Made by a program: the position numbers and the translations under genes | The notes under the pieces: generated by a model | Told to the model about the DNA's origin: nothing | Seen by the model: only the letters and a program-made list of their open reading frames with translations | The model's database searches: none | NCBI RefSeq assembly: GCF_963678865.1 | Contig: NZ_OY787459.1 | Location: forward strand, 2,756,501 to 2,820,500 | DNA length: 64,000 nucleotides | Direction: 5' to 3' | Origin: Maridesulfovibrio sp. | Lineage (GTDB): Bacteria; Desulfobacterota; Desulfovibrionia; Desulfovibrionales; Desulfovibrionaceae | Shown here: in pieces, positions 1 to 64,000 of the stretch | How positions within the stretch are numbered: the stretch's first letter is position 1 | Layout: the number at the start of each line of letters is the position of its first letter

Positions 1-54
1 CTTGCATATCTGATCGGTTCGCGGTGGAATAACTTTATATGGCCCATGAAGTAA
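1..54 (+). CDS. C-terminal end of an unidentified protein (partial)
   Basis: The first reading frame is open from the window edge to a TAA at 52-54 and encodes about 17 residues ending in Trp-Pro-Met-Lys, with a mixed hydrophobic and aromatic character that could be the tail of a membrane protein. The fragment is too short to assign a family, and its reality depends on sequence left of the window. The 87 bases between it and the next gene show no recognisable hairpin terminator. Confidence 0.3.
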   Translation, partial: LAYLIGSRWNNFIWPMK

Positions 55-141
55 TTTACCAGCCTACCCTTGCATAAATATGGTTACCCTATGTATGGTC
101 CGTCTATAGAAACTAACCAACTGTAAACGGCGGAGCTTTCA

Positions 142-843
142 TTGAAGAACCTGTTCATATTTATTACTGTCGCATTTCTACTGAATTCAACGTTAGCTGT
201 TTGTGAGGCGTATAATGGGACCTCCGGTACCGGATCGGCAAAGAGTATGGACGCCGATCAGGCTCTGGGCCTGCTCATGGAAGGAAATCTTCGTTTTGTG
301 AAAGGCAGCAGCGTATATCCAAACCAGACCTCTCATCAACGCAAAGTATTGGCCCTGCAGGGGCAGAATCCGTTTGTCACGTTAGTCACAGCTTCTGATT
401 CGCGGGTGGATCCAGTATTGATTTTCGACCGCGGCCTCGGTGATCTTTTTACGATCCGTCTTGCCGGGAATGTTGCCGGGTCGGATACACTGGCTTCAGT
501 GGAGTATTCCATGCTGGCTCTTGAAACTCCTCTGCTGGTGGTTATGGGGCATACCCGCTCTACCCTGATCAAGGCAGCTATCGACAAGGTGGAGTTAAAG
601 GGGCACATGCTGCAACTTCTGGGTAAGCTTGAGCCAGCCATCAAGATGACCCGGGTGCTTTATCCTTCACTCAAAGGAGGGGAGCTGGTTGACAAGGTTG
701 CGGAAACAAATGTGCGGCAGGTAATGCGGGATATTTTAAGCCAGTGCCCTCCTGTCCTTGAAAAAGTCCGCTCCGGAAAGGCCCGGCTGATGGGAGCCGT
801 ATATGATACTGATTCCGGGGCGGTGCATTGGCTCGGCCCATAG
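142..843 (+). CDS. Periplasmic beta-carbonic-anhydrase-fold protein lacking zinc cysteines
   Basis: This 233-residue protein starts at a TTG preceded by a GGCGGAG ribosome site and opens with a signal peptide (hydrophobic core about residues 4-20), so it is probably periplasmic. It has the beta-carbonic anhydrase framework: an SDSRV segment at 85-89, a GDLF...R.AGN segment near 97-108, a (S/V)EY segment, and the GH motif with His137. Known family members bind zinc through Cys, His and Cys; here the first Cys position is Ala84 and the second is Ser140, while the Asp86/Arg88 dyad and His137 remain. It therefore cannot bind zinc in the usual way and may not hydrate CO2. It could be a binding or regulatory relative. 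It is a single gene, convergent with ntrX. The fold assignment is firm; the activity is doubtful. Confidence 0.85.
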   Translation: MKNLFIFITVAFLLNSTLAVCEAYNGTSGTGSAKSMDADQALGLLMEGNLRFVKGSSVYPNQTSHQRKVLALQGQNPFVTLVTASDSRVDPVLIFDRGLGDLFTIRLAGNVAGSDTLASVEYSMLALETPLLVVMGHTRSTLIKAAIDKVELKGHMLQLLGKLEPAIKMTRVLYPSLKGGELVDKVAETNVRQVMRDILSQCPPVLEKVRSGKARLMGAVYDTDSGAVHWLGP

Positions 844-927
844 TTCCGAACATGAAAGTCTGCTAATTCAAGATAATACCGTTTTTTGGTGGCGCGGCCA
901 TGTCACGGTCAATGAAAAAGGCTAAAA

Positions 928-2307
928 TCAGTCTACCTGAATTTCATATGTTTTGAGCTTGCGGTACAGTGAACTGCGTTCCAGCCCGACAGCTTCGGCC
1001 AGTTTTGAGACGTTCCCTTTATATTCACGTAGTTTTGTTTCAAGGAATTGGGCTTCGAAATCAGCGCGCGCTTTTTTGAAATCTATTTCTCCTTCAGGCA
1101 GGGGTAACTGCTCCTGTCCTGCATTTTCATTGCGCGGACCGTTGGCTATTTCAGGGGGCAGATTCTCCGGTCCTACTTCTTTGCCGCCGAACATAATCAG
1201 CATTCTTTCCACGAAATTTTTTAGCTCCCGGACATTTCCGGGCCAGGAGTATCCGGTCAGGATATTCAAGGCCTGATCAGTAAAAGTCAGTGCTTTGAAT
1301 CCGTGCTGACGGGTCAGCCGGGTGATGAATTCTCCGATGAGCATGGGAATGTCCCCTGCTCGGTCACGCAGAGGCGGTACTTCCAGCGGAAAGACTTTCA
1401 GCCTGTAGTAAAGGTCTTCCCGAAAATTTCCGTTTTTAATTTCCTGAAAAAGGTCTTTATTGGTGGCGGCGATAACGCGGACGTCGACGTTGATGGTCTT
1501 CCTGCCGCCGACTCTTTCAAATCGCTGCTCCTGCAATATCCGCAGGATTTTGGCCTGTGTCTTCAAGCTCATGTCCCCGATTTCATCAAGAAAGAGGGTG
1601 CCGTTATCAGCCAGTTCGAATTTGCCTTCCTGAGCTTTTTCAGCTCCGGTGAATGCTCCTTTTTCATGCCCGAACAGTTCCGATTCGATAAGTTCTTCGG
1701 GAATGGCCGCACAGTTGACTGCTACAAGGGGCTTATCCGAGCGCTGGCTTTGTGAATGAATGGAGCGGGCCACTATTTCCTTGCCGGTCCCGTTTTCCCC
1801 GGTGATAAGTACCCATGCATCTGTAGGAGCAACTTGTCCGATGACTTCGCGCATGGACTCGATGGATTGGGAACTTCCGGTCAACTTGGCAGGCTGTTCA
1901 GCAGCAATGCGAGTCCGCAGGGCTTTGTTTTCCGATTGCAGCCGGGAGAATTCCACAGCTTTTTCAGCTGTGATGACCACTTTTTCAAGGGAAAGGGGTT
2001 TTTCAATAAAGTCAAAAGCACCTTTTTTAATGGCTGAGACAGCGGTTTCAATGTTGCCGTGGCCTGAAATCATGACTACCGGAAGCCAGTCCCATTCCTT
2101 TTTGACCTGTTCAAGGACTGCAAGGCCGTCCATGCCCGGAAGCCAGATGTCCAGAAAGACAAGATCCGGCTGTTCGTCGGCAAGGTGGCGTAGGGCCGCC
2201 TCTCCGCTTTCAGCCTCGCTGACGTCAAAGCCTTCGTCTTCAAGAATTCCGCGCAGGGAATACCTGATTCCGTCCTCGTCATCCACAATCAGTATGCTTT
2301 TACTCAT
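928..2307 (-). CDS. ntrX: Sigma-54-dependent response regulator NtrX
   Basis: A 459-residue NtrC-family activator. A receiver domain occupies residues 1-120 with the phosphoacceptor Asp53. The AAA+ domain (about 142-380) has Walker A GENGTGKE at 170-177 and the sigma-54 contact motif GAFTGA at 217-222. A Fis-type helix-turn-helix lies at the C-terminus (GNVSKLAEAVGLERSSLYRK). The receiver text around SGHGNIETAV and the partner NtrY gene 1.1 kb upstream favour NtrX over NtrC. It should activate sigma-54 promoters on phosphorylation by NtrY, classically for nitrogen or redox/envelope control; the actual regulon here is not visible. It is the last gene of a four-gene minus-strand operon and lies 12 bases after the HD-GYP regulator. 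Confidence 0.93.
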   Translation of the reverse strand: MSKSILIVDDEDGIRYSLRGILEDEGFDVSEAESGEAALRHLADEQPDLVFLDIWLPGMDGLAVLEQVKKEWDWLPVVMISGHGNIETAVSAIKKGAFDFIEKPLSLEKVVITAEKAVEFSRLQSENKALRTRIAAEQPAKLTGSSQSIESMREVIGQVAPTDAWVLITGENGTGKEIVARSIHSQSQRSDKPLVAVNCAAIPEELIESELFGHEKGAFTGAEKAQEGKFELADNGTLFLDEIGDMSLKTQAKILRILQEQRFERVGGRKTINVDVRVIAATNKDLFQEIKNGNFREDLYYRLKVFPLEVPPLRDRAGDIPMLIGEFITRLTRQHGFKALTFTDQALNILTGYSWPGNVRELKNFVERMLIMFGGKEVGPENLPPEIANGPRNENAGQEQLPLPEGEIDFKKARADFEAQFLETKLREYKGNVSKLAEAVGLERSSLYRKLKTYEIQVD

Positions 2308-2319
2308 TTATTGTTCCGT

Positions 2320-3339
2320 TTATTTATCAAAAGAAAAATTATCTTCTTCAATCAGATGTGTGCATGCATCCACCACATCCGGATCATATGATGTTCCTCT
2401 CCCGCGCGCAATTTCAGCCATCGCTCTGGGCAGGCCGAGGGCCGCACGGTAGGGGCGGTGGGAACTCATGGCTTCCACTACGTCGGCCACGGCAATGATC
2501 CGGGCTTCCTGCAGAATGCTCTCCCCGCCCAGTCTGTTGGGGTATCCTGTGCCGTCCATTCGTTCATGGTGCTGCAGGACAATCTGGGCTACGGGCCATG
2601 GAAAGGAGATACCTTTCAGGATTTCATAGCCGGCCTCACTGTGTGTCTTCATCAGGTTCATTTCAAGGTCGGTCAGCCGGGTAGGCTTGGAGAGGATTTC
2701 TGCCGGAATGGATATTTTCCCCACATCATGCAGAATACCTGCGATCCTGATGCTGTTGATTTCCTTGGTGGACAGTTTCATTTTTACGGCAATCCGGCAG
2801 GCCAGTTCCGCCACCCTCTGCTGGTGGCCCGAGGTGTATGGATCCCTTTTTTCAGACATGACAGTCAGAGAGGCCACTGTTTCATCAAAAATCCGGTTCA
2901 TATGCCTGAGACTTTCTTTGAGCGCACTTTCCGTGTGATGTTTGTAAAGAGCCATTTCAATGGTCAGGCTCAGCTCCCGGTCTTCAAAAGGCTTGATGAT
3001 GTAGCCGAAGGGTTCGGTTATCTTGGCCCGGCTCAAGGTGTCGTTGTCGGCGTAAGCGGTCAGATAGATAATGGGGATGTCTTGTGTCTTTTTTATCATC
3101 GAGGCCGTATCTATACCGTCCATTTCTCCTTCGAGCATTATATCCATAAGGATCAGGTCGGGGAGCTTTTCATTTGACAATTGTATGGCCTGATCTCCTG
3201 AGGAGGCCACTCCGGCGACTTGATAGCCTAGAGCTTTGAGCCGGCCCTGTATATCCAGCGATACAATGGCTTCGTCCTCCACAACCATGATTTGGGGTGG
3301 GAATTTACTACCTGCTTTTTTTTTAGAATAGGAAATCAT
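2320..3339 (-). CDS. Response regulator with HD-GYP phosphodiesterase output
   Basis: A 339-residue two-domain protein. The N-terminal receiver (about 15-135) carries the acidic pair Glu21/Asp22 and the phosphoacceptor Asp66. A short coiled linker leads to an HD-GYP domain (about 150-330) with the metal-binding HD of GILHDVGK, the HHE...DGTGYP signature and a DVVEAM segment, all intact. HD-GYP proteins hydrolyse cyclic di-GMP (or cGAMP), so this is predicted to be an active phosphodiesterase switched by phosphorylation. It lies between ntrY and ntrX, so NtrY may feed both a transcription factor and a second-messenger enzyme; that link is inference. The ATG at 3339 follows a gap of 107 bases after ntrY. 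Confidence 0.9.
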   Translation of the reverse strand: MISYSKKKAGSKFPPQIMVVEDEAIVSLDIQGRLKALGYQVAGVASSGDQAIQLSNEKLPDLILMDIMLEGEMDGIDTASMIKKTQDIPIIYLTAYADNDTLSRAKITEPFGYIIKPFEDRELSLTIEMALYKHHTESALKESLRHMNRIFDETVASLTVMSEKRDPYTSGHQQRVAELACRIAVKMKLSTKEINSIRIAGILHDVGKISIPAEILSKPTRLTDLEMNLMKTHSEAGYEILKGISFPWPVAQIVLQHHERMDGTGYPNRLGGESILQEARIIAVADVVEAMSSHRPYRAALGLPRAMAEIARGRGTSYDPDVVDACTHLIEEDNFSFDK

Positions 3340-3446
3340 TTTGAGTCCGTTTGTTGCTGGTCAGAAAAAAATAAAATTGCTGATGCGGCTATAGTTATTA
3401 TACTAAGCGATATTATAAGAATCAGGCAAGCATAACGACTAATATA

Positions 3447-5639
3447 TCAGGTAGGCAGTTCCAGTACAAATATTGTCCCGTGCGGTTCGGCCGGTTTTAC
3501 CCGGATAAAGCCCCTGTGGTCGGTGACAATGGACTTTACAATGGTCAATCCCAATCCGGTACCGCTTTTTTTGCTGGAAAAATACGGTTCGAACATGCGG
3601 GAGCGTTCATCTGCGGAAAGTCCGGGACCGTTGTCCTGAACTTCAATGCGCAACCAGCCCAGCGTTGCATCATGCATGGCGGTGATGGTTACCGCCGGGT
3701 TTTCGCAGCCGTCAAGGGCTTCCGCAGCGTTGGTCAGTAGATTGATCAGGGTCCGGCGCATGGCTTCGCGGTCCAGTTCAAGCGGCGGCAGTTCTTCTTT
3801 AAAGGCCAGAGACCAGTCAATATTGCTGTGGCTGTTGCGGTAAAGGCTGACCACTTCTTCCAGCAGAGGAGTTATATTGTCCGGCACAAGGCGCACTTCA
3901 GGCAGCTTGGCGTAGGCGGAGAACTCCTGCACCATCTGTTGCAGGTGTTCCACCTGTGAAATAATCAGGTCCGTGGATTCCCGGAATACATTGTTTTCGA
4001 TTTCCGGACCGAATTTGCGCTGCAACCGCTGGGCAGAGAGTTTGATGGGTGTGAGCGGGTTTTTTATCTCGTGGGCGATACGCCGGGCAACTTCACGCCA
4101 TGCTGCGATACGCTGCATTTTTTCAAGCTCGGTAATATCCTCGAACACAGCCACGATACCGGTGCTGGATTCTCCTGACTTCAGGGCAACCACGTTGACC
4201 AGAAATTTTCTGTGCCGGCCATCCACAGTAAGGGAAAGCTGTCTCTGCCATTGGGAGAAAGGGCTGGTGGCCATGTGAGAACGTGCTTCGGCAATGAGTG
4301 AGGCCAGATCTCCTTCAGGCAGCAGGGCCAGCGGATCTTTGCCGTGAACAAAGCGGGCTTCAATACCCAGCATTTCCTCAATGGCCGAGTTGACAGTGCT
4401 GATCTTGCCTTCTTCATTGAGGGAAATGACACCGGCAGTAATGTTGTTGAGTACCGCTTCCATGTAGCGGCCCCTGCGTTCAAGTTCCTGATTCTGCTGG
4501 GCCAGTCGTTCGTTGGCTGTTTTCAGGCTTTTCTGGCTGTCCTCAAGGTCTTCGGCCATGCGGTTGAAGGATTGGACCATGAAGCCCAGTTCATCGTCAG
4601 AACGGTCCTCAAGGCGGACGCTGAGATCGCCGCGGGCAATGCGTTGCGAACCCGCAGCCAAGGCCTGAATGGGAGCTGAAAGCTCCTTGGAAAGACGGAA
4701 TCCGAACCAGATTGAGCCCAGAATGATCAACAGGGTGGTAACCCCCAGAGTCAGGTAAAGGCTCATTTTTAGCGGATATTTTAGGGTCTTGAGCTGTTTG
4801 TATTCATCAAGACCCCGTACAACCCGGTCCAGCTTGTAGAGCAGTCCCTGTCCTATATTCTCCCCGATGATCAGGAATCCGGTTTTGCCTTCGTCAACAG
4901 GCAGGATACCGATGACCATATCATTGCCGGGCATGGGGTGGATGGTGGACCAGAAACGGGGATTTTTTATCATGTCATCCCAGTCAACTTTGGCATTGAT
5001 TTCCGACCATGCCTTATCCCACGACCCCTGTGAATACCAGTTGATTTTAGCGCGGTCCGGGCGGACAACCCCCAGCAGGCCGAGATCGTATTCCCCCAGT
5101 TTTTTGCCGAGAAATTTTTTCATGGATTTACCGCCCCATGCGTAGCGGCTTTCCTTGATGGTGCCGAGGATATTATTGCCACGCCGTTCAAGCCCTTCCT
5201 GAGCCGAGGCATAGAAAGCCCTTCCCAGCTCAAGAGATTGGACCATGGATTCTTCCACCTGATTTTTAAACCAGTAGTCCACTGAAATCTGTACAAACTG
5301 CATGGCCATGAAGAACATGAGCAGGGTCGGCACAAGGGAAAGGGACATGAAGGAAAGAACCATGCGCGTTCGCAGTTTGGAGCCGAGTACCCTCCGTCTC
5401 CGTTCTAGGAGCAGCTTTACGCCGTTGCGGACCACAATAAAGAGGACAATGAGCAGCAGGATAAAGTTCAGGTTAAACAAGCCCACGAAAAGGTATGAAT
5501 TGAGCCCGATATATTTGAGCTGAACAAACCCAAGGCCCACAAAGACCAGCAGGCAGAAGAAGGCAAGGTAGTATTCACGCTGCCTGCGTTTGCGTTCTTT
5601 CGTGTCCGGTACGCTGATTTTGATGTTTTGCTCGTTCAT
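3447..5639 (-). CDS. ntrY: Sensor histidine kinase NtrY
   Basis: A 730-residue membrane kinase with the NtrY layout: three N-terminal membrane segments (about 25-110), a periplasmic sensor region, another membrane segment near 295-315, HAMP (about 320-372), a PAS domain (about 390-500), a HisKA dimerisation helix with the phospho-His in RRIAHEIKNPLTP, and an HATPase domain with the N box (NAAEAL), G1 box (DNGPGL) and G2 box (GTGLGL). It autophosphorylates and passes phosphate to NtrX and possibly to the HD-GYP regulator encoded next. It follows the DUF4390 gene by 13 bases, a pairing seen in other proteobacterial ntrYX loci. The signal sensed cannot be read from the sequence. Confidence 0.93.
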   Translation of the reverse strand: MNEQNIKISVPDTKERKRRQREYYLAFFCLLVFVGLGFVQLKYIGLNSYLFVGLFNLNFILLLIVLFIVVRNGVKLLLERRRRVLGSKLRTRMVLSFMSLSLVPTLLMFFMAMQFVQISVDYWFKNQVEESMVQSLELGRAFYASAQEGLERRGNNILGTIKESRYAWGGKSMKKFLGKKLGEYDLGLLGVVRPDRAKINWYSQGSWDKAWSEINAKVDWDDMIKNPRFWSTIHPMPGNDMVIGILPVDEGKTGFLIIGENIGQGLLYKLDRVVRGLDEYKQLKTLKYPLKMSLYLTLGVTTLLIILGSIWFGFRLSKELSAPIQALAAGSQRIARGDLSVRLEDRSDDELGFMVQSFNRMAEDLEDSQKSLKTANERLAQQNQELERRGRYMEAVLNNITAGVISLNEEGKISTVNSAIEEMLGIEARFVHGKDPLALLPEGDLASLIAEARSHMATSPFSQWQRQLSLTVDGRHRKFLVNVVALKSGESSTGIVAVFEDITELEKMQRIAAWREVARRIAHEIKNPLTPIKLSAQRLQRKFGPEIENNVFRESTDLIISQVEHLQQMVQEFSAYAKLPEVRLVPDNITPLLEEVVSLYRNSHSNIDWSLAFKEELPPLELDREAMRRTLINLLTNAAEALDGCENPAVTITAMHDATLGWLRIEVQDNGPGLSADERSRMFEPYFSSKKSGTGLGLTIVKSIVTDHRGFIRVKPAEPHGTIFVLELPT

Positions 5640-5652
5640 GGCGGCTCTGAAA

Positions 5653-6264
5653 TCAGTAGGTAAAATCCAGTTGGTATGTTGCGGCGGGAATTATATCCCA
5701 AGACCAGAAAAACAGGGTGTTTTTGAGCCATGCCGGAACTTCGGTGCGGTCGAGGCGGACCTTGAGCTGCAGCTTATAACGTTCTTTCCGCTGCAGGGTG
5801 GACCATGGTCCCAGATCCAGGACGATGTTTTGCCATTCCTCCCGCAGCAGTATGCTTAGGCTTTTGTTTCTGTATATTTTTTTACTGCCCGGTTTTTCCA
5901 GTACAAACTGGTTGGATAAGGAGTCGAAGTAAAGTTTGTTGGTGTATGTCTTTCCGGCCACTTCGGAATCCAGCCAGATATCTTTGTGCTCGTAGAGTAA
6001 TGCTTTGCAGACAAGTTTAAGTTTCATGCCGTCGTGCAGGGCATCTTCCACCTGCGTGTCGGCAGTGAGTTCTATGCCGAATCGGGCCATGATGGAACCG
6101 GCCTGATTGTCCAGCACCATATTTTTGAGATGCAAGGTGCTGGCCTGCACCGTGGCGGGAAGGGAAATAACAAAAAAGCACAGCCACAGAAGCAGTATCC
6201 GCACCACAGAAAAGCATGGATGATTCTGCTCAGCCCTTTTGGTAATTGATGTTTCCGCTTTCAT
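5653..6264 (-). CDS. Exported DUF4390-family protein
   Basis: A 203-residue protein with an N-terminal hydrophobic segment (about residues 22-42, ending Val-Gln-Ala-Ser), read as an uncleaved anchor or signal peptide, followed by a beta-rich periplasmic domain with an EEWQ...LGPW...Y.L..RV.L motif typical of DUF4390. The family is often encoded directly before NtrY, as here (13-base gap), which suggests a role in supplying or tuning the NtrY input in the periplasm. No enzyme motif is present. It is the promoter-proximal gene of the minus-strand operon and is divergent from the large DUF748 gene. The family call is from recalled sequence style and context. Confidence 0.75.
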   Translation of the reverse strand: MKAETSITKRAEQNHPCFSVVRILLLWLCFFVISLPATVQASTLHLKNMVLDNQAGSIMARFGIELTADTQVEDALHDGMKLKLVCKALLYEHKDIWLDSEVAGKTYTNKLYFDSLSNQFVLEKPGSKKIYRNKSLSILLREEWQNIVLDLGPWSTLQRKERYKLQLKVRLDRTEVPAWLKNTLFFWSWDIIPAATYQLDFTY

Positions 6265-6422
6265 TCGTAATATTTCCCTCCCTTTCCGGGCTTAACGTAT
6301 CAGCCGTCAATCATTTGTTCAACATCATGATTGCTGTTGCAATTGATATGGAACTGTCTTTTCAGTGGATTATAATGTATTAGTTGGGAATACCGATTAT
6401 AAGCGGAGGTATGATAAATCCC

Positions 6423-9400
6423 ATGCTCAAGAAAATATGTGAACAGTGGAATGGACTGAACCGTCCGGGCAAGGCCGGGGTTGTCATTGCCGGGCTACTG
6501 ATATTCTATACTCTCGTTGGTTTTTTGCTTATCCCATTTACTCTTAGGAAAGTTGCGCTGGCCAAGCTTCCGGATGTGCTGCACAGGCCGGTACAGTTAG
6601 AGCGGGTGGCTTTTAATCCCTACACCCTGAACCTTTCCTTAGAAGGATTTAAAATAGGTAAAAAGGAAGGCGAGGGGAATCTTTTCGCCTTTAAGCTGTT
6701 TGATCTCAATCTAGATTCTTTTTCCATTTTCAGGCTTTCCCTGATTCTTGACCAGATAAAAATAGTTGATCCTCAGGTTGATCTCTCCGTTTTCCGGGGC
6801 GGGAGCAGTATTTCCGATCTTATTCCCGACGGGAATGTTGAAGAGCAGCCGGAAGAGAAGACCGAAGAGGAAAAAAAGATGTTTCCCTTCATTGTCCGCG
6901 ATCTGGTTGTCAGCAACGGAACCTGTAAGGTCTATGATAAGGTACGTGATGTACGCCACGTGGTTTCCAGCATCGACCTGTTCGTACCTTTTACTTCATC
7001 TCTGTTCCGTGACAATGAGAAACAGGTCCAGCCCAGCCTTGATATGATTATAAACGGTACCCCCTTTTCCATGAAGGGACATACCCTGCCTTTTAACCAG
7101 AGTCTGAAAACAGAATTTGATTTTTCCCTTAAAAATGCTCAATTGGCTGAATACTGGCCTTACCTGCCCATTTATGAAACTACCGAGCTCAAGAGCGGAA
7201 GCCTGAGTACCGACCTGATTCTTTCTTTTGAGCGCGGAGAATCCCTGCTGCCAAGAGTGCTTATAAGCGGCAAAGCCAGTATTTCAAAATTCGACCTTGC
7301 AGCCAGAAAAGGCCCGTCGCTTCTCAAATTCAGCGATTTAATCGTTGATGTGGATGAGGTGAGTCTCCTGCAACGAATACTACAGATTTCTTCCGTCAGG
7401 CTGAATGACCCTTATTTAAAAATCGGCCTTAAGGAGGATGGTAGTCCGGATCTTCTGGATTATCTCGCTCCGTCCATAGAAGCAGGTGAAAAGTCTCGAA
7501 AAGCCGAGAATGGAACCGAGGCAGAAAGCGGACCTGCTCTTGCCGCATTGGTTAAGGACTTCAAGCTTGAAGGCGGTCTGGTGGATTTCACAGACAACGC
7601 TTTTGGAAAAGGTTTCAACAAGAAAGTCGGACCGATTATGGTCCATGCCGGAAATGTAAGCACCGCCGAGAATGCGGCAGGGACATGGGATTTCAGGATT
7701 GGTTCCAATGCAACCGAGATAGTCAGCGGACAGGGCGGTATGACCGTTGTTCCCTTGTCCGTTAACGGCTCTGCAGTCGTAGAAGATCTTGATGTACCCG
7801 ACTATCATGTTTATCTGGATGATACTCTGCCCCTTGATGTTGCCAAAGGCAAGGTCGGGCTGGGCAGTTCTTTCAGTTTCGGTGCCCGGAACGGAACCGT
7901 GCGGCTGGAAAAAATCAGGGTCAATGTGGATGGACTTGAGCTGCAGCCCAAGGGGGGCGGCAAAACATTGATCGGCCTTGGCGGATTCGCCATAAGTAAC
8001 GGCACGGTGGATGTTAACAAGAAGTCCGTTGTCATAGATTCCATTGATCTAAACAAACTTCTGATCCGGATCATGCGTGATAAAAATGGCATCGACCTGC
8101 TTAAGCAGATTGAAATGCACCAGCGGAAGACCAGTTCTGAAGGTCTAGGTGTTCCGGCCAAGCAGCCTGCCGAACCATCCGACTCTGCCGAATCCGTTGA
8201 TTCGGAAGAGAAGCCGTGGCAGGTGGCACTGAATAAATTCAACCTTAATAATTCAAGTTTTGAGTTCATTGATCTGGCAGCCACTCAAAAGACGGTTACC
8301 AGTATCAGTGATATTGAAATCGGGGTGAACGGGTTGACCTACCCGGAAAAAAATCCGCTCAGTCTGGATATTTCAGCACTGATCAACAAGCGTGGGTCCA
8401 TCAAAATAAACGGGCAGGCCGGGCCGGAATCACTCAAAGGAAAGGGCAGCGTGCAGGTTCATAAATTGCGTTTACGCGATTTTAACGGTTACCTGCCTCC
8501 GCAGATGCAAATGAATATTGCCCGCGGACATATAGACGTGCGCGGTAAATGGAATTTTTCGGCGGCAGAAGAGCCTGTTGCCGGGTACACAGGTAAAGTT
8601 CAGCTCAAGGATGTGCTTATCCGGGATAATAAGGGTAACAAGCAGTTTTTCCATCTTGAAGATCTTGCCGTACGTGAAATTGATTTTTTGTCCGCACCTC
8701 TTAAAGTCAATGTCGGTTCCATTGCTGTGCTGGCTCCAAAAGTTAATGTAGAACGAGAGCAGGACGGAACTTTCAACATTTCCCGTATGTTGACCGGAAA
8801 AAGGGCTGAACCTGTGGATGATGCTGCTGTTGATGCACAGGCCGAGCAGGTCGCTGAGAAAGCGGAAACAGCGCAGGCGGGAGGCACTGCCCCGGCTGAC
8901 GGAGTTTCCGAGCTCAAGGGACCGACTGCCGATGAAAAGAAGGCTAATTTTGTTACCGTAAATAAGATTTTCATGAGCAACGGCACAGTGACCTTTAAGG
9001 ATTACGCCGTCTCCCCGGCATTTGAGCTGGACATCAGTAAGATGCGTTCTGCGGTACGCGGCCTTGAGCTTCCTAATGGAGAGCGCACAGATCTTTCATT
9101 CAACGCTACTCTTGATCAGCAATCTCCATTGGTGGCTGAAGGTTTTCTGCAACCTACTCCCGAAGGAGCTGATACGGATATCAAAATTTCACTTGCCAAT
9201 CTGGATATGACCCAGCTTTCGCCTTATACCGAGAAATTCATAGCTTACCCGGTCAGCACCGGGATGCTCAGTTCCGATGTGGGGATAAAGCTGCGCGGAA
9301 AGTTTATTGCCGTAGACAATGTATTTGATATTTACAAGTTTGATGTGGGCAATAAAATTAACAATCCCGATGCGCCTAATATTCCCATCGGCCTCGGGCT

Positions 9401-10121
9401 GGCTCTGCTCAGGGACAGCAGCGGCAATATCCGGCTTGATATCCCGGTAGAGGGCGATCTTTCCGATCCTCAGTTCAGACTGGGCAAGGTTATTGGTCGG
9501 GCAATTGTCAACCTGCTGGTCAAGGCTGTTACGTCTCCTTTTGCTTTGATCGGAGCACTTGTCGGCGGCGGTGAGGATATGGATGTGATGGCTTTTGAAC
9601 CCGGCAAGGATGGATTCAAGGAAGGCGAGTTGTCCAAGGTCGAATCTGTAGCCAAGGCCATGATTGACCGTCCGGGACTCAAGCTGGAGGTCAGCGGATT
9701 TACAGCACCAGAGGATATCCCGGCCATGGAAAAGGCTACGTTCCGCAGGCAGGTTGCCATGCCTAAGTTTCTTGAGCTTGAAGGTGATGAAAATGCGCCT
9801 AAGTCTGTTGACGAAGTAGTAGTGAGCGAAGAAGAATATCCAGAATATCTGGAAGCTGCCTATAAGGCAGCAACCTTTGAAAGGCCGAAAAACTTCCTCG
9901 GCATTGTGGTGGCACAGCCAGTTCCGGATATGGAAAAAGCCTTGCGCGATCATATCAAGATTACAGATACGCAATTGGCTGAACTGGCCCGGCGCAGAGC
10001 TGAGAGAGTGCGGACCCTCTTGGTTCAGCAGTCCGGAATTGCACCGGAGCGGGTTTTCCTTAAAGGAGTATCAGCCACCGGAAAAGGGACCGGACCGCGT
10101 GTTGAGTTGGGACTTCAATAG
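6423..10121 (+). CDS. Giant AsmA-like DUF748 protein
   Basis: A 1,232-residue protein with one N-terminal membrane helix (about residues 15-37) followed by a very long periplasmic region made of repeated beta-strand segments, including several VNKIFMSNGTVTFKD-like and LNNSSFEFID-like units of AsmA/DUF748 proteins. Low-complexity Ala/Glu linkers occur near residues 370 and 800. The C-terminal 170 residues end with an OmpA-like tail (RAERVRTLLVQQSGI). AsmA-like proteins are bridge-like or outer-membrane biogenesis proteins that may move phospholipid between membranes; a similar role is inferred. The frame extends upstream to a TTG at 6384 and an ATG at 6411. The latter sits one base after GGAGG, too close, so 6423 is preferred. 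It is transcribed alone and is divergent from the ntr operon. Confidence 0.85.
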   Translation: MLKKICEQWNGLNRPGKAGVVIAGLLIFYTLVGFLLIPFTLRKVALAKLPDVLHRPVQLERVAFNPYTLNLSLEGFKIGKKEGEGNLFAFKLFDLNLDSFSIFRLSLILDQIKIVDPQVDLSVFRGGSSISDLIPDGNVEEQPEEKTEEEKKMFPFIVRDLVVSNGTCKVYDKVRDVRHVVSSIDLFVPFTSSLFRDNEKQVQPSLDMIINGTPFSMKGHTLPFNQSLKTEFDFSLKNAQLAEYWPYLPIYETTELKSGSLSTDLILSFERGESLLPRVLISGKASISKFDLAARKGPSLLKFSDLIVDVDEVSLLQRILQISSVRLNDPYLKIGLKEDGSPDLLDYLAPSIEAGEKSRKAENGTEAESGPALAALVKDFKLEGGLVDFTDNAFGKGFNKKVGPIMVHAGNVSTAENAAGTWDFRIGSNATEIVSGQGGMTVVPLSVNGSAVVEDLDVPDYHVYLDDTLPLDVAKGKVGLGSSFSFGARNGTVRLEKIRVNVDGLELQPKGGGKTLIGLGGFAISNGTVDVNKKSVVIDSIDLNKLLIRIMRDKNGIDLLKQIEMHQRKTSSEGLGVPAKQPAEPSDSAESVDSEEKPWQVALNKFNLNNSSFEFIDLAATQKTVTSISDIEIGVNGLTYPEKNPLSLDISALINKRGSIKINGQAGPESLKGKGSVQVHKLRLRDFNGYLPPQMQMNIARGHIDVRGKWNFSAAEEPVAGYTGKVQLKDVLIRDNKGNKQFFHLEDLAVREIDFLSAPLKVNVGSIAVLAPKVNVEREQDGTFNISRMLTGKRAEPVDDAAVDAQAEQVAEKAETAQAGGTAPADGVSELKGPTADEKKANFVTVNKIFMSNGTVTFKDYAVSPAFELDISKMRSAVRGLELPNGERTDLSFNATLDQQSPLVAEGFLQPTPEGADTDIKISLANLDMTQLSPYTEKFIAYPVSTGMLSSDVGIKLRGKFIAVDNVFDIYKFDVGNKINNPDAPNIPIGLGLALLRDSSGNIRLDIPVEGDLSDPQFRLGKVIGRAIVNLLVKAVTSPFALIGALVGGGEDMDVMAFEPGKDGFKEGELSKVESVAKAMIDRPGLKLEVSGFTAPEDIPAMEKATFRRQVAMPKFLELEGDENAPKSVDEVVVSEEEYPEYLEAAYKAATFERPKNFLGIVVAQPVPDMEKALRDHIKITDTQLAELARRRAERVRTLLVQQSGIAPERVFLKGVSATGKGTGPRVELGLQ

Positions 10122-10131
10122 TTGTGCTATG

Positions 10132-10225
10132 TAGGCCTCCGGCGGCTCTGTGAGGCTGGTTTAGATTTTGATAAACGGATTTCGCCTTCGGCGGTCAAAG
10201 GGGATAATTCCCTTTGCGATCCTTA
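10132..10225 (+). repeat. Degenerate CTCCGGCGG-type intergenic repeat
   Basis: GCCTCCGGCGGC occurs just after the DUF748 stop, followed by CGCCTTCGGCGGTCAAAGGGG and a small hairpin whose arms are CAAAGGG and CCCTTTG. The layout matches the better copies around radA, so this is a worn member of the same intergenic family. It fills most of the gap before the small lipoprotein gene. Confidence 0.5.
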
Positions 10226-10245
10226 TTAAATTTAGTGAGGTTCTT

Positions 10246-10461
10246 ATGAATTGGTTTAAAAAGTTGGCTTATATTTTGTGTCTGGTTGCTCTTCTAGGAG
10301 CCGTTTCCGCTTGCAGTGAAGAAGGTCCTGCTGAAAAAGCCGGAAAGCAGATTGATGAGGCAATGGATCAGGCTAAGGATCAAATGGATCAGATGGGTGA
10401 TGATGCCAAGAGCACATTTGATGATCTGAAAAAGAAAGCGAATGAGGCGATGGATAATTAG
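10246..10461 (+). CDS. Small lipoprotein with amphipathic helical tail
   Basis: A 71-residue protein starting at an ATG preceded by GTGAGG. It has a lysine-rich start, a hydrophobic core and a lipobox (VSAC), so Cys23 should be lipidated. The mature part is highly charged and helical, with repeated Met/Asp/Lys heptad-like text (QIDEAMDQAKDQMDQMG), resembling small membrane-tethered helical stress proteins. The reading frame is open further upstream to 10168, but that stretch is repeat sequence and is not part of the gene. No family is recognised. A strong hairpin terminator follows directly. Confidence 0.8.
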   Translation: MNWFKKLAYILCLVALLGAVSACSEEGPAEKAGKQIDEAMDQAKDQMDQMGDDAKSTFDDLKKKANEAMDN

Positions 10462-10490
10462 CTTTAATTGCAAATAAGTATTTTGAAGTT

Positions 10491-10522
10491 AACCCCGCCG
10501 GGGCGTTTGGTCTGGCGGGGTT
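10491..10522. terminator. Bidirectional hairpin terminator
   Basis: Perfect 9-bp stem AACCCCGCC/GGCGGGGTT at 10491-10499 and 10514-10522 with a 14-base loop, lying between the convergent small lipoprotein gene and the minus-strand membrane protein. The T-tracts are short on both strands, so the strength is uncertain. Confidence 0.7.
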
Positions 10523-10530
10523 ATTTGGAT

Positions 10531-11241
10531 TTACTCTTGGGGCTGAAATTTAGTCAGTTCTTCAACCTTTTTTTTCAGGCCCGTATTCATCAATATCTGC
10601 AATGGATCGACGTTGCTTTTTAAGATTAATTCTCTTTGGTTATCTTGGAGTTGTTCAAGCAGTGCGAGTATCTTTTTCACGTCTGACTGTTGAGTAGTCT
10701 TTGTCTGATTGGCACGATCTGTTTCACCATTCGTTAAGTTTATCCCTATTTCACCTGCTCTTATGTGAGTCAGTTCAGCTGCATAGTCGGTGTACCCTAA
10801 GTTGGCAAGTTGCTCTGTAACCATGATTAGTGTCAAGGCCTCGTCAATAGTTTTCGGGCGTGTTTCTTTTGTCCAAGGCATAGTTTTAATTTTAGGTTTT
10901 ACGATCCAGTGTTCTATTCTTGCTTTTGCACCTATGACAGTTCCAGACAGGTAGAATATCGAAAAAAATATCAGGGACAGTCCTATCAGTTGTTTAGTTT
11001 TTTTCTGTCCGGATTGTACTCCCTCCATAAATGATTTTATCCATTCATGGTCATTGATTTTTTCTTTAGGAATGTTGGAGAGTTGTTTAGCTGGTTGGAA
11101 AAGAGCCAGTCCCGTAGCTGCCAACCCAAAAAGTAAAGGCAGTACAATGCTCACAACCGGTGAGCCTGATGCCCCGGTTAAATATCCGACCGTTAGTCCG
11201 GCAACTGATAACCCGAAAATGAGAATGATATTTTCCAGCAT
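10531..11241 (-). CDS. Hypothetical membrane protein
   Basis: A 236-residue protein with two N-terminal membrane segments (about residues 3-20 and 24-48), a third near 84-105, and a long soluble C-terminal part rich in Gln, Thr and Lys with coiled-coil character (QSDVKKILALLEQLQDNQREL). The frame runs upstream to 11340, but the ATG at 11241 has an AAGGAAAG ribosome site and gives a normal membrane start, so it is chosen. No family is recognised. Codon use is more AT-rich than the neighbouring housekeeping genes. It stands alone between two convergent or divergent partners, with no functional hint from context. Confidence 0.7.
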   Translation of the reverse strand: MLENIILIFGLSVAGLTVGYLTGASGSPVVSIVLPLLFGLAATGLALFQPAKQLSNIPKEKINDHEWIKSFMEGVQSGQKKTKQLIGLSLIFFSIFYLSGTVIGAKARIEHWIVKPKIKTMPWTKETRPKTIDEALTLIMVTEQLANLGYTDYAAELTHIRAGEIGINLTNGETDRANQTKTTQQSDVKKILALLEQLQDNQRELILKSNVDPLQILMNTGLKKKVEELTKFQPQE

Positions 11242-11401
11242 AGATCTTTCCTTGGAGAATGTCTTTATTTTTATAATAAGAAAAATGAATGCGTACTGCA
11301 ATGCATGTTTTGAAAAAGAGTAACGTTTGCAAATTGACACGGGTGTTAATTCAGTGCTTCATTAAGTCTCTTGAATAACCGTACCATTTGGAGGAAATAA
11401 A

Positions 11402-11683
11402 ATGGCTGAATATACATATGAAAGTCTGGAAGAACTACTCAAGGAAAAGCTCGGTGACGCCATGCCTGAACGGGCCATGGAAGATATTCACGATGCGTTG
11501 AAAATTACCGAGAAGATGGAAGAAGAGGGCTGGGTATTTAAGCTGGAAGACCTAAGCCGGGGCAGTATGACCGAAACCGACTGGCGCGCTACTCTTAAGA
11601 AAGACGGCAAGGATTTTTCCGGTCAAAGCGACCACGCTGCTCTGGCGGTTTGTGTTGCTGTGGCGGATGCTTTGGTGGGGTAG
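11402..11683 (+). CDS. Small soluble protein of unknown function
   Basis: A 93-residue acidic protein with a good ribosome site (GGAGG, 6 bases before the ATG). The N-terminal 40 residues are helical and charged, and a WVFKLEDL...WRATLKKDGKDF segment looks like a small beta sheet. The end (DHAALAVCVAVADALVG) looks like the conserved terminal helix of small phage- or plant-type DUF2591-like proteins, but I cannot name the family with confidence. A strong terminator lies directly downstream, so it is a one-gene transcript convergent with transketolase. Confidence 0.75.
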   Translation: MAEYTYESLEELLKEKLGDAMPERAMEDIHDALKITEKMEEEGWVFKLEDLSRGSMTETDWRATLKKDGKDFSGQSDHAALAVCVAVADALVG

Positions 11684-11706
11684 TTAGTCCCTATAATTTT
11701 GGGATC

Positions 11707-11743
11707 AAAAAAGCCCGCCGGACTAAGTCCGGCGGGCTTTTTA
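11707..11743. terminator. Strong bidirectional rho-independent terminator
   Basis: Arms AAAAAGCCCGCCGGA and TCCGGCGGGCTTTTT form a near-perfect stem with a CTAAG loop. A-tract and T-tract flanks let it work for the small plus-strand gene and for transketolase on the minus strand. Confidence 0.92.
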
Positions 11744-11763
11744 ACTTTATATTTGAATCAGTA

Positions 11764-13743
11764 TTAGAACTGCTTCTTCATCAGCTCTGCGAAGTTAGCG
11801 GCGGTGAAGCCGTATTTCTCTGCGAGCTGTGCAGCAGGTGCGGATGCGCCGAAGTGGTCTATACCGAGTACTGCGCCGTCAATACCGACGTATTTGTACC
11901 AGCCTTCGGGACGGCCTGCTTCTGCTGCGATGCGGGTGCGTACGTTGGGATCGAGTACGGAATCCTTGTATTCCTGATCCTGCTCTTCGAAGATTTCCAC
12001 GGAGGGCATGGAGACCACGCGGATCTTTTTGCCTTCAATCATGGAAGCTGCTTCAATAGCCATGGATACTTCGGAACCGGCGGCAATGGCGATCATGTCC
12101 GGGGTGCCTTCGCAGTCTTTTACAATGTAACCGCCGCGTTTAACGCCTTCTTCTACCTGCGGGAACTCATCCTTACCGAGGACGGGAAGTCCCTGACGGG
12201 TGAGCATGAGGGCGGAAGGACGTTTGTCCTGTGCCATGGCGATTTCGAGGCAGGCTGCGGTTTCGCGTGCATCTGCGGGACGAAGCACCAGCATGTTCGG
12301 AATGAGGCGCAGGGACGCTACGTGCTCAATGGGCTGGTGGGTGGGGCCGTCTTCACCTACGTAAAAAGAATCGTGGGTGTAGATGTAGATAACCGGCAGG
12401 TGCTGCAGCGCGGACATGCGCATACCGTTTCTGCAGTAGTCGGAGAAAGTCAGGAAGGTTGCACCGAAGGGGATTACGCCGCCGTGCAGAGCCATACCGT
12501 TAAGGATAACGGACATGGGGAACTCACGGACACCGAAAGCGAGGTTACGTGCAGTCTTGCCGTCAATGGCGAAGTCTCCGACCTTTTTGCGGAAGTTCGC
12601 AGTCTGGTTGGAGGGATCGAGGTCAGCGGAACCACCCACGAGAGTGGGCAGAGCGTCGGTGATGGCATCGAGGCATGCGCCCCATACCTTACGGGTTGCA
12701 ATGGACTGTCCTGCTTCGAATTCAGGCAGTTCAAGCTTGATCTCGCTGCGGGGAGTGTTGGCCTGAGCCCAGAAAGCGGAGATTTTTTCATCGGTAGCGA
12801 GTGCTGCGTCGGATTTTTCTTTCCACTGGGCTGCCAGAGCCTTGAGATCGGGGAAACGGGCCTGAAAATGTTCAACAACATCTTCGGGTACGTAGAAAGT
12901 TTCTTTTTCAGGAAGGCCGAAGCATTTCTTGGTAGCTTCGATTTCTTCATGGGAAAGTGGGGAACCGTGGGTGGAGTGGCTGCCTTCACAGGTAGCGGCT
13001 CCTTTTGCCATAACGGTTTTACCGATGATGATGGTCGGCTTGGAAGTCTCAGCCTGACCTGCTTTCACTGCTTCGCGGATGGCCTCGTGATCGTGACCGT
13101 CGATTTCCACAACGTGCCAGCACATGGCTTCGAAAACTTTTTTGAAGTCGGTGCAGTCACACTTGCTGGTGGGACCTGCGAGCTGAATGTCGTTGGAATC
13201 GTAGTAAACGATGAGTTTACCCAGTCCCCAGAGTCCGGCGAGGGTTGCAGCACCAAGTGCTACGGGCTCCTGAAAGTCACCGTCGGAGGAGAGAACGTAG
13301 GTGTGGTGGTCTACAACATCGTCGTTAGTGTTGGCATTGAGGAAAGCCTCGGCGGTAGCCATACCTACACCGACACAGAAACCCTGCCCCAGAGGGCCGG
13401 AAGTAGCTTCAACGCCGGGGGTCATGTCGTGTTCGGGATGGCCGGGGGTGATGGAATCCAGCTGGCGGAACTGCTTGAGGTCTTCGATGGTCAGGAATCC
13501 GCAGAGATGCAGGATGGAGTAGAGCAGCGGGGATTCGTGACCTGCAGCCATGACGAAACGGTCACGGTCGGCCCACTCGGGATTGCTGGGATCGAATTTA
13601 AGGAAGTCCTTGTAAAGGACGTAGGCAAAGTCTGCGGAAGACATGGAGCCGCCGGGATGGCCGGAATTGGCCTTGCGGATGGAGTCCATGATCAAGCCTT
13701 TGACAACGTTGACCGCTTTCTGGTCCAACTGGTTGTTACTCAT
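11764..13743 (-). CDS. tkt: Transketolase
   Basis: A 659-residue thiamine-diphosphate enzyme of the pentose phosphate pathway, moving two-carbon units between sugar phosphates. Visible motifs are the N-terminal ANSGHPG with its His, GPLGQG, the cofactor-binding GDGDFQEP text (SSDGDFQEPVALGA), the catalytic ED in VGEDGPTHQPIEH and the C-terminal R.VSMPS..IFE segment. The length fits the family. The ATG at 13743 has an AGGGGA ribosome site; the frame extends upstream without support. Ribose-5-phosphate isomerase B is encoded just upstream on the same strand, so the two probably serve ribose/erythrose supply. Strong codon bias creates a 699-residue open frame on the other strand, which is a shadow. 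Confidence 0.97.
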   Translation of the reverse strand: MSNNQLDQKAVNVVKGLIMDSIRKANSGHPGGSMSSADFAYVLYKDFLKFDPSNPEWADRDRFVMAAGHESPLLYSILHLCGFLTIEDLKQFRQLDSITPGHPEHDMTPGVEATSGPLGQGFCVGVGMATAEAFLNANTNDDVVDHHTYVLSSDGDFQEPVALGAATLAGLWGLGKLIVYYDSNDIQLAGPTSKCDCTDFKKVFEAMCWHVVEIDGHDHEAIREAVKAGQAETSKPTIIIGKTVMAKGAATCEGSHSTHGSPLSHEEIEATKKCFGLPEKETFYVPEDVVEHFQARFPDLKALAAQWKEKSDAALATDEKISAFWAQANTPRSEIKLELPEFEAGQSIATRKVWGACLDAITDALPTLVGGSADLDPSNQTANFRKKVGDFAIDGKTARNLAFGVREFPMSVILNGMALHGGVIPFGATFLTFSDYCRNGMRMSALQHLPVIYIYTHDSFYVGEDGPTHQPIEHVASLRLIPNMLVLRPADARETAACLEIAMAQDKRPSALMLTRQGLPVLGKDEFPQVEEGVKRGGYIVKDCEGTPDMIAIAAGSEVSMAIEAASMIEGKKIRVVSMPSVEIFEEQDQEYKDSVLDPNVRTRIAAEAGRPEGWYKYVGIDGAVLGIDHFGASAPAAQLAEKYGFTAANFAELMKKQF

Positions 13744-13852
13744 TTTTGAGTCCCCTATTAAAAAATGATATTTTGTGCAGCATTCAAGTATGACGGATAA
13801 GCGCCCCACTTCCCTGGAGAATACTGACTGATGTTAGAAATTGAAAATTAAA

Positions 13853-13884
13853 GAATCCCGCCTGCAATTATGCTGACGGGATTT
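13853..13884 (-). terminator. Probable terminator after rpiB
   Basis: Arms AATCCCG and CGGGATT, 16 bases apart, followed on the minus strand by TTTAATTTT. It lies just downstream of the rpiB stop, suggesting rpiB and tkt are separate transcripts. Confidence 0.6.
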
Positions 13885-13887
13885 CTA

Positions 13888-14319
13888 CTATTTATCGAAA
13901 AGATTAATTCTGCGCAGGTGCCGATCACCTTCAAATTCTGAAGTCATGAAGGCGCGGATTATTTCTTCGGCCAGACCGGGGCCGATGACCCTTTCACCTA
14001 AGCAGAGAATATTTGCGTTGTTGTGTGCACGGGCCATCTTAGCCATGTACTCGTTGGTACACATTGCGGCGCGGATACCTTTGATTTTGTTAGCGGCCAT
14101 GGACATACCCAGTCCGGTTCCGCAAATCAGGATTCCGGGAATTTCTTCCCCGGTAACTATCTCGGCAACTTTTTCGGCGTAAACAGGATAGTCACAGCTG
14201 ACAGCTTCTTCAGGTCCGGCATCAATTACATCGTAGCCCATGTCACTGAGCAGTTTAATGGCAAATGCTTTGAGGGTGAAGCCCCCGTGGTCCGAACCGA
14301 TTACAACTTTACCGGCCAT
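13888..14319 (-). CDS. rpiB: Ribose-5-phosphate isomerase B
   Basis: A 143-residue RpiB/LacAB-family enzyme interconverting ribose 5-phosphate and ribulose 5-phosphate in the cytosol. The family signature GSDHGGFTLK is at the N-terminus, and the active-site Cys lies in ILICGTGLGMS, a typical motif followed by NKIKGIRA. ATG 14319 is chosen because it directly opens the first beta strand (MAGKVVIGSDHGG) and has GGGAG upstream; the longer frame to 14364 adds a non-conserved, Cys-rich extension. It sits upstream of transketolase on the same strand with its own terminator between them. Confidence 0.94.
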   Translation of the reverse strand: MAGKVVIGSDHGGFTLKAFAIKLLSDMGYDVIDAGPEEAVSCDYPVYAEKVAEIVTGEEIPGILICGTGLGMSMAANKIKGIRAAMCTNEYMAKMARAHNNANILCLGERVIGPGLAEEIIRAFMTSEFEGDRHLRRINLFDK

Positions 14320-14483
14320 CTCCAGATCTCCCGCGCAGGATGTGCAAAAAGCAGCCGTAGGCACAACAAAAAAACAGTTCTGTCGAGAACTTTCCCGCAG
14401 AACTATGTTTATCAGGCCGTGCTCAACTCTGTTTGTAACACCCTGTACTTTTTTGTTTTATGGATTAACCTTGCGGTTTAATG

Positions 14484-14568
14484 TGGTGGTGGGGGGAGGA
14501 TTCGAACCTCCGAAGGCGTTGCCGACAGATTTACAGTCTGTTCCCTTTGGCCACTCGGGAACCCCACC
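14484..14568 (-). tRNA. tRNA-Tyr (GTA)
   Basis: Read on the minus strand, an acceptor GGTGGGG pairs with CCCCACC, followed by the encoded ACCA end. The anticodon arm has CAGAC...GTCTG-type pairing around the loop TGTAAAT, giving anticodon GTA. A long variable arm (GTCGGCAACGCCTTC region) and the T arm GGAGG-TTCGAAT-CCTCC are present. The 85-base length fits a class II tyrosine tRNA. It lies 23 bases downstream of the coiled-coil protein gene on the same strand and may be processed from the end of that transcript. Confidence 0.95.
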
Positions 14569-14591
14569 ACTCTATATGAAACCGTTAACGG

Positions 14592-14915
14592 TTAGATATC
14601 CATTTTGCGTTCATTATCGCGATATTTTACATCGCGCTTGGCAGCCTGCTCTTTGCGGAGCCTGCTGATTTCATCTTTGAAAAATTCGATCTGCTTTTTA
14701 CACAGTTCCGCGTTTCCGTCAACATCACCGATGGTGAGTTTTCCAAGAAGTGCGTATTCTTTTTCAAGACGCTTTTCCAACTGGCAGACTTCGAAGTTTC
14801 CCAGAAGTCTGGAAAGGATTCCTTTCATCTCCGCCAGCCAGACATCGAGACCTAGTTTAAAGTTATCAAGAAGTCCACTCTTTTCTTCATTAGAATTAAA
14901 ATCCTGCCCGCTCAT
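14592..14915 (-). CDS. Small coiled-coil protein of unknown function
   Basis: A 107-residue, charged, helical protein with heptad-like stretches (QLEKRLEKEYALLGKL and KKQIEFFKDEISRLRKEQ), likely a cytosolic coiled coil. Start 14915 is preferred over 14927 because GGAGGGAAGT precedes it. No family name can be given. It follows the LolB-like lipoprotein gene by 30 bases and is probably the last protein gene of the rpoH operon, directly before tRNA-Tyr. The position next to envelope lipoprotein genes does not by itself indicate a role. Confidence 0.75.
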   Translation of the reverse strand: MSGQDFNSNEEKSGLLDNFKLGLDVWLAEMKGILSRLLGNFEVCQLEKRLEKEYALLGKLTIGDVDGNAELCKKQIEFFKDEISRLRKEQAAKRDVKYRDNERKMDI

Positions 14916-14945
14916 ACTTCCCTCCATATGAAAAGCTAAAATATT

Positions 14946-15740
14946 TTAATCAATTTTCACGTACCCGTTGCGGTCAAGACGGATTTCCTCGGAGCCTTCG
15001 GGCAGCTTGAGTTCAAGCGCTTCCGCCTGCCATGGCTTTGCAGTGAAGGTCCTGGATTTTATACGCAGCAGGGCCTTATCTCCCTGTTCTGTGTACACGG
15101 CGATTTTATCCGGCAGCGGTTTGCCTGATGAAATGTCTTTTTCATAGGAAGACATTTCCATACGCCATGGAATTTCGCCCCGTCCCGATATTTCCACCGG
15201 GAGGCCCTGACCGGTCAGAGTAATTGCACTGACCGGACCTTTATCAAAGGTAAAACGCAGATTCCCGTTTTCAGGAACTGCGGTATCGTATGATTCTGGT
15301 ATCAGGTTTGGATAACAGCCCGAGATGAGTCCTGCAAGGTCTTTCAGCGAGAAGGGAAAGGGCAGCCCCAGAATCTGGACCGCACGGACCGGAGAAGAAT
15401 GAGTATAGGCTGTTTTCTGGTCTGGATAGAAAGCAGTCAGCCCGCTTTCATCCTCATGAATATGGGCTATGTAGGCCCCGATTCCGGCCCGTACATCCAG
15501 CCGCAGGGGAGATGCATATTCACCCCAGAGAGTCATGGTGGTACGGTGGCCGTTGCCTTGTGCGGTATAGTAAAGGCTGGCCTTGGCCCGGATTCCGGTT
15601 GCGTTGCAGTTTCCGTATATACTTCGGAATGCTGAATAGGTCTTTTCCGGCGCATACACCTCACCCGTTCGGGCCGCGCATCCGCTGAAAGTGAGAAGTA
15701 ACACCAGCAGTAATGCAGTGTGACGGAACCTGAAAATCAT
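14946..15740 (-). CDS. Outer-membrane lipoprotein, LolB/DUF4292-like
   Basis: A 264-residue protein with a lipoprotein signal (hydrophobic run then FSGC), so Cys20 or so is lipidated. The mature part has the alternating strand pattern of LolB-like open barrels, with text such as ASLYYT...HRTTMTLWGEY..PLRLDVRAG and a strand-rich tail. LolB receives lipoproteins from LolA and inserts them in the outer membrane; DUF4292 proteins share the fold. Which of these functions applies is not certain. Its start overlaps the TPR lipoprotein gene by 4 bases, indicating translational coupling. Confidence 0.65.
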   Translation of the reverse strand: MIFRFRHTALLLVLLLTFSGCAARTGEVYAPEKTYSAFRSIYGNCNATGIRAKASLYYTAQGNGHRTTMTLWGEYASPLRLDVRAGIGAYIAHIHEDESGLTAFYPDQKTAYTHSSPVRAVQILGLPFPFSLKDLAGLISGCYPNLIPESYDTAVPENGNLRFTFDKGPVSAITLTGQGLPVEISGRGEIPWRMEMSSYEKDISSGKPLPDKIAVYTEQGDKALLRIKSRTFTAKPWQAEALELKLPEGSEEIRLDRNGYVKID

Positions 15741-17485
15741 AATTTTTTCAGCTTACTGCTGATCTCTTCAGCATTTTTGGGCTTCAGCTTCAGGGCTTTG
15801 CGGTATGCTTTGGCTGCTGATTTTTTTTTGCCCATAGCGGCAGCTATGTCTCCGTAGTGATCCCAAAGCTCGGGCTGTTTGCTTCTAAGAGAAACTGCTC
15901 GCCTTATAAGTTTCCATGCTTCCTCGAAATTGCCGAGCCGGTAATTGACCCAGGCCAGAGAGTCGAGAATGTAGCCGTTGTCCGGTTCCAGCCTGTTGGC
16001 CCTGCTGATCAAAACCATGGCCCGGTCAAGCTGTTCGTTGCGGTCGGCGAGGATGTAGCCGACAAAGTTCAGCGCGTCCGCATGGTCCGGGAATCTGGAG
16101 ATGATCTGTTCCATATATTTCAGGGTCTGGTCCAGATTGCCCTCCTGTTCTTCCATTGCGCCGAGCTGGAAAAGTATCTGCGGGTGGTTGGGAACATTGC
16201 TGTTGCCGCGCAGCAGCGCGTTCTTGGCAGAGACAGTGTCTCCTTCTTGAGCGTGCAGCCCGGATTCGAGCAGATAAAAATTAACTTCTTCCGGAAATTT
16301 TTCCTGCCCGGTGTGGATGACCTCAAGGGCTTCCCTGTCCCGCTTCAGATCCATCAACAGGTGGGCGCGGAACTGCAGGCTGCGGTCATAATGTTCACTT
16401 TGCGGGGTAATTTTCTGGAGATACCCCAAGGCCTTCCGGGGATCATCTTCCCCTTCGTAAGCTATAGATGCCTTAAAGAAATAATATGAATCCGGAATGG
16501 TCTTCTGCTGAGCGAAAAGGTCCAGCAGTATTGAGGCCTGTCCGTAGAACTTGCCGCTGATGAAAAGCTGGGCCGCTTCCAGCAGAAAGGCCTTTGATTG
16601 CCGGCCCTCAATAGCCAGTTTCAGGGCCCGTTCCGGGTTGTTGAGCTTGAGGCAGAGTTCCATGAGCCTCAGCCGGATGTGATTGGAGACATCCGGGAAT
16701 TCGAGCATCCTGGTGTAGATCTTTTCCGCAGAGTCGTAATCTTTTTCTATTTCATACATGTAGGCGAGTTCGCCCCATGCCTCAAGAAAATCAGGCTTAT
16801 CTTTTACAGCCCTGTTCAGGCTTTTGATGGCCTGCCGGGTCAATCCCAACCCTGCACTGGCTTTGGCGTGCAGGTAATGGATCTGCGCGGTGCGTATATC
16901 AAGGGGGATTACCTTGAGGATATCCAGTGCCTGGGCAAATTTCTTCTGCTCAAGGTAGATGCGGGCCAGATGCCCTGTCGCTACGATGTCGTCAGGATTT
17001 TTGTGCAGATATTCTTTAAGCACGCCCTCGGCGGCATCATTACGGTTTTCTACCAGATATGTGTTGGCAAGACTTATGTTCAGGTCCCGGTTGTTCGGAT
17101 ACTTCTCAAGTGCTTCCTTGAGGGTTGCCCGTGCTTCGTCAACCTGTTGCGTAGTCCAGTAGAGGGCAAATTTATCGAGATAAAATTTTTCCTGCGGCTC
17201 GGCTGCGATTATCCGGTTCAGCACAGTCAGGGCGTCTTTTTGCAGACGGGCGACTTCATTTATTTTCTGGGGAGTTCTAACCCCGCTCAGAACCTGTCCC
17301 AGTCTGGAGCGGTAATCCATGTAAACCAGATAATCGTAGGTCAGCTGTGCTTCCTGACTGAGCGGCAACTGTATGGGGGGTGCTGTTTTTTTGCCTGCAC
17401 AGCCCTGCAGTATCAGCAGGGCAAGCAGGGTCGTTACAGTAAAAACTTTGAACGTGCAGCGTGAGGAGCCGGTAAGTTGTGTCAT
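15737..17485 (-). CDS. Large TPR-repeat lipoprotein
   Basis: A 582-residue protein with a lipobox (LQGC) near residue 29 and then about a dozen tetratricopeptide-type helix pairs, with clear units around 125-160, 195-270 and 430-560 (for example DSLAWVNYRLGNFEEAWKLIRRAV and LWDHYGDIAAAMGKKKSAAKAYRKALKL, each only partly quoted). Membrane-tethered TPR arrays act as protein scaffolds, often in envelope assembly. It is sandwiched between an HD-domain gene (4-base overlap at its start) and the LolB-like lipoprotein gene (4-base overlap at its end), so the three are translated together. A scaffold for outer-membrane lipoprotein work is a reasonable inference only. Confidence 0.85.
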   Translation of the reverse strand: MTQLTGSSRCTFKVFTVTTLLALLILQGCAGKKTAPPIQLPLSQEAQLTYDYLVYMDYRSRLGQVLSGVRTPQKINEVARLQKDALTVLNRIIAAEPQEKFYLDKFALYWTTQQVDEARATLKEALEKYPNNRDLNISLANTYLVENRNDAAEGVLKEYLHKNPDDIVATGHLARIYLEQKKFAQALDILKVIPLDIRTAQIHYLHAKASAGLGLTRQAIKSLNRAVKDKPDFLEAWGELAYMYEIEKDYDSAEKIYTRMLEFPDVSNHIRLRLMELCLKLNNPERALKLAIEGRQSKAFLLEAAQLFISGKFYGQASILLDLFAQQKTIPDSYYFFKASIAYEGEDDPRKALGYLQKITPQSEHYDRSLQFRAHLLMDLKRDREALEVIHTGQEKFPEEVNFYLLESGLHAQEGDTVSAKNALLRGNSNVPNHPQILFQLGAMEEQEGNLDQTLKYMEQIISRFPDHADALNFVGYILADRNEQLDRAMVLISRANRLEPDNGYILDSLAWVNYRLGNFEEAWKLIRRAVSLRSKQPELWDHYGDIAAAMGKKKSAAKAYRKALKLKPKNAEEISSKLKKL

Positions 17486-18270
17486 ACAAGCCTTTCGGGT
17501 TCTTCCTGCGGGAGGTATTTGGGATCTTTTGAAAATTCAACCAGCTTTTCGTAGATTGCCGAACCGATATTGATGCCCTGAGCGATCATTTCCGGGCCGT
17601 ACTCTTTACCGGTATTGGTCCTGAAGGTGGATTCGATGGATTTGATAACTTCAAGACCTTTGGGGAATTTTTCGATAATTTCCTCAACGGTCCAGTCTTC
17701 GTAATCGCAAATCTCCCAGAGGGTGGTGGAAAAGTTGTCCGGTCCCCAGCGGAATTTGTCCGCATCGTAAAGTGCACCGCTGAGCAGTTTCAGCTCCGGA
17801 TCATTTTCAATGGGCTGTTCCGGTTTGAATGCTTCGTGCCGGGCGATGGATTCGGCGATAAGTTCTTTGCTTCGTTCGGAAAGCGGGTAGTTGCTCAGAA
17901 TTACCTTGGAGGTTTCTGAGCCGCGCAGGGCATGGTTTTCGTCCAGACGGCAGCAATCGTGAAGAAGACCGCAGAACTGGGCCAGCAGAACCAGCTCGCG
18001 GACCCGGTCGCCGTCCATATCTTCGCCTTCCTTGAGGATGATTGCCCCGGCCTCTATGGCTACCTTTTTAGAATGGTAGATGCCGTGGGCATATTCGTCG
18101 TAAAGAAAAGGAAGAACATCTTCCTGCAACCTGATAATCAACGGGTGGTCGAAAAACATGTCCCGTGCAAATTCTATCTGTGTTTCAAGGTCCCGGTAAA
18201 AGATCGGGACTGGCAGGGCCGAGGCCATTGCCTTTGCTTCTCTTTTTAGGTCGGTAAGCAGCTTATTCAT
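17482..18270 (-). CDS. HD-domain phosphohydrolase-like protein
   Basis: A 262-residue cytosolic protein. The HD-superfamily ligands are visible: a His in HGIYHSKKV, the HD pair in CGLLHDCCR, a later HEAF and a C-terminal DADKF segment, in the usual order for a metal-dependent phosphohydrolase. The substrate is unknown. It overlaps the 3' end of the sigma factor gene by 8 bases and the TPR gene start by 4 bases, so it is firmly inside the rpoH operon. The family includes nucleotidases and (p)ppGpp hydrolase relatives, but this protein lacks the extra domains of RelA/SpoT, so no specific function is assigned. Confidence 0.8.
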   Translation of the reverse strand: MNKLLTDLKREAKAMASALPVPIFYRDLETQIEFARDMFFDHPLIIRLQEDVLPFLYDEYAHGIYHSKKVAIEAGAIILKEGEDMDGDRVRELVLLAQFCGLLHDCCRLDENHALRGSETSKVILSNYPLSERSKELIAESIARHEAFKPEQPIENDPELKLLSGALYDADKFRWGPDNFSTTLWEICDYEDWTVEEIIEKFPKGLEVIKSIESTFRTNTGKEYGPEMIAQGINIGSAIYEKLVEFSKDPKYLPQEEPERLV

Positions 18271-19231
18271 TTTCAGGTATCCAGTCCTGTGAAAAGTCTT
18301 TAACTGATTCAGCCAGATGTTCCCTCAATTTTTTCAGCAGTCTTGCTTCAATCTGGCGAACTCTTTCCCTTGTTACCCCGAACTCTTCACCGATTTCTCT
18401 GAGTGTTCTGGGAGAATCGGACAAAAGGCGGTCGTTCAGGATTACCTGTTCCTTATCATTGAGATTTGGAACAATTGCCCTGAGCTGGTCAAGAAGTAAT
18501 GTGGAAATCTCCTTGTTGGCAAGGGTTTCTTCAACTCCGGGGCCGAGATCAGGCAGAAAATCCATGCGTGTGGCCTCGGAATCTTCACCGAACTTAAGGT
18601 TCAGGGAAAGATCGTTTTTGGCCAGACGCTGGTCCATTTCCGTAATTTCCTCTTCGCTGACGTTCAGATTTTTCGAAAGCTCAGAAGTCGTCGGATCAAA
18701 GCCAAGGGCTTGTAATCTCTGCCTTTCTTTGTTGAGGTTGTAAAAAAGTTTGCGCTGGGTCTGGGTGGTTCCTATTTTGACCATGCGCCAGTTGTCCATG
18801 ATGTATTTCAGGATGTAGGCTTTGATCCAGAAGGCAGCATAGTAAGAAAATTTGATGCCTTTGTCGGGATCAAATTTATTCACGGCCTTCATCAGACCCA
18901 CGTTGCCCTCCTGAATGAGATCGAGCACATTCTGCATCCAGCGGCGCTGGAAATCCATAGCGATCTTGACCACCAGCCTCAAATGCGAGGATACAAGCCT
19001 GAATGCAGCCTGCTGGTCCCCGTTTTCCTGAACCCGTTTGGCAAGCTGAAATTCTTCGTCCGGTTCCAGCAGCGGAAAGCGGCTGATTTCCTGCAGATAT
19101 AAATGAAGGGGATCCTTGGTTGCGACTTCTCCTTTTGCCCTTGGTGTAGGCAGGAAGTCATCCTTAGGGGGAAGTTTTACCTCTTCATTTTCAACAGGTT
19201 CAAGTTCTAACGTCTCTTTTTTTGATGACAT
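18263..19231 (-). CDS. rpoH: RNA polymerase sigma factor, RpoH (sigma-32) type
   Basis: A 322-residue sigma-70-family protein without the large N-terminal region of RpoD. Region 1.2/2.1 begins at DPLHLYLQEISRFPLL; region 2 includes the core-binding DLIQEGNVGLMKAV and the aromatic -10 melting stretch; the RpoH box QRKLFYNL follows; region 4 ends with the helix-turn-helix TLREIGEEFGVTRERVRQIE. It should direct heat-shock or envelope-stress transcription. The N-terminal 35 residues are charged and variable. It heads an operon with HD-domain, TPR and lipoprotein genes and is divergent from metH, an order I recall from Desulfovibrio genomes. Confidence 0.88.
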   Translation of the reverse strand: MSSKKETLELEPVENEEVKLPPKDDFLPTPRAKGEVATKDPLHLYLQEISRFPLLEPDEEFQLAKRVQENGDQQAAFRLVSSHLRLVVKIAMDFQRRWMQNVLDLIQEGNVGLMKAVNKFDPDKGIKFSYYAAFWIKAYILKYIMDNWRMVKIGTTQTQRKLFYNLNKERQRLQALGFDPTTSELSKNLNVSEEEITEMDQRLAKNDLSLNLKFGEDSEATRMDFLPDLGPGVEETLANKEISTLLLDQLRAIVPNLNDKEQVILNDRLLSDSPRTLREIGEEFGVTRERVRQIEARLLKKLREHLAESVKDFSQDWIPENE

Positions 19232-19516
19232 TGGCCAGTTTATATTATCCTGTTCGACTGAATTTATTTGAATAATTTATTGTAAACAAAAGGTCTAACC
19301 TGTAACTTACAAGGGTATAGTTTTTATTTGTCCTTTTCAATGTTTTTAAGTAGAAGCGTTTTCTACGCCAGACAGCTGATAAAGCACCATCTGCAGCCCA
19401 TCATGCCGGACATCTTGTCCGCTGCTATTCCACAGGATAAGATTTCATCAAAAAGTAAAATTAATGATCAGCCTTTTGGTTGAATTAAAAATTAAATAAA
19501 AAGTGGAGCGTTAGAC
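19232..19516. other. Divergent rpoH/metH intergenic region
   Basis: An AT-rich 285-base region between two divergent operons; it should contain both promoters. On the minus strand a GATAAT box lies about 12 bases before the rpoH start. An imperfectly placed palindrome CGGACA-TCT-TGTCCG sits at 19407-19421 on the metH side and could be an operator. No riboswitch fold that I can recognise and no open frame with support. Confidence 0.4.
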
Positions 19517-21937
19517 ATGCCTGATTTTCGCAAAGCCCTCAGTGACGGGAAAATATATTTTTTCGACGGTGGATACGGAACCTTTTTGCAAAGCAGAGGG
19601 CTGCCTGCTGGTATGTCTCCGGAACTTTTCGGTTTGCAGAGTCCCGATGTAATTAAATCCGTTCATAAAGATTACGTGGATGCCGGGGCCAATGTGCTGA
19701 CCACCAACACCTTCGGCGGCAGCAGGCCCAAGCTGGGTGCAGACGTAGACGTCACCGGCCTGAACCGTGAGATGGCTCTTCTGGCCCGCTCAGTTGCCGG
19801 GGACAATGTTTTTGTTGCCGGTAGTGTAGGCCCCACAGGACATTTTGTACAGCCTCTCGGTGAAATGACCTTCAAGGAAATGGTCGAAATTTACAAAGAG
19901 CAGATCAGCGGCCTTGTGGAAGGCGGAGTTGATCTGATTCTAGGCGAAACTCACTTTGACCTCGCCGAAGCAAGGGCTGTGGTCATTGCAGCCCGTGAGG
20001 TCTGTTCTTTGCCCGTGGCTTTGTCCATGACTTTTGAATCCCCGAACGCCTGCCTGACCGGAACCAGTCCGGCCACATTTATTGATACCATGCAGAATAT
20101 GGGCGTTGAACTGATGGGTACCAACTGTTCAGCCGGGCCGGAACAGATTCTGGAAGTGCTGAAAAATATGCAGCCCCGACTTTCCTCTCCCCTGCTGGTG
20201 GAGGCCAATGCAGGACTTCCCGAACTGGATGAGAACCGCAACACCGTCTTCCGTCTGCAGCCCGAACTTTTTGCCGAGCAGTCGGTAAAATTTGTAGATG
20301 TAGGTGCAAAATTTATTGGTGGTTGCTGCGGAACCGGACCGGACCATATCCGCGCCCTGCGACAGGCCGTGGGCGATGCTTCGTGGAAACGTCCTGTACC
20401 GCAGGATGATTGCCAGATGGTGCTGACTTCCCGCGCACAGACCGTAAAGATCGGTTTTGAGCAGCGCGGCGTGATCATCGGCGAGCGCATCAACCCCACC
20501 GGAAAAAAGGTACTTATTGAAGAATTGCAGAAAGGGCAGTTTACTCAGGCCATGAAGTTTGCTGAAGAGCAGTTGTCAGTAGGCGCGCCTGTTCTGGATG
20601 TGAACGTGGGGGCTCCCATGGTTGATGAGGTTGAAATTCTGCCCGCGCTGGTCAAGGAAATTTTCTCCCAGCACTCAGCACCGCTGTCCATTGATTCCAC
20701 CAATGCGGATGCTGTTGAAGCAGCCCTCTGGGAATACCCCGGTTCTCCGCTGGTTAATTCCATCAGTGGCGAACCCGGACGCATGGAACGTCTGGGACCT
20801 TTGTGCAGGAAATTCGGTGCGCCTTTTATCCTGTTGCCTATTGTCGGCAGCAAGCTGCCCATCACCTGCGCTGAAAAGGTGGAGGTTGTCTCCGAACTGC
20901 TTAAGCAGGCTGATGATCTTGGCATTCCGCGCAGACTTATTATGGTTGACGCGCTGGCGCTAACCGTTTCCTCCAAGCCCATGGCCGCACGCCATTGCCT
21001 TGATTTTATCAAGCATTGCCGCGAGGAATGGAACCTGCCCACCGTGCTGGGGCTCTCCAATATTTCTTTCGGTCTCCCGGCCCGCGAACTGCTTAACTCC
21101 AGCTTCCTGACCCTTTGTCAGGGACAGGGCATGTGTGCGTTTATTTCCAACCCCAACTCGGTGCGTCTGCGTGAAGCGCTTTATGCCAACGAAGTCATGC
21201 TTGCCCGTGATCCTCAAGCCGAGCAGTACATTGAGCGTTACGCTGATTGGACTCCCTCCGGTGACGGCGGTCAATTCGGGGCTGCAGGAGGCGCTAAGAA
21301 AGCCGATAAGTCCGGGGCTGAAAATCTTTTTGATGCAGTAGTCAAGGGTGACCGGGGATCAATTGTAGCCCTTGTTGAACGTGACCTTGAAGGCGGACGT
21401 GAGCCTTTTGAGCTGGTTAATCAGGAACTCATCCCGGCGATTATGGAAGTTGGTGAGAAGTACGAACGCAAAGAATATTTCCTGCCCCAGCTTCTGCAGT
21501 CCGCTGAAACTCTGCAGAAAGGGTTTGAAAAACTCAAGCCCCTGCTCGAAGCTTCCGGTGATGCCGAGGAAAAAGTAACCATAGTCATGGCGACTGTGGA
21601 AGGCGATATTCATGACATCGGCAAAAACATTGTCTGCCTGATGCTCAAGAACCACGGATACAATGTCGTTGACCTCGGGAAAGACGTTCCCGCAACAACC
21701 ATTGTTGATGCTGCTGAAGAGCATGGAGCAAAAATCGTCGGTCTTTCCGCACTGATGACCACCACCATGGTCAAGATGGAAGAGACCATCAACTTGATTA
21801 AAGAACGCAATCTGAACATCAAGGTCATGATCGGCGGTGCAGTTATCACCGGGGGATTCTGCGAATCCATCGGTGCGGACGGTTGGTCCACGGATGCCGT
21901 TGCTGCGGTAAAAGTCGCCAAAAACCTGCTGCAATAA
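19517..21937 (+). CDS. metH: Cobalamin-dependent methionine synthase, short form
   Basis: An 806-residue enzyme transferring a methyl group from methyltetrahydrofolate through cobalamin to homocysteine. Domain order: homocysteine-binding barrel (about 1-290) with the zinc cysteines in GTNCSAGP and GGCCGTGP; pterin-binding barrel (about 310-565) starting IIGERINPTGKK; cobalamin cap (about 600-680); and B12-binding Rossmann domain with the DIHDIGKNIV motif whose His ligates cobalt. It stops there: the C-terminal S-adenosylmethionine-dependent reactivation domain of the 1,200-residue enzyme is absent. Short forms are known in anaerobes, which need a separate reactivase. The ATG has a GGAGCG site. 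Confidence 0.95.
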   Translation: MPDFRKALSDGKIYFFDGGYGTFLQSRGLPAGMSPELFGLQSPDVIKSVHKDYVDAGANVLTTNTFGGSRPKLGADVDVTGLNREMALLARSVAGDNVFVAGSVGPTGHFVQPLGEMTFKEMVEIYKEQISGLVEGGVDLILGETHFDLAEARAVVIAAREVCSLPVALSMTFESPNACLTGTSPATFIDTMQNMGVELMGTNCSAGPEQILEVLKNMQPRLSSPLLVEANAGLPELDENRNTVFRLQPELFAEQSVKFVDVGAKFIGGCCGTGPDHIRALRQAVGDASWKRPVPQDDCQMVLTSRAQTVKIGFEQRGVIIGERINPTGKKVLIEELQKGQFTQAMKFAEEQLSVGAPVLDVNVGAPMVDEVEILPALVKEIFSQHSAPLSIDSTNADAVEAALWEYPGSPLVNSISGEPGRMERLGPLCRKFGAPFILLPIVGSKLPITCAEKVEVVSELLKQADDLGIPRRLIMVDALALTVSSKPMAARHCLDFIKHCREEWNLPTVLGLSNISFGLPARELLNSSFLTLCQGQGMCAFISNPNSVRLREALYANEVMLARDPQAEQYIERYADWTPSGDGGQFGAAGGAKKADKSGAENLFDAVVKGDRGSIVALVERDLEGGREPFELVNQELIPAIMEVGEKYERKEYFLPQLLQSAETLQKGFEKLKPLLEASGDAEEKVTIVMATVEGDIHDIGKNIVCLMLKNHGYNVVDLGKDVPATTIVDAAEEHGAKIVGLSALMTTTMVKMEETINLIKERNLNIKVMIGGAVITGGFCESIGADGWSTDAVAAVKVAKNLLQ

Positions 21938-22026
21938 GGATGAATGCGGGTTTTTGAGTTATTTTATGGAATCTGCTAATGCGTGTTTATTGCGCATTTG
22001 AAGATAAGCCCCCTGTTGGAGGGAAA

Positions 22027-22512
22027 ATGAAAGTATATATGAAAACGAGTATCCTGCTAGTGCTGCTGCTTGTTCTTTCGGTCGGCTGCAAGAAGGCTGA
22101 GACCGCTGAAGGTGTTGATACCATCAATGCTCAAGGGATTCAGGATATTATCGCCAAAAATAAAGGGAAAGTCATACTGGTCAATTTCTGGGCAACATGG
22201 TGTCCTCCCTGTCGGGCGGAAATTCCGGAGTTGATCGAACTGCGTAAGAATTTCTCTGATGATGAGCTGGTGATGATCGGTGTTTCCGTTGATGAAAGCA
22301 GCGATCTGGTGAATGATTTCATGCATAGTGACATTGAATTCAACTATCCTGTCTATTTTGCTGCCGACGATGTGGGGGGCGCTTTCAGGATACAGTCCAT
22401 CCCTAGAACCATGCTTTACGATACAGCTGGGAAGCGGGTCTTCGATAAAGAGGGCAGCTATCCCGGAGCTATGTTTGAAAGATATATAAAGAAGATGTTA
22501 AAGGATCGGTAA
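22027..22512 (+). CDS. TlpA/ResA-type thioredoxin lipoprotein
   Basis: A 161-residue protein with a lipobox (SVGC) and a thioredoxin fold containing the redox pair in ATWCPPCRAE, followed by the TlpA-like signature VNFW, the cis-Pro segment IQSIPRTM and a PVYFAADD stretch. It is tethered on the periplasmic side and probably reduces disulfides, for example in cytochrome c maturation or oxidant defence. Start 22027 is chosen because TTGGAGGG lies directly upstream; the frame continues to 21979 without a site. It lies 89 bases after metH and 6 bases before the acetyltransferase gene, so a small operon is likely. Confidence 0.9.
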   Translation: MKVYMKTSILLVLLLVLSVGCKKAETAEGVDTINAQGIQDIIAKNKGKVILVNFWATWCPPCRAEIPELIELRKNFSDDELVMIGVSVDESSDLVNDFMHSDIEFNYPVYFAADDVGGAFRIQSIPRTMLYDTAGKRVFDKEGSYPGAMFERYIKKMLKDR

Positions 22513-22518
22513 GCGCGG

Positions 22519-22980
22519 ATGGTGAAAATTAGAAAAGCGTTGATGGCTGATGCAAAGATAATCCATGCCATCATTAAAGATCGGACAAAGGACGCCATGG
22601 TTTTGCCGCGCCCTTTAAATTCCATTTACAGTCATCTGCGCGATTTTTTTGTTGCCGAGAGCGATGACGGAGACATTATCGGCTGCTGTGCACTTGCCAT
22701 AAGCTGGGATTGTCTGGCAGAAGTCCGGTCTTTGGTTGTTGTGCCTGAAGCTCGCGGTTCCAATCTGGGAGCACAGATGGTGGAAGCCTGCATTCAGGAA
22801 GCGCGTGAACTTGGTGTTTGCGACGTGTTTGTTTTGACAAATATTGAGAAGTTCTTTGCAAAACTTGGTTTTGTGGAAACAGATAAGCATGTGTTGCCCC
22901 AGAAGATCTGGGCTGACTGCATCAACTGTCCCCAGTTCCCGGATTGTGATGAAATTCCAATGACTATAAAACTGAAATAA
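22519..22980 (+). CDS. GNAT acetyltransferase, short ArgA type
   Basis: A 153-residue GNAT-fold enzyme: the acetyl-CoA loop is visible in VVVPEARGSNLGAQMVEA (motif A) and the C-terminal strand in FAKLGFVETDKH. The tail IWADCINCPQFPDCDE with three cysteines is typical of the short N-acetylglutamate synthase-like proteins of deltaproteobacteria, which open arginine biosynthesis. The ArgA assignment rests on that recalled tail and is not certain; other amino-acid N-acetyltransferases are possible. It begins 6 bases after the thioredoxin gene and is followed 13 bases later by hpt, so all three are probably co-transcribed. Confidence 0.78.
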   Translation: MVKIRKALMADAKIIHAIIKDRTKDAMVLPRPLNSIYSHLRDFFVAESDDGDIIGCCALAISWDCLAEVRSLVVVPEARGSNLGAQMVEACIQEARELGVCDVFVLTNIEKFFAKLGFVETDKHVLPQKIWADCINCPQFPDCDEIPMTIKLK

Positions 22981-22993
22981 AAGGAAAACTATC

Positions 22994-23518
22994 ATGGGCC
23001 ATAGCCTTAAAGAAGTTTTTTCTAGAGAAATAATTGCTGATAGGATCAAAGTTTTAGGCAAGGAAATTTCCGAAACCTACGGTCAGGAACCGTTGGTCTG
23101 CGTATGTGTATTGAAGGGGGCCTACCTTTTCTTTGCTGATATTACCCGCGCGCTCTCATCTGACCCTGAAATTGATTTCGTCCGTCTTTCCAGCTACGGA
23201 GCCGGAACCAGCCGCACAGGAAACATGAATTTTTCTAAAGATTTGGAAGTTTCTATTGCCGATAAGCACGTGCTGATCATCGAAGATATTGTCGATACCG
23301 GCCATTCGGTGGAGTTTCTTAAGCATGTTTTTGAAAAACGTAACCCGCTGAGCGTGAAAACCTGTGCTCTGATTGATAAAAGGGAACGTCGTGAAATTGA
23401 TCTGGAAGTTGAATTTCCCGGTTTTATTCTCGATCATGGTTTTCTTGTGGGATACGGAATGGACTATGCTGAAAAATACAGGTATTTAAGTGCAGTGTAT
23501 GAACTGGAAAGAGCCTGA
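22994..23518 (+). CDS. hpt: Hypoxanthine phosphoribosyltransferase
   Basis: A 174-residue purine salvage enzyme forming IMP or GMP from hypoxanthine or guanine and PRPP. The PRPP-binding signature VLIIEDIVDTGHS is exact for the family, the LKGAYLFFADI pyrophosphate loop is near residue 40, and the C-terminal VGYGMDYAEKYRYL closes the base pocket. It has an AAGGA ribosome site 7 bases before ATG. It follows the acetyltransferase gene closely. Length and motifs are normal, and nothing is unusual. Confidence 0.96.
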   Translation: MGHSLKEVFSREIIADRIKVLGKEISETYGQEPLVCVCVLKGAYLFFADITRALSSDPEIDFVRLSSYGAGTSRTGNMNFSKDLEVSIADKHVLIIEDIVDTGHSVEFLKHVFEKRNPLSVKTCALIDKRERREIDLEVEFPGFILDHGFLVGYGMDYAEKYRYLSAVYELERA

Positions 23519-23594
23519 TTTTAAGGCGTTTTGTTCATAGAATTGTTATAAAAGTTAGTCGGTTAAACCAATTTAATGGCAGGTAGATCGGTCC

Positions 23595-25052
23595 ATGATA
23601 ATTACGTGTTCAAACTGCGGAACCAAGTTCAATTTACCGGAAAGTAAGATTCCGGCAGGCGGGGCAAAGGTTAAATGCTCCAAATGCGGGAATATTTTTA
23701 AGGTAACCCCTCCAGCTCCTGAGCCGGAGGATGAAGTTGAGTCCATGCTTGAAGAGGAGCAGCCAAAACCTGCACCTAAGCCGGAGCCCAAGCCTGCGCC
23801 TAAACCGGAACCTAAACCGGAACCGGAACCGGAGCCTGAACCCGAGTCGGATCCTGACTTTGATGACGACCTTTTCGATGAGGCTGCGGATGAGTTAGGC
23901 GGTGAACTTGGTGAAGATCCGTTCGGTGATATTGGTGTTGATGATGCCGGTGAAGCTGCCGCGGCTGATTCTGACGATCTTGAAGATGATCTGTTCGGTT
24001 CTGACGACAATTCTGCAGATGCTGAAATCGGTGCTGATCTCTTTGACGATGACGATGACCTGTTTGCAGAGCCTGCTGCTGATGAAACGCCTGCCGAAGC
24101 CGAAGAAGACGATTTTGATATAGATGATGAGCTATTCGGTGCTGATGATGAGCTGGAAGCAGCTGCACCCGTTTCCGAAGAAGTCAGTGAAGACCTCTTT
24201 GATGATGACGATCTTTTCGGAGACGAAGATGATGGCGCGGATTTTTCTGAGGACAATCTTTTTGATGATGACGAAGAGATTGTAGAAGATGACGGTGCCT
24301 TTGAAGATGAAAATTTTGCCGAAGAAGATTTTGAAGAGGACGAAAATTTCGAAGAAGAGGATTTCGATGAAGACGACGGACTCTCTCTTGATGATGGCGA
24401 AATAGCCGGATTCGATCTTGATGACAACGAAGTTTCCGGATTCGATCTTGATGATGACCTCGGCGCGTCTCCTTCTAAAAAAAGTAAGAAAAAGGGTAAG
24501 AAAGGGTTGATCATCACCTTGGTCGTATTGATCCTTTTTGCTGGCGGAGCCGGGGCAGCCTGGTATCTCAAGGTCTGGGAAAGCCTGCCTTTCAGTCTTC
24601 CTTTCGTCACTTCCGACGATGCCGGAACAACTGATTCGAACGAGCCGCCTTCCAAGCGTTTCAGCAAGTTCTCCTTCAAAGATCTGCGTCAGTTCTATGT
24701 CAATAATGACAAGGCCGGGCAGCTTTTTATCATTGAAGGCAAGGTAGTCAACAATTTCAGCCAGCCCAAGGAGCTGATAGAGGTTGAAGCACAGCTGTTT
24801 GATGACAAGGGACAGGTACTTGATTCCAAGCGTCTGCTTTGCGGAAATACACTTTCCCTGTTCCAGCTGGAAGTGCAGTCCAAAGAGGAAATTGAGGCCG
24901 GACTTGGCTCCAAGGTCGGCATACTCTCCAACAACACACTGCTCAAGCCGGGTATGGATACGCCCTTCATGGTCGTGTTTTTCAAGCCCTCGCCAGCAGT
25001 TAAAGAGTATGTCATAAACGTTGTCGACGCCAAGAATCCGCCTAAGAAATAA
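23595..25052 (+). CDS. Zinc-ribbon/DUF3426 membrane protein with acidic repeat linker
   Basis: A 485-residue protein in four parts. Residues 1-37 form an MJ0042-type zinc ribbon with two CxxC pairs (CSNCG and CSKCG). Residues 43-80 are a Pro/Lys/Glu repeat (PKPEPKPAPKPEP style). Residues 85-295 are extremely rich in Asp and Glu, with short FDDDD/LFGDDD/FDLDD repeats. One membrane helix (about 305-325) precedes a DUF3426-like domain of about 130 residues (GQLFIIEGKVVNN), probably periplasmic. Such proteins occur in many proteobacteria, and the role is unknown. The ATG has a GGCAGG site. The repeats create a false Ser-rich frame on the other strand. Confidence 0.85.
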   Translation: MIITCSNCGTKFNLPESKIPAGGAKVKCSKCGNIFKVTPPAPEPEDEVESMLEEEQPKPAPKPEPKPAPKPEPKPEPEPEPEPESDPDFDDDLFDEAADELGGELGEDPFGDIGVDDAGEAAAADSDDLEDDLFGSDDNSADAEIGADLFDDDDDLFAEPAADETPAEAEEDDFDIDDELFGADDELEAAAPVSEEVSEDLFDDDDLFGDEDDGADFSEDNLFDDDEEIVEDDGAFEDENFAEEDFEEDENFEEEDFDEDDGLSLDDGEIAGFDLDDNEVSGFDLDDDLGASPSKKSKKKGKKGLIITLVVLILFAGGAGAAWYLKVWESLPFSLPFVTSDDAGTTDSNEPPSKRFSKFSFKDLRQFYVNNDKAGQLFIIEGKVVNNFSQPKELIEVEAQLFDDKGQVLDSKRLLCGNTLSLFQLEVQSKEEIEAGLGSKVGILSNNTLLKPGMDTPFMVVFFKPSPAVKEYVINVVDAKNPPKK

Positions 25053-25058
25053 AGGCAT

Positions 25059-25150
25059 GCCTCCGGCGGCCCTACCGGGAGTCCCTCCGGGGGCTTAAAC
25101 CCTTTTTGTAAAAAGGGTTTAAGAATCCCAAAAACTTTTAATAGTTTTTA
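25059..25150 (+). repeat. CTCCGGCGG-type intergenic repeat, forward copy
   Basis: Begins with GCCTCCGGCGGCC 6 bases after the stop of the zinc-ribbon gene, continues with CCCTCCGGGGGC and a 14-bp perfect hairpin (arms 25094-25107 and 25110-25123), and ends AAAAACTTTTAATAG. Copies with the same plan occur at 26759-26841 (same orientation) and at 25322-25393 and 26919-26991 (opposite orientation). Confidence 0.75.
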
Positions 25151-25195
25151 TTTGGGCATAGCTTGTGAGATTGTGCTGCTTAGAATGTAATTTGT

Positions 25196-25235
25196 GGCGG
25201 GAGATATGGCTTTAAGCTGAATCTCCCGCCTTTTT
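25196..25235 (+). terminator. Strong rho-independent terminator
   Basis: Ten-bp perfect stem GGCGGGAGAT/ATCTCCCGCC (25196-25205, 25221-25230) with a 15-base loop, followed by TTTTT. It lies 144 bases after the zinc-ribbon gene stop, past a repeat copy, so it ends either that operon or an unseen small RNA. Confidence 0.88.
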
Positions 25236-25321
25236 ATATGTGTATTTAATTTAGGGCGGTCTGCCGGAAAAGCACTTCGTTTATCGATAGATGCTTTTAT
25301 GGAAACAGGGCAAAGCCCGAT

Positions 25322-25393
25322 AAAAAGTTTGGAAGGGGGAGTCCAGAGGTGGAAACTTTTCCCAAAAGTTTCCCCCTCTGGCCGCCGGAGGCC
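25322..25393 (-). repeat. CTCCGGCGG-type repeat, reverse copy carrying the radA ribosome site
   Basis: Inverted copy: AAAAGTTTGGAAGGGGGAGTCC, then a long hairpin (arms 25343-25360 and 25364-25381), then GCCGCCGGAGGC. The GGAGG at its end (25387-25391) is 7 bases before the radA ATG and is the only ribosome site visible there. Confidence 0.78.
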
Positions 25394-25398
25394 CACCC

Positions 25399-26718
25399 AT
25401 GAAAACTAAAGACGTTTTTGTTTGTACAAACTGCGGTGCTCAGGCCCTGAAATGGCAGGGTCAGTGCCCTCGCTGCGGCGAATGGAATACTTTGCAGGAG
25501 AAGGTTGTGGTCCGTCGTAAAGGCGGGGTGAGCCATGCTCCGGCCAATACCTTGGCTGTTCCGCTTTCAGATATACCTGTTGAGCATACCGAGGCCCGTT
25601 CCACCGGTTTCAAACCGTTGGATACCGTGCTGGGCAAAGGCTTTGTTCCGGGCGGAGCTGTGCTTGTGGGCGGCGAGCCGGGAATCGGCAAATCCACACT
25701 GCTGCTGCAGCTTGCGGCGGAACAGTGCCGCATGGGCAATAAGGCGGTGTATTTTTCCGGCGAAGAATCTCTGGCCCAGATCAGGGGGCGTGCTGATCGT
25801 CTGGGTGTGTTGCAATCGGGATTGCTGGCTGTGGCTTCCACCAATGCGGAAGAGGCTCTTTCCATTCTGGAAGCACCGGAAAAGCCGGACCTGATAATCA
25901 TCGACTCCGTTCAGACTCTGACTTCACCCCGGGCAGAAGGTATTCCGGGTAGCGTAAGTCAGGTGCGGGCGGTCTCATCAGAACTGGTGGAAGCGGCTAA
26001 AAAGACCAGCACCACGCTGGTCATAGTCGGCCACGTTACCAAAGACGGGCAGATTGCAGGTCCGAAGCTGCTGGAACATATGGTGGATACGGTTCTCTAT
26101 CTTGAGGGGGATCGCAAACACATGATGCGCATCATGCGGGTGCTTAAAAACAGGTTCGGCCCTAGTGACGAACTTGTGGTTTTTTCCATGCGTGAAGGAG
26201 GCATGGAGATTGTTGAAGACCCTTCAACTCTTTTCCTAGGTGACCGGGATGACTCCTGCTCCGGGGCGGCAGTAGTTATGGCTATGGATGGTCATAAGCC
26301 ATTTGCCGTGGAAGTGCAGGCCCTTGCCAGCCGGACAGTGCTCTCTATTCCACGCCGCACCGCTTTGGGTTTTGATACCAACCGGTTGAATCTCATTCTG
26401 GCCGTGCTGGAAAAACGGCTAAATTTAAACTTGGGTCAGCTCGATATTTATGCCAAGATCGGCGGCGGCTTGGCCATGCGTGATCCCGGCCTTGATCTGG
26501 GTGTGGTGGCCTCTGTGCTGTCCTCGTTCTATGACTGTCCCCTTCAGTCCGGTGCAGTGTTCTGGGGCGAGGTTGATTTGAATGGTCGCATCCGGCCGGC
26601 TTCAGGCGGTGAAACCAGACTCAAACAGGCTAAAAGGTTGGGTTACGGGCCGATTTATCAGTCAGGAACCTGTAGAACTTTGGATGAACTGCAGGCCAAA
26701 CTTTTTGGCCCTGAGTAA
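25399..26718 (+). CDS. radA: DNA repair ATPase RadA
   Basis: A 439-residue RecA-related protein that promotes branch migration and processing of recombination intermediates. The N-terminal zinc finger has four cysteines (CTNCG...CPRCG). The RecA-like ATPase has Walker A GGEPGIGKST near residue 92, Walker B LIIIDSVQT, and the RadA-specific KNRFG motif near residue 250. The C-terminal Lon-protease-like domain contains DLGVVASVLSS and ends normally. Start 25399 uses the GGAGG at the end of an intergenic repeat. It is flanked on both sides by repeat copies and is probably a single-gene transcript. Confidence 0.97.
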   Translation: MKTKDVFVCTNCGAQALKWQGQCPRCGEWNTLQEKVVVRRKGGVSHAPANTLAVPLSDIPVEHTEARSTGFKPLDTVLGKGFVPGGAVLVGGEPGIGKSTLLLQLAAEQCRMGNKAVYFSGEESLAQIRGRADRLGVLQSGLLAVASTNAEEALSILEAPEKPDLIIIDSVQTLTSPRAEGIPGSVSQVRAVSSELVEAAKKTSTTLVIVGHVTKDGQIAGPKLLEHMVDTVLYLEGDRKHMMRIMRVLKNRFGPSDELVVFSMREGGMEIVEDPSTLFLGDRDDSCSGAAVVMAMDGHKPFAVEVQALASRTVLSIPRRTALGFDTNRLNLILAVLEKRLNLNLGQLDIYAKIGGGLAMRDPGLDLGVVASVLSSFYDCPLQSGAVFWGEVDLNGRIRPASGGETRLKQAKRLGYGPIYQSGTCRTLDELQAKLFGPE

Positions 26719-26758
26719 GTTTGATTGCGCTACGCGCTGTTATGAATGAATTTATTTC

Positions 26759-26841
26759 GTCTCCGGCGGCCCTTCGGGGACCAGAGAACTCTTTTGGAAA
26801 AGGTTTCTCTGGACTCTCCTAAAACGTTTAGTAGTTTTGGA
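26759..26841 (+). repeat. CTCCGGCGG-type intergenic repeat, forward copy
   Basis: GTCTCCGGCGGCCCTTCGGGG, then a hairpin CCAGAGAA...TTCTCTGG (26781-26812), then GGACTCTCCTAAAACGTTTAGTAGTTTTGG. It lies 40 bases after the radA stop, in the same orientation as the copy at 25059. Confidence 0.75.
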
Positions 26842-26918
26842 ACGAGTTCGCTTTGGGGAATTATACTTGTTTTTATTGAATAAAAATTACGTCTTCGTTC
26901 AACAGAGCGAAGCTTATT

Positions 26919-26991
26919 AAAAGTTTTTGAACGGATGGGGTCTGTGGAAGGATAACTTTTGTAAAAATTTTCTTCCCCAGCCGCCGGAGGC
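26919..26991 (-). repeat. CTCCGGCGG-type repeat, reverse copy carrying the wecB ribosome site
   Basis: AAAAGTTTTTGAACGGATGGGGTCTGTGG, a decayed hairpin, and CAGCCGCCGGAGGC. The terminal GGAGG (26986-26990) stands 8 bases before the wecB ATG, exactly the arrangement seen before radA. Confidence 0.72.
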
Positions 26992-26998
26992 ATCTTCC

Positions 26999-28096
26999 AT
27001 GAAAAAAGTATTTCTTGTAGCAGGGGCACGGCCCAATCTGATGAAAGTTGCGCCTATATTTCGGGCTTCCCGTGATGTTGAGGGCGCTGATTGCCAGATG
27101 GTTTATACCGGACAGCATTATGACCGCCAGATGTCTCAGGTGTTTTTTGAAGATCTGGACATTCCCAAGCCCAAATTCAATATGGGCAAATCCACCGGAA
27201 CCCATGCGGAACAGACCGGGGCGATCATGGTCGCTTTTGAGAAAATGTGCATGGAAGAGAATCCCGACCTTGTTGTGGTTGTCGGTGATGTGAATTCCAC
27301 TCTGGCCTGTTCGGTTACTGCGCGTAAGCTGCATATCCCGGTTGCCCATGTTGAGGCCGGATTGCGCAGCGGTGATATGGATATGCCGGAGGAAATCAAC
27401 CGTATGGTTACGGATTCCATCAGCAATCTGTTTTTCACTACTGAAGAACATGGCCGCGAGAACCTGCTTAGGGAAGGCAAGAACTCGGATGATATTTTTC
27501 ATGTCGGTAATGTTATGATCGACAATCTTTTCCATAATGTTGGCCGTCTCGGACCTGAAGTGGTTGAAGGCTACCAGAGCCGTGAGCTTAAGGAGAAGAT
27601 CGGGCGCTACGGATTCATGACTATGCATCGCCCTTCCAATGTGGACAAGCGTGAGGTTCTGGAAGGGATCGTTGAGGCATTGAATAAGATTGCGGAAGAC
27701 CTGCCTTTGCTCTTTCCCATTCATCCCCGCACTGAAAAGATGATGGCACAATTCGGTATTTCATTTTCTGAGAATGTACATACCTTCCCACCGCTGTCTT
27801 TTCGGGAGTCTTTGTATCTGTGGAAAGATGCGCAGGTGGTGATTACCGATAGCGGTGGGTTGCAGGAAGAGACAACTGCGCTGGGTGTACCCTGCGTAAC
27901 TGTGCGTAAAAATACTGAGCGTCCGGTGACCATAGAAAAAGGTACCAACGTGCTGGCTGGAATTTCCGGTGAAAATATCCTGCGTGAGACAGAAAAAGCC
28001 CTAGGAAAAACAGGCAACCCTGCTCCTAAAATTGACGGCTGGGATGGTCATGCCTCGGAACGCATCTGGGAAATTCTGGTGGAGTATTTAAATTAG
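26999..28096 (+). CDS. wecB: UDP-N-acetylglucosamine 2-epimerase (non-hydrolysing)
   Basis: A 365-residue GT-B-fold epimerase converting UDP-GlcNAc to UDP-ManNAc for surface polysaccharides. Motifs seen: the N-terminal AGARPNLMKVAPI, the HVEAGLRSGDMDMPEE(I)NR segment, the TMHRPSNVD stretch and the C-terminal SGGLQEE...GVPCVTVR nucleotide site. The frame is open back to 26927, but that part is repeat sequence; ATG 26999 has the repeat-borne GGAGG. The same fold is used by WbpI-type epimerases, so the exact sugar could be a 2,3-diamino sugar, relevant to the 3-aminotransferase gene at 52.7 kb. It stands apart from the glycan cluster. Confidence 0.92.
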   Translation: MKKVFLVAGARPNLMKVAPIFRASRDVEGADCQMVYTGQHYDRQMSQVFFEDLDIPKPKFNMGKSTGTHAEQTGAIMVAFEKMCMEENPDLVVVVGDVNSTLACSVTARKLHIPVAHVEAGLRSGDMDMPEEINRMVTDSISNLFFTTEEHGRENLLREGKNSDDIFHVGNVMIDNLFHNVGRLGPEVVEGYQSRELKEKIGRYGFMTMHRPSNVDKREVLEGIVEALNKIAEDLPLLFPIHPRTEKMMAQFGISFSENVHTFPPLSFRESLYLWKDAQVVITDSGGLQEETTALGVPCVTVRKNTERPVTIEKGTNVLAGISGENILRETEKALGKTGNPAPKIDGWDGHASERIWEILVEYLN

Positions 28097-28370
28097 GGGA
28101 ATCTCTTTGCTGCCGGAGGGTGCTTTTTTTGTTGCCATTGTCCGGACATGTGGCTAGAAGGTTTTTCCTTTGTAAATTTCTGATCCGGTACTATACTGAT
28201 CTTTTATAATTCTATTTACAGAGTTACGGACCTGCTGTTTCCGTTTCAGTTGATTCAGCCGGTCCCTTGTGTCTGTTTCCTAATCAAGGAAACGGGACTG
28301 TTACGGGCATTGTTTTAATGGCCCGGTGTTGGTTTTTGGCGCGGCTTTTTTGTCGCTGTGCCGAAATTTA

Positions 28371-28445
28371 CAGGGAAAGCAGGCGGAACTGATTCGTTTT
28401 TCCCTGTCGGCTGCGGGATGTTGTTGTCCCGCGCAGTCTTTTTTG
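28371..28445 (+). promoter_or_regulatory. Tandem hairpin leader before potABCD, possible attenuator
   Basis: Two stem-loops lie in series: CAGGGAAA/TTTCCCTG (28371-28378, 28399-28406) and CTGCGGGA paired with TCCCGCGCAG (28411-28418, 28427-28436, with a two-base bulge), the second followed by TCTTTTTT and then directly by the potA ribosome region. The second unit has the form of a rho-independent terminator only about 10 bases before the start codon. The rest of the 362-base gap (28097-28370) shows no gene that I can support. Confidence 0.5.
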
Positions 28446-28458
28446 CATGGGGGCTGTC

Positions 28459-29589
28459 ATGGAACAGCAGAAGACTCTCGTAGAGTTGCGCGGGGTAAGC
28501 AAGTCCTTTGACGGGGACATTGCCCTCGACAACGTGGATATTTCCATCAGGGACAAGGAGTTCCTGACCATTCTTGGTCCTTCCGGTTGCGGAAAGACTA
28601 CCATCCTGAGACTTATCGGCGGTTTTGAGACGCCTGATTCCGGTAGCGTGAAGATCGGTGGAGAGGTTGTGAATGACCTGCCTCCCGAGAAGCGCGCTGT
28701 AAATACAGTATTCCAGAGTTACGCTCTGTTTCCGCACATGACCGTTTTCGACAATGTTGCCTTCGGCCTGAAAATGCAGAAGGTTCCGGCCGGAGAGATT
28801 CGCAGCAGGGTCGAAGACGCACTCAAACTTGTGGAGATGGAGCGCTTCGGGGGCCGCAAGCCACAGGAACTTTCCGGCGGTCAGCAGCAGCGGGTTGCAA
28901 TTGCTCGCGCACTGGTCAACAAGCCGTTGGTCCTCCTGCTGGACGAATCCTTTTCAGCGCTTGATCGTCGCCTGCGTAAGCAGATGCAGATGGATATCAA
29001 GCACTTACAAAGAGAGCTGGGTATTACCTTCGTTCTGGTCACCCATGATCAGGAGGAAGCCTTTACCATGGCAGACAGAATTGTCGTCATGAATCATGGC
29101 CGGGTAGAACAGATCGGGAATCCCCGTCAGGTGTATGAGGAGCCGGAGAACCTTTTTGTAGCCCGTTTTGTGGGCGAGACCAATTTTTTTGATGCCGTAG
29201 TGCGTAAATGCATCCCTAACGGGGACGGGTTCCGTATTGAGGCCGATCTGGGGGGTATGAATTGCTTCCTGAGCGCAGGCCGAGAGTTCGCCTCCGGGGA
29301 TAAAGTCCGTGTTCTGCTCCGTCCTGAGGACCTGCAACTGAGCGACTGTCTTCAGTACGAATATGAGCAGGGGTGTCCGGTATTCAAAGGCAGTGTGCTG
29401 GAAACTGTTTATAAGGGCACAACTTATGATGTTGTGGTTGAACTTGAAAACGGCAACACCGTGCTGGCTACCGAGTTTTTCAATGAAGATGCGGAATCCG
29501 TTTCTTATCGTCCCGGAGACGAGCTGGCTGTAAGCTGGATTGAAGGATGGGAGGTGGTGCTGCCTTATGAAGAACAAAAAGGACTCTAG
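28459..29589 (+). CDS. potA: Spermidine/putrescine ABC transporter ATPase PotA
   Basis: A 376-residue import ATPase. Walker A GPSGCGKTT is near residue 40, followed by the Q-loop (FQSYALFPH), signature LSGGQQQR, Walker B LLLDESFSALD (Ser where most have Pro or Glu-Pro) and the switch His in VTHDQEEA. The C-terminal 130 residues form the TOBE regulatory domain typical of PotA/MalK. It powers uptake of polyamines through PotBC. Start 28459 has GGGGG five bases upstream; an in-frame ATG at 28447 is possible. It heads the potABCD operon and overlaps potB by 23 bases. Confidence 0.95.
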   Translation: MEQQKTLVELRGVSKSFDGDIALDNVDISIRDKEFLTILGPSGCGKTTILRLIGGFETPDSGSVKIGGEVVNDLPPEKRAVNTVFQSYALFPHMTVFDNVAFGLKMQKVPAGEIRSRVEDALKLVEMERFGGRKPQELSGGQQQRVAIARALVNKPLVLLLDESFSALDRRLRKQMQMDIKHLQRELGITFVLVTHDQEEAFTMADRIVVMNHGRVEQIGNPRQVYEEPENLFVARFVGETNFFDAVVRKCIPNGDGFRIEADLGGMNCFLSAGREFASGDKVRVLLRPEDLQLSDCLQYEYEQGCPVFKGSVLETVYKGTTYDVVVELENGNTVLATEFFNEDAESVSYRPGDELAVSWIEGWEVVLPYEEQKGL

Positions 29590-30418
29590 GCTCTTTGCTT
29601 CCGGCACCATATGGATCTGGCTGATTCTGCTGGTGCTGTTGCCCAACCTTCTCGTACTGGGTGTTTCGTTCCTGACTGTTGATACGGACAGGTTCGTTTC
29701 CCTTCCTTTTACGTTTTCAAATTATCTTGAACTGCTGGACCCGGCAGTGCTCAAGATTTTTCAGCGTTCCTTCAAGCTTGCGGCAATGACCACCCTTATC
29801 TGCCTATTTGCCGGTTATCCGTTTGCATGGTTTCTGGCCCGGGTTTCCAAAAAACTGCGTCCCTTGCTGCTAGTGCTGGTCATTGTTCCCTTCTGGACCA
29901 ACTCTCTGGTACGGACTTATGCGCTGGTTGCAATTATCAATGCCAACGGGCTCATCAATAAGCTGCTTAAAACCTTGGGTATTATAGATATGCCGCTGCA
30001 GATGCTCTATACGCCAGGAGCAGTGCTGCTGGGGCTGAGTTATACACTGCTGCCGTTCATGGTCCTGCCGCTCTACTCTTCAATCATCAAGATTGACACT
30101 CGGCTTATGGAAGCTGGTCGTGATCTGGGTGGAAGTCCTATGAGCTGCTTTTTCAGGATCGCCCTGCCCCTGACTATGCCGGGTATTGTTTCCGGATGCA
30201 TGCTCGTGTTTCTTCCTGCATTAGGTATGTTTTATATCCCTGATATTATGGGTGGATCAAAACAGGCGCTTATCGGAAACTTTATCCGGGATCAGTTTCT
30301 GGTCAGCCGGGAGTGGCCGGTAGGAGCCGCTGCCAGTGTGCTCATGATCCTGCTCATGGCAGTCATGTTCGGGCTGCAGAGATTCAGCCGCCGTAAGGTG
30401 AGCAGGAGGAAATCATGA
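29567..30418 (+). CDS. potB: Spermidine/putrescine permease PotB
   Basis: A 283-residue inner-membrane permease with six predicted membrane helices and the EAA loop in the form MEAGRDLGGSPMSCFFRIALPL near residue 185, which docks on PotA. The VPFWTNSLVRTYALV segment is typical of PotB. Start 29567 lies inside potA (23-base overlap), consistent with coupled translation; the frame upstream to 29540 is not needed. The stop overlaps the potC start by 4 bases. Confidence 0.94.
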   Translation: MKNKKDSRLFASGTIWIWLILLVLLPNLLVLGVSFLTVDTDRFVSLPFTFSNYLELLDPAVLKIFQRSFKLAAMTTLICLFAGYPFAWFLARVSKKLRPLLLVLVIVPFWTNSLVRTYALVAIINANGLINKLLKTLGIIDMPLQMLYTPGAVLLGLSYTLLPFMVLPLYSSIIKIDTRLMEAGRDLGGSPMSCFFRIALPLTMPGIVSGCMLVFLPALGMFYIPDIMGGSKQALIGNFIRDQFLVSREWPVGAAASVLMILLMAVMFGLQRFSRRKVSRRKS

Positions 30419-31179
30419 AATTTTTGAACCGCATTTATGCCGGGATGATTTTTCTTTTCCTCTATCTGCCGCTGGCGGTAATGGTGGCGTATTCTTTCAA
30501 TTCTTCCAAGTATTCCATGAACTGGAAGGGTTTTACTTTTGACTGGTATTTTAAGTTGGCCGGGAACGACCGGCTGATTGAAACCGCAGTAAATTCCCTG
30601 CTTCTGGCTTCAGTATCTGCAACAGTGGCAACATTGCTGGGAACCGTGGCAGCCGTCCTGATTACCAAATACAGGTTTCATGGACGTAAAGTTATGCAGG
30701 GCTCCCTGTATGTAGTGATGATGGCCCCGGATATTGTCATGGGTATATCGTTGCTGATTTTGTTTGTGGCGGTCTCGATTCCTCTGGGATTCTGGACCCT
30801 GCTTCTGGCTCATGTGACTTTTTCGGTTCCCTTTGTAGTAATTACGGTTTCCGCCCGCTTGAAGGGATTGGATCCGCATTTGCTGGAGGTAGCCAAGGAT
30901 CTCGGGGCCGGGGATTATGAAACCTTCCGACACATAATCGTGCCCTTGGCCTGGCCGTCGGTTCTGTCAGGCTGGCTTTTAAGTTTCACCTTGTCCATGG
31001 ATGACGTGATCGTAAGCTTTTTTACCACCGGGCCGACCTTCGAAATCCTGCCCCTGCGTATCTATTCCATGGTGCGGCTGGGCGTTAAACCGGAGGTCAA
31101 CGCTTTATGCGCAGTCATGATTGCGGTTACCCTTGTGTTGGTAACTCTTTCGCAGCTGCTGATTAAGGAGAAAAAATGA
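30415..31179 (+). CDS. potC: Spermidine/putrescine permease PotC
   Basis: A 254-residue partner permease with six membrane helices and its own EAA loop (LLEVAKDLGAGDYETFRHIIVPL). The MAPDIVMGISLLILF and SMDDVIVSFFTTGP segments are characteristic of PotC. It overlaps potB and potD by 4 bases each, with GGAGG before its ATG. With PotB it forms the channel for polyamine import. Confidence 0.95.
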   Translation: MKFLNRIYAGMIFLFLYLPLAVMVAYSFNSSKYSMNWKGFTFDWYFKLAGNDRLIETAVNSLLLASVSATVATLLGTVAAVLITKYRFHGRKVMQGSLYVVMMAPDIVMGISLLILFVAVSIPLGFWTLLLAHVTFSVPFVVITVSARLKGLDPHLLEVAKDLGAGDYETFRHIIVPLAWPSVLSGWLLSFTLSMDDVIVSFFTTGPTFEILPLRIYSMVRLGVKPEVNALCAVMIAVTLVLVTLSQLLIKEKK

Positions 31180-32201
31180 AAAAGTTGATTTTTGCATTAC
31201 TGATGCTTGCAATTTCTTCCACTGCTACCGCCGGGGACCTGATTCTTTATAACTGGTCAGAGTATATGCCCCGTGAAGTTCTGGAACAGTTTACCAAAGA
31301 GACCGGGATCAAAGTCAAGGAAGTTACCTATGACAGCAACGAGGCCATGTATACAAAGATCAAGATGGTCAAGGATCATGATTATGATATCGTTGTTCCT
31401 TCCACTGATTTTGTTGTCCGCATGAGTGCCGAAGGTCTGTTGCTGCCCATAGATAAATCAAAGATTCCCAATTTCAAAAATCTGGATAAGCGTTTTGTGA
31501 ACTTGGATTTTGATAAGGGCAACAAGTACAGTGTGCCCTATTTCTGGGGATCTTCGGGGATTGCTGTAAATACTGATTTTGTTCCCTTGGAGAATGTCAA
31601 ATCCATTAAGGATCTGCTTAGGCCGGAACTTAAAGGACGCATCCTGCTGCTGAATGACCTGCGCGGCGTTTTTGCCATTGCTCTCAAGGTTAATGGCTAT
31701 TCGGTCAATGATCAGGATCCGGAACATATAAAGAAGGCCTATGAATTCCTGAAGAAATTGTTACCCTCGGTAAAGCTTTTTGATTCCGATTCCCCAAAGC
31801 AGGCTTTGCTTAGCAATGAGGCCATGGTCGGGCAGCTCTGGAACGGCGAAGCCTTTGTAGCCAGTCAGGAGAATCCTGCTATCAAGTATGTTTACCCGCA
31901 GGAAGGTTACAGTCTGTGGATGGATCACCTCGCCATTCCGCGCGGGGCCAATAACATTGAAGAGGCATACAAGTTCATCAACTTTGTACTTCGTCCTGAT
32001 ATTTCCGCCAGGATTGCGGAGGAAATGGGATATTCCTCACCAAATGCCGAGGCCGTAAAGCTTCTGCCCGAGGCAGTACGTAATAATCCTATATCATACC
32101 CCCCGGACGAGATTCTTGCCCGTGGGGAATTTGAAGTCGGGCTGGGCAAGGCCACACCGGTATATGAAAAATATTGGCTGAAATTGAAAACAGCCGATTA
32201 G
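31176..32201 (+). CDS. potD: Periplasmic spermidine/putrescine-binding protein PotD
   Basis: A 341-residue solute-binding protein with a signal peptide (about 19 residues, ending ATA-GD). The mature start LILYNWSEYMPREVLEQF is characteristic of PotD/PotF, and the YDIVVPSTDFV and YFWGSSGIAVN segments line the polyamine site in known structures. Acidic residues expected for amine binding are present, but the exact ligand (putrescine or spermidine) cannot be fixed. It is the last gene of the operon and is followed by a strong terminator. Confidence 0.94.
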   Translation: MKKLIFALLMLAISSTATAGDLILYNWSEYMPREVLEQFTKETGIKVKEVTYDSNEAMYTKIKMVKDHDYDIVVPSTDFVVRMSAEGLLLPIDKSKIPNFKNLDKRFVNLDFDKGNKYSVPYFWGSSGIAVNTDFVPLENVKSIKDLLRPELKGRILLLNDLRGVFAIALKVNGYSVNDQDPEHIKKAYEFLKKLLPSVKLFDSDSPKQALLSNEAMVGQLWNGEAFVASQENPAIKYVYPQEGYSLWMDHLAIPRGANNIEEAYKFINFVLRPDISARIAEEMGYSSPNAEAVKLLPEAVRNNPISYPPDEILARGEFEVGLGKATPVYEKYWLKLKTAD

Positions 32202-32220
32202 ACTTGAAAGCTTGATTCTG

Positions 32221-32252
32221 CCGCCCCTGAATTTTCAGGGGCGGTTTTTTTC
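32221..32252 (+). terminator. Rho-independent terminator of potABCD
   Basis: Stem CCGCCCCTGAA/TTCAGGGGCGG with a short TT-centred loop, followed by a run of seven T. It sits 20 bases after the potD stop. Confidence 0.92.
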
Positions 32253-32324
32253 GTGGTTTAAAACAATGGAAAACCTATACTTAATCATGTTAGGGTGTGC
32301 CAGAAATTGAGAAAGGGGATATTT

Positions 32325-33971
32325 ATGAAATTCAGCCTGCGTTGCTTATTTTCCATTTTGATACTTTTGGTCCTGCTGGGGCAGCCTGTTTTTGCTTCAA
32401 ATATTTTTCCTCTGGAACCGCCGGATACCTCCAGTCCCCGGGCGACTTTTTCCAGTTTTATTCATTATACCGATGAACTTTATGCGGCGGCGACTGCTGC
32501 AGAGGAAGACCTTTATTTGGCCCGAGAGTTTATGGAGCGTGCGGAACGTTGTTTTGATTTCAGTCAGGTTCCTCCCACCCTGCTCAAGGATGTTAGCATC
32601 GAATCCGTATTGCGTCTGCGTGAAATTATGGATCGTATTGAGTTGCCGGAGCTTACTGATATCCCGGACAAGCATGAGGCAAAAGCGAATAACATCCTGC
32701 TCTGGAGAATTCCCCATACTGAAATAACTATTGGTCGCTGCCCTGATGGCCCGCGCATGGGCTCATACCTGTTTACCCCTGAAACCGTGCGGCGATTGGC
32801 TGAATATTATGATGAGGTGAATCATTTGCCTTATCGCAGTGATAAAGGTCCTGATTATACAGGTTTTTACGAGCAGTATATATATTCTTCAGGCTGGATG
32901 ATTCCAGACGGGTTTTTAAAAAAACTTCCAGACTGGATGAAGCTCGGCTACATGGGACAGGCTGTATGGCAATGGATGGCACTGTTTTTATTTTTTCTAT
33001 TGGGAAGCTCTAGCCTGTGGCTTTTCTGGCTTTGGCATCGAACTTTAAAAGCAAAAGTTCATGGATGGCACTGGGGACTGGAAAGGTTGCTTTTCCCTAT
33101 TTACGCGATGCTGGTATGCGTTTTTCTGGAGTATTTGGTCGATAATCAGATCAATATCACCGGGGATGTGCTTTCCTTTGTAACCATGATGCTGGAGTTT
33201 ATTTTTGCCGTTTACGGAGGCATAGCGATCCTTATTGGTGGAGATGTTGTCATGCGCGGCATATTGGTGACATCAAAAATCAAGGAGGAAGCCCTTGATG
33301 CGGATGTTATCAAGCTTATCTGCAGACTTGTTTCTTTCGGGCTTGTGTTTGTATTGTTCTACAATGTAGGCAGTTATTTCGGAATTCCGGTCACAGCTAT
33401 TTTTGCTTCAGCAGGTATTGCGGGTGTGGCTGTTGCTTTGGCTGCCCGTGAAACGCTGGCCAACTTTTTCGGCGGGGTATCCATCTTCATGGACCGTCCG
33501 TTCAGGGCCGGGGATTACATAGTGCTTGATAACGGAGACCGCGGCGAGGTTAAGGCTGTGGGGATGCGCAGTACCAGAATCCAAACCCGTGACGACATCA
33601 TGATAACAATTCCTAACTCGGTGATTACCAATGGTAAAGTGGTCAATCAGAGCAGGCCGTATCCGTCTTTCAGGGTGCGCATCAAGATCGGGGTTGCTTA
33701 TGGCTCAGATGTTGATCAGGTGGAAGAGGTGCTTATGGAACTGGCCCAGAACAATTCCCTTGCCATCGCTGAGCCGGCTCCACGGGTCAGATTCCGAGAA
33801 TTCGGTGATTTTGCACTTGAGTTTGAATTGCTTTGCTGGGCTGCACGGCCTCATGACCGTGGCAGGCTGATCCATGAACTCAGCCGTGATATTTACAAGC
33901 GTTTTAATGCTGAAGGCATAGTCATACCTTTCCCGCAGCAGGAAGTTTACCTGCATAAATCTGGGGATTGA
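32325..33971 (+). CDS. MscS-family mechanosensitive channel with periplasmic extension
   Basis: A 548-residue inner-membrane protein. A signal-like helix (about 1-25) is followed by a periplasmic domain to about residue 205, then membrane segments near 215-235, 255-275, 285-310 and 335-365, the pore helix (AGIAGVAVALAARETLANFFGG) and the MscS beta domain (FRAGDYIVLDNGDRGEVKAVGMRST), ending in the alpha/beta vestibule. It should release solutes on osmotic downshock. It is larger than MscS proper (286 residues) and smaller than MscK. Start 32325 has GAAAGGGG upstream. The APS kinase gene follows 5 bases later, so the two are co-transcribed. Confidence 0.9.
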   Translation: MKFSLRCLFSILILLVLLGQPVFASNIFPLEPPDTSSPRATFSSFIHYTDELYAAATAAEEDLYLAREFMERAERCFDFSQVPPTLLKDVSIESVLRLREIMDRIELPELTDIPDKHEAKANNILLWRIPHTEITIGRCPDGPRMGSYLFTPETVRRLAEYYDEVNHLPYRSDKGPDYTGFYEQYIYSSGWMIPDGFLKKLPDWMKLGYMGQAVWQWMALFLFFLLGSSSLWLFWLWHRTLKAKVHGWHWGLERLLFPIYAMLVCVFLEYLVDNQINITGDVLSFVTMMLEFIFAVYGGIAILIGGDVVMRGILVTSKIKEEALDADVIKLICRLVSFGLVFVLFYNVGSYFGIPVTAIFASAGIAGVAVALAARETLANFFGGVSIFMDRPFRAGDYIVLDNGDRGEVKAVGMRSTRIQTRDDIMITIPNSVITNGKVVNQSRPYPSFRVRIKIGVAYGSDVDQVEEVLMELAQNNSLAIAEPAPRVRFREFGDFALEFELLCWAARPHDRGRLIHELSRDIYKRFNAEGIVIPFPQQEVYLHKSGD

Positions 33972-33976
33972 TAATT

Positions 33977-34576
33977 ATGTGCAGCCGAAAGAATATCCAG
34001 ATGTTTCGTGGAGAAGTTTCGCGCGGGGACAGGGAAAGCCTTAATGCCCACAGGGCAGCCGTTTTCTGGTTCACAGGATTGTCCGGATCAGGAAAGTCCA
34101 CCATTGCCCATGGAGTGGAGAAAAGGTTGTTTGACCGTTCCATGAGAGCTTATGTTTTTGACGGAGATAATGTCCGTCATGGTTTATGCGGTGATTTGAG
34201 CTTCTCTCCGGCTGCCCGCACAGAGAACATCAGGCGTATTGCGGAGGTCTGCAGATTGTTCATCGAGAATGGGACAGTCTGCATGTGTGCGTTTATCTCT
34301 CCGCTGGAGAAATACCGGCAGATGGCCCGCGAGATTGTAGGTGAAGCTGATTTTTATGAAGTATTCGTGTCCTGCTCTCTTGAAGTTTGTGAGGAGAGGG
34401 ATGAGAAAGGGTATTACAAACTGGCACGAGAGGGGAAAATAAAGAATTATACCGGTATTTCAGCCCCATATGAAATTCCAGAAAACCCGGACCTGATTGT
34501 GGAAACAGATAAGGAGTCCCTTGAGGAATCTGTGGCAAGGGTGGAGGAGTTTATTTTGGCAAAAGTAACATCTTAA
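33977..34576 (+). CDS. cysC: Adenylylsulfate (APS) kinase
   Basis: A 199-residue kinase phosphorylating APS to PAPS. Walker A GLSGSGKSTIA lies near residue 38, the DGDNVRHGL substrate motif near residue 67, the lid FISPLEKYR and the YKLAREGKIKNYTGI..PYE segment near the C-terminus, all characteristic of CysC. Start 33977 keeps the usual N-terminal arm before the P-loop; TTG 33968 and ATG 34001 are alternatives. It follows the MscS gene closely and precedes a strong terminator. Dissimilatory sulfate reduction uses APS directly, so PAPS made here more likely serves sulfation or another side path. Confidence 0.93.
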   Translation: MCSRKNIQMFRGEVSRGDRESLNAHRAAVFWFTGLSGSGKSTIAHGVEKRLFDRSMRAYVFDGDNVRHGLCGDLSFSPAARTENIRRIAEVCRLFIENGTVCMCAFISPLEKYRQMAREIVGEADFYEVFVSCSLEVCEERDEKGYYKLAREGKIKNYTGISAPYEIPENPDLIVETDKESLEESVARVEEFILAKVTS

Positions 34577-34603
34577 CTGGCTCTGCTTAATATTATAAAA
34601 AGT

Positions 34604-34642
34604 AAAAACCTCCCCGAAAAATCATTTTCCGGGGAGGTTTTT
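34604..34642. terminator. Bidirectional rho-independent terminator
   Basis: Arms AAAAACCTCCCCG and CGGGGAGGTTTTT with A- and T-tract flanks, between the convergent cysC and KAS III-like genes. Useful in both directions. Confidence 0.92.
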
Positions 34643-34644
34643 GT

Positions 34645-35619
34645 TTAATATTTCAGGACTGTTCCAGACCAGCTTAATCCGATACCGAAACCGAAGAGCA
34701 TGATTCTATCTCCGCGATTAAGCATACCTTTTTGTTCAGCCCTTTTGAGAGCGATAGGGATGGAGGATGAAGTTGTGTTACCCACCTCGTAGAGGTCGAG
34801 GATCATTTTTTCATCCGGGATGTTAAGTTTGGAGGCAAGGGATTCAAGAACCTTGTTGCTGGCCTGATGGAACACAAAAAGGTCAATATCGTCCATACCC
34901 GTTCCGGCCTTCTCTGCAAGTTTTCTGATTTCAGCAGGGATAGTCTTTAGGGTGAACTGGTAAACATTGAATCCGTCCATTTGAAGGTCCGGCTTTGCTA
35001 TGGGAGCATCCTTCTCTGCACCGGTAACAACGCTGATCCCGGAGTTCAGGCAGCGTATAGCTTGGCAGCGACTGCCGTCGGTACCGAATAGAAATGATGG
35101 GGCCACCTTCGGCTTATCAAGAATAGTGGCGGCAGATCCGTCGGAAAAGATTAGAAATGACGTTTTATTTTCCGGATCAATAGTTTTTGAGTAGTTGTCC
35201 ACCGTAACAAACAAGACCCTTTCTGAAATCCCGGCAGCCATATATCCGTATGCGATTGATAAACCATAACAATAACCGCTGCAGCCGAGGCTGACATCAA
35301 AACATTTGGTAGATGGCGGAAGGCCCAACTCATGCTGGAGGCAGGCGGAAACATGAGGAAGCAGAAAATCCGGAGTCTGCGTGCAGACAATCAGGGTGTC
35401 GGGCAGTTCTTTTTCAGAGAGTCCTGCCAGGGCTTTTGACGCGGCCTTATAGGCCATTTGCAGAGTTGTTTCGTCTTGAGCTGAATGATGCAGGTAGCGA
35501 ACCCCGGTTTTGGGGAGTGAATTGCGGACGTGCCAGTGAGGTTTGGTTTTGTCCAATTCGTGACAGTCAATGGTATGTTCTGGAAGGTAGTATTCTATAT
35601 TATTGATAAAGTTATTCAT
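34645..35619 (-). CDS. KAS III-like beta-ketoacyl synthase
   Basis: A 324-residue thiolase-fold condensing enzyme of the FabH type. The catalytic triad is readable: Cys in VSLGCSGYCYGL near residue 115, His in VFHQASNKV near 250, and Asn in VGNTTSSSIPIAL near 280. It should condense an acyl-CoA or acyl-thioester with malonyl-ACP or a related extender. It is not beside fatty acid synthesis genes, and its N-terminus (IEYYLPEHTIDCHEL) differs from FabH proper, so a special role, such as a lipid or sugar-acyl precursor, is possible. It is a single gene with a shared terminator; its ribosome site is weak. Confidence 0.85.
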   Translation of the reverse strand: MNNFINNIEYYLPEHTIDCHELDKTKPHWHVRNSLPKTGVRYLHHSAQDETTLQMAYKAASKALAGLSEKELPDTLIVCTQTPDFLLPHVSACLQHELGLPPSTKCFDVSLGCSGYCYGLSIAYGYMAAGISERVLFVTVDNYSKTIDPENKTSFLIFSDGSAATILDKPKVAPSFLFGTDGSRCQAIRCLNSGISVVTGAEKDAPIAKPDLQMDGFNVYQFTLKTIPAEIRKLAEKAGTGMDDIDLFVFHQASNKVLESLASKLNIPDEKMILDLYEVGNTTSSSIPIALKRAEQKGMLNRGDRIMLFGFGIGLSWSGTVLKY

Positions 35620-35781
35620 TGTTCTTGCAATGTATTGCTTATTCCACCTTCTGGAGAAGGCCGTTAATATGCATGGAAAATTGGAAGTGTGATAACCCGA
35701 GGATGGTTCTAATAGCTGTTATTCTGGAGGCAGGCAAGCAAATAAAAGCAAAGAATATACCTTCTTTGGTGTATATAAAAT

Positions 35782-35808
35782 GTCCGGCGTAACCGAAGCA
35801 CACCGGAC
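35782..35808 (-). terminator. Possible terminator after the secreted unknown gene
   Basis: Arms GTCCGG and CCGGAC 15 bases apart, followed on the minus strand by ATTTTATATA. It lies about 30 bases after the stop at 35837. The T-tract is interrupted, so the call is tentative. Confidence 0.4.
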
Positions 35809-35836
35809 GGAGGGCAAGACGGTAGTTATACAGTCG

Positions 35837-36418
35837 TTAATTGTAGTCGTTTATTGTTTTAACGGCTTGGGGAAGGAATATACTGAAAATATCATGCAGG
35901 CCGGCCATTAGTTTACCTGCGTTGTCCCCGGTGTTGGTCATTTCTTTTTTTTGTTTGGAAGTATAGTTCTGGGCGAAAAGGAGTTTATTGTTTTTTGTGA
36001 CCATGCCGTCAATCCTGACTTTGTACTCCATTTCCAATTGGCCGGGGCGGTTGATGTATACCTTGTTGGCGATTCCGGTAATAATGAACTTGTCACCAGC
36101 AGCATCCATTGTATCGAAATATTCTACATCAAATCCATTAGCTCGAAGCTGGGCGTAGACAGCTTTTCCCATCCATGTTCCGATATCCATCGACGGGAGG
36201 TAATTGAAAAGCTTGCTTTGGCCTAATTTTTTGATGGGTTTGCTTTCAGTGAATTTTACCACCGCAATTCTGACCGGGCAGGTGGGGAGATCAATGTCAA
36301 TGGGGGTATAACTAAGCTGCAGGGTTGTATCTTTCATTTTGTCTGCTGAAAGACCGGTACGTGGACTGCTTAAAATCATTAAACTCAGGGCAAGTAAGCA
36401 GACGGTCAGTTTTTTCAT
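35837..36418 (-). CDS. Secreted protein of unknown function
   Basis: A 193-residue protein with a signal peptide (hydrophobic core about 5-18, probable cleavage after LSA near residue 25). The mature part reads like a small alpha/beta domain: a strand VRIAVVKF, a helix MGKAVYAQLRANGFDVEYF, then strands FIITGIANKVYI and EMEYKVRIDGMV. This resembles YajG-type or similar periplasmic lipoprotein domains, but there is no lipobox Cys. Function is unknown. The ATG at 36418 follows a GGGAGTACTC stretch. It is divergent from the family 9 glycosyltransferase gene. Confidence 0.75.
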   Translation of the reverse strand: MKKLTVCLLALSLMILSSPRTGLSADKMKDTTLQLSYTPIDIDLPTCPVRIAVVKFTESKPIKKLGQSKLFNYLPSMDIGTWMGKAVYAQLRANGFDVEYFDTMDAAGDKFIITGIANKVYINRPGQLEMEYKVRIDGMVTKNNKLLFAQNYTSKQKKEMTNTGDNAGKLMAGLHDIFSIFLPQAVKTINDYN

Positions 36419-36721
36419 GAGTACTCCCGCTTTTTAGTGGTGATTGTGATTCTATACTTCTTTTCAAATTAATTGATCTGTGCGCTTTTTGTCAAAGTTG
36501 TTTTAGTTAAAAGTTGATTTTAGCCGTGTTAGGACAGAGTTGCATCTGGAATTATTCGAGCTTGACCGTGCTTGGCTGCTGGTTTACTTGCGGACGATTA
36601 TTGTTATGTATGAAGCGTTATTCCCGTTTTACTTCATCTGGACTTTGCCTGACGGTTGTGCTTAATTCCGTCCTTCCCGACAATCGTTTGTGTTTAAAAC
36701 AAGACTTGTGAGTCTGCTAAA
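36419..36721. other. Intergenic region without supported gene
   Basis: A 303-base, AT-rich region between divergent genes, expected to hold both promoters. A 65-codon open frame at 36514-36711 has no ribosome site and no protein-like composition and is not called. No hairpin or repeat stands out. Confidence 0.4.
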
Positions 36722-37753
36722 GTGAAAGATATTTCATCCATAGATCCGAAAAAGATTCTAGTATGCCAGTTGCGTCAGATTGGAGATGTAGTGCTCGTTA
36801 CTCCTTCTGTTTCCCTGCTGCATAAAAAATTCCCTGATGCTGAGATTCATGTCCTTACTGAGGAAAAATGCACACAGGTTTTTGATAATAATCCTGCGGT
36901 TAGCCGCGTATGGGCGATAAATAAAAAGGGATTGCGCAATCCGTTCAAGGCCCTGGCTTTTTACTGGAAAATTGGACGGTCCGGGTATGACCTTGTTGTC
37001 GATTTTCAGCAACTGCCACGGTGTCGCTGGGTGGTACTTTTCAGTGATGCTCCGGTTAAGCTTGCGGATAGGCCGCCATGGTATAACCGTTGGCTCTATA
37101 CCAACTGGCCTGAGTATATTCCGGGTGGCTATGCCGCAATGTATAAAGCCGGAGTGCTCAAGCCCCTAGGCATAGATTGGAATCAGGAAAGACCGAAAAT
37201 ATATGTATCCGATCAGGAACGGGCTGAGGCCGAGGCCTGCTTAAAATCATTGGGAGTAGGCGCTGACGAGCCGTTGATTACTATTGATGCTTCACATAGA
37301 AGACACACCCGTAAATGGCCGGAAGAGTATTACGGTAAACTGATTCGTCTTATTTCTGAGAAACGTCCGCAGTATAAATTTTTTCTTCTTTACGGACCCG
37401 GAGAAAAGGATGTTGCCTCTAAGGTAATGAAAGAGTCGGGAGTTGCCGATAAGTGTGTGATGGTTGATCAGCCGGGGTCATTGCGGGTTATGGCTGCATT
37501 GATTGAGCGGGCGGATCTGCATATCGGCAATTGCTCCGCTCCCAGACATTTTGCCGTAGCGGTGGGAACACAGAGTATTGTCATGCCGGGGTCCTCTGGA
37601 GGTTGGGGGTTTCCTTCTCCCGAACACGAGGACGTTGTTGCCGGGATAGATTGTGAGCCTTGCGGCAATGAAAGCTGTGAACGTGGCGATCTGGCATGTC
37701 TGACCAAAGTTATGCCGGAAGATGTGCTTTTAAGGGTTTTAGACAGAGTGTAA
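36722..37753 (+). CDS. Family 9 glycosyltransferase (heptosyltransferase-like)
   Basis: A 343-residue GT-B-fold enzyme of the lipopolysaccharide heptosyltransferase family. Seen are the N-terminal LVCQLRQIGDVVLVTPSV with the catalytic Asp, PDAEIHVLTEE, and the C-terminal nucleotide-binding IGNCSAPRHFAVAVGTQSI segment, where GNCS replaces the more common GxDT(S)G. A Cys-rich stretch near the end (CEPCGNESCERGDLACL) is common in this family. It likely adds a heptose or similar sugar to lipid A core. The start is a GTG with only a weak site; no better ATG fits. It is monocistronic as far as can be seen. Confidence 0.85.
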   Translation: MKDISSIDPKKILVCQLRQIGDVVLVTPSVSLLHKKFPDAEIHVLTEEKCTQVFDNNPAVSRVWAINKKGLRNPFKALAFYWKIGRSGYDLVVDFQQLPRCRWVVLFSDAPVKLADRPPWYNRWLYTNWPEYIPGGYAAMYKAGVLKPLGIDWNQERPKIYVSDQERAEAEACLKSLGVGADEPLITIDASHRRHTRKWPEEYYGKLIRLISEKRPQYKFFLLYGPGEKDVASKVMKESGVADKCVMVDQPGSLRVMAALIERADLHIGNCSAPRHFAVAVGTQSIVMPGSSGGWGFPSPEHEDVVAGIDCEPCGNESCERGDLACLTKVMPEDVLLRVLDRV

Positions 37754-37847
37754 ACCTGCTACAAGAGGGAGGCTCTTGAGCGGGGTATTAGGTTTTGTCC
37801 TTTTCAAGTGCTTGAATAATATAATAATTAGGTAGAAATAGAAGCAT

Positions 37848-38300
37848 ATGGTTTATGATTTTATCGTAAACCGAATCTTGAAAGGGATTTGGTGTCAGTT
37901 CAAATGGGGGGCAATCAGCCTGACTGATCCCATTTTTTATTTGTTTTTTTCTTTCGGTTTTGTCGGGCTTTATGTGCCGGAACCTGACCTTAAGCTTTCG
38001 TTGGGTGTTCTTTTTCTCAAAGCGTTGTTTGAGGAGTTCTTTTTTAGGTTTCTCCTGCAGGAGGGGATTGACCGTCTTTTTAAATACCAGTGGAAATTAG
38101 GGCCACTCAGTCTGGCTAATTTTTTGGCTTCTTTGACATTTGCCTGCGTGCATTTGGTCCATCAGCCAGCCCACTGGGCGTTACTTACTTTCGTCCCTTC
38201 GCTTGCTTTCGGATATATCTGGCAAAGATACCGCAGTCTGGTTTCAGTGACCCTTATCCACTTTGCCTACAACGCATTTTTGTTTTATCAGTTTATGTAA
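37848..38300 (+). CDS. CPBP-family glutamic intramembrane protease (Rce1-like)
   Basis: A 150-residue, strongly hydrophobic protein with about four membrane segments. The three CPBP/Rce1 motifs are complete: EExxxR (Glu62, Glu63, Arg67 in FEEFFFRF), FxxxH (Phe98, His102) and HxxxN (His138, Asn142). Proteases of this class are the predicted processing enzymes for Cys-containing C-terminal sorting signals (MYXO-, JDVT-, Synerg-CTERM; myxosortase work by D. Haft). A protein with such a tail is encoded 6 kb downstream, after gspD, gspE and pglB genes, so this is the candidate sorting protease. The short core-only length suits the JDVT-type enzyme MrtJ, but this subtype is from memory. Confidence 0.85.
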   Translation: MVYDFIVNRILKGIWCQFKWGAISLTDPIFYLFFSFGFVGLYVPEPDLKLSLGVLFLKALFEEFFFRFLLQEGIDRLFKYQWKLGPLSLANFLASLTFACVHLVHQPAHWALLTFVPSLAFGYIWQRYRSLVSVTLIHFAYNAFLFYQFM

Positions 38301-38350
38301 ACAAACCCTGATTGCGGAAAGCTTGACTGGGGTTCACAAGTATAGGATGT

Positions 38351-38409
38351 TTGCAGGGATGCAACTCAATGAGTGTATAATTTAAGATTGTCGACGGGAT
38401 TGTCGACGA
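38351..38409 (+). promoter_or_regulatory. Putative promoter and tandem GTCGAC operator of the gspDE-pglB unit
   Basis: A perfect -10 box TATAAT (38376-38381) has a TTGCAG (38351-38356) 19 bases upstream. Right after the expected start point lie two 12-base direct repeats GATTGTCGACG(G/A) at 38386-38397 and 38398-38409, each with the palindrome GTCGAC. They are well placed for a repressor. The long spacer is a weakness. Confidence 0.45.
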
Positions 38410-38454
38410 CTCCATGCAGATAAAAAAGATTTGCCGGGAATTCCGGTGGAGATT

Positions 38455-40491
38455 ATGGCGCGTAATATGCTTAATAATTTTTGTAGATTGGTTGTAAGTC
38501 TGGTTCTGGTTATGGCCATGACTGTTACTGTGGCCGTGGCTCAGCCAGAAGGCGGGGATGGTGTCCACGCTAATCTTGAGAGTATTCTGCTTTCCGAGTT
38601 TGTGAAATTTGTCGGCCGCTACACCGGACGCAATATTGTCTTCAATAAAGAATCCCTTCCCGGAACATATGTAAGTATTTATGCAGGGCAATCCCTCACT
38701 GAACCGGAACTCATGGCAGTATTTCAACAAGTGCTCAACGGTTCCGGTTTTAATGCTGTAACAAAAGATAATGTTACATATATCCTTCCTATCAGGGAGG
38801 CCCAAACACTTTCTCCGGTAGTCAAGGCTGCCCCGTCGAAAGGGAACGGAGAGGAGATGATTACTTCTGTGTTCCAGCTTGAGGGGAAGATGGATCCTGC
38901 AAAAGTTCAGGCTGTCCTGACCCAGATAAAGTCTCGTATAGGGAAAGTTACTCCTGTTCCTATGGCTGATGCGGTAATGGTCATGGATTTGCAGGACAAC
39001 GTTAATAAAATGAAAACGTTGTTGGGAATCCTCAAGCGGGCAGGCGACAAGCAGGAGTCCACACTTATTGAATTGGAAAAGACGAGTTCCAAAGTTGTCG
39101 CGAATAAACTGACATCATTTTATAAAAAATTATCTTCATCCGGAAAATCAGGAACTCCTCCGGTAATCGAATCCCTTGACTGGGCCAACAGCTTGTTGGT
39201 TTCTGGAAGTGCCGGTCAGATTCAAACGATCAAAAGTCTTATTTCAAAGCTAGACCGTTCCAGTGATTCATATTCCAAAATGAAAATTTACAAATTGCAC
39301 AATATTGAAGCGGTTGTTGCCGGTGATGTATTGAAAAGTCTTGTGACCGGTGGAGGAATACCTTCTTCCAGTAGTTCCGCCGAAGGAGGAAGCGGAACAA
39401 AATCAGGTGCTTCAAGTTCTACTGCATCTTCCAGTGCTGCAAAATCTATTACGTCAGGAACTTCCGGTTCTTCCGATGTCCAGGTTTCAGCTGATGAAAC
39501 TACGAATACTTTGATTGTAATGGCCAGTGCCGATCAGATGCCCCAGATTGACAAGTTTGTGGACCAACTGGATCAGGCTCAGGATCAGGTTTATATCGAA
39601 GCCCTTGTCCTCGAGACCACCCTTACTAATGCCAAGTCTTTTGGTATTGAATGGCAGGGCGGAATTGATATGGGTGGCAGCGTAGCGACTCTGGGCTACA
39701 AGAAAACAACAGGCAGTACGCTTACTTCCTACGCATCAAACCCCGCAACCAATTCTCCAGGAGGTTACTCCATGGGGGTGCTAGGGGACACTATTTCTTA
39801 CGCAGGTAAGTCTTTCCCGACAATCGGGGCATTAGTGGATTTTACCAAATCAGCCACTGATTTTAACCTGATTTCCGCTCCTCAGATCATGACCCTTGAC
39901 AATGCTGAAGCGGAAATATTTGTGGGTGAGAACAGACCCTACAAAACAGGTGAAAGCTCAACCTCCGGCGATTCTGTTGTTTCTACCTATTCTTACAAGG
40001 ATGTCGGTATCAAACTGAAGATCACCCCACGCATCAACCGTGAAGACGGCTTGATCAAGCTTAATGTTTACCAGACTTATAATACAATTTCTTCTTCCAG
40101 CACTGTTACGGAACTGCCCATCACCAATGACCGTGTGACAGATACAACTGTTCTGCTCGCTGATGGTTCCACCATGGTTATCGGCGGTTTGATAAAATCG
40201 GACCAGACCCGGACCGATTCCGGCGTGCCGTATCTTTCCGATTTGCCGTTATTGGGTTGGCTCTTCAAGACTACCGGAAACAGTGGGAATAAGCAGACCC
40301 TGATGGTTTTTCTTTCTGCCCGCATAATCAGGACAACTGAACAGCTTGAGGCTATCAGCAAGGCTAAAATGGATAAGTACCGCAAGCAGCGTAAACGGTT
40401 TGAGACTTTTATTGATAAAGAATTCAATACATATAAAAACGATTCAGACCAATCAGATATAGACAATGTCAGCAAATCTTCTGATGGTTAG
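38455..40491 (+). CDS. gspD: Type II secretion system secretin GspD
   Basis: A 678-residue outer-membrane channel protein. A signal peptide (about 1-28, ending VAVAQP) is followed by the N0 domain (FVKFVGRYTGRNIVFNKES), N1-N3 ring domains (about 120-360, with a Ser/Gly-rich loop of about 35 residues in the last one), and the secretin barrel domain (about 375-640) with the family text VYIEALVLETTL, LISAPQIMTLDN and PLLGWLFKTTG. It forms the exit gate for folded proteins. N0 plus three N domains indicates T2SS rather than PilQ. The ATG at 38455 has GGTGGAG. It is followed directly by gspE and pglB. Confidence 0.93.
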   Translation: MARNMLNNFCRLVVSLVLVMAMTVTVAVAQPEGGDGVHANLESILLSEFVKFVGRYTGRNIVFNKESLPGTYVSIYAGQSLTEPELMAVFQQVLNGSGFNAVTKDNVTYILPIREAQTLSPVVKAAPSKGNGEEMITSVFQLEGKMDPAKVQAVLTQIKSRIGKVTPVPMADAVMVMDLQDNVNKMKTLLGILKRAGDKQESTLIELEKTSSKVVANKLTSFYKKLSSSGKSGTPPVIESLDWANSLLVSGSAGQIQTIKSLISKLDRSSDSYSKMKIYKLHNIEAVVAGDVLKSLVTGGGIPSSSSSAEGGSGTKSGASSSTASSSAAKSITSGTSGSSDVQVSADETTNTLIVMASADQMPQIDKFVDQLDQAQDQVYIEALVLETTLTNAKSFGIEWQGGIDMGGSVATLGYKKTTGSTLTSYASNPATNSPGGYSMGVLGDTISYAGKSFPTIGALVDFTKSATDFNLISAPQIMTLDNAEAEIFVGENRPYKTGESSTSGDSVVSTYSYKDVGIKLKITPRINREDGLIKLNVYQTYNTISSSSTVTELPITNDRVTDTTVLLADGSTMVIGGLIKSDQTRTDSGVPYLSDLPLLGWLFKTTGNSGNKQTLMVFLSARIIRTTEQLEAISKAKMDKYRKQRKRFETFIDKEFNTYKNDSDQSDIDNVSKSSDG

Positions 40492-40503
40492 CAGGGCTGT
40501 AAA

Positions 40504-41985
40504 TTGAGTACTTCTTATGATTTGAATATGGTCCCGCGTGAGATTGTAGACCTGTTTCTGACCTTTCCACAGCGGAATGAATTTATTCCTGTTGAGGTGC
40601 GGGATAAGGAGATTAAGTTTCTTTTGCAAAATGAATCTTCTTTACCTATGGCGGATTTTTTGGCTTGGAAAATGGGTAAAAATGTTGTTTCTGAAATTGT
40701 TGCAGAAGAAGAGTTCTTTCCTTTGCTTGAGCAGGCACTTACCATTTGGGAAGAAGAAAGTGCCATTGAATCTGATTCTGGTGACGGAGAAGGAGAAGAT
40801 GGTCAGGATCTGCTGGGCTGGTCGCATGATGATGCCCCCATTGTCCGGCTCGTCAATAAAACTTTGCATCAGGCTATTTCCACCGGAGCCAGTGATATTC
40901 ACTTCGAAGGTCAAGGTAACGGTTTTGTGGTTCGTTACCGACAGGATGGGGTGCTGAAAGCGGTCAAGCGTCTGGACAAAGGACTCCAGTCTACAGTTAT
41001 TGCCCGTATTAAAGTTATGGGTGAAATGGACGTTGCCGAGAGCCGTAAGCCGCAGGATGGTCGAATTTTCCTTAAACTAGGGCAAAAAGAAGTTGATGTC
41101 CGTGTTTCCACTATTCCCACCATGAGCGGCGAGAAAGCAGTTCTGCGTGTTCTGGACCGCTCCAAGAATATTCTTAATCTTGAAGATCTGGGCCTGAAAG
41201 GTCCGGACCTTGAACTCTTCAGGAAGGTCCTTGCACAGCCCCACGGTATCGTGCTTGTCACCGGCCCGACAGGATCCGGTAAGACCACCAGTCTTTATGC
41301 CGGTCTGAGCGAACTTCCCCGCGACGATAAAAATATCGTTACCGTTGAAGATCCGGTGGAATACCAGTTATCCGGGATAAACCAGGTGCAGGTCAACAAG
41401 GCTGCGGGGATGACTTTTGCCACTACCATTCGTTCATTTCTCAGGCAGGACCCGGATATTATCCTTGTCGGTGAGATTCGAGATCAGGAAACAGCCAGTA
41501 CCGCTGTTCAGGCTTCGCTTACCGGTCACCTTGTTCTATCCACTTTGCATACCAATGATGCCGCTACCGCAGTGACTAGAATGCTTGATATGGGCATTGA
41601 ACCGTTTTTGCTGGCCTCATCACTTTCTTTAGTGCTCGGCCAACGGCTGGTGCGCGTTAACTGTAAGCACTGCTCCAGAACTGTGGATGTGTCAGAGAAT
41701 ACTCACAAACTCTTTGAAGAAACAGCAGGTCTGCCTGCAACTCAGATTGCCGGAGCCGGTTGCGAGCATTGCAACTTCACCGGATTCAGCGGACGTAGGG
41801 GTGTTTATGAGCTTATTCCGGTCACCGAAGATATGCGTGGCCTGATTATGGAAATGGCTTCTTCTGACCAGATTAAGTCTTACGCAAAAAAAATGGGCCG
41901 TGAAACAATGATTGATCACGGTGTGCGGCTGGTCAAAGAAGGGGTTACCACCCTTGAAGAAGTTGTCCGCGTTACCAAACTTTAG
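40504..41985 (+). CDS. gspE: Type II secretion ATPase GspE
   Basis: A 493-residue secretion ATPase. The N-terminal domain (about 1-100) is divergent and acidic. The core has Walker A GPTGSGKTTSLYAGL near residue 255, the Asp box, Walker B (DPDIILVGEIRD) and His box (HLVLSTLHTNDA). The C-terminal zinc domain has four cysteines in CKHC...CEHC near 385-420, as in GspE. It drives pseudopilus assembly for export through GspD. It begins at a TTG (40504) 12 bases after gspD; an ATG at 40528 is a possible alternative. No gspF or pseudopilin gene follows; instead the oligosaccharyltransferase gene is next. Confidence 0.93.
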   Translation: MSTSYDLNMVPREIVDLFLTFPQRNEFIPVEVRDKEIKFLLQNESSLPMADFLAWKMGKNVVSEIVAEEEFFPLLEQALTIWEEESAIESDSGDGEGEDGQDLLGWSHDDAPIVRLVNKTLHQAISTGASDIHFEGQGNGFVVRYRQDGVLKAVKRLDKGLQSTVIARIKVMGEMDVAESRKPQDGRIFLKLGQKEVDVRVSTIPTMSGEKAVLRVLDRSKNILNLEDLGLKGPDLELFRKVLAQPHGIVLVTGPTGSGKTTSLYAGLSELPRDDKNIVTVEDPVEYQLSGINQVQVNKAAGMTFATTIRSFLRQDPDIILVGEIRDQETASTAVQASLTGHLVLSTLHTNDAATAVTRMLDMGIEPFLLASSLSLVLGQRLVRVNCKHCSRTVDVSENTHKLFEETAGLPATQIAGAGCEHCNFTGFSGRRGVYELIPVTEDMRGLIMEMASSDQIKSYAKKMGRETMIDHGVRLVKEGVTTLEEVVRVTKL

Positions 41986-42025
41986 CTTCTGCAATTCCTC
42001 AATAAATACTCATAGGTGTATCGAT

Positions 42026-44143
42026 ATGAATACTCGTGATGAATCCCATAATTCCAAATGGTTTTCCGACTGGAAGATTTTAGTTTTATTTGCGCTTCTT
42101 TGCTTCGCGTTTGCATTTGGATTGCGGGCGATGGAGTTACCGAAATGGGATAATCCGGCATTTATGGTTGACGGTGAGTATATTTTGGGAACTCATGATG
42201 CATACGCATGGTTGGCTGGAGCTAAAGGTGTAGGGCGTGCGGTAGATAATCCCATGGCCGGATTGGTCAGGGTTCTGGGAAGTGTCACCGGGGCACCTTA
42301 CGGTAATATCGCTTTTTGGTTGCCTGTTGTTTTTGCTGGATTTACCGCTGTTGCCGCATTTGCATGGGGGATGCTTCTTGGTGGCCCCTGGCTTGGATTT
42401 TGTGCCGGAGTATTTGCCACCTCTATCCCAATGTTTTATTACAGGACTAGATTAAGCTATTACGATACTGATGTTGTTACCCTTCTTTTCCCTCTGATCA
42501 TTTCTTTCTTAATGATTTTCTGGCTGAATCGGGGGATCAGAAATAGATGGCTACCTGATGATGTAAAGATTCAATCCTTTCAACCCACGATGTTCGAATA
42601 TTTTCTCCCTGTTATAGGTGGTTTTTTTGTCAGCTTTGGAAAGTTGTGGCACACAGATGTTTTTTCATTCGGCTTATATACTATTTTTGCTGCTACATTC
42701 CTTGTTTTTATTTGTGGTAGCAAAGAGAATCGTCCTATTTTATTGCGAGGAATCACTTTATTTGTCCTGCCCGCTTTGTTCGGTTGGATTGGCGGGGCCC
42801 TTTCAATTCTGTTTATTGCCGCACTGATCAAAATTGATATTCAAAAATATCACGTTTTTAAGAATGTGTATTTTTATCTCTTTATTGTTTTGGTTGCGTT
42901 GGTTTTGAGCGATGCAGGGGTATTGCTGATTAATTTATTTTCTAAAATGCAGTCATACTTGAAGCCTATTTCAGATGCTGCACAGGAAAGTGTGGCCCAG
43001 CTTCATTATCCCAGTATCGGACAGAGTGTTATCGAAGCTCAGAATATTCAATTTGCTGCTTTATTGAATGACCTGACCGGCAATATGTATCTCTCCTGTT
43101 TCGGGTTGTTCGGCTTTCTGTTCTTGTTGGCTCGCCGTCCTCAAGTCCTGCTTTTATTGCCTTTTGCGGTTATGACTATTGCAGCGGTCAAGCTTGGCGG
43201 CAGATTTGCCATGTTCGGCGGTATAGCTGTCGGTCTTGGAGGTTGTTACTTTTTGTACTGGCTGATTTTTAAATTTGTCACGCTTGGTAAGCAGAAAGTT
43301 TTTTGTTCAGCAGGTGCATCAGCTGTTTTGATTATTTATTTGATGGTCAGCATTCTCCCTGGATATAGTCAGGCAATGCCTACTCCAATAATTTACCAGG
43401 AACATGCTAAGGCTTTGAAGGCAATGTCCGGTATTACACCTCAAAACAGTACCTTCTGGACATGGTGGGACTGGGGTTATGCAACCATGTATTTTACTGG
43501 TCAAAATTCTTTTGCTGACGGCAGCAACCATGGCGGTACGACCCTTTTTCCTCTTGCTTTTGCTTATACGACTCCTTCTTTTATGCAGGCTAATCAGTTT
43601 ATTAAGTATGCGGCTTCAAAAAAAGGTGGGCCATCAACTACATGGAGCAAAATGCCAGCTGAGGACGTTGTCGGACTAGTCCGCAGTTTTGGTTTTAAGG
43701 ATTACGGATTCAAGGATACTCCCAAGCAATACATAGTCACCACTTGGTCGGATGTGCGTCTCGCATATTGGATATTGTATTACGGGTCCTGCGATTTGCT
43801 GACCGGACAGGGGGTTCATCCGAATATTAGTACTGTCAACACAGCATTCAGCCTTGATAAAGATGCAGGACGTCTTGTCTTTGGTGACGGTGCGTCTCTC
43901 CCGATTTCTGGGTTCGATGTAGCATATTTGGGAATGGGCGAAAGTAGAGTTTATCCTGAATCTGAAGCTCCATTTTTGGTCTATAATAAATATGTCGGGC
44001 AAGGCTATTTAGTTAATGATATGGCTAGGAACAGTCTTCTGTTCAGGCTGTTGCTGATGAACCCGTCCAGTCCTGAAATTAAAGGGAAGTTCAAGTTGGT
44101 TTATGAAGGTTTTCCCTTGGTCAGGATTTATGAAGTAATTTAA
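42026..44143 (+). CDS. pglB: STT3/PglB-type N-oligosaccharyltransferase
   Basis: A 705-residue GT-C membrane enzyme that moves a lipid-linked oligosaccharide onto Asn of N-X-S/T in exported proteins. About 13 membrane segments fill residues 17-455, and a periplasmic domain fills the rest. Catalytic features match PglB/STT3: Asp58 in GTHDAYAW on the first external loop, YYDTD at 145-149, and the sequon-binding WWDWG at 480-484. Known Desulfovibrio PglB enzymes are active and accept sequons without the acidic -2 residue. ATG 42026 has an AGGTG site; longer frames overlap gspE and are not used. It stands between the secretion ATPase and a protein with 24 sequons, its likely acceptor. Confidence 0.93.
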   Translation: MNTRDESHNSKWFSDWKILVLFALLCFAFAFGLRAMELPKWDNPAFMVDGEYILGTHDAYAWLAGAKGVGRAVDNPMAGLVRVLGSVTGAPYGNIAFWLPVVFAGFTAVAAFAWGMLLGGPWLGFCAGVFATSIPMFYYRTRLSYYDTDVVTLLFPLIISFLMIFWLNRGIRNRWLPDDVKIQSFQPTMFEYFLPVIGGFFVSFGKLWHTDVFSFGLYTIFAATFLVFICGSKENRPILLRGITLFVLPALFGWIGGALSILFIAALIKIDIQKYHVFKNVYFYLFIVLVALVLSDAGVLLINLFSKMQSYLKPISDAAQESVAQLHYPSIGQSVIEAQNIQFAALLNDLTGNMYLSCFGLFGFLFLLARRPQVLLLLPFAVMTIAAVKLGGRFAMFGGIAVGLGGCYFLYWLIFKFVTLGKQKVFCSAGASAVLIIYLMVSILPGYSQAMPTPIIYQEHAKALKAMSGITPQNSTFWTWWDWGYATMYFTGQNSFADGSNHGGTTLFPLAFAYTTPSFMQANQFIKYAASKKGGPSTTWSKMPAEDVVGLVRSFGFKDYGFKDTPKQYIVTTWSDVRLAYWILYYGSCDLLTGQGVHPNISTVNTAFSLDKDAGRLVFGDGASLPISGFDVAYLGMGESRVYPESEAPFLVYNKYVGQGYLVNDMARNSLLFRLLLMNPSSPEIKGKFKLVYEGFPLVRIYEVI

Positions 44144-44266
44144 TGAAAGATTTTGGCTTGTTTTTCTTGATAATATCTTGTATTGAGGATTCATAAAGTT
44201 GTGCTGCGTACCGTAGGCATGGGGTTTTCGGTGTGCTCACAAGCAAAACATGGAGATTTTTTCACT

Positions 44267-46444
44267 ATGAAAAAACTTATCGGTATTTTTACAGTACTGC
44301 TCGTACTCTGCGCTTCCAGTGCTTTCGCGCTGACCGCTGAGTTCCCTGCGTACTACAACGGTTCCATGGGCAATGCTGTCTATGGTAACAACTTCAATGG
44401 TACCCAGATGTTCTATACGGGTTTCGGCGTTAACGCTACAGGCCTGCGTACAGCCGCTTCTGCTAAATCTTGGGGCAGAATGGTTATGTTCAAATCTGAA
44501 ACCAGCCCTACCTACTACAAAAAAGACCTCTTTCATGTTAACGCATCCTGGGATGTTCCTAGCAGAAAGGCTTTTTTTAACGGTACAGTAGTTTTCGCCA
44601 ACGGTTCCACGACTTTTACAGGCTCCCTCGGTAACGCTACCATTGCTACCAACGCTAAAGGACCTTTCCTGACTTTTGATGTTACCGCTGGTGCTACAGC
44701 AGGTCAGAAGATTGGCGGCCTTGCCACCCTCGCTCCTGTTAACTCCACCTTGAACGCAACCACATACTTTGTGCCTGTGTCCGGTTACCAGATGATGGTT
44801 GGTATCACTAACGCAACCAACAACATGACCGCGCATAGTGCTACTGCCCTCCAGAACGCATCTACCACTGGTTCCGGTCTCTCCATGAGCATGGTTTACC
44901 AGAACGGTACTTTCCTGAATACTTCCGGTGACCTCGCTATCGCTGATGGTGCTACCTGGGATTACTATGCATATGGTGTTGCTCAGAACGATCCTGTAGT
45001 TATCTTTGGTCAGGTTAAGATCAACTCCGACTACAGCACCACTTCTACTACCGGTAACGCTCAGGCTAGATACTACATCCTGAACTCCACTGATAATGTT
45101 GATGAGTCCACTTGGGCATACTTCAACGCTACTACTTATAAAAATGCTGCTGGCGGTAACCTCCAGATAGCAAGAAAAGCTGGTAAAACCGCTGCATCCA
45201 AGACTGCTAGCACTTTCTACCTCTTCCAGAACGCTACCATCAACGCAGACCAGAACATGGTTTCCGGTTTTGTTACTGCTGCCAACCAGAAGTGCTTCGC
45301 TGTCATGATCAAGAGCGGAAGCAACCTTTCCAATGACTACCTCAGGAACAAAGGTTTCACCACTGTGTTCACCGGTTCCGGTAAAGCTAATCAGGAAGCT
45401 GGTAACGCTACTGCTGGTCTGATGCAGTTCAGAGTTGATAATAACATGGAACTCACCGGTGCTTCTCATAACTGGTTTGTTAAAGCTCCTGCAGCTGCCG
45501 GTGCAAACTTCCAGAACATTGATAGTTGTAAAGCAAACATTGACGGTTACACCATCAATGTAGCTTCTACTTCTCAGTTTAAAATCGCTCAGACCAACGC
45601 TACCTTCTATGACACCGCTGGTGATAAAGTTGGTTACTTCTACGGTAAAAGATCTGCTGATGATACCTTTGCTGTAGGTATCTTCGAAAGCCACATGACC
45701 GGTACTACCGTTGCTAATGCTCAGACTCGTCAGAGCACTGTTGCTTACCGCACTCTTGCTTTCCTGATCCCCACTTCCGCTACTACCTCTGTAATCACCA
45801 ATGCTGGTTCCGCTTACCAGATCAACGCATCCCTGGCTGACTTCACTGGCGCTGTAGGTACTCTCCGCACCAACTCCACCGGTTACACCAAGGCTGCTCT
45901 TCGTGCTGAATGGACCGGTATTCCTTCTGACTTCGTACCTTTGACTGACGTTAAAGGTTACCAGCTTACCTCTCAGGGTAAGATGGGTCCCGGTCAGGAA
46001 TTCTACTACACTGCTTCTTTCCAGATGACTGGTGTTGCTGGTAGAGTTTCCGGACTTAATCTTTACAAGCTCATGACTGATGGTGCTACTTCTCACCGTC
46101 TTGCCTACTCTGAAACTCCTTCAACTACCACTGATGGTATCTGGTGGATTTCCTCTGCTGACGGTAACACCAACTTGGGTTCTAATTCCGAACTCTCTGC
46201 AGATCAGACCTACTATGTAAACTGGGTTGTAAAGAACAACGGTTCTTACGACACCAACAATACTGAAAACAAGGGTAGCACTGTTCCGGTTCAGATTTCT
46301 GACCCGGTTATCCTCGGACTTGGCGGCACATCCAGCTCCAGCTCCTCCGGTTGTGTATTCAACCCCGCAGCTGGCTTCGGTCTGGAATGGCTGCTCCTGA
46401 TGCTTGCTCCCATGGTTGCTATCGTACGTAGCCGCTTCAAGTAA
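44267..46444 (+). CDS. Sequon-rich secreted surface protein with Cys C-terminal sorting signal
   Basis: A 725-residue exported protein with no named family. A signal peptide (cut expected after AFA, residue 21) precedes about 660 residues rich in Asn, Thr, Ser, Ala, Gly and aromatic strands, probably a beta-rich surface or fibre domain. I count 24 N-X-S/T sequons (first at residue 32), mostly NAT, NGS, NGT, NAS or NST; only one has an acidic -2 residue. The end is a tripartite sorting signal: Gly/Ser linker, Cys696 in SGCVFNP, hydrophobic helix 706-720, basic tail RSRFK. Codon use is strongly biased (GGT, AAC, GCT, TCC), suggesting high expression. ATG 44267 has GGAGA. Its likely partners are the upstream PglB, GspDE and CPBP protease. 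Confidence 0.88.
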   Translation: MKKLIGIFTVLLVLCASSAFALTAEFPAYYNGSMGNAVYGNNFNGTQMFYTGFGVNATGLRTAASAKSWGRMVMFKSETSPTYYKKDLFHVNASWDVPSRKAFFNGTVVFANGSTTFTGSLGNATIATNAKGPFLTFDVTAGATAGQKIGGLATLAPVNSTLNATTYFVPVSGYQMMVGITNATNNMTAHSATALQNASTTGSGLSMSMVYQNGTFLNTSGDLAIADGATWDYYAYGVAQNDPVVIFGQVKINSDYSTTSTTGNAQARYYILNSTDNVDESTWAYFNATTYKNAAGGNLQIARKAGKTAASKTASTFYLFQNATINADQNMVSGFVTAANQKCFAVMIKSGSNLSNDYLRNKGFTTVFTGSGKANQEAGNATAGLMQFRVDNNMELTGASHNWFVKAPAAAGANFQNIDSCKANIDGYTINVASTSQFKIAQTNATFYDTAGDKVGYFYGKRSADDTFAVGIFESHMTGTTVANAQTRQSTVAYRTLAFLIPTSATTSVITNAGSAYQINASLADFTGAVGTLRTNSTGYTKAALRAEWTGIPSDFVPLTDVKGYQLTSQGKMGPGQEFYYTASFQMTGVAGRVSGLNLYKLMTDGATSHRLAYSETPSTTTDGIWWISSADGNTNLGSNSELSADQTYYVNWVVKNNGSYDTNNTENKGSTVPVQISDPVILGLGGTSSSSSSGCVFNPAAGFGLEWLLLMLAPMVAIVRSRFK

Positions 46445-46482
46445 GCACCAGCCTACTGGATTAAATCCACGTAGATAAATAT

Positions 46483-46516
46483 AGAGGGCCGGCCTTAGGG
46501 TCGGCTCTCTTTTTTA
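46483..46516 (+). terminator. Rho-independent terminator after the surface protein gene
   Basis: Twelve-pair stem AGAGGGCCGGCC/GGTCGGCTCTCT (two G-T pairs) with a TTAG loop, followed by a T run. It separates the secretion/glycosylation unit from the glycan cluster. Confidence 0.9.
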
Positions 46517-46562
46517 GTATAATATTGATTCAGTTTTTGTCTGTGAGTTAAGAAAGTTTGAT

Positions 46563-48611
46563 ATGAGTGTTATTCCATACCGTAAAGATATCGACGGTTT
46601 GCGCGCTGTTGCAGTGTTGCTTGTTGTTTTATCTCATGCGCAATTCGCTTTGTTTAAAGGTGGATTTATCGGTGTAGATGTCTTTTTTGTTATTTCGGGG
46701 TACTTGATTACTTCGATAATGGTTAACGAAATTGACCGTGGGATATTCAGTTTTAGAAAATTTTATCTGCGCAGGATCAAGCGCTTGCTTCCGGCTTTGC
46801 TTATTGTGCTTTCTAGCACTTCGTATTTCGCACATAAGATGCTTATGCCATACGAGTTGATAAATTATGCTAAAGCTCAGTTTGCAACACTCTCATATTG
46901 TTCTAATTTTTTTTTATGGCGATATTTCGGTGGATATTGGAGAGGGTACTCAAAGGAATTTCCATTAACCCATACTTGGTCGTTGTCTGTTGAAGAACAA
47001 TTTTATGCTATTTGGCCTACATTACTTCTTTTAGCCTACACTTTTATTCCCAAACGATTCCACACCAAAATTCTGTTCTCAGTCTTTGTTTTTCTCCTTA
47101 TTCTTTCGCAATATTTGGTTAAATACCCTGAATTTGCTTTTTACATGATCCCGGCTCGATTTTATGAAATGTTTATGGGGGCGATGGCTGCACTTCTTTT
47201 CCGTAAACCTATTGCACTGGATAAAATACTAGAAAAACATTTTGTTAATATTTGTCATGTTATAGGCATATCTTTACTTTTATATGCAGCGTTCGCTTAT
47301 AAAGGTGGGCTTGCCTATCCGGGCTTGAATGCATTGGTTCCCTGTCTTGGAACTTTGTTGCTGATACTTCCCTTTCGGAGAGATCGCTCTCTAGTTTCGG
47401 GGATTTTATCTTCGCGCGTCTTTGTCGGAATAGGTAAAATTTCTTATTCGCTGTATCTTTGGCATTGGCCTATTTTTTCATTGCTGGCTTTTTCGGGACA
47501 TTCTGTTGATAAATATCGTTACCCCGCGTTATTACTGAGTTTTGTCCTATCCATCATTTCATATTATTGTGTGGAAAAACCATTCAGAAAAGCAAAGATA
47601 TCATTTAGAAAGGCACTTCTAGGTTTCGTGATTCTGCCTATTGGTTTAAGTTTTTTATATATGGAAGCCTCTTTGGAGGACGGTTTTCTCAACAGGTACG
47701 CCGGAACAACCCGAAAAGCTGTTCAGTCCTATTCAATGATTGAAAATTCATATCTGGAAGCGCAACTTGGTAAGAGCTCGCCAACTGATGAGCATAAAGA
47801 AAATAAGAATACAATTTGGGGGTATGATCGTCCTGAGGCTATCAGCGCACTACTTGTAGGCGATTCTCATTCCACAGCAATACGTCCATTTGTTGAGTTG
47901 TTATGCCAGCCATTTGGAATCAAAGGATTGCAAATTTCAAGAGATAGTACTCCATTTTTACTTAATGTAGATTATTATGTTCCTGATGTTTATGGTAATC
48001 AAGTTCTGCGCAAAGATAAACGTGAAATGAACAATTATTGGCGCCAATTAATCATTGATAAAAAAATTAAATATGTCTTTATTGCTGCATTTTATTCATC
48101 TAGAATCTATTCAAACACTGATCATCCTGAACATATGGTGCATGATAAAGTTGTGCAGGGTTTGGACATATTGGATGATAATAAGAAAAGTTTTTATCTC
48201 GGCTTATATGATACAGTTAAATTTCTTGTTGATAATGGCGTAGTACCTATCATATTTAAAGATGTTCCCTATCTTAAGACAAACCTGTCTAAAAATTATA
48301 TGAAAAATTTATTATTTAATTCTCATCTTAAGACAACCTATCCTTGGGTAAACATAATTAACCGTCATAAATATGAAGATTCCGCGATTGACAGGATAAA
48401 GTCGGAGTTTCCGCCTGTGATTGTTATCGATCCCAAAGATATACTGCAGAATTATGTTAAAGATGGGCAATTCTCTCCGGTTATTGCAGGTATTCCATTA
48501 TATGCTGATAGTAATCATCTAAATTCGCTTGGTGCAAAGCTTTTGGGAGAAAAATGGGTAGACAGTTTTGGGAATCCTTTGCAAAGAGCTATAAAAACAA
48601 ATAGCAAGTAG
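46563..48611 (+). CDS. Acyltransferase-3 / SGNH O-acetyltransferase
   Basis: A 682-residue two-part enzyme. Residues 1-370 form the ten-helix acyltransferase-3 membrane domain, opening with YRKDIDGLRAVAVLLVVLSH and GFIGVDVFFVISGYLI. The C-terminal part is an SGNH hydrolase-like domain with the nucleophile Ser in VGDSHST near residue 440 and the Asp/His pair in YADSNHLNS near the end. Such OafA/OatA-like proteins O-acetylate surface sugars on the periplasmic side. It is the first gene of the glycan cluster and is clearly more AT-rich than the genes before 46.5 kb, a sign of transfer. A perfect TATAAT at 46518-46523 may belong to its promoter. Confidence 0.9.
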   Translation: MSVIPYRKDIDGLRAVAVLLVVLSHAQFALFKGGFIGVDVFFVISGYLITSIMVNEIDRGIFSFRKFYLRRIKRLLPALLIVLSSTSYFAHKMLMPYELINYAKAQFATLSYCSNFFLWRYFGGYWRGYSKEFPLTHTWSLSVEEQFYAIWPTLLLLAYTFIPKRFHTKILFSVFVFLLILSQYLVKYPEFAFYMIPARFYEMFMGAMAALLFRKPIALDKILEKHFVNICHVIGISLLLYAAFAYKGGLAYPGLNALVPCLGTLLLILPFRRDRSLVSGILSSRVFVGIGKISYSLYLWHWPIFSLLAFSGHSVDKYRYPALLLSFVLSIISYYCVEKPFRKAKISFRKALLGFVILPIGLSFLYMEASLEDGFLNRYAGTTRKAVQSYSMIENSYLEAQLGKSSPTDEHKENKNTIWGYDRPEAISALLVGDSHSTAIRPFVELLCQPFGIKGLQISRDSTPFLLNVDYYVPDVYGNQVLRKDKREMNNYWRQLIIDKKIKYVFIAAFYSSRIYSNTDHPEHMVHDKVVQGLDILDDNKKSFYLGLYDTVKFLVDNGVVPIIFKDVPYLKTNLSKNYMKNLLFNSHLKTTYPWVNIINRHKYEDSAIDRIKSEFPPVIVIDPKDILQNYVKDGQFSPVIAGIPLYADSNHLNSLGAKLLGEKWVDSFGNPLQRAIKTNSK

Positions 48612-48768
48612 TGTTTTGGATATGTCTTTTAGACAAAAAGGCTATTGTTGCCTTTACAGCTTAAGTTTATTAGAAGCTTGGGCATATAAGATACTAAAAT
48701 TTGTTATGCGAGACAGATTAGTTAAGGCACTTTAAAGATAATTTTGTTATATAAATAAGGAATATAAA

Positions 48769-49776
48769 ATGAAAACAGCAGTAATTGGTACCGGTGCTAT
48801 GGGCCAGCACCACGTTAGGCTTTATTCTGACATAGTGAATTCTGAGCTGGTCGGTGTTGTTGACCAGAATGAAGCTCAGACTGAACGGCTTTGCGGACTC
48901 TATGGTGGTCGCGGTTATTCTGACTACCGGGAAATGATTGATAAAGAAAAACCTGATGCAGTGACAATCGCACTGCCGACTTCCCTTCATCACCAGGCTA
49001 CCATGGATTGCCTTGATGCGGGAATACATGTCATGGTTGAAAAGCCCATTGCCAAGACTGTAGAACAGGCAAGGGAAATGATTGTCAAGGCAAAGGAAGT
49101 AGGGCGTGTCCTCAAAGTCGGTCATATCGAGCGTTTTAACCCTGCCGTGACTCAGCTGAAAGAAAGACTTGCCGATGGTCAGCTGGGACGCATTTTTACC
49201 ATTCACTCCAGACGCCAGTCTCCCTATCCCGGACGTATTACTGATGTCGGGGTAGCAAGCGACCTCGCCACTCATGAACTTGATATGATGCGTTACATTG
49301 CCCAGTCTGAAGTTCATTCAATGACAGCTGAAATTTCAAAAGTAATGAATACTGACAATGAGGATATTGTTTTCGGTTTGTTGCGTTTTGAAAATGAAAT
49401 TCTCGGCATTCTGGATGTTAACTGGATAACACCAACCAAAATTCGTGAAATTTCTGTCACCGGTGAGAATGGCATGTTCACTGTAGATTATCTCAATCAG
49501 AACTTGACCTTTAACTCAAACTACGCAGCTGAGCAGAATGAAAATCAGAGTGACTGGTTTAAAGCCAAGTTTGGTGTTGCAGAAGGTGATTTTACCCGGT
49601 TCAGGGTTGAAAAGAGAGAGCCTCTTCGTGTTGAAATAGAATCTTTTCTCAATTGTTGTGAGAATGATTTGACTCCGCTCGTCACAGGCGAAGATGGACT
49701 TGAAGCTCTAAATCTGGCTCTTCGGATTGTTGATAGCAAGTACAATTGTGGATGCAAAAAAATAGACCACAGATAA
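48769..49776 (+). CDS. Gfo/Idh/MocA sugar dehydrogenase, WbpB/WlbA-like
   Basis: A 335-residue NAD(P)-dependent oxidoreductase. The Rossmann motif GTGAMGQHH is at the N-terminus, and the catalytic Lys is in VEKPIAKT near residue 92, with HIERFNP and DLATHELDMM in the C-terminal domain. In aminosugar loci such enzymes oxidise C3 of UDP-GlcNAc(A) so that a WbpE-type aminotransferase can add an amino group; a WbpE-like gene lies at 52659. That pairing is the reason for the WbpB-like label and is inference. It has an AAGGAATATAAA site before the ATG. A 17-bp inverted repeat follows its stop. Confidence 0.85.
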   Translation: MKTAVIGTGAMGQHHVRLYSDIVNSELVGVVDQNEAQTERLCGLYGGRGYSDYREMIDKEKPDAVTIALPTSLHHQATMDCLDAGIHVMVEKPIAKTVEQAREMIVKAKEVGRVLKVGHIERFNPAVTQLKERLADGQLGRIFTIHSRRQSPYPGRITDVGVASDLATHELDMMRYIAQSEVHSMTAEISKVMNTDNEDIVFGLLRFENEILGILDVNWITPTKIREISVTGENGMFTVDYLNQNLTFNSNYAAEQNENQSDWFKAKFGVAEGDFTRFRVEKREPLRVEIESFLNCCENDLTPLVTGEDGLEALNLALRIVDSKYNCGCKKIDHR

Positions 49777-49833
49777 CCTATCCCAATTTGATCTTATGAC
49801 CGTCTTTTAGGTAAGCGGTTTCGCTTGAAAAAG

Positions 49834-49885
49834 AACTGTCAAATCAAGAGAAGATGCTAATGCCTGTCCTCTTGATTTGACAGTT
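49834..49885. repeat. Perfect 17-bp inverted repeat
   Basis: Arms AACTGTCAAATCAAGAG (49834-49850) and CTCTTGATTTGACAGTT (49869-49885) are exact complements around an 18-base loop. It lies between the dehydrogenase and deacetylase genes. It may act as a terminator, but it is AT-rich and lacks a clean T-tract. Confidence 0.85.
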
Positions 49886-49955
49886 TAGTTTTGAGCAACT
49901 AAAAAATGAGTTTCTTCAGGCAAGCAAACTCAATGATCACTAGTAATGTAAACAA

Positions 49956-50837
49956 ATGGATTTCAAAATGATGAGATGGGTTCCATTTCACGGTCCTGTG
50001 AAGAATAGGTATGCTGCTTATTTTTTGCGTAAAATTATCCATGCTACTTGTCCGGAACAATATTTTGTCCGGTTTATGAGCCAACAGGTAAATCCTTGCG
50101 CTAATGCAACATATGCACTGACCTTTGATTTTGATTTTGAAAAGGATATTGAGGCTTTTCCATATCTGTTGGATATGCTGAAAGAAAATGACATCAAGGC
50201 CGGGTTTGCTGTAATAGGTAAATTCGTTGAGAAATATCCAGATATTCATAAGCGGGCAGTGGATGAAGGGCATGAGATAATAAATCATACATATACGCAC
50301 CCCGACAACCCGCACTGGGCTCCTGATCGTTATTTTAATAAGTTATCGTATGCAGAACAAAAATCTGAAATAGAAAAGGCCCATGAGGTTTTCCAAAAAA
50401 TACTTGGGATAGATTGTATTGGTTTCAGGACTCCTCATTATGGAAATCTCCACACTGAAAGTGTCTACCCGATCCTGTCCGAGCTGGGGTACAAATACAG
50501 CAGTTCAACAGCAGCTTGCGCTTACAAGGGCTTTGGTGCGCCCTCAGTGCATTCTCACGGAATAATTGAGATCCCCACTGGCTGCAGCCTGCACTTTCCA
50601 CTTGCGATTTTTGATTCATGGAATATGCTCCGCAAAAATAATCCATTTCTTGGCGATGATAACCTTTTTGTTGAAGAGTTTGATGCAACCATTGAGGTTG
50701 TCAAAGAGCATAATCTTTTTCTTACTCACTATTTTGATCCCTATGACATCGTGGTGAATAACAAACTTGAAAGGGTGTTAGATAGTATTAATCAACATAA
50801 CATTAAGACTTTGCTCTATAGAGATTTGATATTTTAG
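49956..50837 (+). CDS. Polysaccharide deacetylase-family protein
   Basis: A 293-residue NodB-fold enzyme (carbohydrate esterase 4 type). Motif 1 is LTFDFDFEKD with the metal/catalytic Asp pair; motif 2 is the HTYTH zinc site near residue 112; motif 3 is FRTPHYGN. A late HYFDPYD segment closes the site. It has no signal peptide, so it probably deacetylates a cytosolic sugar intermediate rather than a finished wall polymer. The ribosome site is poor, and ATG 49968 or 49971 are alternatives. It lies in the AT-rich part of the glycan cluster. Confidence 0.85.
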   Translation: MDFKMMRWVPFHGPVKNRYAAYFLRKIIHATCPEQYFVRFMSQQVNPCANATYALTFDFDFEKDIEAFPYLLDMLKENDIKAGFAVIGKFVEKYPDIHKRAVDEGHEIINHTYTHPDNPHWAPDRYFNKLSYAEQKSEIEKAHEVFQKILGIDCIGFRTPHYGNLHTESVYPILSELGYKYSSSTAACAYKGFGAPSVHSHGIIEIPTGCSLHFPLAIFDSWNMLRKNNPFLGDDNLFVEEFDATIEVVKEHNLFLTHYFDPYDIVVNNKLERVLDSINQHNIKTLLYRDLIF

Positions 50838-50934
50838 TGTTTTTGTCAGTAATTTATTTATCGATGCATTTTTGTTGTGAATATAAGACAAATATTTAAA
50901 TAATAACTATATTGAATACGTGTAAGGAATAATG

Positions 50935-51969
50935 ATGAGTATAAAAATTGAATGTACAAATGAAGCCCCCTTTGATTGGGATTCTTGGAATAGAAGCACC
51001 GTTGCTCACTCATCATATTATCAATCTTCTTCTTGGGCCAAAATGCTGAAGGAAACTGAAGAGGCTAAGCCATATTACGTTCGTATTTATAAAAATGGTT
51101 TTTTGCATGCTCAAGGTTTGATAATGAAAAGGTATTACTACAACCTATTTACAGGTAAGAAAAAAGTAGTTTTGCCGTACATAGAGTGCCTGTTCGGGCC
51201 GATTTGCAAAGTGGAAGCTGATTCATCTGTTTATACAGCTTTTTTGAAGTTGATTAAAAAAATAGCATATCGGAACATAGCGACAAATATACAGTATATT
51301 CCTTGTTACATGCATAAACTGCCCCGCTTCGATAAGACTGAAGTCCTGATGGACAATGGTTTTGTAACGAAGAAGTGGGGAACTTTTCTTGTGGATTTAG
51401 CTCCTGATGAGGAATTGATTTTTAAGAAAATATCATCAAGAGCGCGTAATAGGGTACGCAAAGCAGGAAAAATGGGCGTCAGTGTGCGGCGAATGGAAAC
51501 ATATGAAGAATTTGCCAATATTTTTATTCCCACCCTGCAAGCAGCAAAAAAAGAACAAGGTTTTGTTGCTTATCCTGCACATGAGGCCTTATGGAGCGAC
51601 TCTAAAGAAGGATATCACTATTATGTGGCATACGCTGATGACACTCCTCTGGGATGCATAGGTCTGATCGTGCATAATGGAGTCTCAAGAGAAATTTCAT
51701 CCGGTATTTTGGGTTTTTCCGTGCAAAAGAAATATCCGGCTCAAGATATCCTTCACTGGACACTCATAACCGAATCCAAAAGACTGGGTGCCAAATATTA
51801 TGATCTTGCCGGGGTCAATCCCTCTCCGGAAGAAAAGTCAAAAGATGCCAGTATACTGTTTTTTAAAAAGAAATGGGGAGGATCATATTTGGAATACCCC
51901 ATGGCGAAATTTGATTTGATACCCAAAAAAGATAAATTGGCTAAAATTGCAGCTAAATTGCTCTCTTAG
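50935..51969 (+). CDS. FemAB/GNAT-like acyl or aminoacyl transferase
   Basis: A 344-residue protein with two GNAT-like halves as in FemABX and related exosortase- or polysaccharide-linked transferases. Typical text: SSWAKMLKETEEAKPYY near the start, SRARNRVRKAGKMGVSVRR in the middle, and HWTLITESKRLGAKYYDLAGVNP..EEKSKDASILFFKKKWGG at the end (quoted in pieces), the last being the family signature. It may attach an amino acid or acyl group to an amino sugar of the glycan. ATG 50935 has AAGGA six bases upstream, better than 50932. It is AT-rich like its neighbours. Confidence 0.82.
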   Translation: MSIKIECTNEAPFDWDSWNRSTVAHSSYYQSSSWAKMLKETEEAKPYYVRIYKNGFLHAQGLIMKRYYYNLFTGKKKVVLPYIECLFGPICKVEADSSVYTAFLKLIKKIAYRNIATNIQYIPCYMHKLPRFDKTEVLMDNGFVTKKWGTFLVDLAPDEELIFKKISSRARNRVRKAGKMGVSVRRMETYEEFANIFIPTLQAAKKEQGFVAYPAHEALWSDSKEGYHYYVAYADDTPLGCIGLIVHNGVSREISSGILGFSVQKKYPAQDILHWTLITESKRLGAKYYDLAGVNPSPEEKSKDASILFFKKKWGGSYLEYPMAKFDLIPKKDKLAKIAAKLLS

Positions 51970-52094
51970 ATAGGGGCGGTCTTTTTCTGTGTTGTTTAGT
52001 TGTTGTCTTAATTCATATGAATCACATATCCCGTTAAATGTATGCAGGGATATGGTTTGACAGTTTGTTCAGAATAACCTAACAAACTCACATC

Positions 52095-52622
52095 ATGCTC
52101 AAAGAACTATTTACATCTAAAACCCGAATCAAGCTGCTGCTCAAGCTGTTTCTAAACCCTGATGTTTCTTCGTATCTCAGGGAATTAGCAGCTGAATTTG
52201 ATGTCTCACCCAATGCCATGAAAGAAGAACTAGATGGTTTGAGCGAGGCTGGATATCTAAACAAGAAAAAAGAGGGGCGTTACATCTATTACAACGCCAA
52301 CTCTTCTCACCCATTCTTTCCTGAAATCAGTTCTATCGTCCGCAAATATATTGGAATTGACCAGATTCTTGAATACATCCTTTCTACTATCGGAGATGTA
52401 GAGTCGGTTTATATTCTCGACGACTATGCCAAAGGAATCGACTCTGGAATCATTGACGTGCTAATTATTGGTGATGATACCAATTTCGACCGTATCGGCG
52501 ATCTTTGCTCAAAAGCAGAAGAAGCAATCAAACGCAAAATACGAATCATGGTTCTTAATACTCAAGAATTTGATGACACAAGTGATATTTATTTAAGGCG
52601 ACCCAATTGGAAGGTTGTCTAA
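52095..52622 (+). CDS. Winged-helix regulator with nucleotidyltransferase-like C-terminal domain
   Basis: A 175-residue protein. Residues 1-75 form an ArsR/MarR-like winged helix (YLRELAAEFDVSPNAMKEELDGLSEAGYL, then wing KKKEGRYIYYNAN). Residues 95-170 resemble a small nucleotidyltransferase-like fold (SVYILDDYAKGIDSGIIDVLIIGDD) without the full GSxxxG...DxD motif, so probably non-catalytic. Such regulators occur in exopolysaccharide loci. No Shine-Dalgarno site is visible; a TTGACA at 52057-52062 suggests a start point very close to the ATG. It sits directly before the WbpE-like gene and may control the glycan operon. Confidence 0.75.
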   Translation: MLKELFTSKTRIKLLLKLFLNPDVSSYLRELAAEFDVSPNAMKEELDGLSEAGYLNKKKEGRYIYYNANSSHPFFPEISSIVRKYIGIDQILEYILSTIGDVESVYILDDYAKGIDSGIIDVLIIGDDTNFDRIGDLCSKAEEAIKRKIRIMVLNTQEFDDTSDIYLRRPNWKVV

Positions 52623-52658
52623 AAACATATAACTACGTTTTAGATGGAGATTTAATCC

Positions 52659-53816
52659 ATGAATATTCCTTTTATTGACTTAAAAAAACAGTTTTCCCGC
52701 GTTGAAAAGCAAATTCGTGACAACATGGATACCGTTCTGGATCATGGTGCTTACATCATGGGCCCGGAAATTCCGGCCATTGAAGAAAAATTGGCTGAAT
52801 ATTGCGGAACCAAACATGCCCTCGGCTGTGCTTCCGGTACTGATGCCCTGACTCTGGCGCTCATGTCCCTGGATGTAAAACCCGGTGATGCTGTTTTTAC
52901 CACCCCGTTTACCTTCTTTGCCACAGCAGAAACAATCGCCCTTACCGGGGCAACCCCTGTCTTCGTGGATATTGACCCGGTGACCTTCAACATTGATCCG
53001 GAAAAACTAGACAAAACCATTGAAGCACTCAAAGGCTCTGATAACGGCTGTCCTCTGCCTAAAGTTGACGGGTTGACCCCTCGAGGCATCATCTCCGTTG
53101 ATCTTTTCGGACAGCCTGCTGACTATGAATCGATCAAGGCTGTGGCAGATAAGCATGACCTGTTTCTTATCGAAGATGCAGCCCAGAGTTTCGGCGGCGA
53201 ATACAAAGGTAAACGTGCATGTTCACTTGGTGACATCACCTGCACCTCATTTTTTCCGGCAAAACCCCTTGGCTGTTACGGTGACGGCGGCATGTGCTTT
53301 ACTGACGATGATAATCTGATTGAACGCTTGCGCTCCCACCGTATCCACGGCATGGGACCGGACAGATATGACAATGTTCGTCTTGGCATAACCGGACGTA
53401 TGGATTCCCTGCAGGCCGCAATTCTGCTGGCAAAATTCGAAATCTTCCCTGAAGAAGTTGACCTACGCGACAAAGTTGCAGCCACCTATGCCGAACTTCT
53501 TGCTGACGTTGAAGGGCTTACTGCCCCCTTTGTTCCCGAAGGATACCGCTCCGTATGGGCTCAGTACTGCCCACTGGCAAAAGACGGCGACCACAGAGCT
53601 CGTATTCAGGCCGCGCTTCAGGAAAAGGGCATACCTTCACCCATATATTACCCCATTCCCCTGCATCTGCAGACTGCCTTCAAGGATCTCGGATACAAAA
53701 TGGGAGATTGTCCGGTAAGTGAAGATGCTGCCAGCCGTATTTTTGCCATCCCCATGCATCCCTATCTTGAAAAAGAACAGCAGGAATTCATAGCTGACAT
53801 CATTAGGAATGCATAG
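52659..53816 (+). CDS. DegT/DnrJ aminotransferase, WbpE-like
   Basis: A 385-residue pyridoxal-phosphate enzyme. The N-terminal FIDLKKQ, GTDALTLAL, IEDAAQSFGG and the PLP-lysine region SFFPAKPLGCYGDGG match the WbpE-type UDP-3-keto sugar aminotransferases closely, including the late YPIPLHLQ segment. It should make a 3-amino-3-deoxy sugar nucleotide in the cytosol, with the Gfo/Idh/MocA enzyme at 48769 supplying the 3-keto substrate. GGAG precedes the ATG. From here to 63.7 kb the genes overlap or nearly touch, so this is the likely start of one long transcript. Confidence 0.9.
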   Translation: MNIPFIDLKKQFSRVEKQIRDNMDTVLDHGAYIMGPEIPAIEEKLAEYCGTKHALGCASGTDALTLALMSLDVKPGDAVFTTPFTFFATAETIALTGATPVFVDIDPVTFNIDPEKLDKTIEALKGSDNGCPLPKVDGLTPRGIISVDLFGQPADYESIKAVADKHDLFLIEDAAQSFGGEYKGKRACSLGDITCTSFFPAKPLGCYGDGGMCFTDDDNLIERLRSHRIHGMGPDRYDNVRLGITGRMDSLQAAILLAKFEIFPEEVDLRDKVAATYAELLADVEGLTAPFVPEGYRSVWAQYCPLAKDGDHRARIQAALQEKGIPSPIYYPIPLHLQTAFKDLGYKMGDCPVSEDAASRIFAIPMHPYLEKEQQEFIADIIRNA

Positions 53817-53820
53817 CTAA

Positions 53821-54966
53821 ATGGGAAAAACTCTCCTTGTCATCATAACAGACCGCCTTTCCCATATTATTGGGAAAGGCGAGCTGATTGACCGCTATTA
53901 TAATCCCGGCGGGGTCTTCAGTGACGTCCATATCCTGATGACCAATGATGACAGCCCGGATCATCAGTTTTTGCAACGAACCGTGGGTGACGCGAAATTG
54001 ACCCTGCATAACCTGCCCTCCGGCATGGGGCTGCTGGCCAAAACACTCTGGCGTCCGTTTCTCCTGCGGAGCTGGGCAAATCAGGCAATTGCTCTGGCCG
54101 AAGAGATCAAGCCCGAGATGGTCCGCTGTTACGGCAATTTTATTAACGGCTATGTAGGAGCAAGAATTAAAGAAGAGCTGGGAATACCGCTTTTTGTGTC
54201 CCTGCACACTCAGCCCGATCAGACCCGTGCTACTCCGGAAGTGGATTTCAAAACAAAGATTTTTTACGCCTTTTCCAAGAGTATTGAAAAATACACCTTG
54301 AAAAGAGCGGACAAAGTGAGCTGTGTATATGGTTCTATTCTGGATTATGCGCAACGCAACGGGGCAAGTGAACCTTTTGTTGCCTACAACGTGATTAATC
54401 CGGGCAATCTTGTGCGAAAAGAAGAGTATTGTTCTTCCGGTCCACTGAAAATTCTCTACGTTGGACGGGTCATACCGGCCAAAAACCCTGAGAACATTAT
54501 TCGTGCCCTGCAGGATTTAGATGCGGAGTTAACAGTGGTCGGAAGCGGCTCCAAGGAACAGGAGCTTGCAGAACTTGCAAGCGAGCTTAAAGTTGCCGGG
54601 CAGGTTCACTTTATTCCGGCCATGCCTAACGATGAACTCTGCCGGACCATGCATGAATATGACATGTTTGCCGGGCATTCCCAGTATAGCGAAATACCGA
54701 AGACCGTACTGGAGGCTTCTTTGTGCGGTTTGCCCATTCTTTTCAATTCACGTACGGGGAGTCCTGTCCCTGAATTTGAAAATAACATTGCCAAGATGGT
54801 GGAGGATTCCCCGGCAGGGTACCGTTCAGGGATTGAGTTTTTTATGGACTTGGAAAATCGGGCTGAGTACGGCACAAGGGCATTTAAATATGCTCAGAAA
54901 CATTGGGAACCGTCTTACGCAGAACAGGTTTACGCTGATATTCACAAGGAGCTGACGGGAATATGA
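53821..54966 (+). CDS. Family 4 glycosyltransferase
   Basis: A 381-residue GT-B retaining glycosyltransferase. The C-terminal half carries the family core: LKILYVGRVIPAKNPENIIRAL, the LTVVGSGSKEQEL strand, and the EX7E region around YSEIPKTVLEASLCGLPILF near residue 300. The N-terminal acceptor domain is divergent. It adds a sugar to the growing glycan, probably on a lipid carrier at the cytosolic membrane face; donor unknown. It starts 4 bases after the aminotransferase and overlaps the next glycosyltransferase by 4 bases. Confidence 0.9.
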   Translation: MGKTLLVIITDRLSHIIGKGELIDRYYNPGGVFSDVHILMTNDDSPDHQFLQRTVGDAKLTLHNLPSGMGLLAKTLWRPFLLRSWANQAIALAEEIKPEMVRCYGNFINGYVGARIKEELGIPLFVSLHTQPDQTRATPEVDFKTKIFYAFSKSIEKYTLKRADKVSCVYGSILDYAQRNGASEPFVAYNVINPGNLVRKEEYCSSGPLKILYVGRVIPAKNPENIIRALQDLDAELTVVGSGSKEQELAELASELKVAGQVHFIPAMPNDELCRTMHEYDMFAGHSQYSEIPKTVLEASLCGLPILFNSRTGSPVPEFENNIAKMVEDSPAGYRSGIEFFMDLENRAEYGTRAFKYAQKHWEPSYAEQVYADIHKELTGI

Positions 54967-56141
54967 AAAAATCGATCCTCTTCATAACATACGATTTCCC
55001 GCCGATCCTTTCACCTGAATCAATTCAGGTGCAACGCCGTGCGCTTACTTTGGCCCGTAACGGACACCGGGTCCATGTTTTGACCTGTTGTGAGAATCCT
55101 GATTTTGAATTTCTGGACCGGCAGCTTAGCCGTGATCATGAGAATCTGACTATTCACCGCGTAAACAGGCTACCCGGTGAAAAATGGCTGCATTATCTTT
55201 GTGGCGGACTGGAAATTACCGACCGCAAATTCTGGTGGAAATTCCCGGCAGCTGATGCGGCAGTTAAATTGATTAAGGAATTCCAGATTGATGCCCTTTA
55301 CAGTCATTCCACCCCGCTGGTGAACCATCTTGCAGGATTGGCCGTAAAGGAAACTGACCGTAATCTGCATTGGACAGCGCATTTTTCCGATCCCTGGACT
55401 CTGAACCCGTACCTTTCGTACCGTACAGGTTTTCAACGCAAGATCAACAAGTTATATGAAAAAGCTGTAATTTCAAGGGCAGATACCATCACAGTGACCT
55501 CGGAAAAAACCAAGGACCTGTTTGTGAAAGGACTTGCAGCTGACAGCGCTAAAATAAAAGTCCTGCCACATGTCTTTGATCCTGACCTATACACCCGCAG
55601 GAAAAACGAACCGCAGAAAAAAATTATTGCCCACACTGGCAACATATACGGTCTGCGTTCGGCTGCACCGCTCATTGAAGCGGTTCACAAAGTACAGCCG
55701 CAAAATCTTGAATTTCATTTTTACGGACGCATGAAAGAGGAAGAAAGGCAGCTTGCTGAATCCAAATGCCCTGAGCTGATCAGGTTTTTTGACCCGGTTC
55801 CTTATCTGGATTCAATCAAAGTTCTTTCTGATGCAGATATTCTGCTGGTCATAGACGCTCCGTTGAAAGATTCACCATTTTTTCCTTCCAAGCTCGCCGA
55901 CTACATCGGGGCGGGCAAGCCTGTGGTGGCTCTTAGCCCGTTGTCTTCCACGACCACCCAGATTGTGCGTGATATCCAGAAAGAATTGCTGATTGCCGAC
56001 AGTGCTGATGTTCCATCCATTGCCGCCCTTGTTCGCAGACTGGATTCAACTAATCCCGCCGAACTGCGTGAAGAAGGTAAAGACTTTTACAATATGAATA
56101 ACAGCTACGAAAATATACGTGAGGCCCTTTTTGATGAATAA
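54963..56141 (+). CDS. Family 4-like glycosyltransferase
   Basis: A 392-residue GT-B enzyme. The N-terminus has the FITYDFPPILSPESIQVQRR motif of WbuB/GT4-like transferases, with a glycine-poor loop and HWTAHFSDPW mid-protein; the C-terminal part has IIAHTGNIYGLRSA and PFFPSKLADYIGAGKPVVAL, the nucleotide-sugar site. It should add a second sugar to the same glycan. It overlaps the previous gene by 4 bases and the epimerase gene by 8 bases. Donor and linkage cannot be read from sequence. Confidence 0.88.
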   Translation: MKKSILFITYDFPPILSPESIQVQRRALTLARNGHRVHVLTCCENPDFEFLDRQLSRDHENLTIHRVNRLPGEKWLHYLCGGLEITDRKFWWKFPAADAAVKLIKEFQIDALYSHSTPLVNHLAGLAVKETDRNLHWTAHFSDPWTLNPYLSYRTGFQRKINKLYEKAVISRADTITVTSEKTKDLFVKGLAADSAKIKVLPHVFDPDLYTRRKNEPQKKIIAHTGNIYGLRSAAPLIEAVHKVQPQNLEFHFYGRMKEEERQLAESKCPELIRFFDPVPYLDSIKVLSDADILLVIDAPLKDSPFFPSKLADYIGAGKPVVALSPLSSTTTQIVRDIQKELLIADSADVPSIAALVRRLDSTNPAELREEGKDFYNMNNSYENIREALFDE

Positions 56142-57093
56142 TGCCAAAGTGCTTGTTACCGGCGGCGCAGGAGCCATCGGACTGAACTTGATTGAAAGAA
56201 TGCTTGCGGCCGGAGTCGGCGCGGTGATGGTGCTTGATGACCTTTCTTCCGGGTATAAAAATTACCTGCCGGAGGACGGGCGGGTTTCATTTGTAAAGGC
56301 TGACATCGGACAGATTGAGACCTATCGCGAGAAAATGGAAGCATTTAAGCCTGATTATGTTTTCCATCTGGCGGCCCATTTCGCCAATCAGAACTCAGTG
56401 GACCATCCCTTTAAGGATGTGCAGGCCAATATCATAGGCACCATGAACCTGCTGGAGATCTGCAAGGAAAACAAGCGACTGAAGAAATTTGTCTACACCT
56501 CATCTTCATGTGTCTACGGCAATGCCGCTATCATGAATGAGGCAGACTATATCTATCCACATGAAACCCCTTATGCCATCAACAAGTACACAGCTGAGTT
56601 GTACGTAAAATACTATGCCTCCATGTTTCAGATTCCGGCTGTATCCATCAGGGTTTTCAACACCTACGGACCATATGAGCCGCATGGGGCATACCGTAAC
56701 GTTATCCCCAATTTCATTGTCCGGGCCATCAAGGGCGAACCCCTCTTCATTACCGGGGACGGCACTGAAACCCGTGATTTCACTTTCGTAGGCAACACCG
56801 CCCAACTGCTGACCCTTGCCGCTCTTTCCGATGTTACGGATGGTGATATTTTCAACGGCGGCACAGGAAAGCCGACCCAGATCATCGATCTTGCCAAAAT
56901 GATTATCGAATACACCGGATCTTCATCCGAAATAGTCTTCAAGGAAAGACGCAATTGGGATGCGGTAAAAGACCGCCTTTCCGACATTTCCAAATCATGG
57001 AAAGTGCTGGGCTATGAGCCTGAGGTGCCGCTTGAAGAAGGTCTGAAAAAGACCGTGGATTGGTATATGAATGACTACGAGATCGAGGATTAA
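56134..57093 (+). CDS. NAD-dependent sugar epimerase (GalE/WbpP-like)
   Basis: A 319-residue extended short-chain dehydrogenase. The Rossmann motif TGGAGAIG is at the N-terminus, the Ser of the triad is in YTSSSCVYG, and the YxxxK pair is in PYAINKYTAEL near residue 152. RVFNTYGPYE and the late RDFTFVGN are typical of UDP-hexose 4-epimerases. It likely interconverts a UDP-GlcNAc/GalNAc-type donor. The ATG at 56134 lies inside the preceding gene (8-base overlap); the frame up to 56119 is not needed. The ABC transporter gene follows 9 bases later. Confidence 0.88.
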   Translation: MNNAKVLVTGGAGAIGLNLIERMLAAGVGAVMVLDDLSSGYKNYLPEDGRVSFVKADIGQIETYREKMEAFKPDYVFHLAAHFANQNSVDHPFKDVQANIIGTMNLLEICKENKRLKKFVYTSSSCVYGNAAIMNEADYIYPHETPYAINKYTAELYVKYYASMFQIPAVSIRVFNTYGPYEPHGAYRNVIPNFIVRAIKGEPLFITGDGTETRDFTFVGNTAQLLTLAALSDVTDGDIFNGGTGKPTQIIDLAKMIIEYTGSSSEIVFKERRNWDAVKDRLSDISKSWKVLGYEPEVPLEEGLKKTVDWYMNDYEIED

Positions 57094-57102
57094 GAGGACG
57101 AC

Positions 57103-58824
57103 GTGGTTATTATGATCAAAAAGATCAAAGGGCTGCTGAACCCGGTCCAGAAAAAAAGTATGATCGCGTTGGTCGTTTTGTCCATCGTTATTTCAGGAAT
57201 TGAGACAGTGGGCATTTCGGCCATACTGCCGTTTATTTCTGTCGCCAGTGATTTTTCGCTTGCAACAGACAATAAGTATTATCATTTTGTATACACCCTT
57301 TTGGGTTTTACTGACACGCAGTCTTTTGTCATTACCTTCGGTTTTGTGCTGGTCGGGTTTTATATTTCCAGAGGTTTTATAAATCTTTGTTACATGTATT
57401 TTATCCAGAGGTATTCACAAGGGATATTCCTTTCGTTAGCTATTAAAATATTTTCCAATTATGTTCATATCAAGTATCAGGATATGACTACTAGGAATAG
57501 CTCTGACCTTGCAAAAAAGCTGATTACTGAAACAGATAATGCGGCTCTTTTCTTTTATTCCCTATTGCTGTTGATTTCTGAACTGTTTGTCTCATCTTTT
57601 ATTTATGCCGCACTGCTGGTTGTTAACTGGAAGGTTACATTGGCGCTTACCGGTTTTCTTGGCTCTATGGTTTTTCTGTTAGTTAAGGTTGTTTCCGGGT
57701 TGATCAGGAAGGAAGGGCCCAAGCGCAATCATTTTCAGGAAATCTATTACCGGACAATTAATGAAACTTTGAGCAACCTGAAATTTATCAAACTGCTTGC
57801 CGGGGAAGAAACCGCCATCAAAGCATTGAATAAATCCGGTCAGGGCTATGTTAATGCCATGGTGATGAACAAAACTTACAATACTATTCCCCGCTTATCG
57901 CTTGAAAGCATCGGATTTTCATTGCTTATATCAGCTTTGATCTTCGCATTAATGCATGGGGAAAGTATTGCCAGCATTATTCCTGTTGTTTCGCTGTTCG
58001 CCTTAGCCATGTATCGTTTGCTGCCGTCTGTAAACCGTATTTTGAGCAGCTACAATAACATGCTCTACTACACCAAGAGTATTGAGTTACTCCATGAAGA
58101 TCTGAATATTGCAACTCATAATCTGGGTAATGAGCCTCTTGAATTTACAAGGCAGATCAATATTGAAAAAATGAGTTTTGGCTATACTGAAGATCCCGTA
58201 CTTGAGAATATTTCGTTGAATATCAAAAAAGGCGAAAAGATAGCGCTGATAGGAGAAAGCGGAGCAGGCAAGAGTACGCTTGCGGACATAATAATCGGGA
58301 TGTACACTTCTTTTTCCGGGCATATTCATGTGGATGATGAGCTTTTGAGCGAAAAAAATATGCTCTCATGGCGGGAAAAAATAGGATACATTCCGCAGTC
58401 CATCTATCTTTTTGATTCAACTGTTGCAGAAAATGTTGTCTTCGGACGACAATATAATGAGCAACAGGTGAAGGAAGCGCTTCATAAAGCTGAATTGACA
58501 TCTTTTCTGGAACAGAATGAAGGAATTCATACTCTGGTAGGTGAAGACGGTTCCCAGCTCTCCGGAGGGCAGAAACAGCGAATAGCTATTGCGAGAGCAA
58601 TATATGGTGACCCTGACCTGTTAGTTCTGGATGAGGCTACATCAGCTCTCGACAGCCGTACAGAGCAGAAGATCATGGATAATATTTTTAAGGTAAGTGA
58701 AGGCAAAACACTTATTATTATCGCACACCGCCTATCAACCATTGAGCAGTGTGACAAAGTTTATAAAATTGAAGATAGAGGCATCTGCCTTGTTGAAGAT
58801 AAAACCGTTCAATCTGATTGTTAG
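57103..58824 (+). CDS. ABC-type lipid-linked oligosaccharide flippase, PglK/MsbA-like
   Basis: A 573-residue fused exporter: six membrane helices in residues 1-310 and an ATPase domain after about 345, with Walker A GESGAGKST, Q-loop IPQSIYLFD, signature LSGGQKQR, Walker B LLVLDEATSALD and switch His in IIAHRLS. The length and arrangement equal Campylobacter PglK (about 564), which flips the undecaprenyl-linked glycan for PglB. A GTG start at 57103 with AGAGGAC is used; ATG 57112 is less well placed. Located amid glycosyltransferase and nonulosonate genes, and with a pglB gene 13 kb away, a flippase role is strongly suggested but not proven; a lipid exporter is the alternative. Confidence 0.88.
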   Translation: MVIMIKKIKGLLNPVQKKSMIALVVLSIVISGIETVGISAILPFISVASDFSLATDNKYYHFVYTLLGFTDTQSFVITFGFVLVGFYISRGFINLCYMYFIQRYSQGIFLSLAIKIFSNYVHIKYQDMTTRNSSDLAKKLITETDNAALFFYSLLLLISELFVSSFIYAALLVVNWKVTLALTGFLGSMVFLLVKVVSGLIRKEGPKRNHFQEIYYRTINETLSNLKFIKLLAGEETAIKALNKSGQGYVNAMVMNKTYNTIPRLSLESIGFSLLISALIFALMHGESIASIIPVVSLFALAMYRLLPSVNRILSSYNNMLYYTKSIELLHEDLNIATHNLGNEPLEFTRQINIEKMSFGYTEDPVLENISLNIKKGEKIALIGESGAGKSTLADIIIGMYTSFSGHIHVDDELLSEKNMLSWREKIGYIPQSIYLFDSTVAENVVFGRQYNEQQVKEALHKAELTSFLEQNEGIHTLVGEDGSQLSGGQKQRIAIARAIYGDPDLLVLDEATSALDSRTEQKIMDNIFKVSEGKTLIIIAHRLSTIEQCDKVYKIEDRGICLVEDKTVQSDC

Positions 58825-58864
58825 GTCAATCAAATAAACAAAAAAGATACAAGGGGAATCAATA

Positions 58865-59863
58865 ATGAAAAACATTCTCGTTACCGGCGGAGCCGGATAT
58901 GTCGGATCCATTCTGCTGCGTCGCCTGCTGGATGATGGATATGGCGTAGTTTGTGTGGATACTTTGAAATTCGGTGGTGAATCCATAATTGATATTTATG
59001 AGCACCCCAATTTTACCTTTCACAAAGTGGATGTAGCCGATGCTGCCGCCATGGATAAAATCATGGAAGAAAGCGACCTGCACGGTGTAATCCACCTTGC
59101 TGCGATCGTTGGCGACCCTGCTTGTAAACTGTATTCTGATGAAGCAAAGCGCACCAACTGGGGAGCTTCCGTATATCTGGTGGACAAATGCAAAGAACTC
59201 GGTATTGAGCGTTTTATCTTTGCTTCCACCTGCTCCAACTACGGTAAAATGCCTGATCCCGAAGGTTTTGTTGTGGAAACAACCCCTCTGGCTCCGGTTT
59301 CCCTGTACGCAGAGTTGAAAGTTAAATTTGAAAAATACTTCCTCGAGGAAATGGAAAAGACCGATGCTCTTTGTCCCACTTCCCTGCGTTTTTCCACTGT
59401 TTACGGTATGTCCCATCGCATGCGTTTCGACCTGACCGTAAACGAATTCACCAAAGACCTTGCCCTTGAAAAAGAGCTGGTTATTTTCGGAGAACAGTTC
59501 TGGCGTCCTTACTGCCACGTTGCAGACTTTACCAATGCTATGATGACCGTACTCGAAGCACCCAAAGAAAAGGTTGCTTACGATGTATTCAACGTTGGCG
59601 ACACTGCTGAGAATTACACCAAGAAGATGCTCGCTGACGAACTGACCAAGCTCTTTCCCAATGCGGACATCAAATACGTTAAAAAAGACGAAGATCCCCG
59701 CGATTACCGTGCAGATCACACCAAAATTAAAGAACAGCTCGGTTTCAAAATTACCAAGACCGTTCCTGAAGGCATGCGTGAAATCAAGGAGATTGTTGAA
59801 CTCGGTATCATTAGTGATCCCGAAAGCCAGCAGTACTACAACATCCCTCACAAGAGAGATTAA
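58865..59863 (+). CDS. NAD-dependent sugar epimerase/dehydratase
   Basis: A 332-residue extended short-chain dehydrogenase with TGGAGYVG at the N-terminus, the triad Ser/Thr in FASTCSNYG and Tyr-xxx-Lys in LYAELKVKFE near residue 150. The sequence resembles the epimerase/dehydratase group found next to LegC-type aminotransferases, where a 4,6-dehydratase (LegB) is needed to make the 4-keto substrate; it may fill that role. The next gene starts on the base after its stop, so they are coupled. AAGGGGAATCAATA precedes the ATG. Codon bias is strong, and the opposite strand has a long shadow frame. Confidence 0.85.
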   Translation: MKNILVTGGAGYVGSILLRRLLDDGYGVVCVDTLKFGGESIIDIYEHPNFTFHKVDVADAAAMDKIMEESDLHGVIHLAAIVGDPACKLYSDEAKRTNWGASVYLVDKCKELGIERFIFASTCSNYGKMPDPEGFVVETTPLAPVSLYAELKVKFEKYFLEEMEKTDALCPTSLRFSTVYGMSHRMRFDLTVNEFTKDLALEKELVIFGEQFWRPYCHVADFTNAMMTVLEAPKEKVAYDVFNVGDTAENYTKKMLADELTKLFPNADIKYVKKDEDPRDYRADHTKIKEQLGFKITKTVPEGMREIKEIVELGIISDPESQQYYNIPHKRD

Positions 59864-61030
59864 ATGAACCTCGCAGATAATATTCTTGAAGCGATGAAAA
59901 CCGTGCTCCCGCAGGGCGGAGGATTCCTCCCCCTGCATGAGCCGGTATTTCCCGGAAACGAACTGGCTTACACCAAAGAGTGTATCGACACCACTTTTGT
60001 CTCTTCTGTAGGGAAATTCGTGGACCGGTTCGAGGAAATGCTTGCTGATTACACCGGAGCGAAACGCGCTATTGCAGTGACTAACGGAACCGCTGCCCTG
60101 CACATGGCTCTTATGCTGGCCGGAGTTAAGGCTGGTGATGAAGTTATTATTCCCGGTCTGACTTTTGTAGCCACTGCCAACGCTGTAGCTTACATTGGCG
60201 CGGTGCCTCATATCGCTGATTCGGAAGAAAAAACTCTCGGTCTTGATGCGCAAAAACTGGATGCCCACTTGAGTGAAGTTGCCGAAGTCCGTAATGGCGA
60301 GTGCTTCAACAAGGAGACCGGGCGCAGAATTTCCGCTCTGGTTCCTATGCATGTTTTCGGCATTCCTCTTGATGTGGACGGATTGCTTGCTGTCTGCGAA
60401 AAATTTTCCATTCCCATGGTCGAAGATGCTGCGGAAGCAATCGGCTCCTTTTACAAGGGCAAGCATTGCGGCAGGTTTGGTAAGATCGCTTCGCTCAGCT
60501 TTAATGGCAACAAGACCATAACCACCGGGGGCGGTGGAGCCATCCTTACTGATGATGCTGAAATGGCTGATCTTTGCAAGCATCTGACCACAACAGCCAA
60601 AAGCCCGCACAAATGGGAATATTTCCACGATATGGTCGGTTATAACTACCGTATGCCCAACATCAATGCTGCGCTCGGTTGTGCTCAGATGGAAAAGCTT
60701 GACGAGATTCTGGCCAGCAAACGAAAACTTGCTGAAAAATACGCTACGGCATTCAAAGATGTCGAAGGTGTTCGTTTCCTGACTGAACCGCAAGAATGCA
60801 GCAGTAACTATTGGTTCTGCACTCTCGTTCTTGAAAAAGGTTTCGAGGGTGACCGTGATTCCATTCTGGAAGCTACCAACGGTGCTGCCTACATGACCCG
60901 TCCCCTGTGGACTGCCATGCATCGTTTACCCATGTTTGAAAATTGTCCGCGTACCGACATGAGTGTTGCCGAATCTCTTGAAAAGAGAGTGATCAACATT
61001 CCTAGTGGAGCGGGGATAGTAGGGGTTTAG
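59864..61030 (+). CDS. LegC-type DegT aminotransferase
   Basis: A 388-residue PLP enzyme of the DegT/DnrJ family, with LPLHEPVFPGNELAY at the start, AVTNGTAALHMALMLAG, VEDAAEAIGS and the PLP-lysine region SFNGNKTITTGGGGA (Lys near residue 215). This wording is that of the LegC/NHT aminotransferases placed in nonulosonic acid loci, which install the 4-amino group of legionaminic-like sugars. The order with CMP-nonulosonate synthetase and NeuB-type synthase downstream supports this. It begins immediately after the stop of the epimerase gene and ends 3 bases before the next start. The exact amino sugar is not fixed. Confidence 0.9.
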   Translation: MNLADNILEAMKTVLPQGGGFLPLHEPVFPGNELAYTKECIDTTFVSSVGKFVDRFEEMLADYTGAKRAIAVTNGTAALHMALMLAGVKAGDEVIIPGLTFVATANAVAYIGAVPHIADSEEKTLGLDAQKLDAHLSEVAEVRNGECFNKETGRRISALVPMHVFGIPLDVDGLLAVCEKFSIPMVEDAAEAIGSFYKGKHCGRFGKIASLSFNGNKTITTGGGGAILTDDAEMADLCKHLTTTAKSPHKWEYFHDMVGYNYRMPNINAALGCAQMEKLDEILASKRKLAEKYATAFKDVEGVRFLTEPQECSSNYWFCTLVLEKGFEGDRDSILEATNGAAYMTRPLWTAMHRLPMFENCPRTDMSVAESLEKRVINIPSGAGIVGV

Positions 61031-61033
61031 TTG

Positions 61034-61741
61034 ATGGACAAAGCTATAGCGGTAATTCCTGCTCGCGGTGGCTCCAAACGTCTTCCCAAAAAGAATATTA
61101 AGCCGCTGCTGGGTGTGCCTATGATCGGGTATACTATTCAGGCTGCTCTTGAGTGCGGTTTGTTTGAGCGTGTGGTTGTCTCAACTGATTGTCCTGAGAT
61201 CGCGGAGGTCTCTCAAAAGTTGGGTGCGGAAGTTCCTTTCATACGGGAAGCAGGCATTGCTGATGACATTACCCCGGTCTCAGCAGCAACACTGGATGCA
61301 TTAAACAGGGTTGACCCTGAGGGTAGCCGCTATGGTTATGTCTGCCAGTTGATGGCCAACTGTCCTATGCGCGATGCAGGTGACATTTCCGCCAGCTATG
61401 AGCATTTTACACAGCACGGAGCCGGGGCCCAGATAAGCGTTACCCGGTATGGCTGGCTTAATCCATGGTGGGCTATGGAAATGGATGAAGGGCAACCGCT
61501 CAGGCCGGTTTTCAAGGAAAAGCTCACTGCGCGCAGTCAGGATCTTGCTGACCTCTTTTGTCCTACGGGAGCTATCTGGTGGGCCAAAAGTGAAGTTCTT
61601 CGGGCTGAAGGAACTTTTCACACTGATGAAAAAATAGGTTGTGAAATTAATTGGGTTAATGCCGTGGACATTGATGACGAGAATGACTGGGCCATGGCCG
61701 AGTTTTTAATGTCCAGAAGACTTGCAGGAGAGTCTTCTTGA
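61034..61741 (+). CDS. CMP-nonulosonic acid cytidylyltransferase (NeuA-like)
   Basis: A 235-residue nucleotidyltransferase activating a sialic-acid-like sugar with CTP. The family signature IPARGGSKRLPKKN binds CTP; LMANCPMRD and the RSQDLADLF..TGAIWWAK segments are typical of NeuA/PseF/LegF. ATG 61034 is preferred to the TTG three bases earlier. It overlaps the next glycosyltransferase start by 4 bases. With the NeuB-type synthase at 62622 it shows that the glycan contains a nonulosonic acid; whether Neu5Ac-, legionaminic- or pseudaminic-type cannot be told. Confidence 0.9.
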   Translation: MDKAIAVIPARGGSKRLPKKNIKPLLGVPMIGYTIQAALECGLFERVVVSTDCPEIAEVSQKLGAEVPFIREAGIADDITPVSAATLDALNRVDPEGSRYGYVCQLMANCPMRDAGDISASYEHFTQHGAGAQISVTRYGWLNPWWAMEMDEGQPLRPVFKEKLTARSQDLADLFCPTGAIWWAKSEVLRAEGTFHTDEKIGCEINWVNAVDIDDENDWAMAEFLMSRRLAGESS

Positions 61742-62634
61742 GCAACACAGCCCTGTACACGACTATTTATCCGGGCGAAGAGTTATACCTGAAGCCGTGG
61801 TTCGATTCCGTTGCAGCTCAGACCGATAATGATTTTGATATTGTTATCGGCCTTGATGCTTTTACCCCGGAGCAGGTCTTCGAACATGTGGGGCAGGAAT
61901 TTGAAGCCCGGTTTGTGTCTGCTGATGCTGGGGCAACTCCGGTGGAAGTGCGTACTAAACCTATTGAATTGATCATCAACGAATATGATCAGGTGGTTTT
62001 TACTGACAGCGATGATGTTCTTTTCCCGCAGCGGGTTGAAAGGGCTAAGAAGCAGTTACAGCATTGCGACCTGACGGCATGTGCATTGGAGATCATCAAT
62101 GAGGACGGAAGTGCTGCAGGGCAGCTTTTTCCTCTTAAAGAGAATGCTACACTTGAAGAGTTGTTACCGTTTGCGAATGTTTTTGGGCTTTCCAATACAG
62201 CTTACCGCTGTGAGCTTCTGCGCAGAGTACTGCCCGTGCCATGCGAATGTGTGATGATGGATTGGTTCATGGCGACTAAGGCGTGGTTTCTCGGTGCTGA
62301 AATTTACAGGGATTCTGCTCCCATGATGAGCTATAGACAGCATGGAAGCAATACTGCGCGTGTTCTGGCTCCTTTTACGGAAAAACAGATAATAAATGGA
62401 TTCAGGTTGCTGAAATTGCATTATTCATTATTGTCTGATCATGTGCTCGCTGATTATCCGGATAAAATGGAATTATTCAGGGGAGCTGACACAAGACTGG
62501 ACATTTTTATTGATTCCATGAAAGACGAAGCTAAGTTGAATACTTATTTGATTTCACTGAACAAACTTGAAGAAGAACATATCTGGTGGTCATGGCTGGC
62601 CCATCCCCAATTGGAGGAAATATGGAAAAATTAA
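61738..62634 (+). CDS. Family 2-like glycosyltransferase
   Basis: A 298-residue GT-A-fold protein. The N-terminal LYTTIYPGEELYLKPWFDSV is followed by the metal-binding DSDD (VVFTDSDDVLFPQR) near residue 90 and a C-terminal domain with a MMDWFMATKAWFLGA segment and SYRQHGSNT. It probably transfers a sugar in glycan assembly, perhaps the CMP-activated one next to it, although sialyltransferases usually have other folds. It starts at a TTG with AGGAGAG upstream, overlapping the previous gene by 4 bases, and overlaps the synthase by 13 bases. Confidence 0.82.
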   Translation: MSNTALYTTIYPGEELYLKPWFDSVAAQTDNDFDIVIGLDAFTPEQVFEHVGQEFEARFVSADAGATPVEVRTKPIELIINEYDQVVFTDSDDVLFPQRVERAKKQLQHCDLTACALEIINEDGSAAGQLFPLKENATLEELLPFANVFGLSNTAYRCELLRRVLPVPCECVMMDWFMATKAWFLGAEIYRDSAPMMSYRQHGSNTARVLAPFTEKQIINGFRLLKLHYSLLSDHVLADYPDKMELFRGADTRLDIFIDSMKDEAKLNTYLISLNKLEEEHIWWSWLAHPQLEEIWKN

Positions 62635-63674
62635 ATATAAACGGTAGATTGGTAGGTCCCGGTGAACCTCCTTACTTTATCGCAGAAATCGGTTCCAATC
62701 ATAATGGTGACATGGAACTGTGTAAAAAAATGATTGATTCTGCAATAGAGTGCGGTGCAGATGCGGTTAAATTCCAGTCTTGGAGCAAGAAAACCCTTAT
62801 TTCCAAGGCCGAATATGAACGCAATACAACTTATTCCGATACCCACCGCCATTTCGGCACTCTAAAGGAAATGGTGGAAAAATATGAGTTCACTCATGAA
62901 CAGCACCTTGAGATTCTTGCCTACTGCAAAGAAAAAGGCGTGGATTTCATGTCTTCCGCTTTTTCTCCCGAAGAAGTGGATATGCTTTTGGATATGGGCA
63001 TAGATTACATCAAGCTTGCTTCCATGGATGTGACACATTTGCCGCTGCTTAAATATATCGGCAGCAAGGGATGTCAGGTACTGCTTTCCACCGGCATGGC
63101 AAGTATGGGCGAAATTGAGACCGCGGTGCGGACATTGAGAGAGGCCGGTTCCGGGCCTATCCTGCTTTTTCATTGTATTTCAATTTATCCTCCGGAATAT
63201 GAAGATATCCATTTGAATAACATTAAAACCCTGCAACAGGCTTTTGATCTTCCCGTCGGGTTCAGCGACCATACCATCGGATCTTCCATTCCTCTTGCTT
63301 CCGTGGCTATTGGGGCTTGCATGGTTGAAAAGCATTTCACCACAGACAAGGATATGGAAGGCTGGGATCACTGGATTTCCGCTGATCCTGCCGAACTGGA
63401 AGTTATCTGCAGGCAGGGCATGAATGTCTGGAAAGCTCTCGGCTCAACAGTACGCACTGTAAGTGAAGCTGAGATGGAAAAGCGTAAGAAATTCCGCCGT
63501 CGCCTGGTGACCACCCGTGCTGTGAAAAAAGGTGAAACCTTCAAGGTTGAAGATTTTGATTTCCTCCGTCCCGGCACAGGAATTGGCCCTGAGGAGTTGG
63601 ATTACGCTGTGGGCCGCGTTGCTTCCCGTGATCTTGCAGATGGTGATGAACTCGAGTGGACTGATTTTGAGTGA
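62622..63674 (+). CDS. NeuB-family nonulosonic acid synthase
   Basis: A 350-residue enzyme condensing phosphoenolpyruvate with an N-acyl mannosamine-type sugar to make a nine-carbon acid. The barrel (about 1-280) has YFIAEIGSNHNGDMELCKKMI, DAVKFQSWSKKTLIS, ASMDVTHLPLL, LSTGMAS and the GFSDHTIG segment; the C-terminal SAF (antifreeze-like) domain (about 285-350) has TTRAVKKGETF. The ATG at 62622 has GGAGG and overlaps the glycosyltransferase gene by 13 bases; the frame to 62586 is discarded. NeuB, PseI, LegI and SpsE share this layout, so the sugar is not identified. It is the last plus-strand gene visible in the cluster. Confidence 0.92.
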   Translation: MEKLNINGRLVGPGEPPYFIAEIGSNHNGDMELCKKMIDSAIECGADAVKFQSWSKKTLISKAEYERNTTYSDTHRHFGTLKEMVEKYEFTHEQHLEILAYCKEKGVDFMSSAFSPEEVDMLLDMGIDYIKLASMDVTHLPLLKYIGSKGCQVLLSTGMASMGEIETAVRTLREAGSGPILLFHCISIYPPEYEDIHLNNIKTLQQAFDLPVGFSDHTIGSSIPLASVAIGACMVEKHFTTDKDMEGWDHWISADPAELEVICRQGMNVWKALGSTVRTVSEAEMEKRKKFRRRLVTTRAVKKGETFKVEDFDFLRPGTGIGPEELDYAVGRVASRDLADGDELEWTDFE

Positions 63675-64000
63675 TTATTCTGCTAGGTTCTGCTCCGCAT
63701 ACGGGTAGTTATTTTTATCAAATTCATCCAGCCAAATAATCAGTTGGCCGTCCACCTGTTTGAGGTAATTATTAAATTTTTCTATCTCATCAGTATTAAC
63801 GGTACATACGTAGATTGATGGCGGGTTTTGTTTTTTGCTAATAAAAACGCCAGTTTTAAAACCCTGCTCAGTCAGTCTGTAATTAAGAGAATTAGCGAGG
63901 TAATAGCCCCATTCTTTTTTTGTGTAATCGGAACTGTAGTTGTTTTCATCAATAAAGGTAACCTGCTCGTCTACTGCCAATTCTATGCTTCCGCAATCAG
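63675..64000 (-). CDS. Unidentified small acidic protein (partial, start beyond the window)
   Basis: The minus-strand frame is open from a stop at 63675 to the window edge, at least 108 residues. A TTG at 63980 could start it, but the residues before it (DCGSIE) read as protein, so the gene probably begins outside. It is soluble, with alternating strands and helices (EWGYYLANSLNYRLTEQGFKTGVFISK and IYVCTVNTDEIEKF, partly quoted). No family recognised. Its stop abuts the NeuB-type gene stop on the other strand, with no room for a terminator. Confidence 0.65.
   Translation of the reverse strand, partial: DCGSIELAVDEQVTFIDENNYSSDYTKKEWGYYLANSLNYRLTEQGFKTGVFISKKQNPPSIYVCTVNTDEIEKFNNYLKQVDGQLIIWLDEFDKNNYPYAEQNLAE

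Follow-up and report, generated by a model that had tools for sequence, protein, structure and literature searches.

A candidate surface-glycoprotein pathway in Maridesulfovibrio combining type II secretion genes, a PglB-type oligosaccharyltransferase, a myxosortase-family protease and a sequon-rich protein

The window analysed here is a stretch of 64,000 nucleotides from a Maridesulfovibrio sp. chromosome. Five open reading frames, all on the plus strand, lie in it at the coordinates given by an earlier reading of the DNA alone (the sequence-only reading), and genes for glycan synthesis and transport are found downstream. The features are listed below.

36722-37753, plus strand: GT9 heptosyltransferase-like gene, immediately 5' of mrtJ (Pfam PF01075, 1.5e-14)
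37848-38300, plus strand: MrtJ, CPBP/Rce1-type glutamic intramembrane protease of the myxosortase family, predicted sorting protease (NF033192)
38455-40491, plus strand (the listed ORF opens at 38431): GspD, outer-membrane secretin of the type II secretion system (T2SS) (TIGR02517, Pfam)
40504-41985, plus strand: GspE, T2SS assembly ATPase (TIGR02533)
42026-44143, plus strand: predicted STT3/PglB-type N-oligosaccharyltransferase (OST) (profile match to C. lari PglB, 5ogl)
44267-46444, plus strand: sequon-rich secreted protein, the target (signal peptide, 24 N-X-S/T, Cys tail)
46331-46441, plus strand: tripartite Cys-type C-terminal sorting signal of the target (Ser linker, GCVFNPAAGFGLEW, TM helix, RSRFK)
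46483-46510, plus strand: intrinsic terminator-like hairpin closing the five-gene unit (12 pairs, 8 of them GC, T-run)
52659-63674, plus strand: glycan-precursor genes (DegT/LegC aminotransferases, epimerases, glycosyltransferases, PseF-like and NeuB-like nonulosonate genes)
57103-58824, plus strand: PglK-like ABC flippase for lipid-linked oligosaccharide (best match NF050066)

The intergenic gaps across the five genes are, in order, 154, 12, 40 and 123 bp, so that a single transcription unit is plausible. Membership of the GT9 gene in this unit is uncertain; it lies directly upstream of MrtJ in four relatives within the genus and in locus L158, and is separated from it by one gene in L035. 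The strong terminator proposed at 46483 was recovered as the hairpin ranking best within the scanned region, where the total of terminator-like sites was not above that of shuffles. The idea of a closed five-gene unit with a stand-alone GspD/GspE pair did not survive, as the genes belong to a split T2SS locus combined with a glycan locus. The genes gspC and gspF, a response regulator, a histidine kinase and gspG-N were found further along the same chromosome at 2.8457-2.857 Mb, about 25-37 kb past the window end. GspD scored above the equivalog cut-off (TIGR02517, 438 bits against 351) and contains a signal peptide, N0, Secretin_N repeats and the secretin domain (Pfam PF21305, PF03958 and PF00263), and GspE matched TIGR02533 at 564 bits (3e-169), under the curated cut-off of 630. 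The T2SS set gspC-M is complete in the source genome (gspD and gspE within the window, the others beyond), with gspC, F, G, K and L called by HMM, several of them under curated cut-offs, H, I and J called as adjacent pilin-like ORFs, gspM by a weak HMM match and gspN by position alone. Since OST genes lie inside or beside the T2SS operons of other genera, as described below, we take the window to contain part of an operon of this kind in rearranged form. The source genome also has a second T2SS-like locus, so the T2SS of the five-gene locus is a candidate exporter, which counts against the interpretation favoured below.

The glycan island lies between the two T2SS halves, with bacillosamine-type genes close by. 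The PglK-like flippase matched NF050066 at 583.9 bits across positions 1-556 of 558, where the cut-off is 1000 and the runner-up family scored 280, and is likely the supplier side of the same predicted N-glycosylation pathway. Beyond the window, about 30 kb from the OST, are PglF-, PglE/LegC-, PglD- and PglC-like genes, of which the PglD-family acetyltransferase scored above its cut-off and the PglF/E/C-like ones under theirs. A PglK homologue turned up in all seven genus genomes searched, and 12 genomes from other genera had none at E<=1e-90; because it was confined to the genus in this sample, the glycan pathway may differ between genera.

Profile comparison matched STT3 to C. lari PglB over the full length (5ogl; E 2.4e-47, profile positions 16-686). 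The residues D58, D147/D149, E337, R393 and WWDWG (480-484) are conserved, the equivalents of the catalytic residues D56, D154, E319, R375 and WWD of C. lari PglB. By homology STT3 is a PglB-type N-OST, predicted to transfer glycan to N-X-S/T; the Campylobacter-type equivalog NF050801 was ruled out by a score of 69.8 against a cut-off of 1300. In the alignments, Asp349 occupies the position of ClPglB R331, and the missing R331 equivalent fits the targets, in which acidic residues at -2 are not favoured (5.6% D/E). This feature of the targets also fits the relaxed acceptor specificity, with use of N-X-T, shown for PglB of D. gigas, D. vulgaris and D. desulfuricans (PMC4894442).

MrtJ passes the curated equivalog NF033192, the MrtJ of the JDVT-CTERM system, with 81.5 bits (cut-off 75). 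Its CPBP motifs, EExxxR (E62, E63, R67), H102, and H138 and N142 (HxxxN), are invariant in nine homologues, and the protein is predicted to be the sorting protease for Cys-type tails. The target is composed of a signal peptide, a body of about 650 residues, a C-terminal beta domain, a Ser linker, the GC-VFNPAA signature, a TM helix and a basic end, and its tail reads ...SSSSSSGCVFNPAAGFGLEWLLLMLAPMVAIVRSRFK. The Cys-type sorting tail recognised by the sequence-only reading, with Cys, TM helix and basic end, is thus there, and it has the general tripartite features of an invariant Cys, a TM helix, a basic end and a conserved signature; G-C-V and N-P-x-A are invariant in nine homologues from five genera. 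The JDVT-CTERM model NF033191 gave no match to the tail, which rules out membership of that family (the positive control L171 scored 28.4 against a cut-off of 27), and the best family was Synerg-CTERM at 8.9 bits (cut-off 22.5). Being unmatched by JDVT-CTERM or, at cut-off, by Synerg-CTERM, the tail is, judged by these profiles, an unmodelled variant of the sorting signal, and because the JDVT-CTERM model misses it, the pairing of MrtJ with the target rests on adjacency and co-conservation. Besides the target, the source genome encodes a second clear Cys-tail protein and a weak one, and the genomes of relatives contain up to nine tail matches each, so that further MrtJ clients are likely. The suggestion of "one surface protein" served by the unit may be true of the OST, but would not be true of MrtJ in view of these likely clients.

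The target holds exactly 24 N-X-S/T sequons (X not Pro), as counted before, about twice the number expected from composition (z = 4.1 on the body). Cys-tail proteins encoded elsewhere in the same genomes were used as the control, because they have the sorting tag, and presumably the route of export, in common with the target and differ in neighbourhood. Nine physically linked targets have 206 sequons, with 98 expected from composition and 83 for the reversed motif, and 28 other Cys-tail proteins, mostly of the same genomes, have 236, with 212 expected and 190 reversed. The linked and other tail proteins differ (Mann-Whitney p 3e-5), and the linked protein exceeds the others of its own genome in eight of eight genomes (p 0.004), these p-values being optimistic since orthologues are not independent samples. 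A wider split, in which the orthologues of G024 and G027 count as linked, gave 248 observed, 119 expected and 98 reversed against 194, 192 and 175; these two targets, on separate contigs, were put in the linked class by homology after their sequons were seen, and therefore the physically linked nine are the safer split. The sequon richness pointed out from one sequence is an enrichment confined to the linked protein, the other Cys-tail proteins being near expectation, and selection for sequons is visible in the sequences compared. The target is a candidate main acceptor of its OST, with glycosylation predicted, and the OST appears specialised for this one linked client.

The sequence-only reading had made conserved linkage in related genomes the test of its proposal, and the linkage was found. 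All five genes, in the order MrtJ-GspD-GspE-STT3-target, are kept in seven of eight genus genomes, namely G000, G117, G093, G048, G007, G074 and the UBA2564 MAG (L158); the sample comprised seven genomes of the whole-genome collection (six complete for the locus, the source genome included) and this MAG. In G105, MrtJ stands beside STT3 only, and this gspDE and the dedicated target are missing, which counts against a dedicated pathway. Within the genus the target has a nearly invariant tail and a body 39-61% identical to that of the source, STT3 is 47-68% identical, diverging almost as fast as the target, and GspE is 85-95% identical where the locus is complete.

The association of OST with T2SS genes recurs in four further MrtJ-bearing genera, in which the OST is inside or beside the T2SS operon. 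MrtJ has T2SS genes nearby in each of these genera, and in three it is close to the OST as well. These linkages rule out that OST and T2SS genes occur together only in the genus of the source. In G023 and G024 the OST lies directly 3' of gspF in an operon gspC-D-E-F-STT3. In G023 a target with 28 sequons precedes gspC by about 1.5 kb, a transposase-like ORF lying in the gap, and MrtJ is on a contig other than that of the gsp-linked OST and target, adjoining a second OST and close to gspG/K/L-type genes. A distance of 6 kb separates MrtJ and the OST in G024, the OST of G027 is the immediate neighbour of gspF, and G065 has the arrangement MrtJ-gspC-gspD-gspE-(gspF)-STT3-...-target, with 20 sequons in the target, within about 21 kb. 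The separate contig of MrtJ in G023, and the targets of G024 and G027 on contigs other than the OST's, count against a dedicated pathway. Two genera without MrtJ also show the linkage: the OST follows gspD-gspE in g9, and in g29 it lies between a degenerate gspD and gspC, near gspL. An OST lay no more than about 10 kb from gspD/E/F in 10 of 15 MrtJ genomes against at least 6 of 104 others (p 1.7e-7), and by genus in 5 of 8 against at least 2 of 36 (p 9e-4); genomes without MrtJ were scored among the matches listed, and their linkage may be higher. Outside the family, no OST was near gspD among the GspD matches listed for a phylum-wide sample. The T2SS-linked OSTs are not monophyletic, and a single origin of them is not supported.

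Based on these sequence comparisons, we consider the locus to be probably a dedicated surface-glycoprotein pathway, in which a T2SS works with its own PglB-type OST, MrtJ and one sequon-packed client. The genes could instead be neighbours only through a large envelope/polysaccharide island, with STT3 as a general OST for many periplasmic proteins and with unrelated cargo for the T2SS and MrtJ, which we regard as rather unlikely. Glycan genes crowd the chromosome between about 2.794 and 2.862 Mb, many family members have STT3 without a gsp gene nearby, and the MrtJ-STT3 pair of G105 points the same way; against it stand a linkage recurring in several genera with different gene orders, the order kept in the genus (7/8), and sequon enrichment in the linked target and not in its sister Cys-tail proteins.

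MrtJ is close to T2SS genes in G065, G027, G024, G191 and G367, and the locus connects MrtJ with T2SS genes outside Myxococcota. This proximity, together with the T2SS dependence of the MYXO-CTERM protein TraA (PMC11980579), argues against the view that the target, as a glycosylated protein of S-layer-like or adhesin type, keeps its anchor in the inner membrane or periplasm and that the T2SS is linked for regulation only. Such an arrangement appears improbable to us, even though in other families MrtJ and a Cys-tail protein do form a small set without gsp or OST genes within about 10 kb (L171, L172; PMC11980579); the MrtJ homologues examined outside the family (L171-L173) have as neighbours either a Cys-tail protein or T2SS genes that lack an OST. 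That the sequons are a compositional by-product of an unglycosylated Ser/Thr/Asn-rich beta protein is highly improbable, for although the target body contains much N, S and T and beta proteins often have N-G and N-A turns, the enrichment is not reproduced by reversed-motif or shuffle controls or by other Ser/Thr-rich Cys-tail proteins, N-X-T is preferred over N-X-S (186:62, or 3:1, against a T:S content of 804:614), and the sites are conserved in position (68% kept within 4 columns against 25% in the null; Asn conserved at 62% in sequons against 38% elsewhere).

In the dedicated pathway that we favour, the target would be exported by Sec and held in the inner membrane by its Cys tail. The PglK-like transporter would flip an undecaprenol-linked glycan, which STT3 would then place on the approximately 24 sequons in the periplasm. 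Some enzyme would lipidate the Cys, and MrtJ would cut off the TM segment, by homology with MrtX acting on MYXO-CTERM. The folded, glycosylated and lipid-anchored protein would leave by way of GspD and end on the outer face of the outer membrane, by analogy with TraA, and MrtJ would also serve the other Cys-tail proteins of the genome, which are not sequon-enriched. We know of no direct precedent for a T2SS exporting a folded protein with heavy N-glycosylation, which counts against this pathway, and the locus raises the question of whether a T2SS can export such a protein and leave it on the surface. More tentatively, the OST may be a T2SS accessory, in which case glycosylation would precede, and perhaps license, MrtJ processing and T2SS export of a dedicated surface-coat protein, lipid-anchored and heavily N-glycosylated, as a bacterial counterpart of the S-layer pathway with AglB and archaeosortase.

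The precedent for tail processing and surface display is the MrtX/MYXO-CTERM/T2SS system of M. xanthus with TraA, which shares with this locus a myxosortase-family CPBP protease and a Cys-bearing tripartite tail, and whose T2SS-dependent surface display is what we predict here (PMC11980579). It differs in having no OST described, dozens of clients and another tail signature. The MrtJ/JDVT-CTERM system of Haft and colleagues is a two-gene neighbourhood in beta/gamma-proteobacteria (PMC11980579); it has the same protease equivalog by HMM score, near one Cys-tail protein, whereas here gspD, gspE and the OST lie between the two, the tail fails the JDVT-CTERM model and there are several tail proteins per genome. 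The Campylobacter pgl locus and Desulfovibrio PglB resemble the present genes in the single-subunit PglB-type OST, the PglK-like flippase and the PglF/E/D/C-like genes, but for neither has a place in a T2SS operon, or a dedicated acceptor with a sorting protease, been described. The nearest functional parallel, by analogy and not homology, is the Haloferax S-layer glycoprotein, which is N-glycosylated by AglB, has a C-terminal membrane segment, is processed by archaeosortase A (ArtA) and is lipid-anchored (PMC4245038); the protease there is non-homologous, and there is neither an outer membrane nor a T2SS. PglL of V. cholerae also joins protein glycosylation to T2SS output (PMC6901666), but it is O-linked and broad-spectrum, its substrates include periplasmic chaperones, DegP among them, and no operon with a dedicated client has been described. 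In the literature searched, outside which lay the original JDVT-CTERM description, we found no N-OST in a T2SS operon together with a dedicated acceptor and a myxosortase. Every part of the locus comes from a known family, and it is the combination that appears to be new. The literature searched names no natural acceptor of Desulfovibrio PglB except the HmcA cytochrome of D. gigas, and the locus supplies a candidate main acceptor for a PglB of this type, its OST placed among T2SS genes. It suggests a dedicated route to a sugar-coated surface protein in Desulfovibrio-related sulfate reducers.

As for the fold of the target, we found no sequence relatives in the PDB and no useful Pfam match. The AlphaFold model of the whole protein was set aside (three sequences, mean pLDDT 38), and the C-terminal domain alone reached a pLDDT of 71. 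Foldseek with this domain model gave no match at E<0.001, and VIA-align gave Z 6.8 with beta sandwiches like those of archaellum FlaF/FlaG, a score that common arrangements also reach. In some related tail proteins a "choice-of-anchor U" domain precedes the tail.

The association of the N-oligosaccharyltransferase (OST, STT3) with genes of the type II secretion system (T2SS) was also seen in two other genera. The order gspD-gspE-STT3 in genus g9 (L185, L186) was identical to that of the window, MrtJ was not found in these genomes, and their STT3 was highly divergent (25-27% identity). The OST of genus g29 (L187-L190) was adjoined by gspC-like and gspL-like genes and accompanied by a short, degenerate GspD-like protein of 22-23% identity, as if the OST had been kept by a T2SS remnant.

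The G065 genome, from another genus, carries both the T2SS/OST locus and a classic MrtJ two-gene pair, in which the second MrtJ is immediately followed by a subtilisin-like protein of 1097 aa with a Cys tail (L039, 10271-13564). Immediately 3' of its T2SS-linked OST, this genome has two more STT3-like proteins, at 23-25% identity, along with a glycosyltransferase-like gene (L142, 8966-13020).

In the genus relative G105, MrtJ adjoins STT3 (L032, 12421-15158) in a genome without the gspDE of the locus and its dedicated target. The single Cys-tail protein of this genome (L128, 1342-4332; 996 aa) showed a mild sequon excess, 16 vs 11. Several Cys-tail proteins occur in tandem in G016 (L137), none of them enriched in sequons, and the sole STT3 homologue there is distant (27%). 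The target ORF of G093 is broken into two frames of 91 aa and 574 aa (L033, 9756-11863), which may reflect a frameshift, an assembly error or phase variation.

Two further regions were recorded in the genome of the window:

C1:2184351-2196050 of G000 (L152), second T2SS-like locus with GspD, GspF and GspG homologues
58865-63674 of the window, LegC-, PseF- and NeuB-like genes

The latter genes probably form a nonulosonic-acid pathway, the product of which is possibly part of the glycan.
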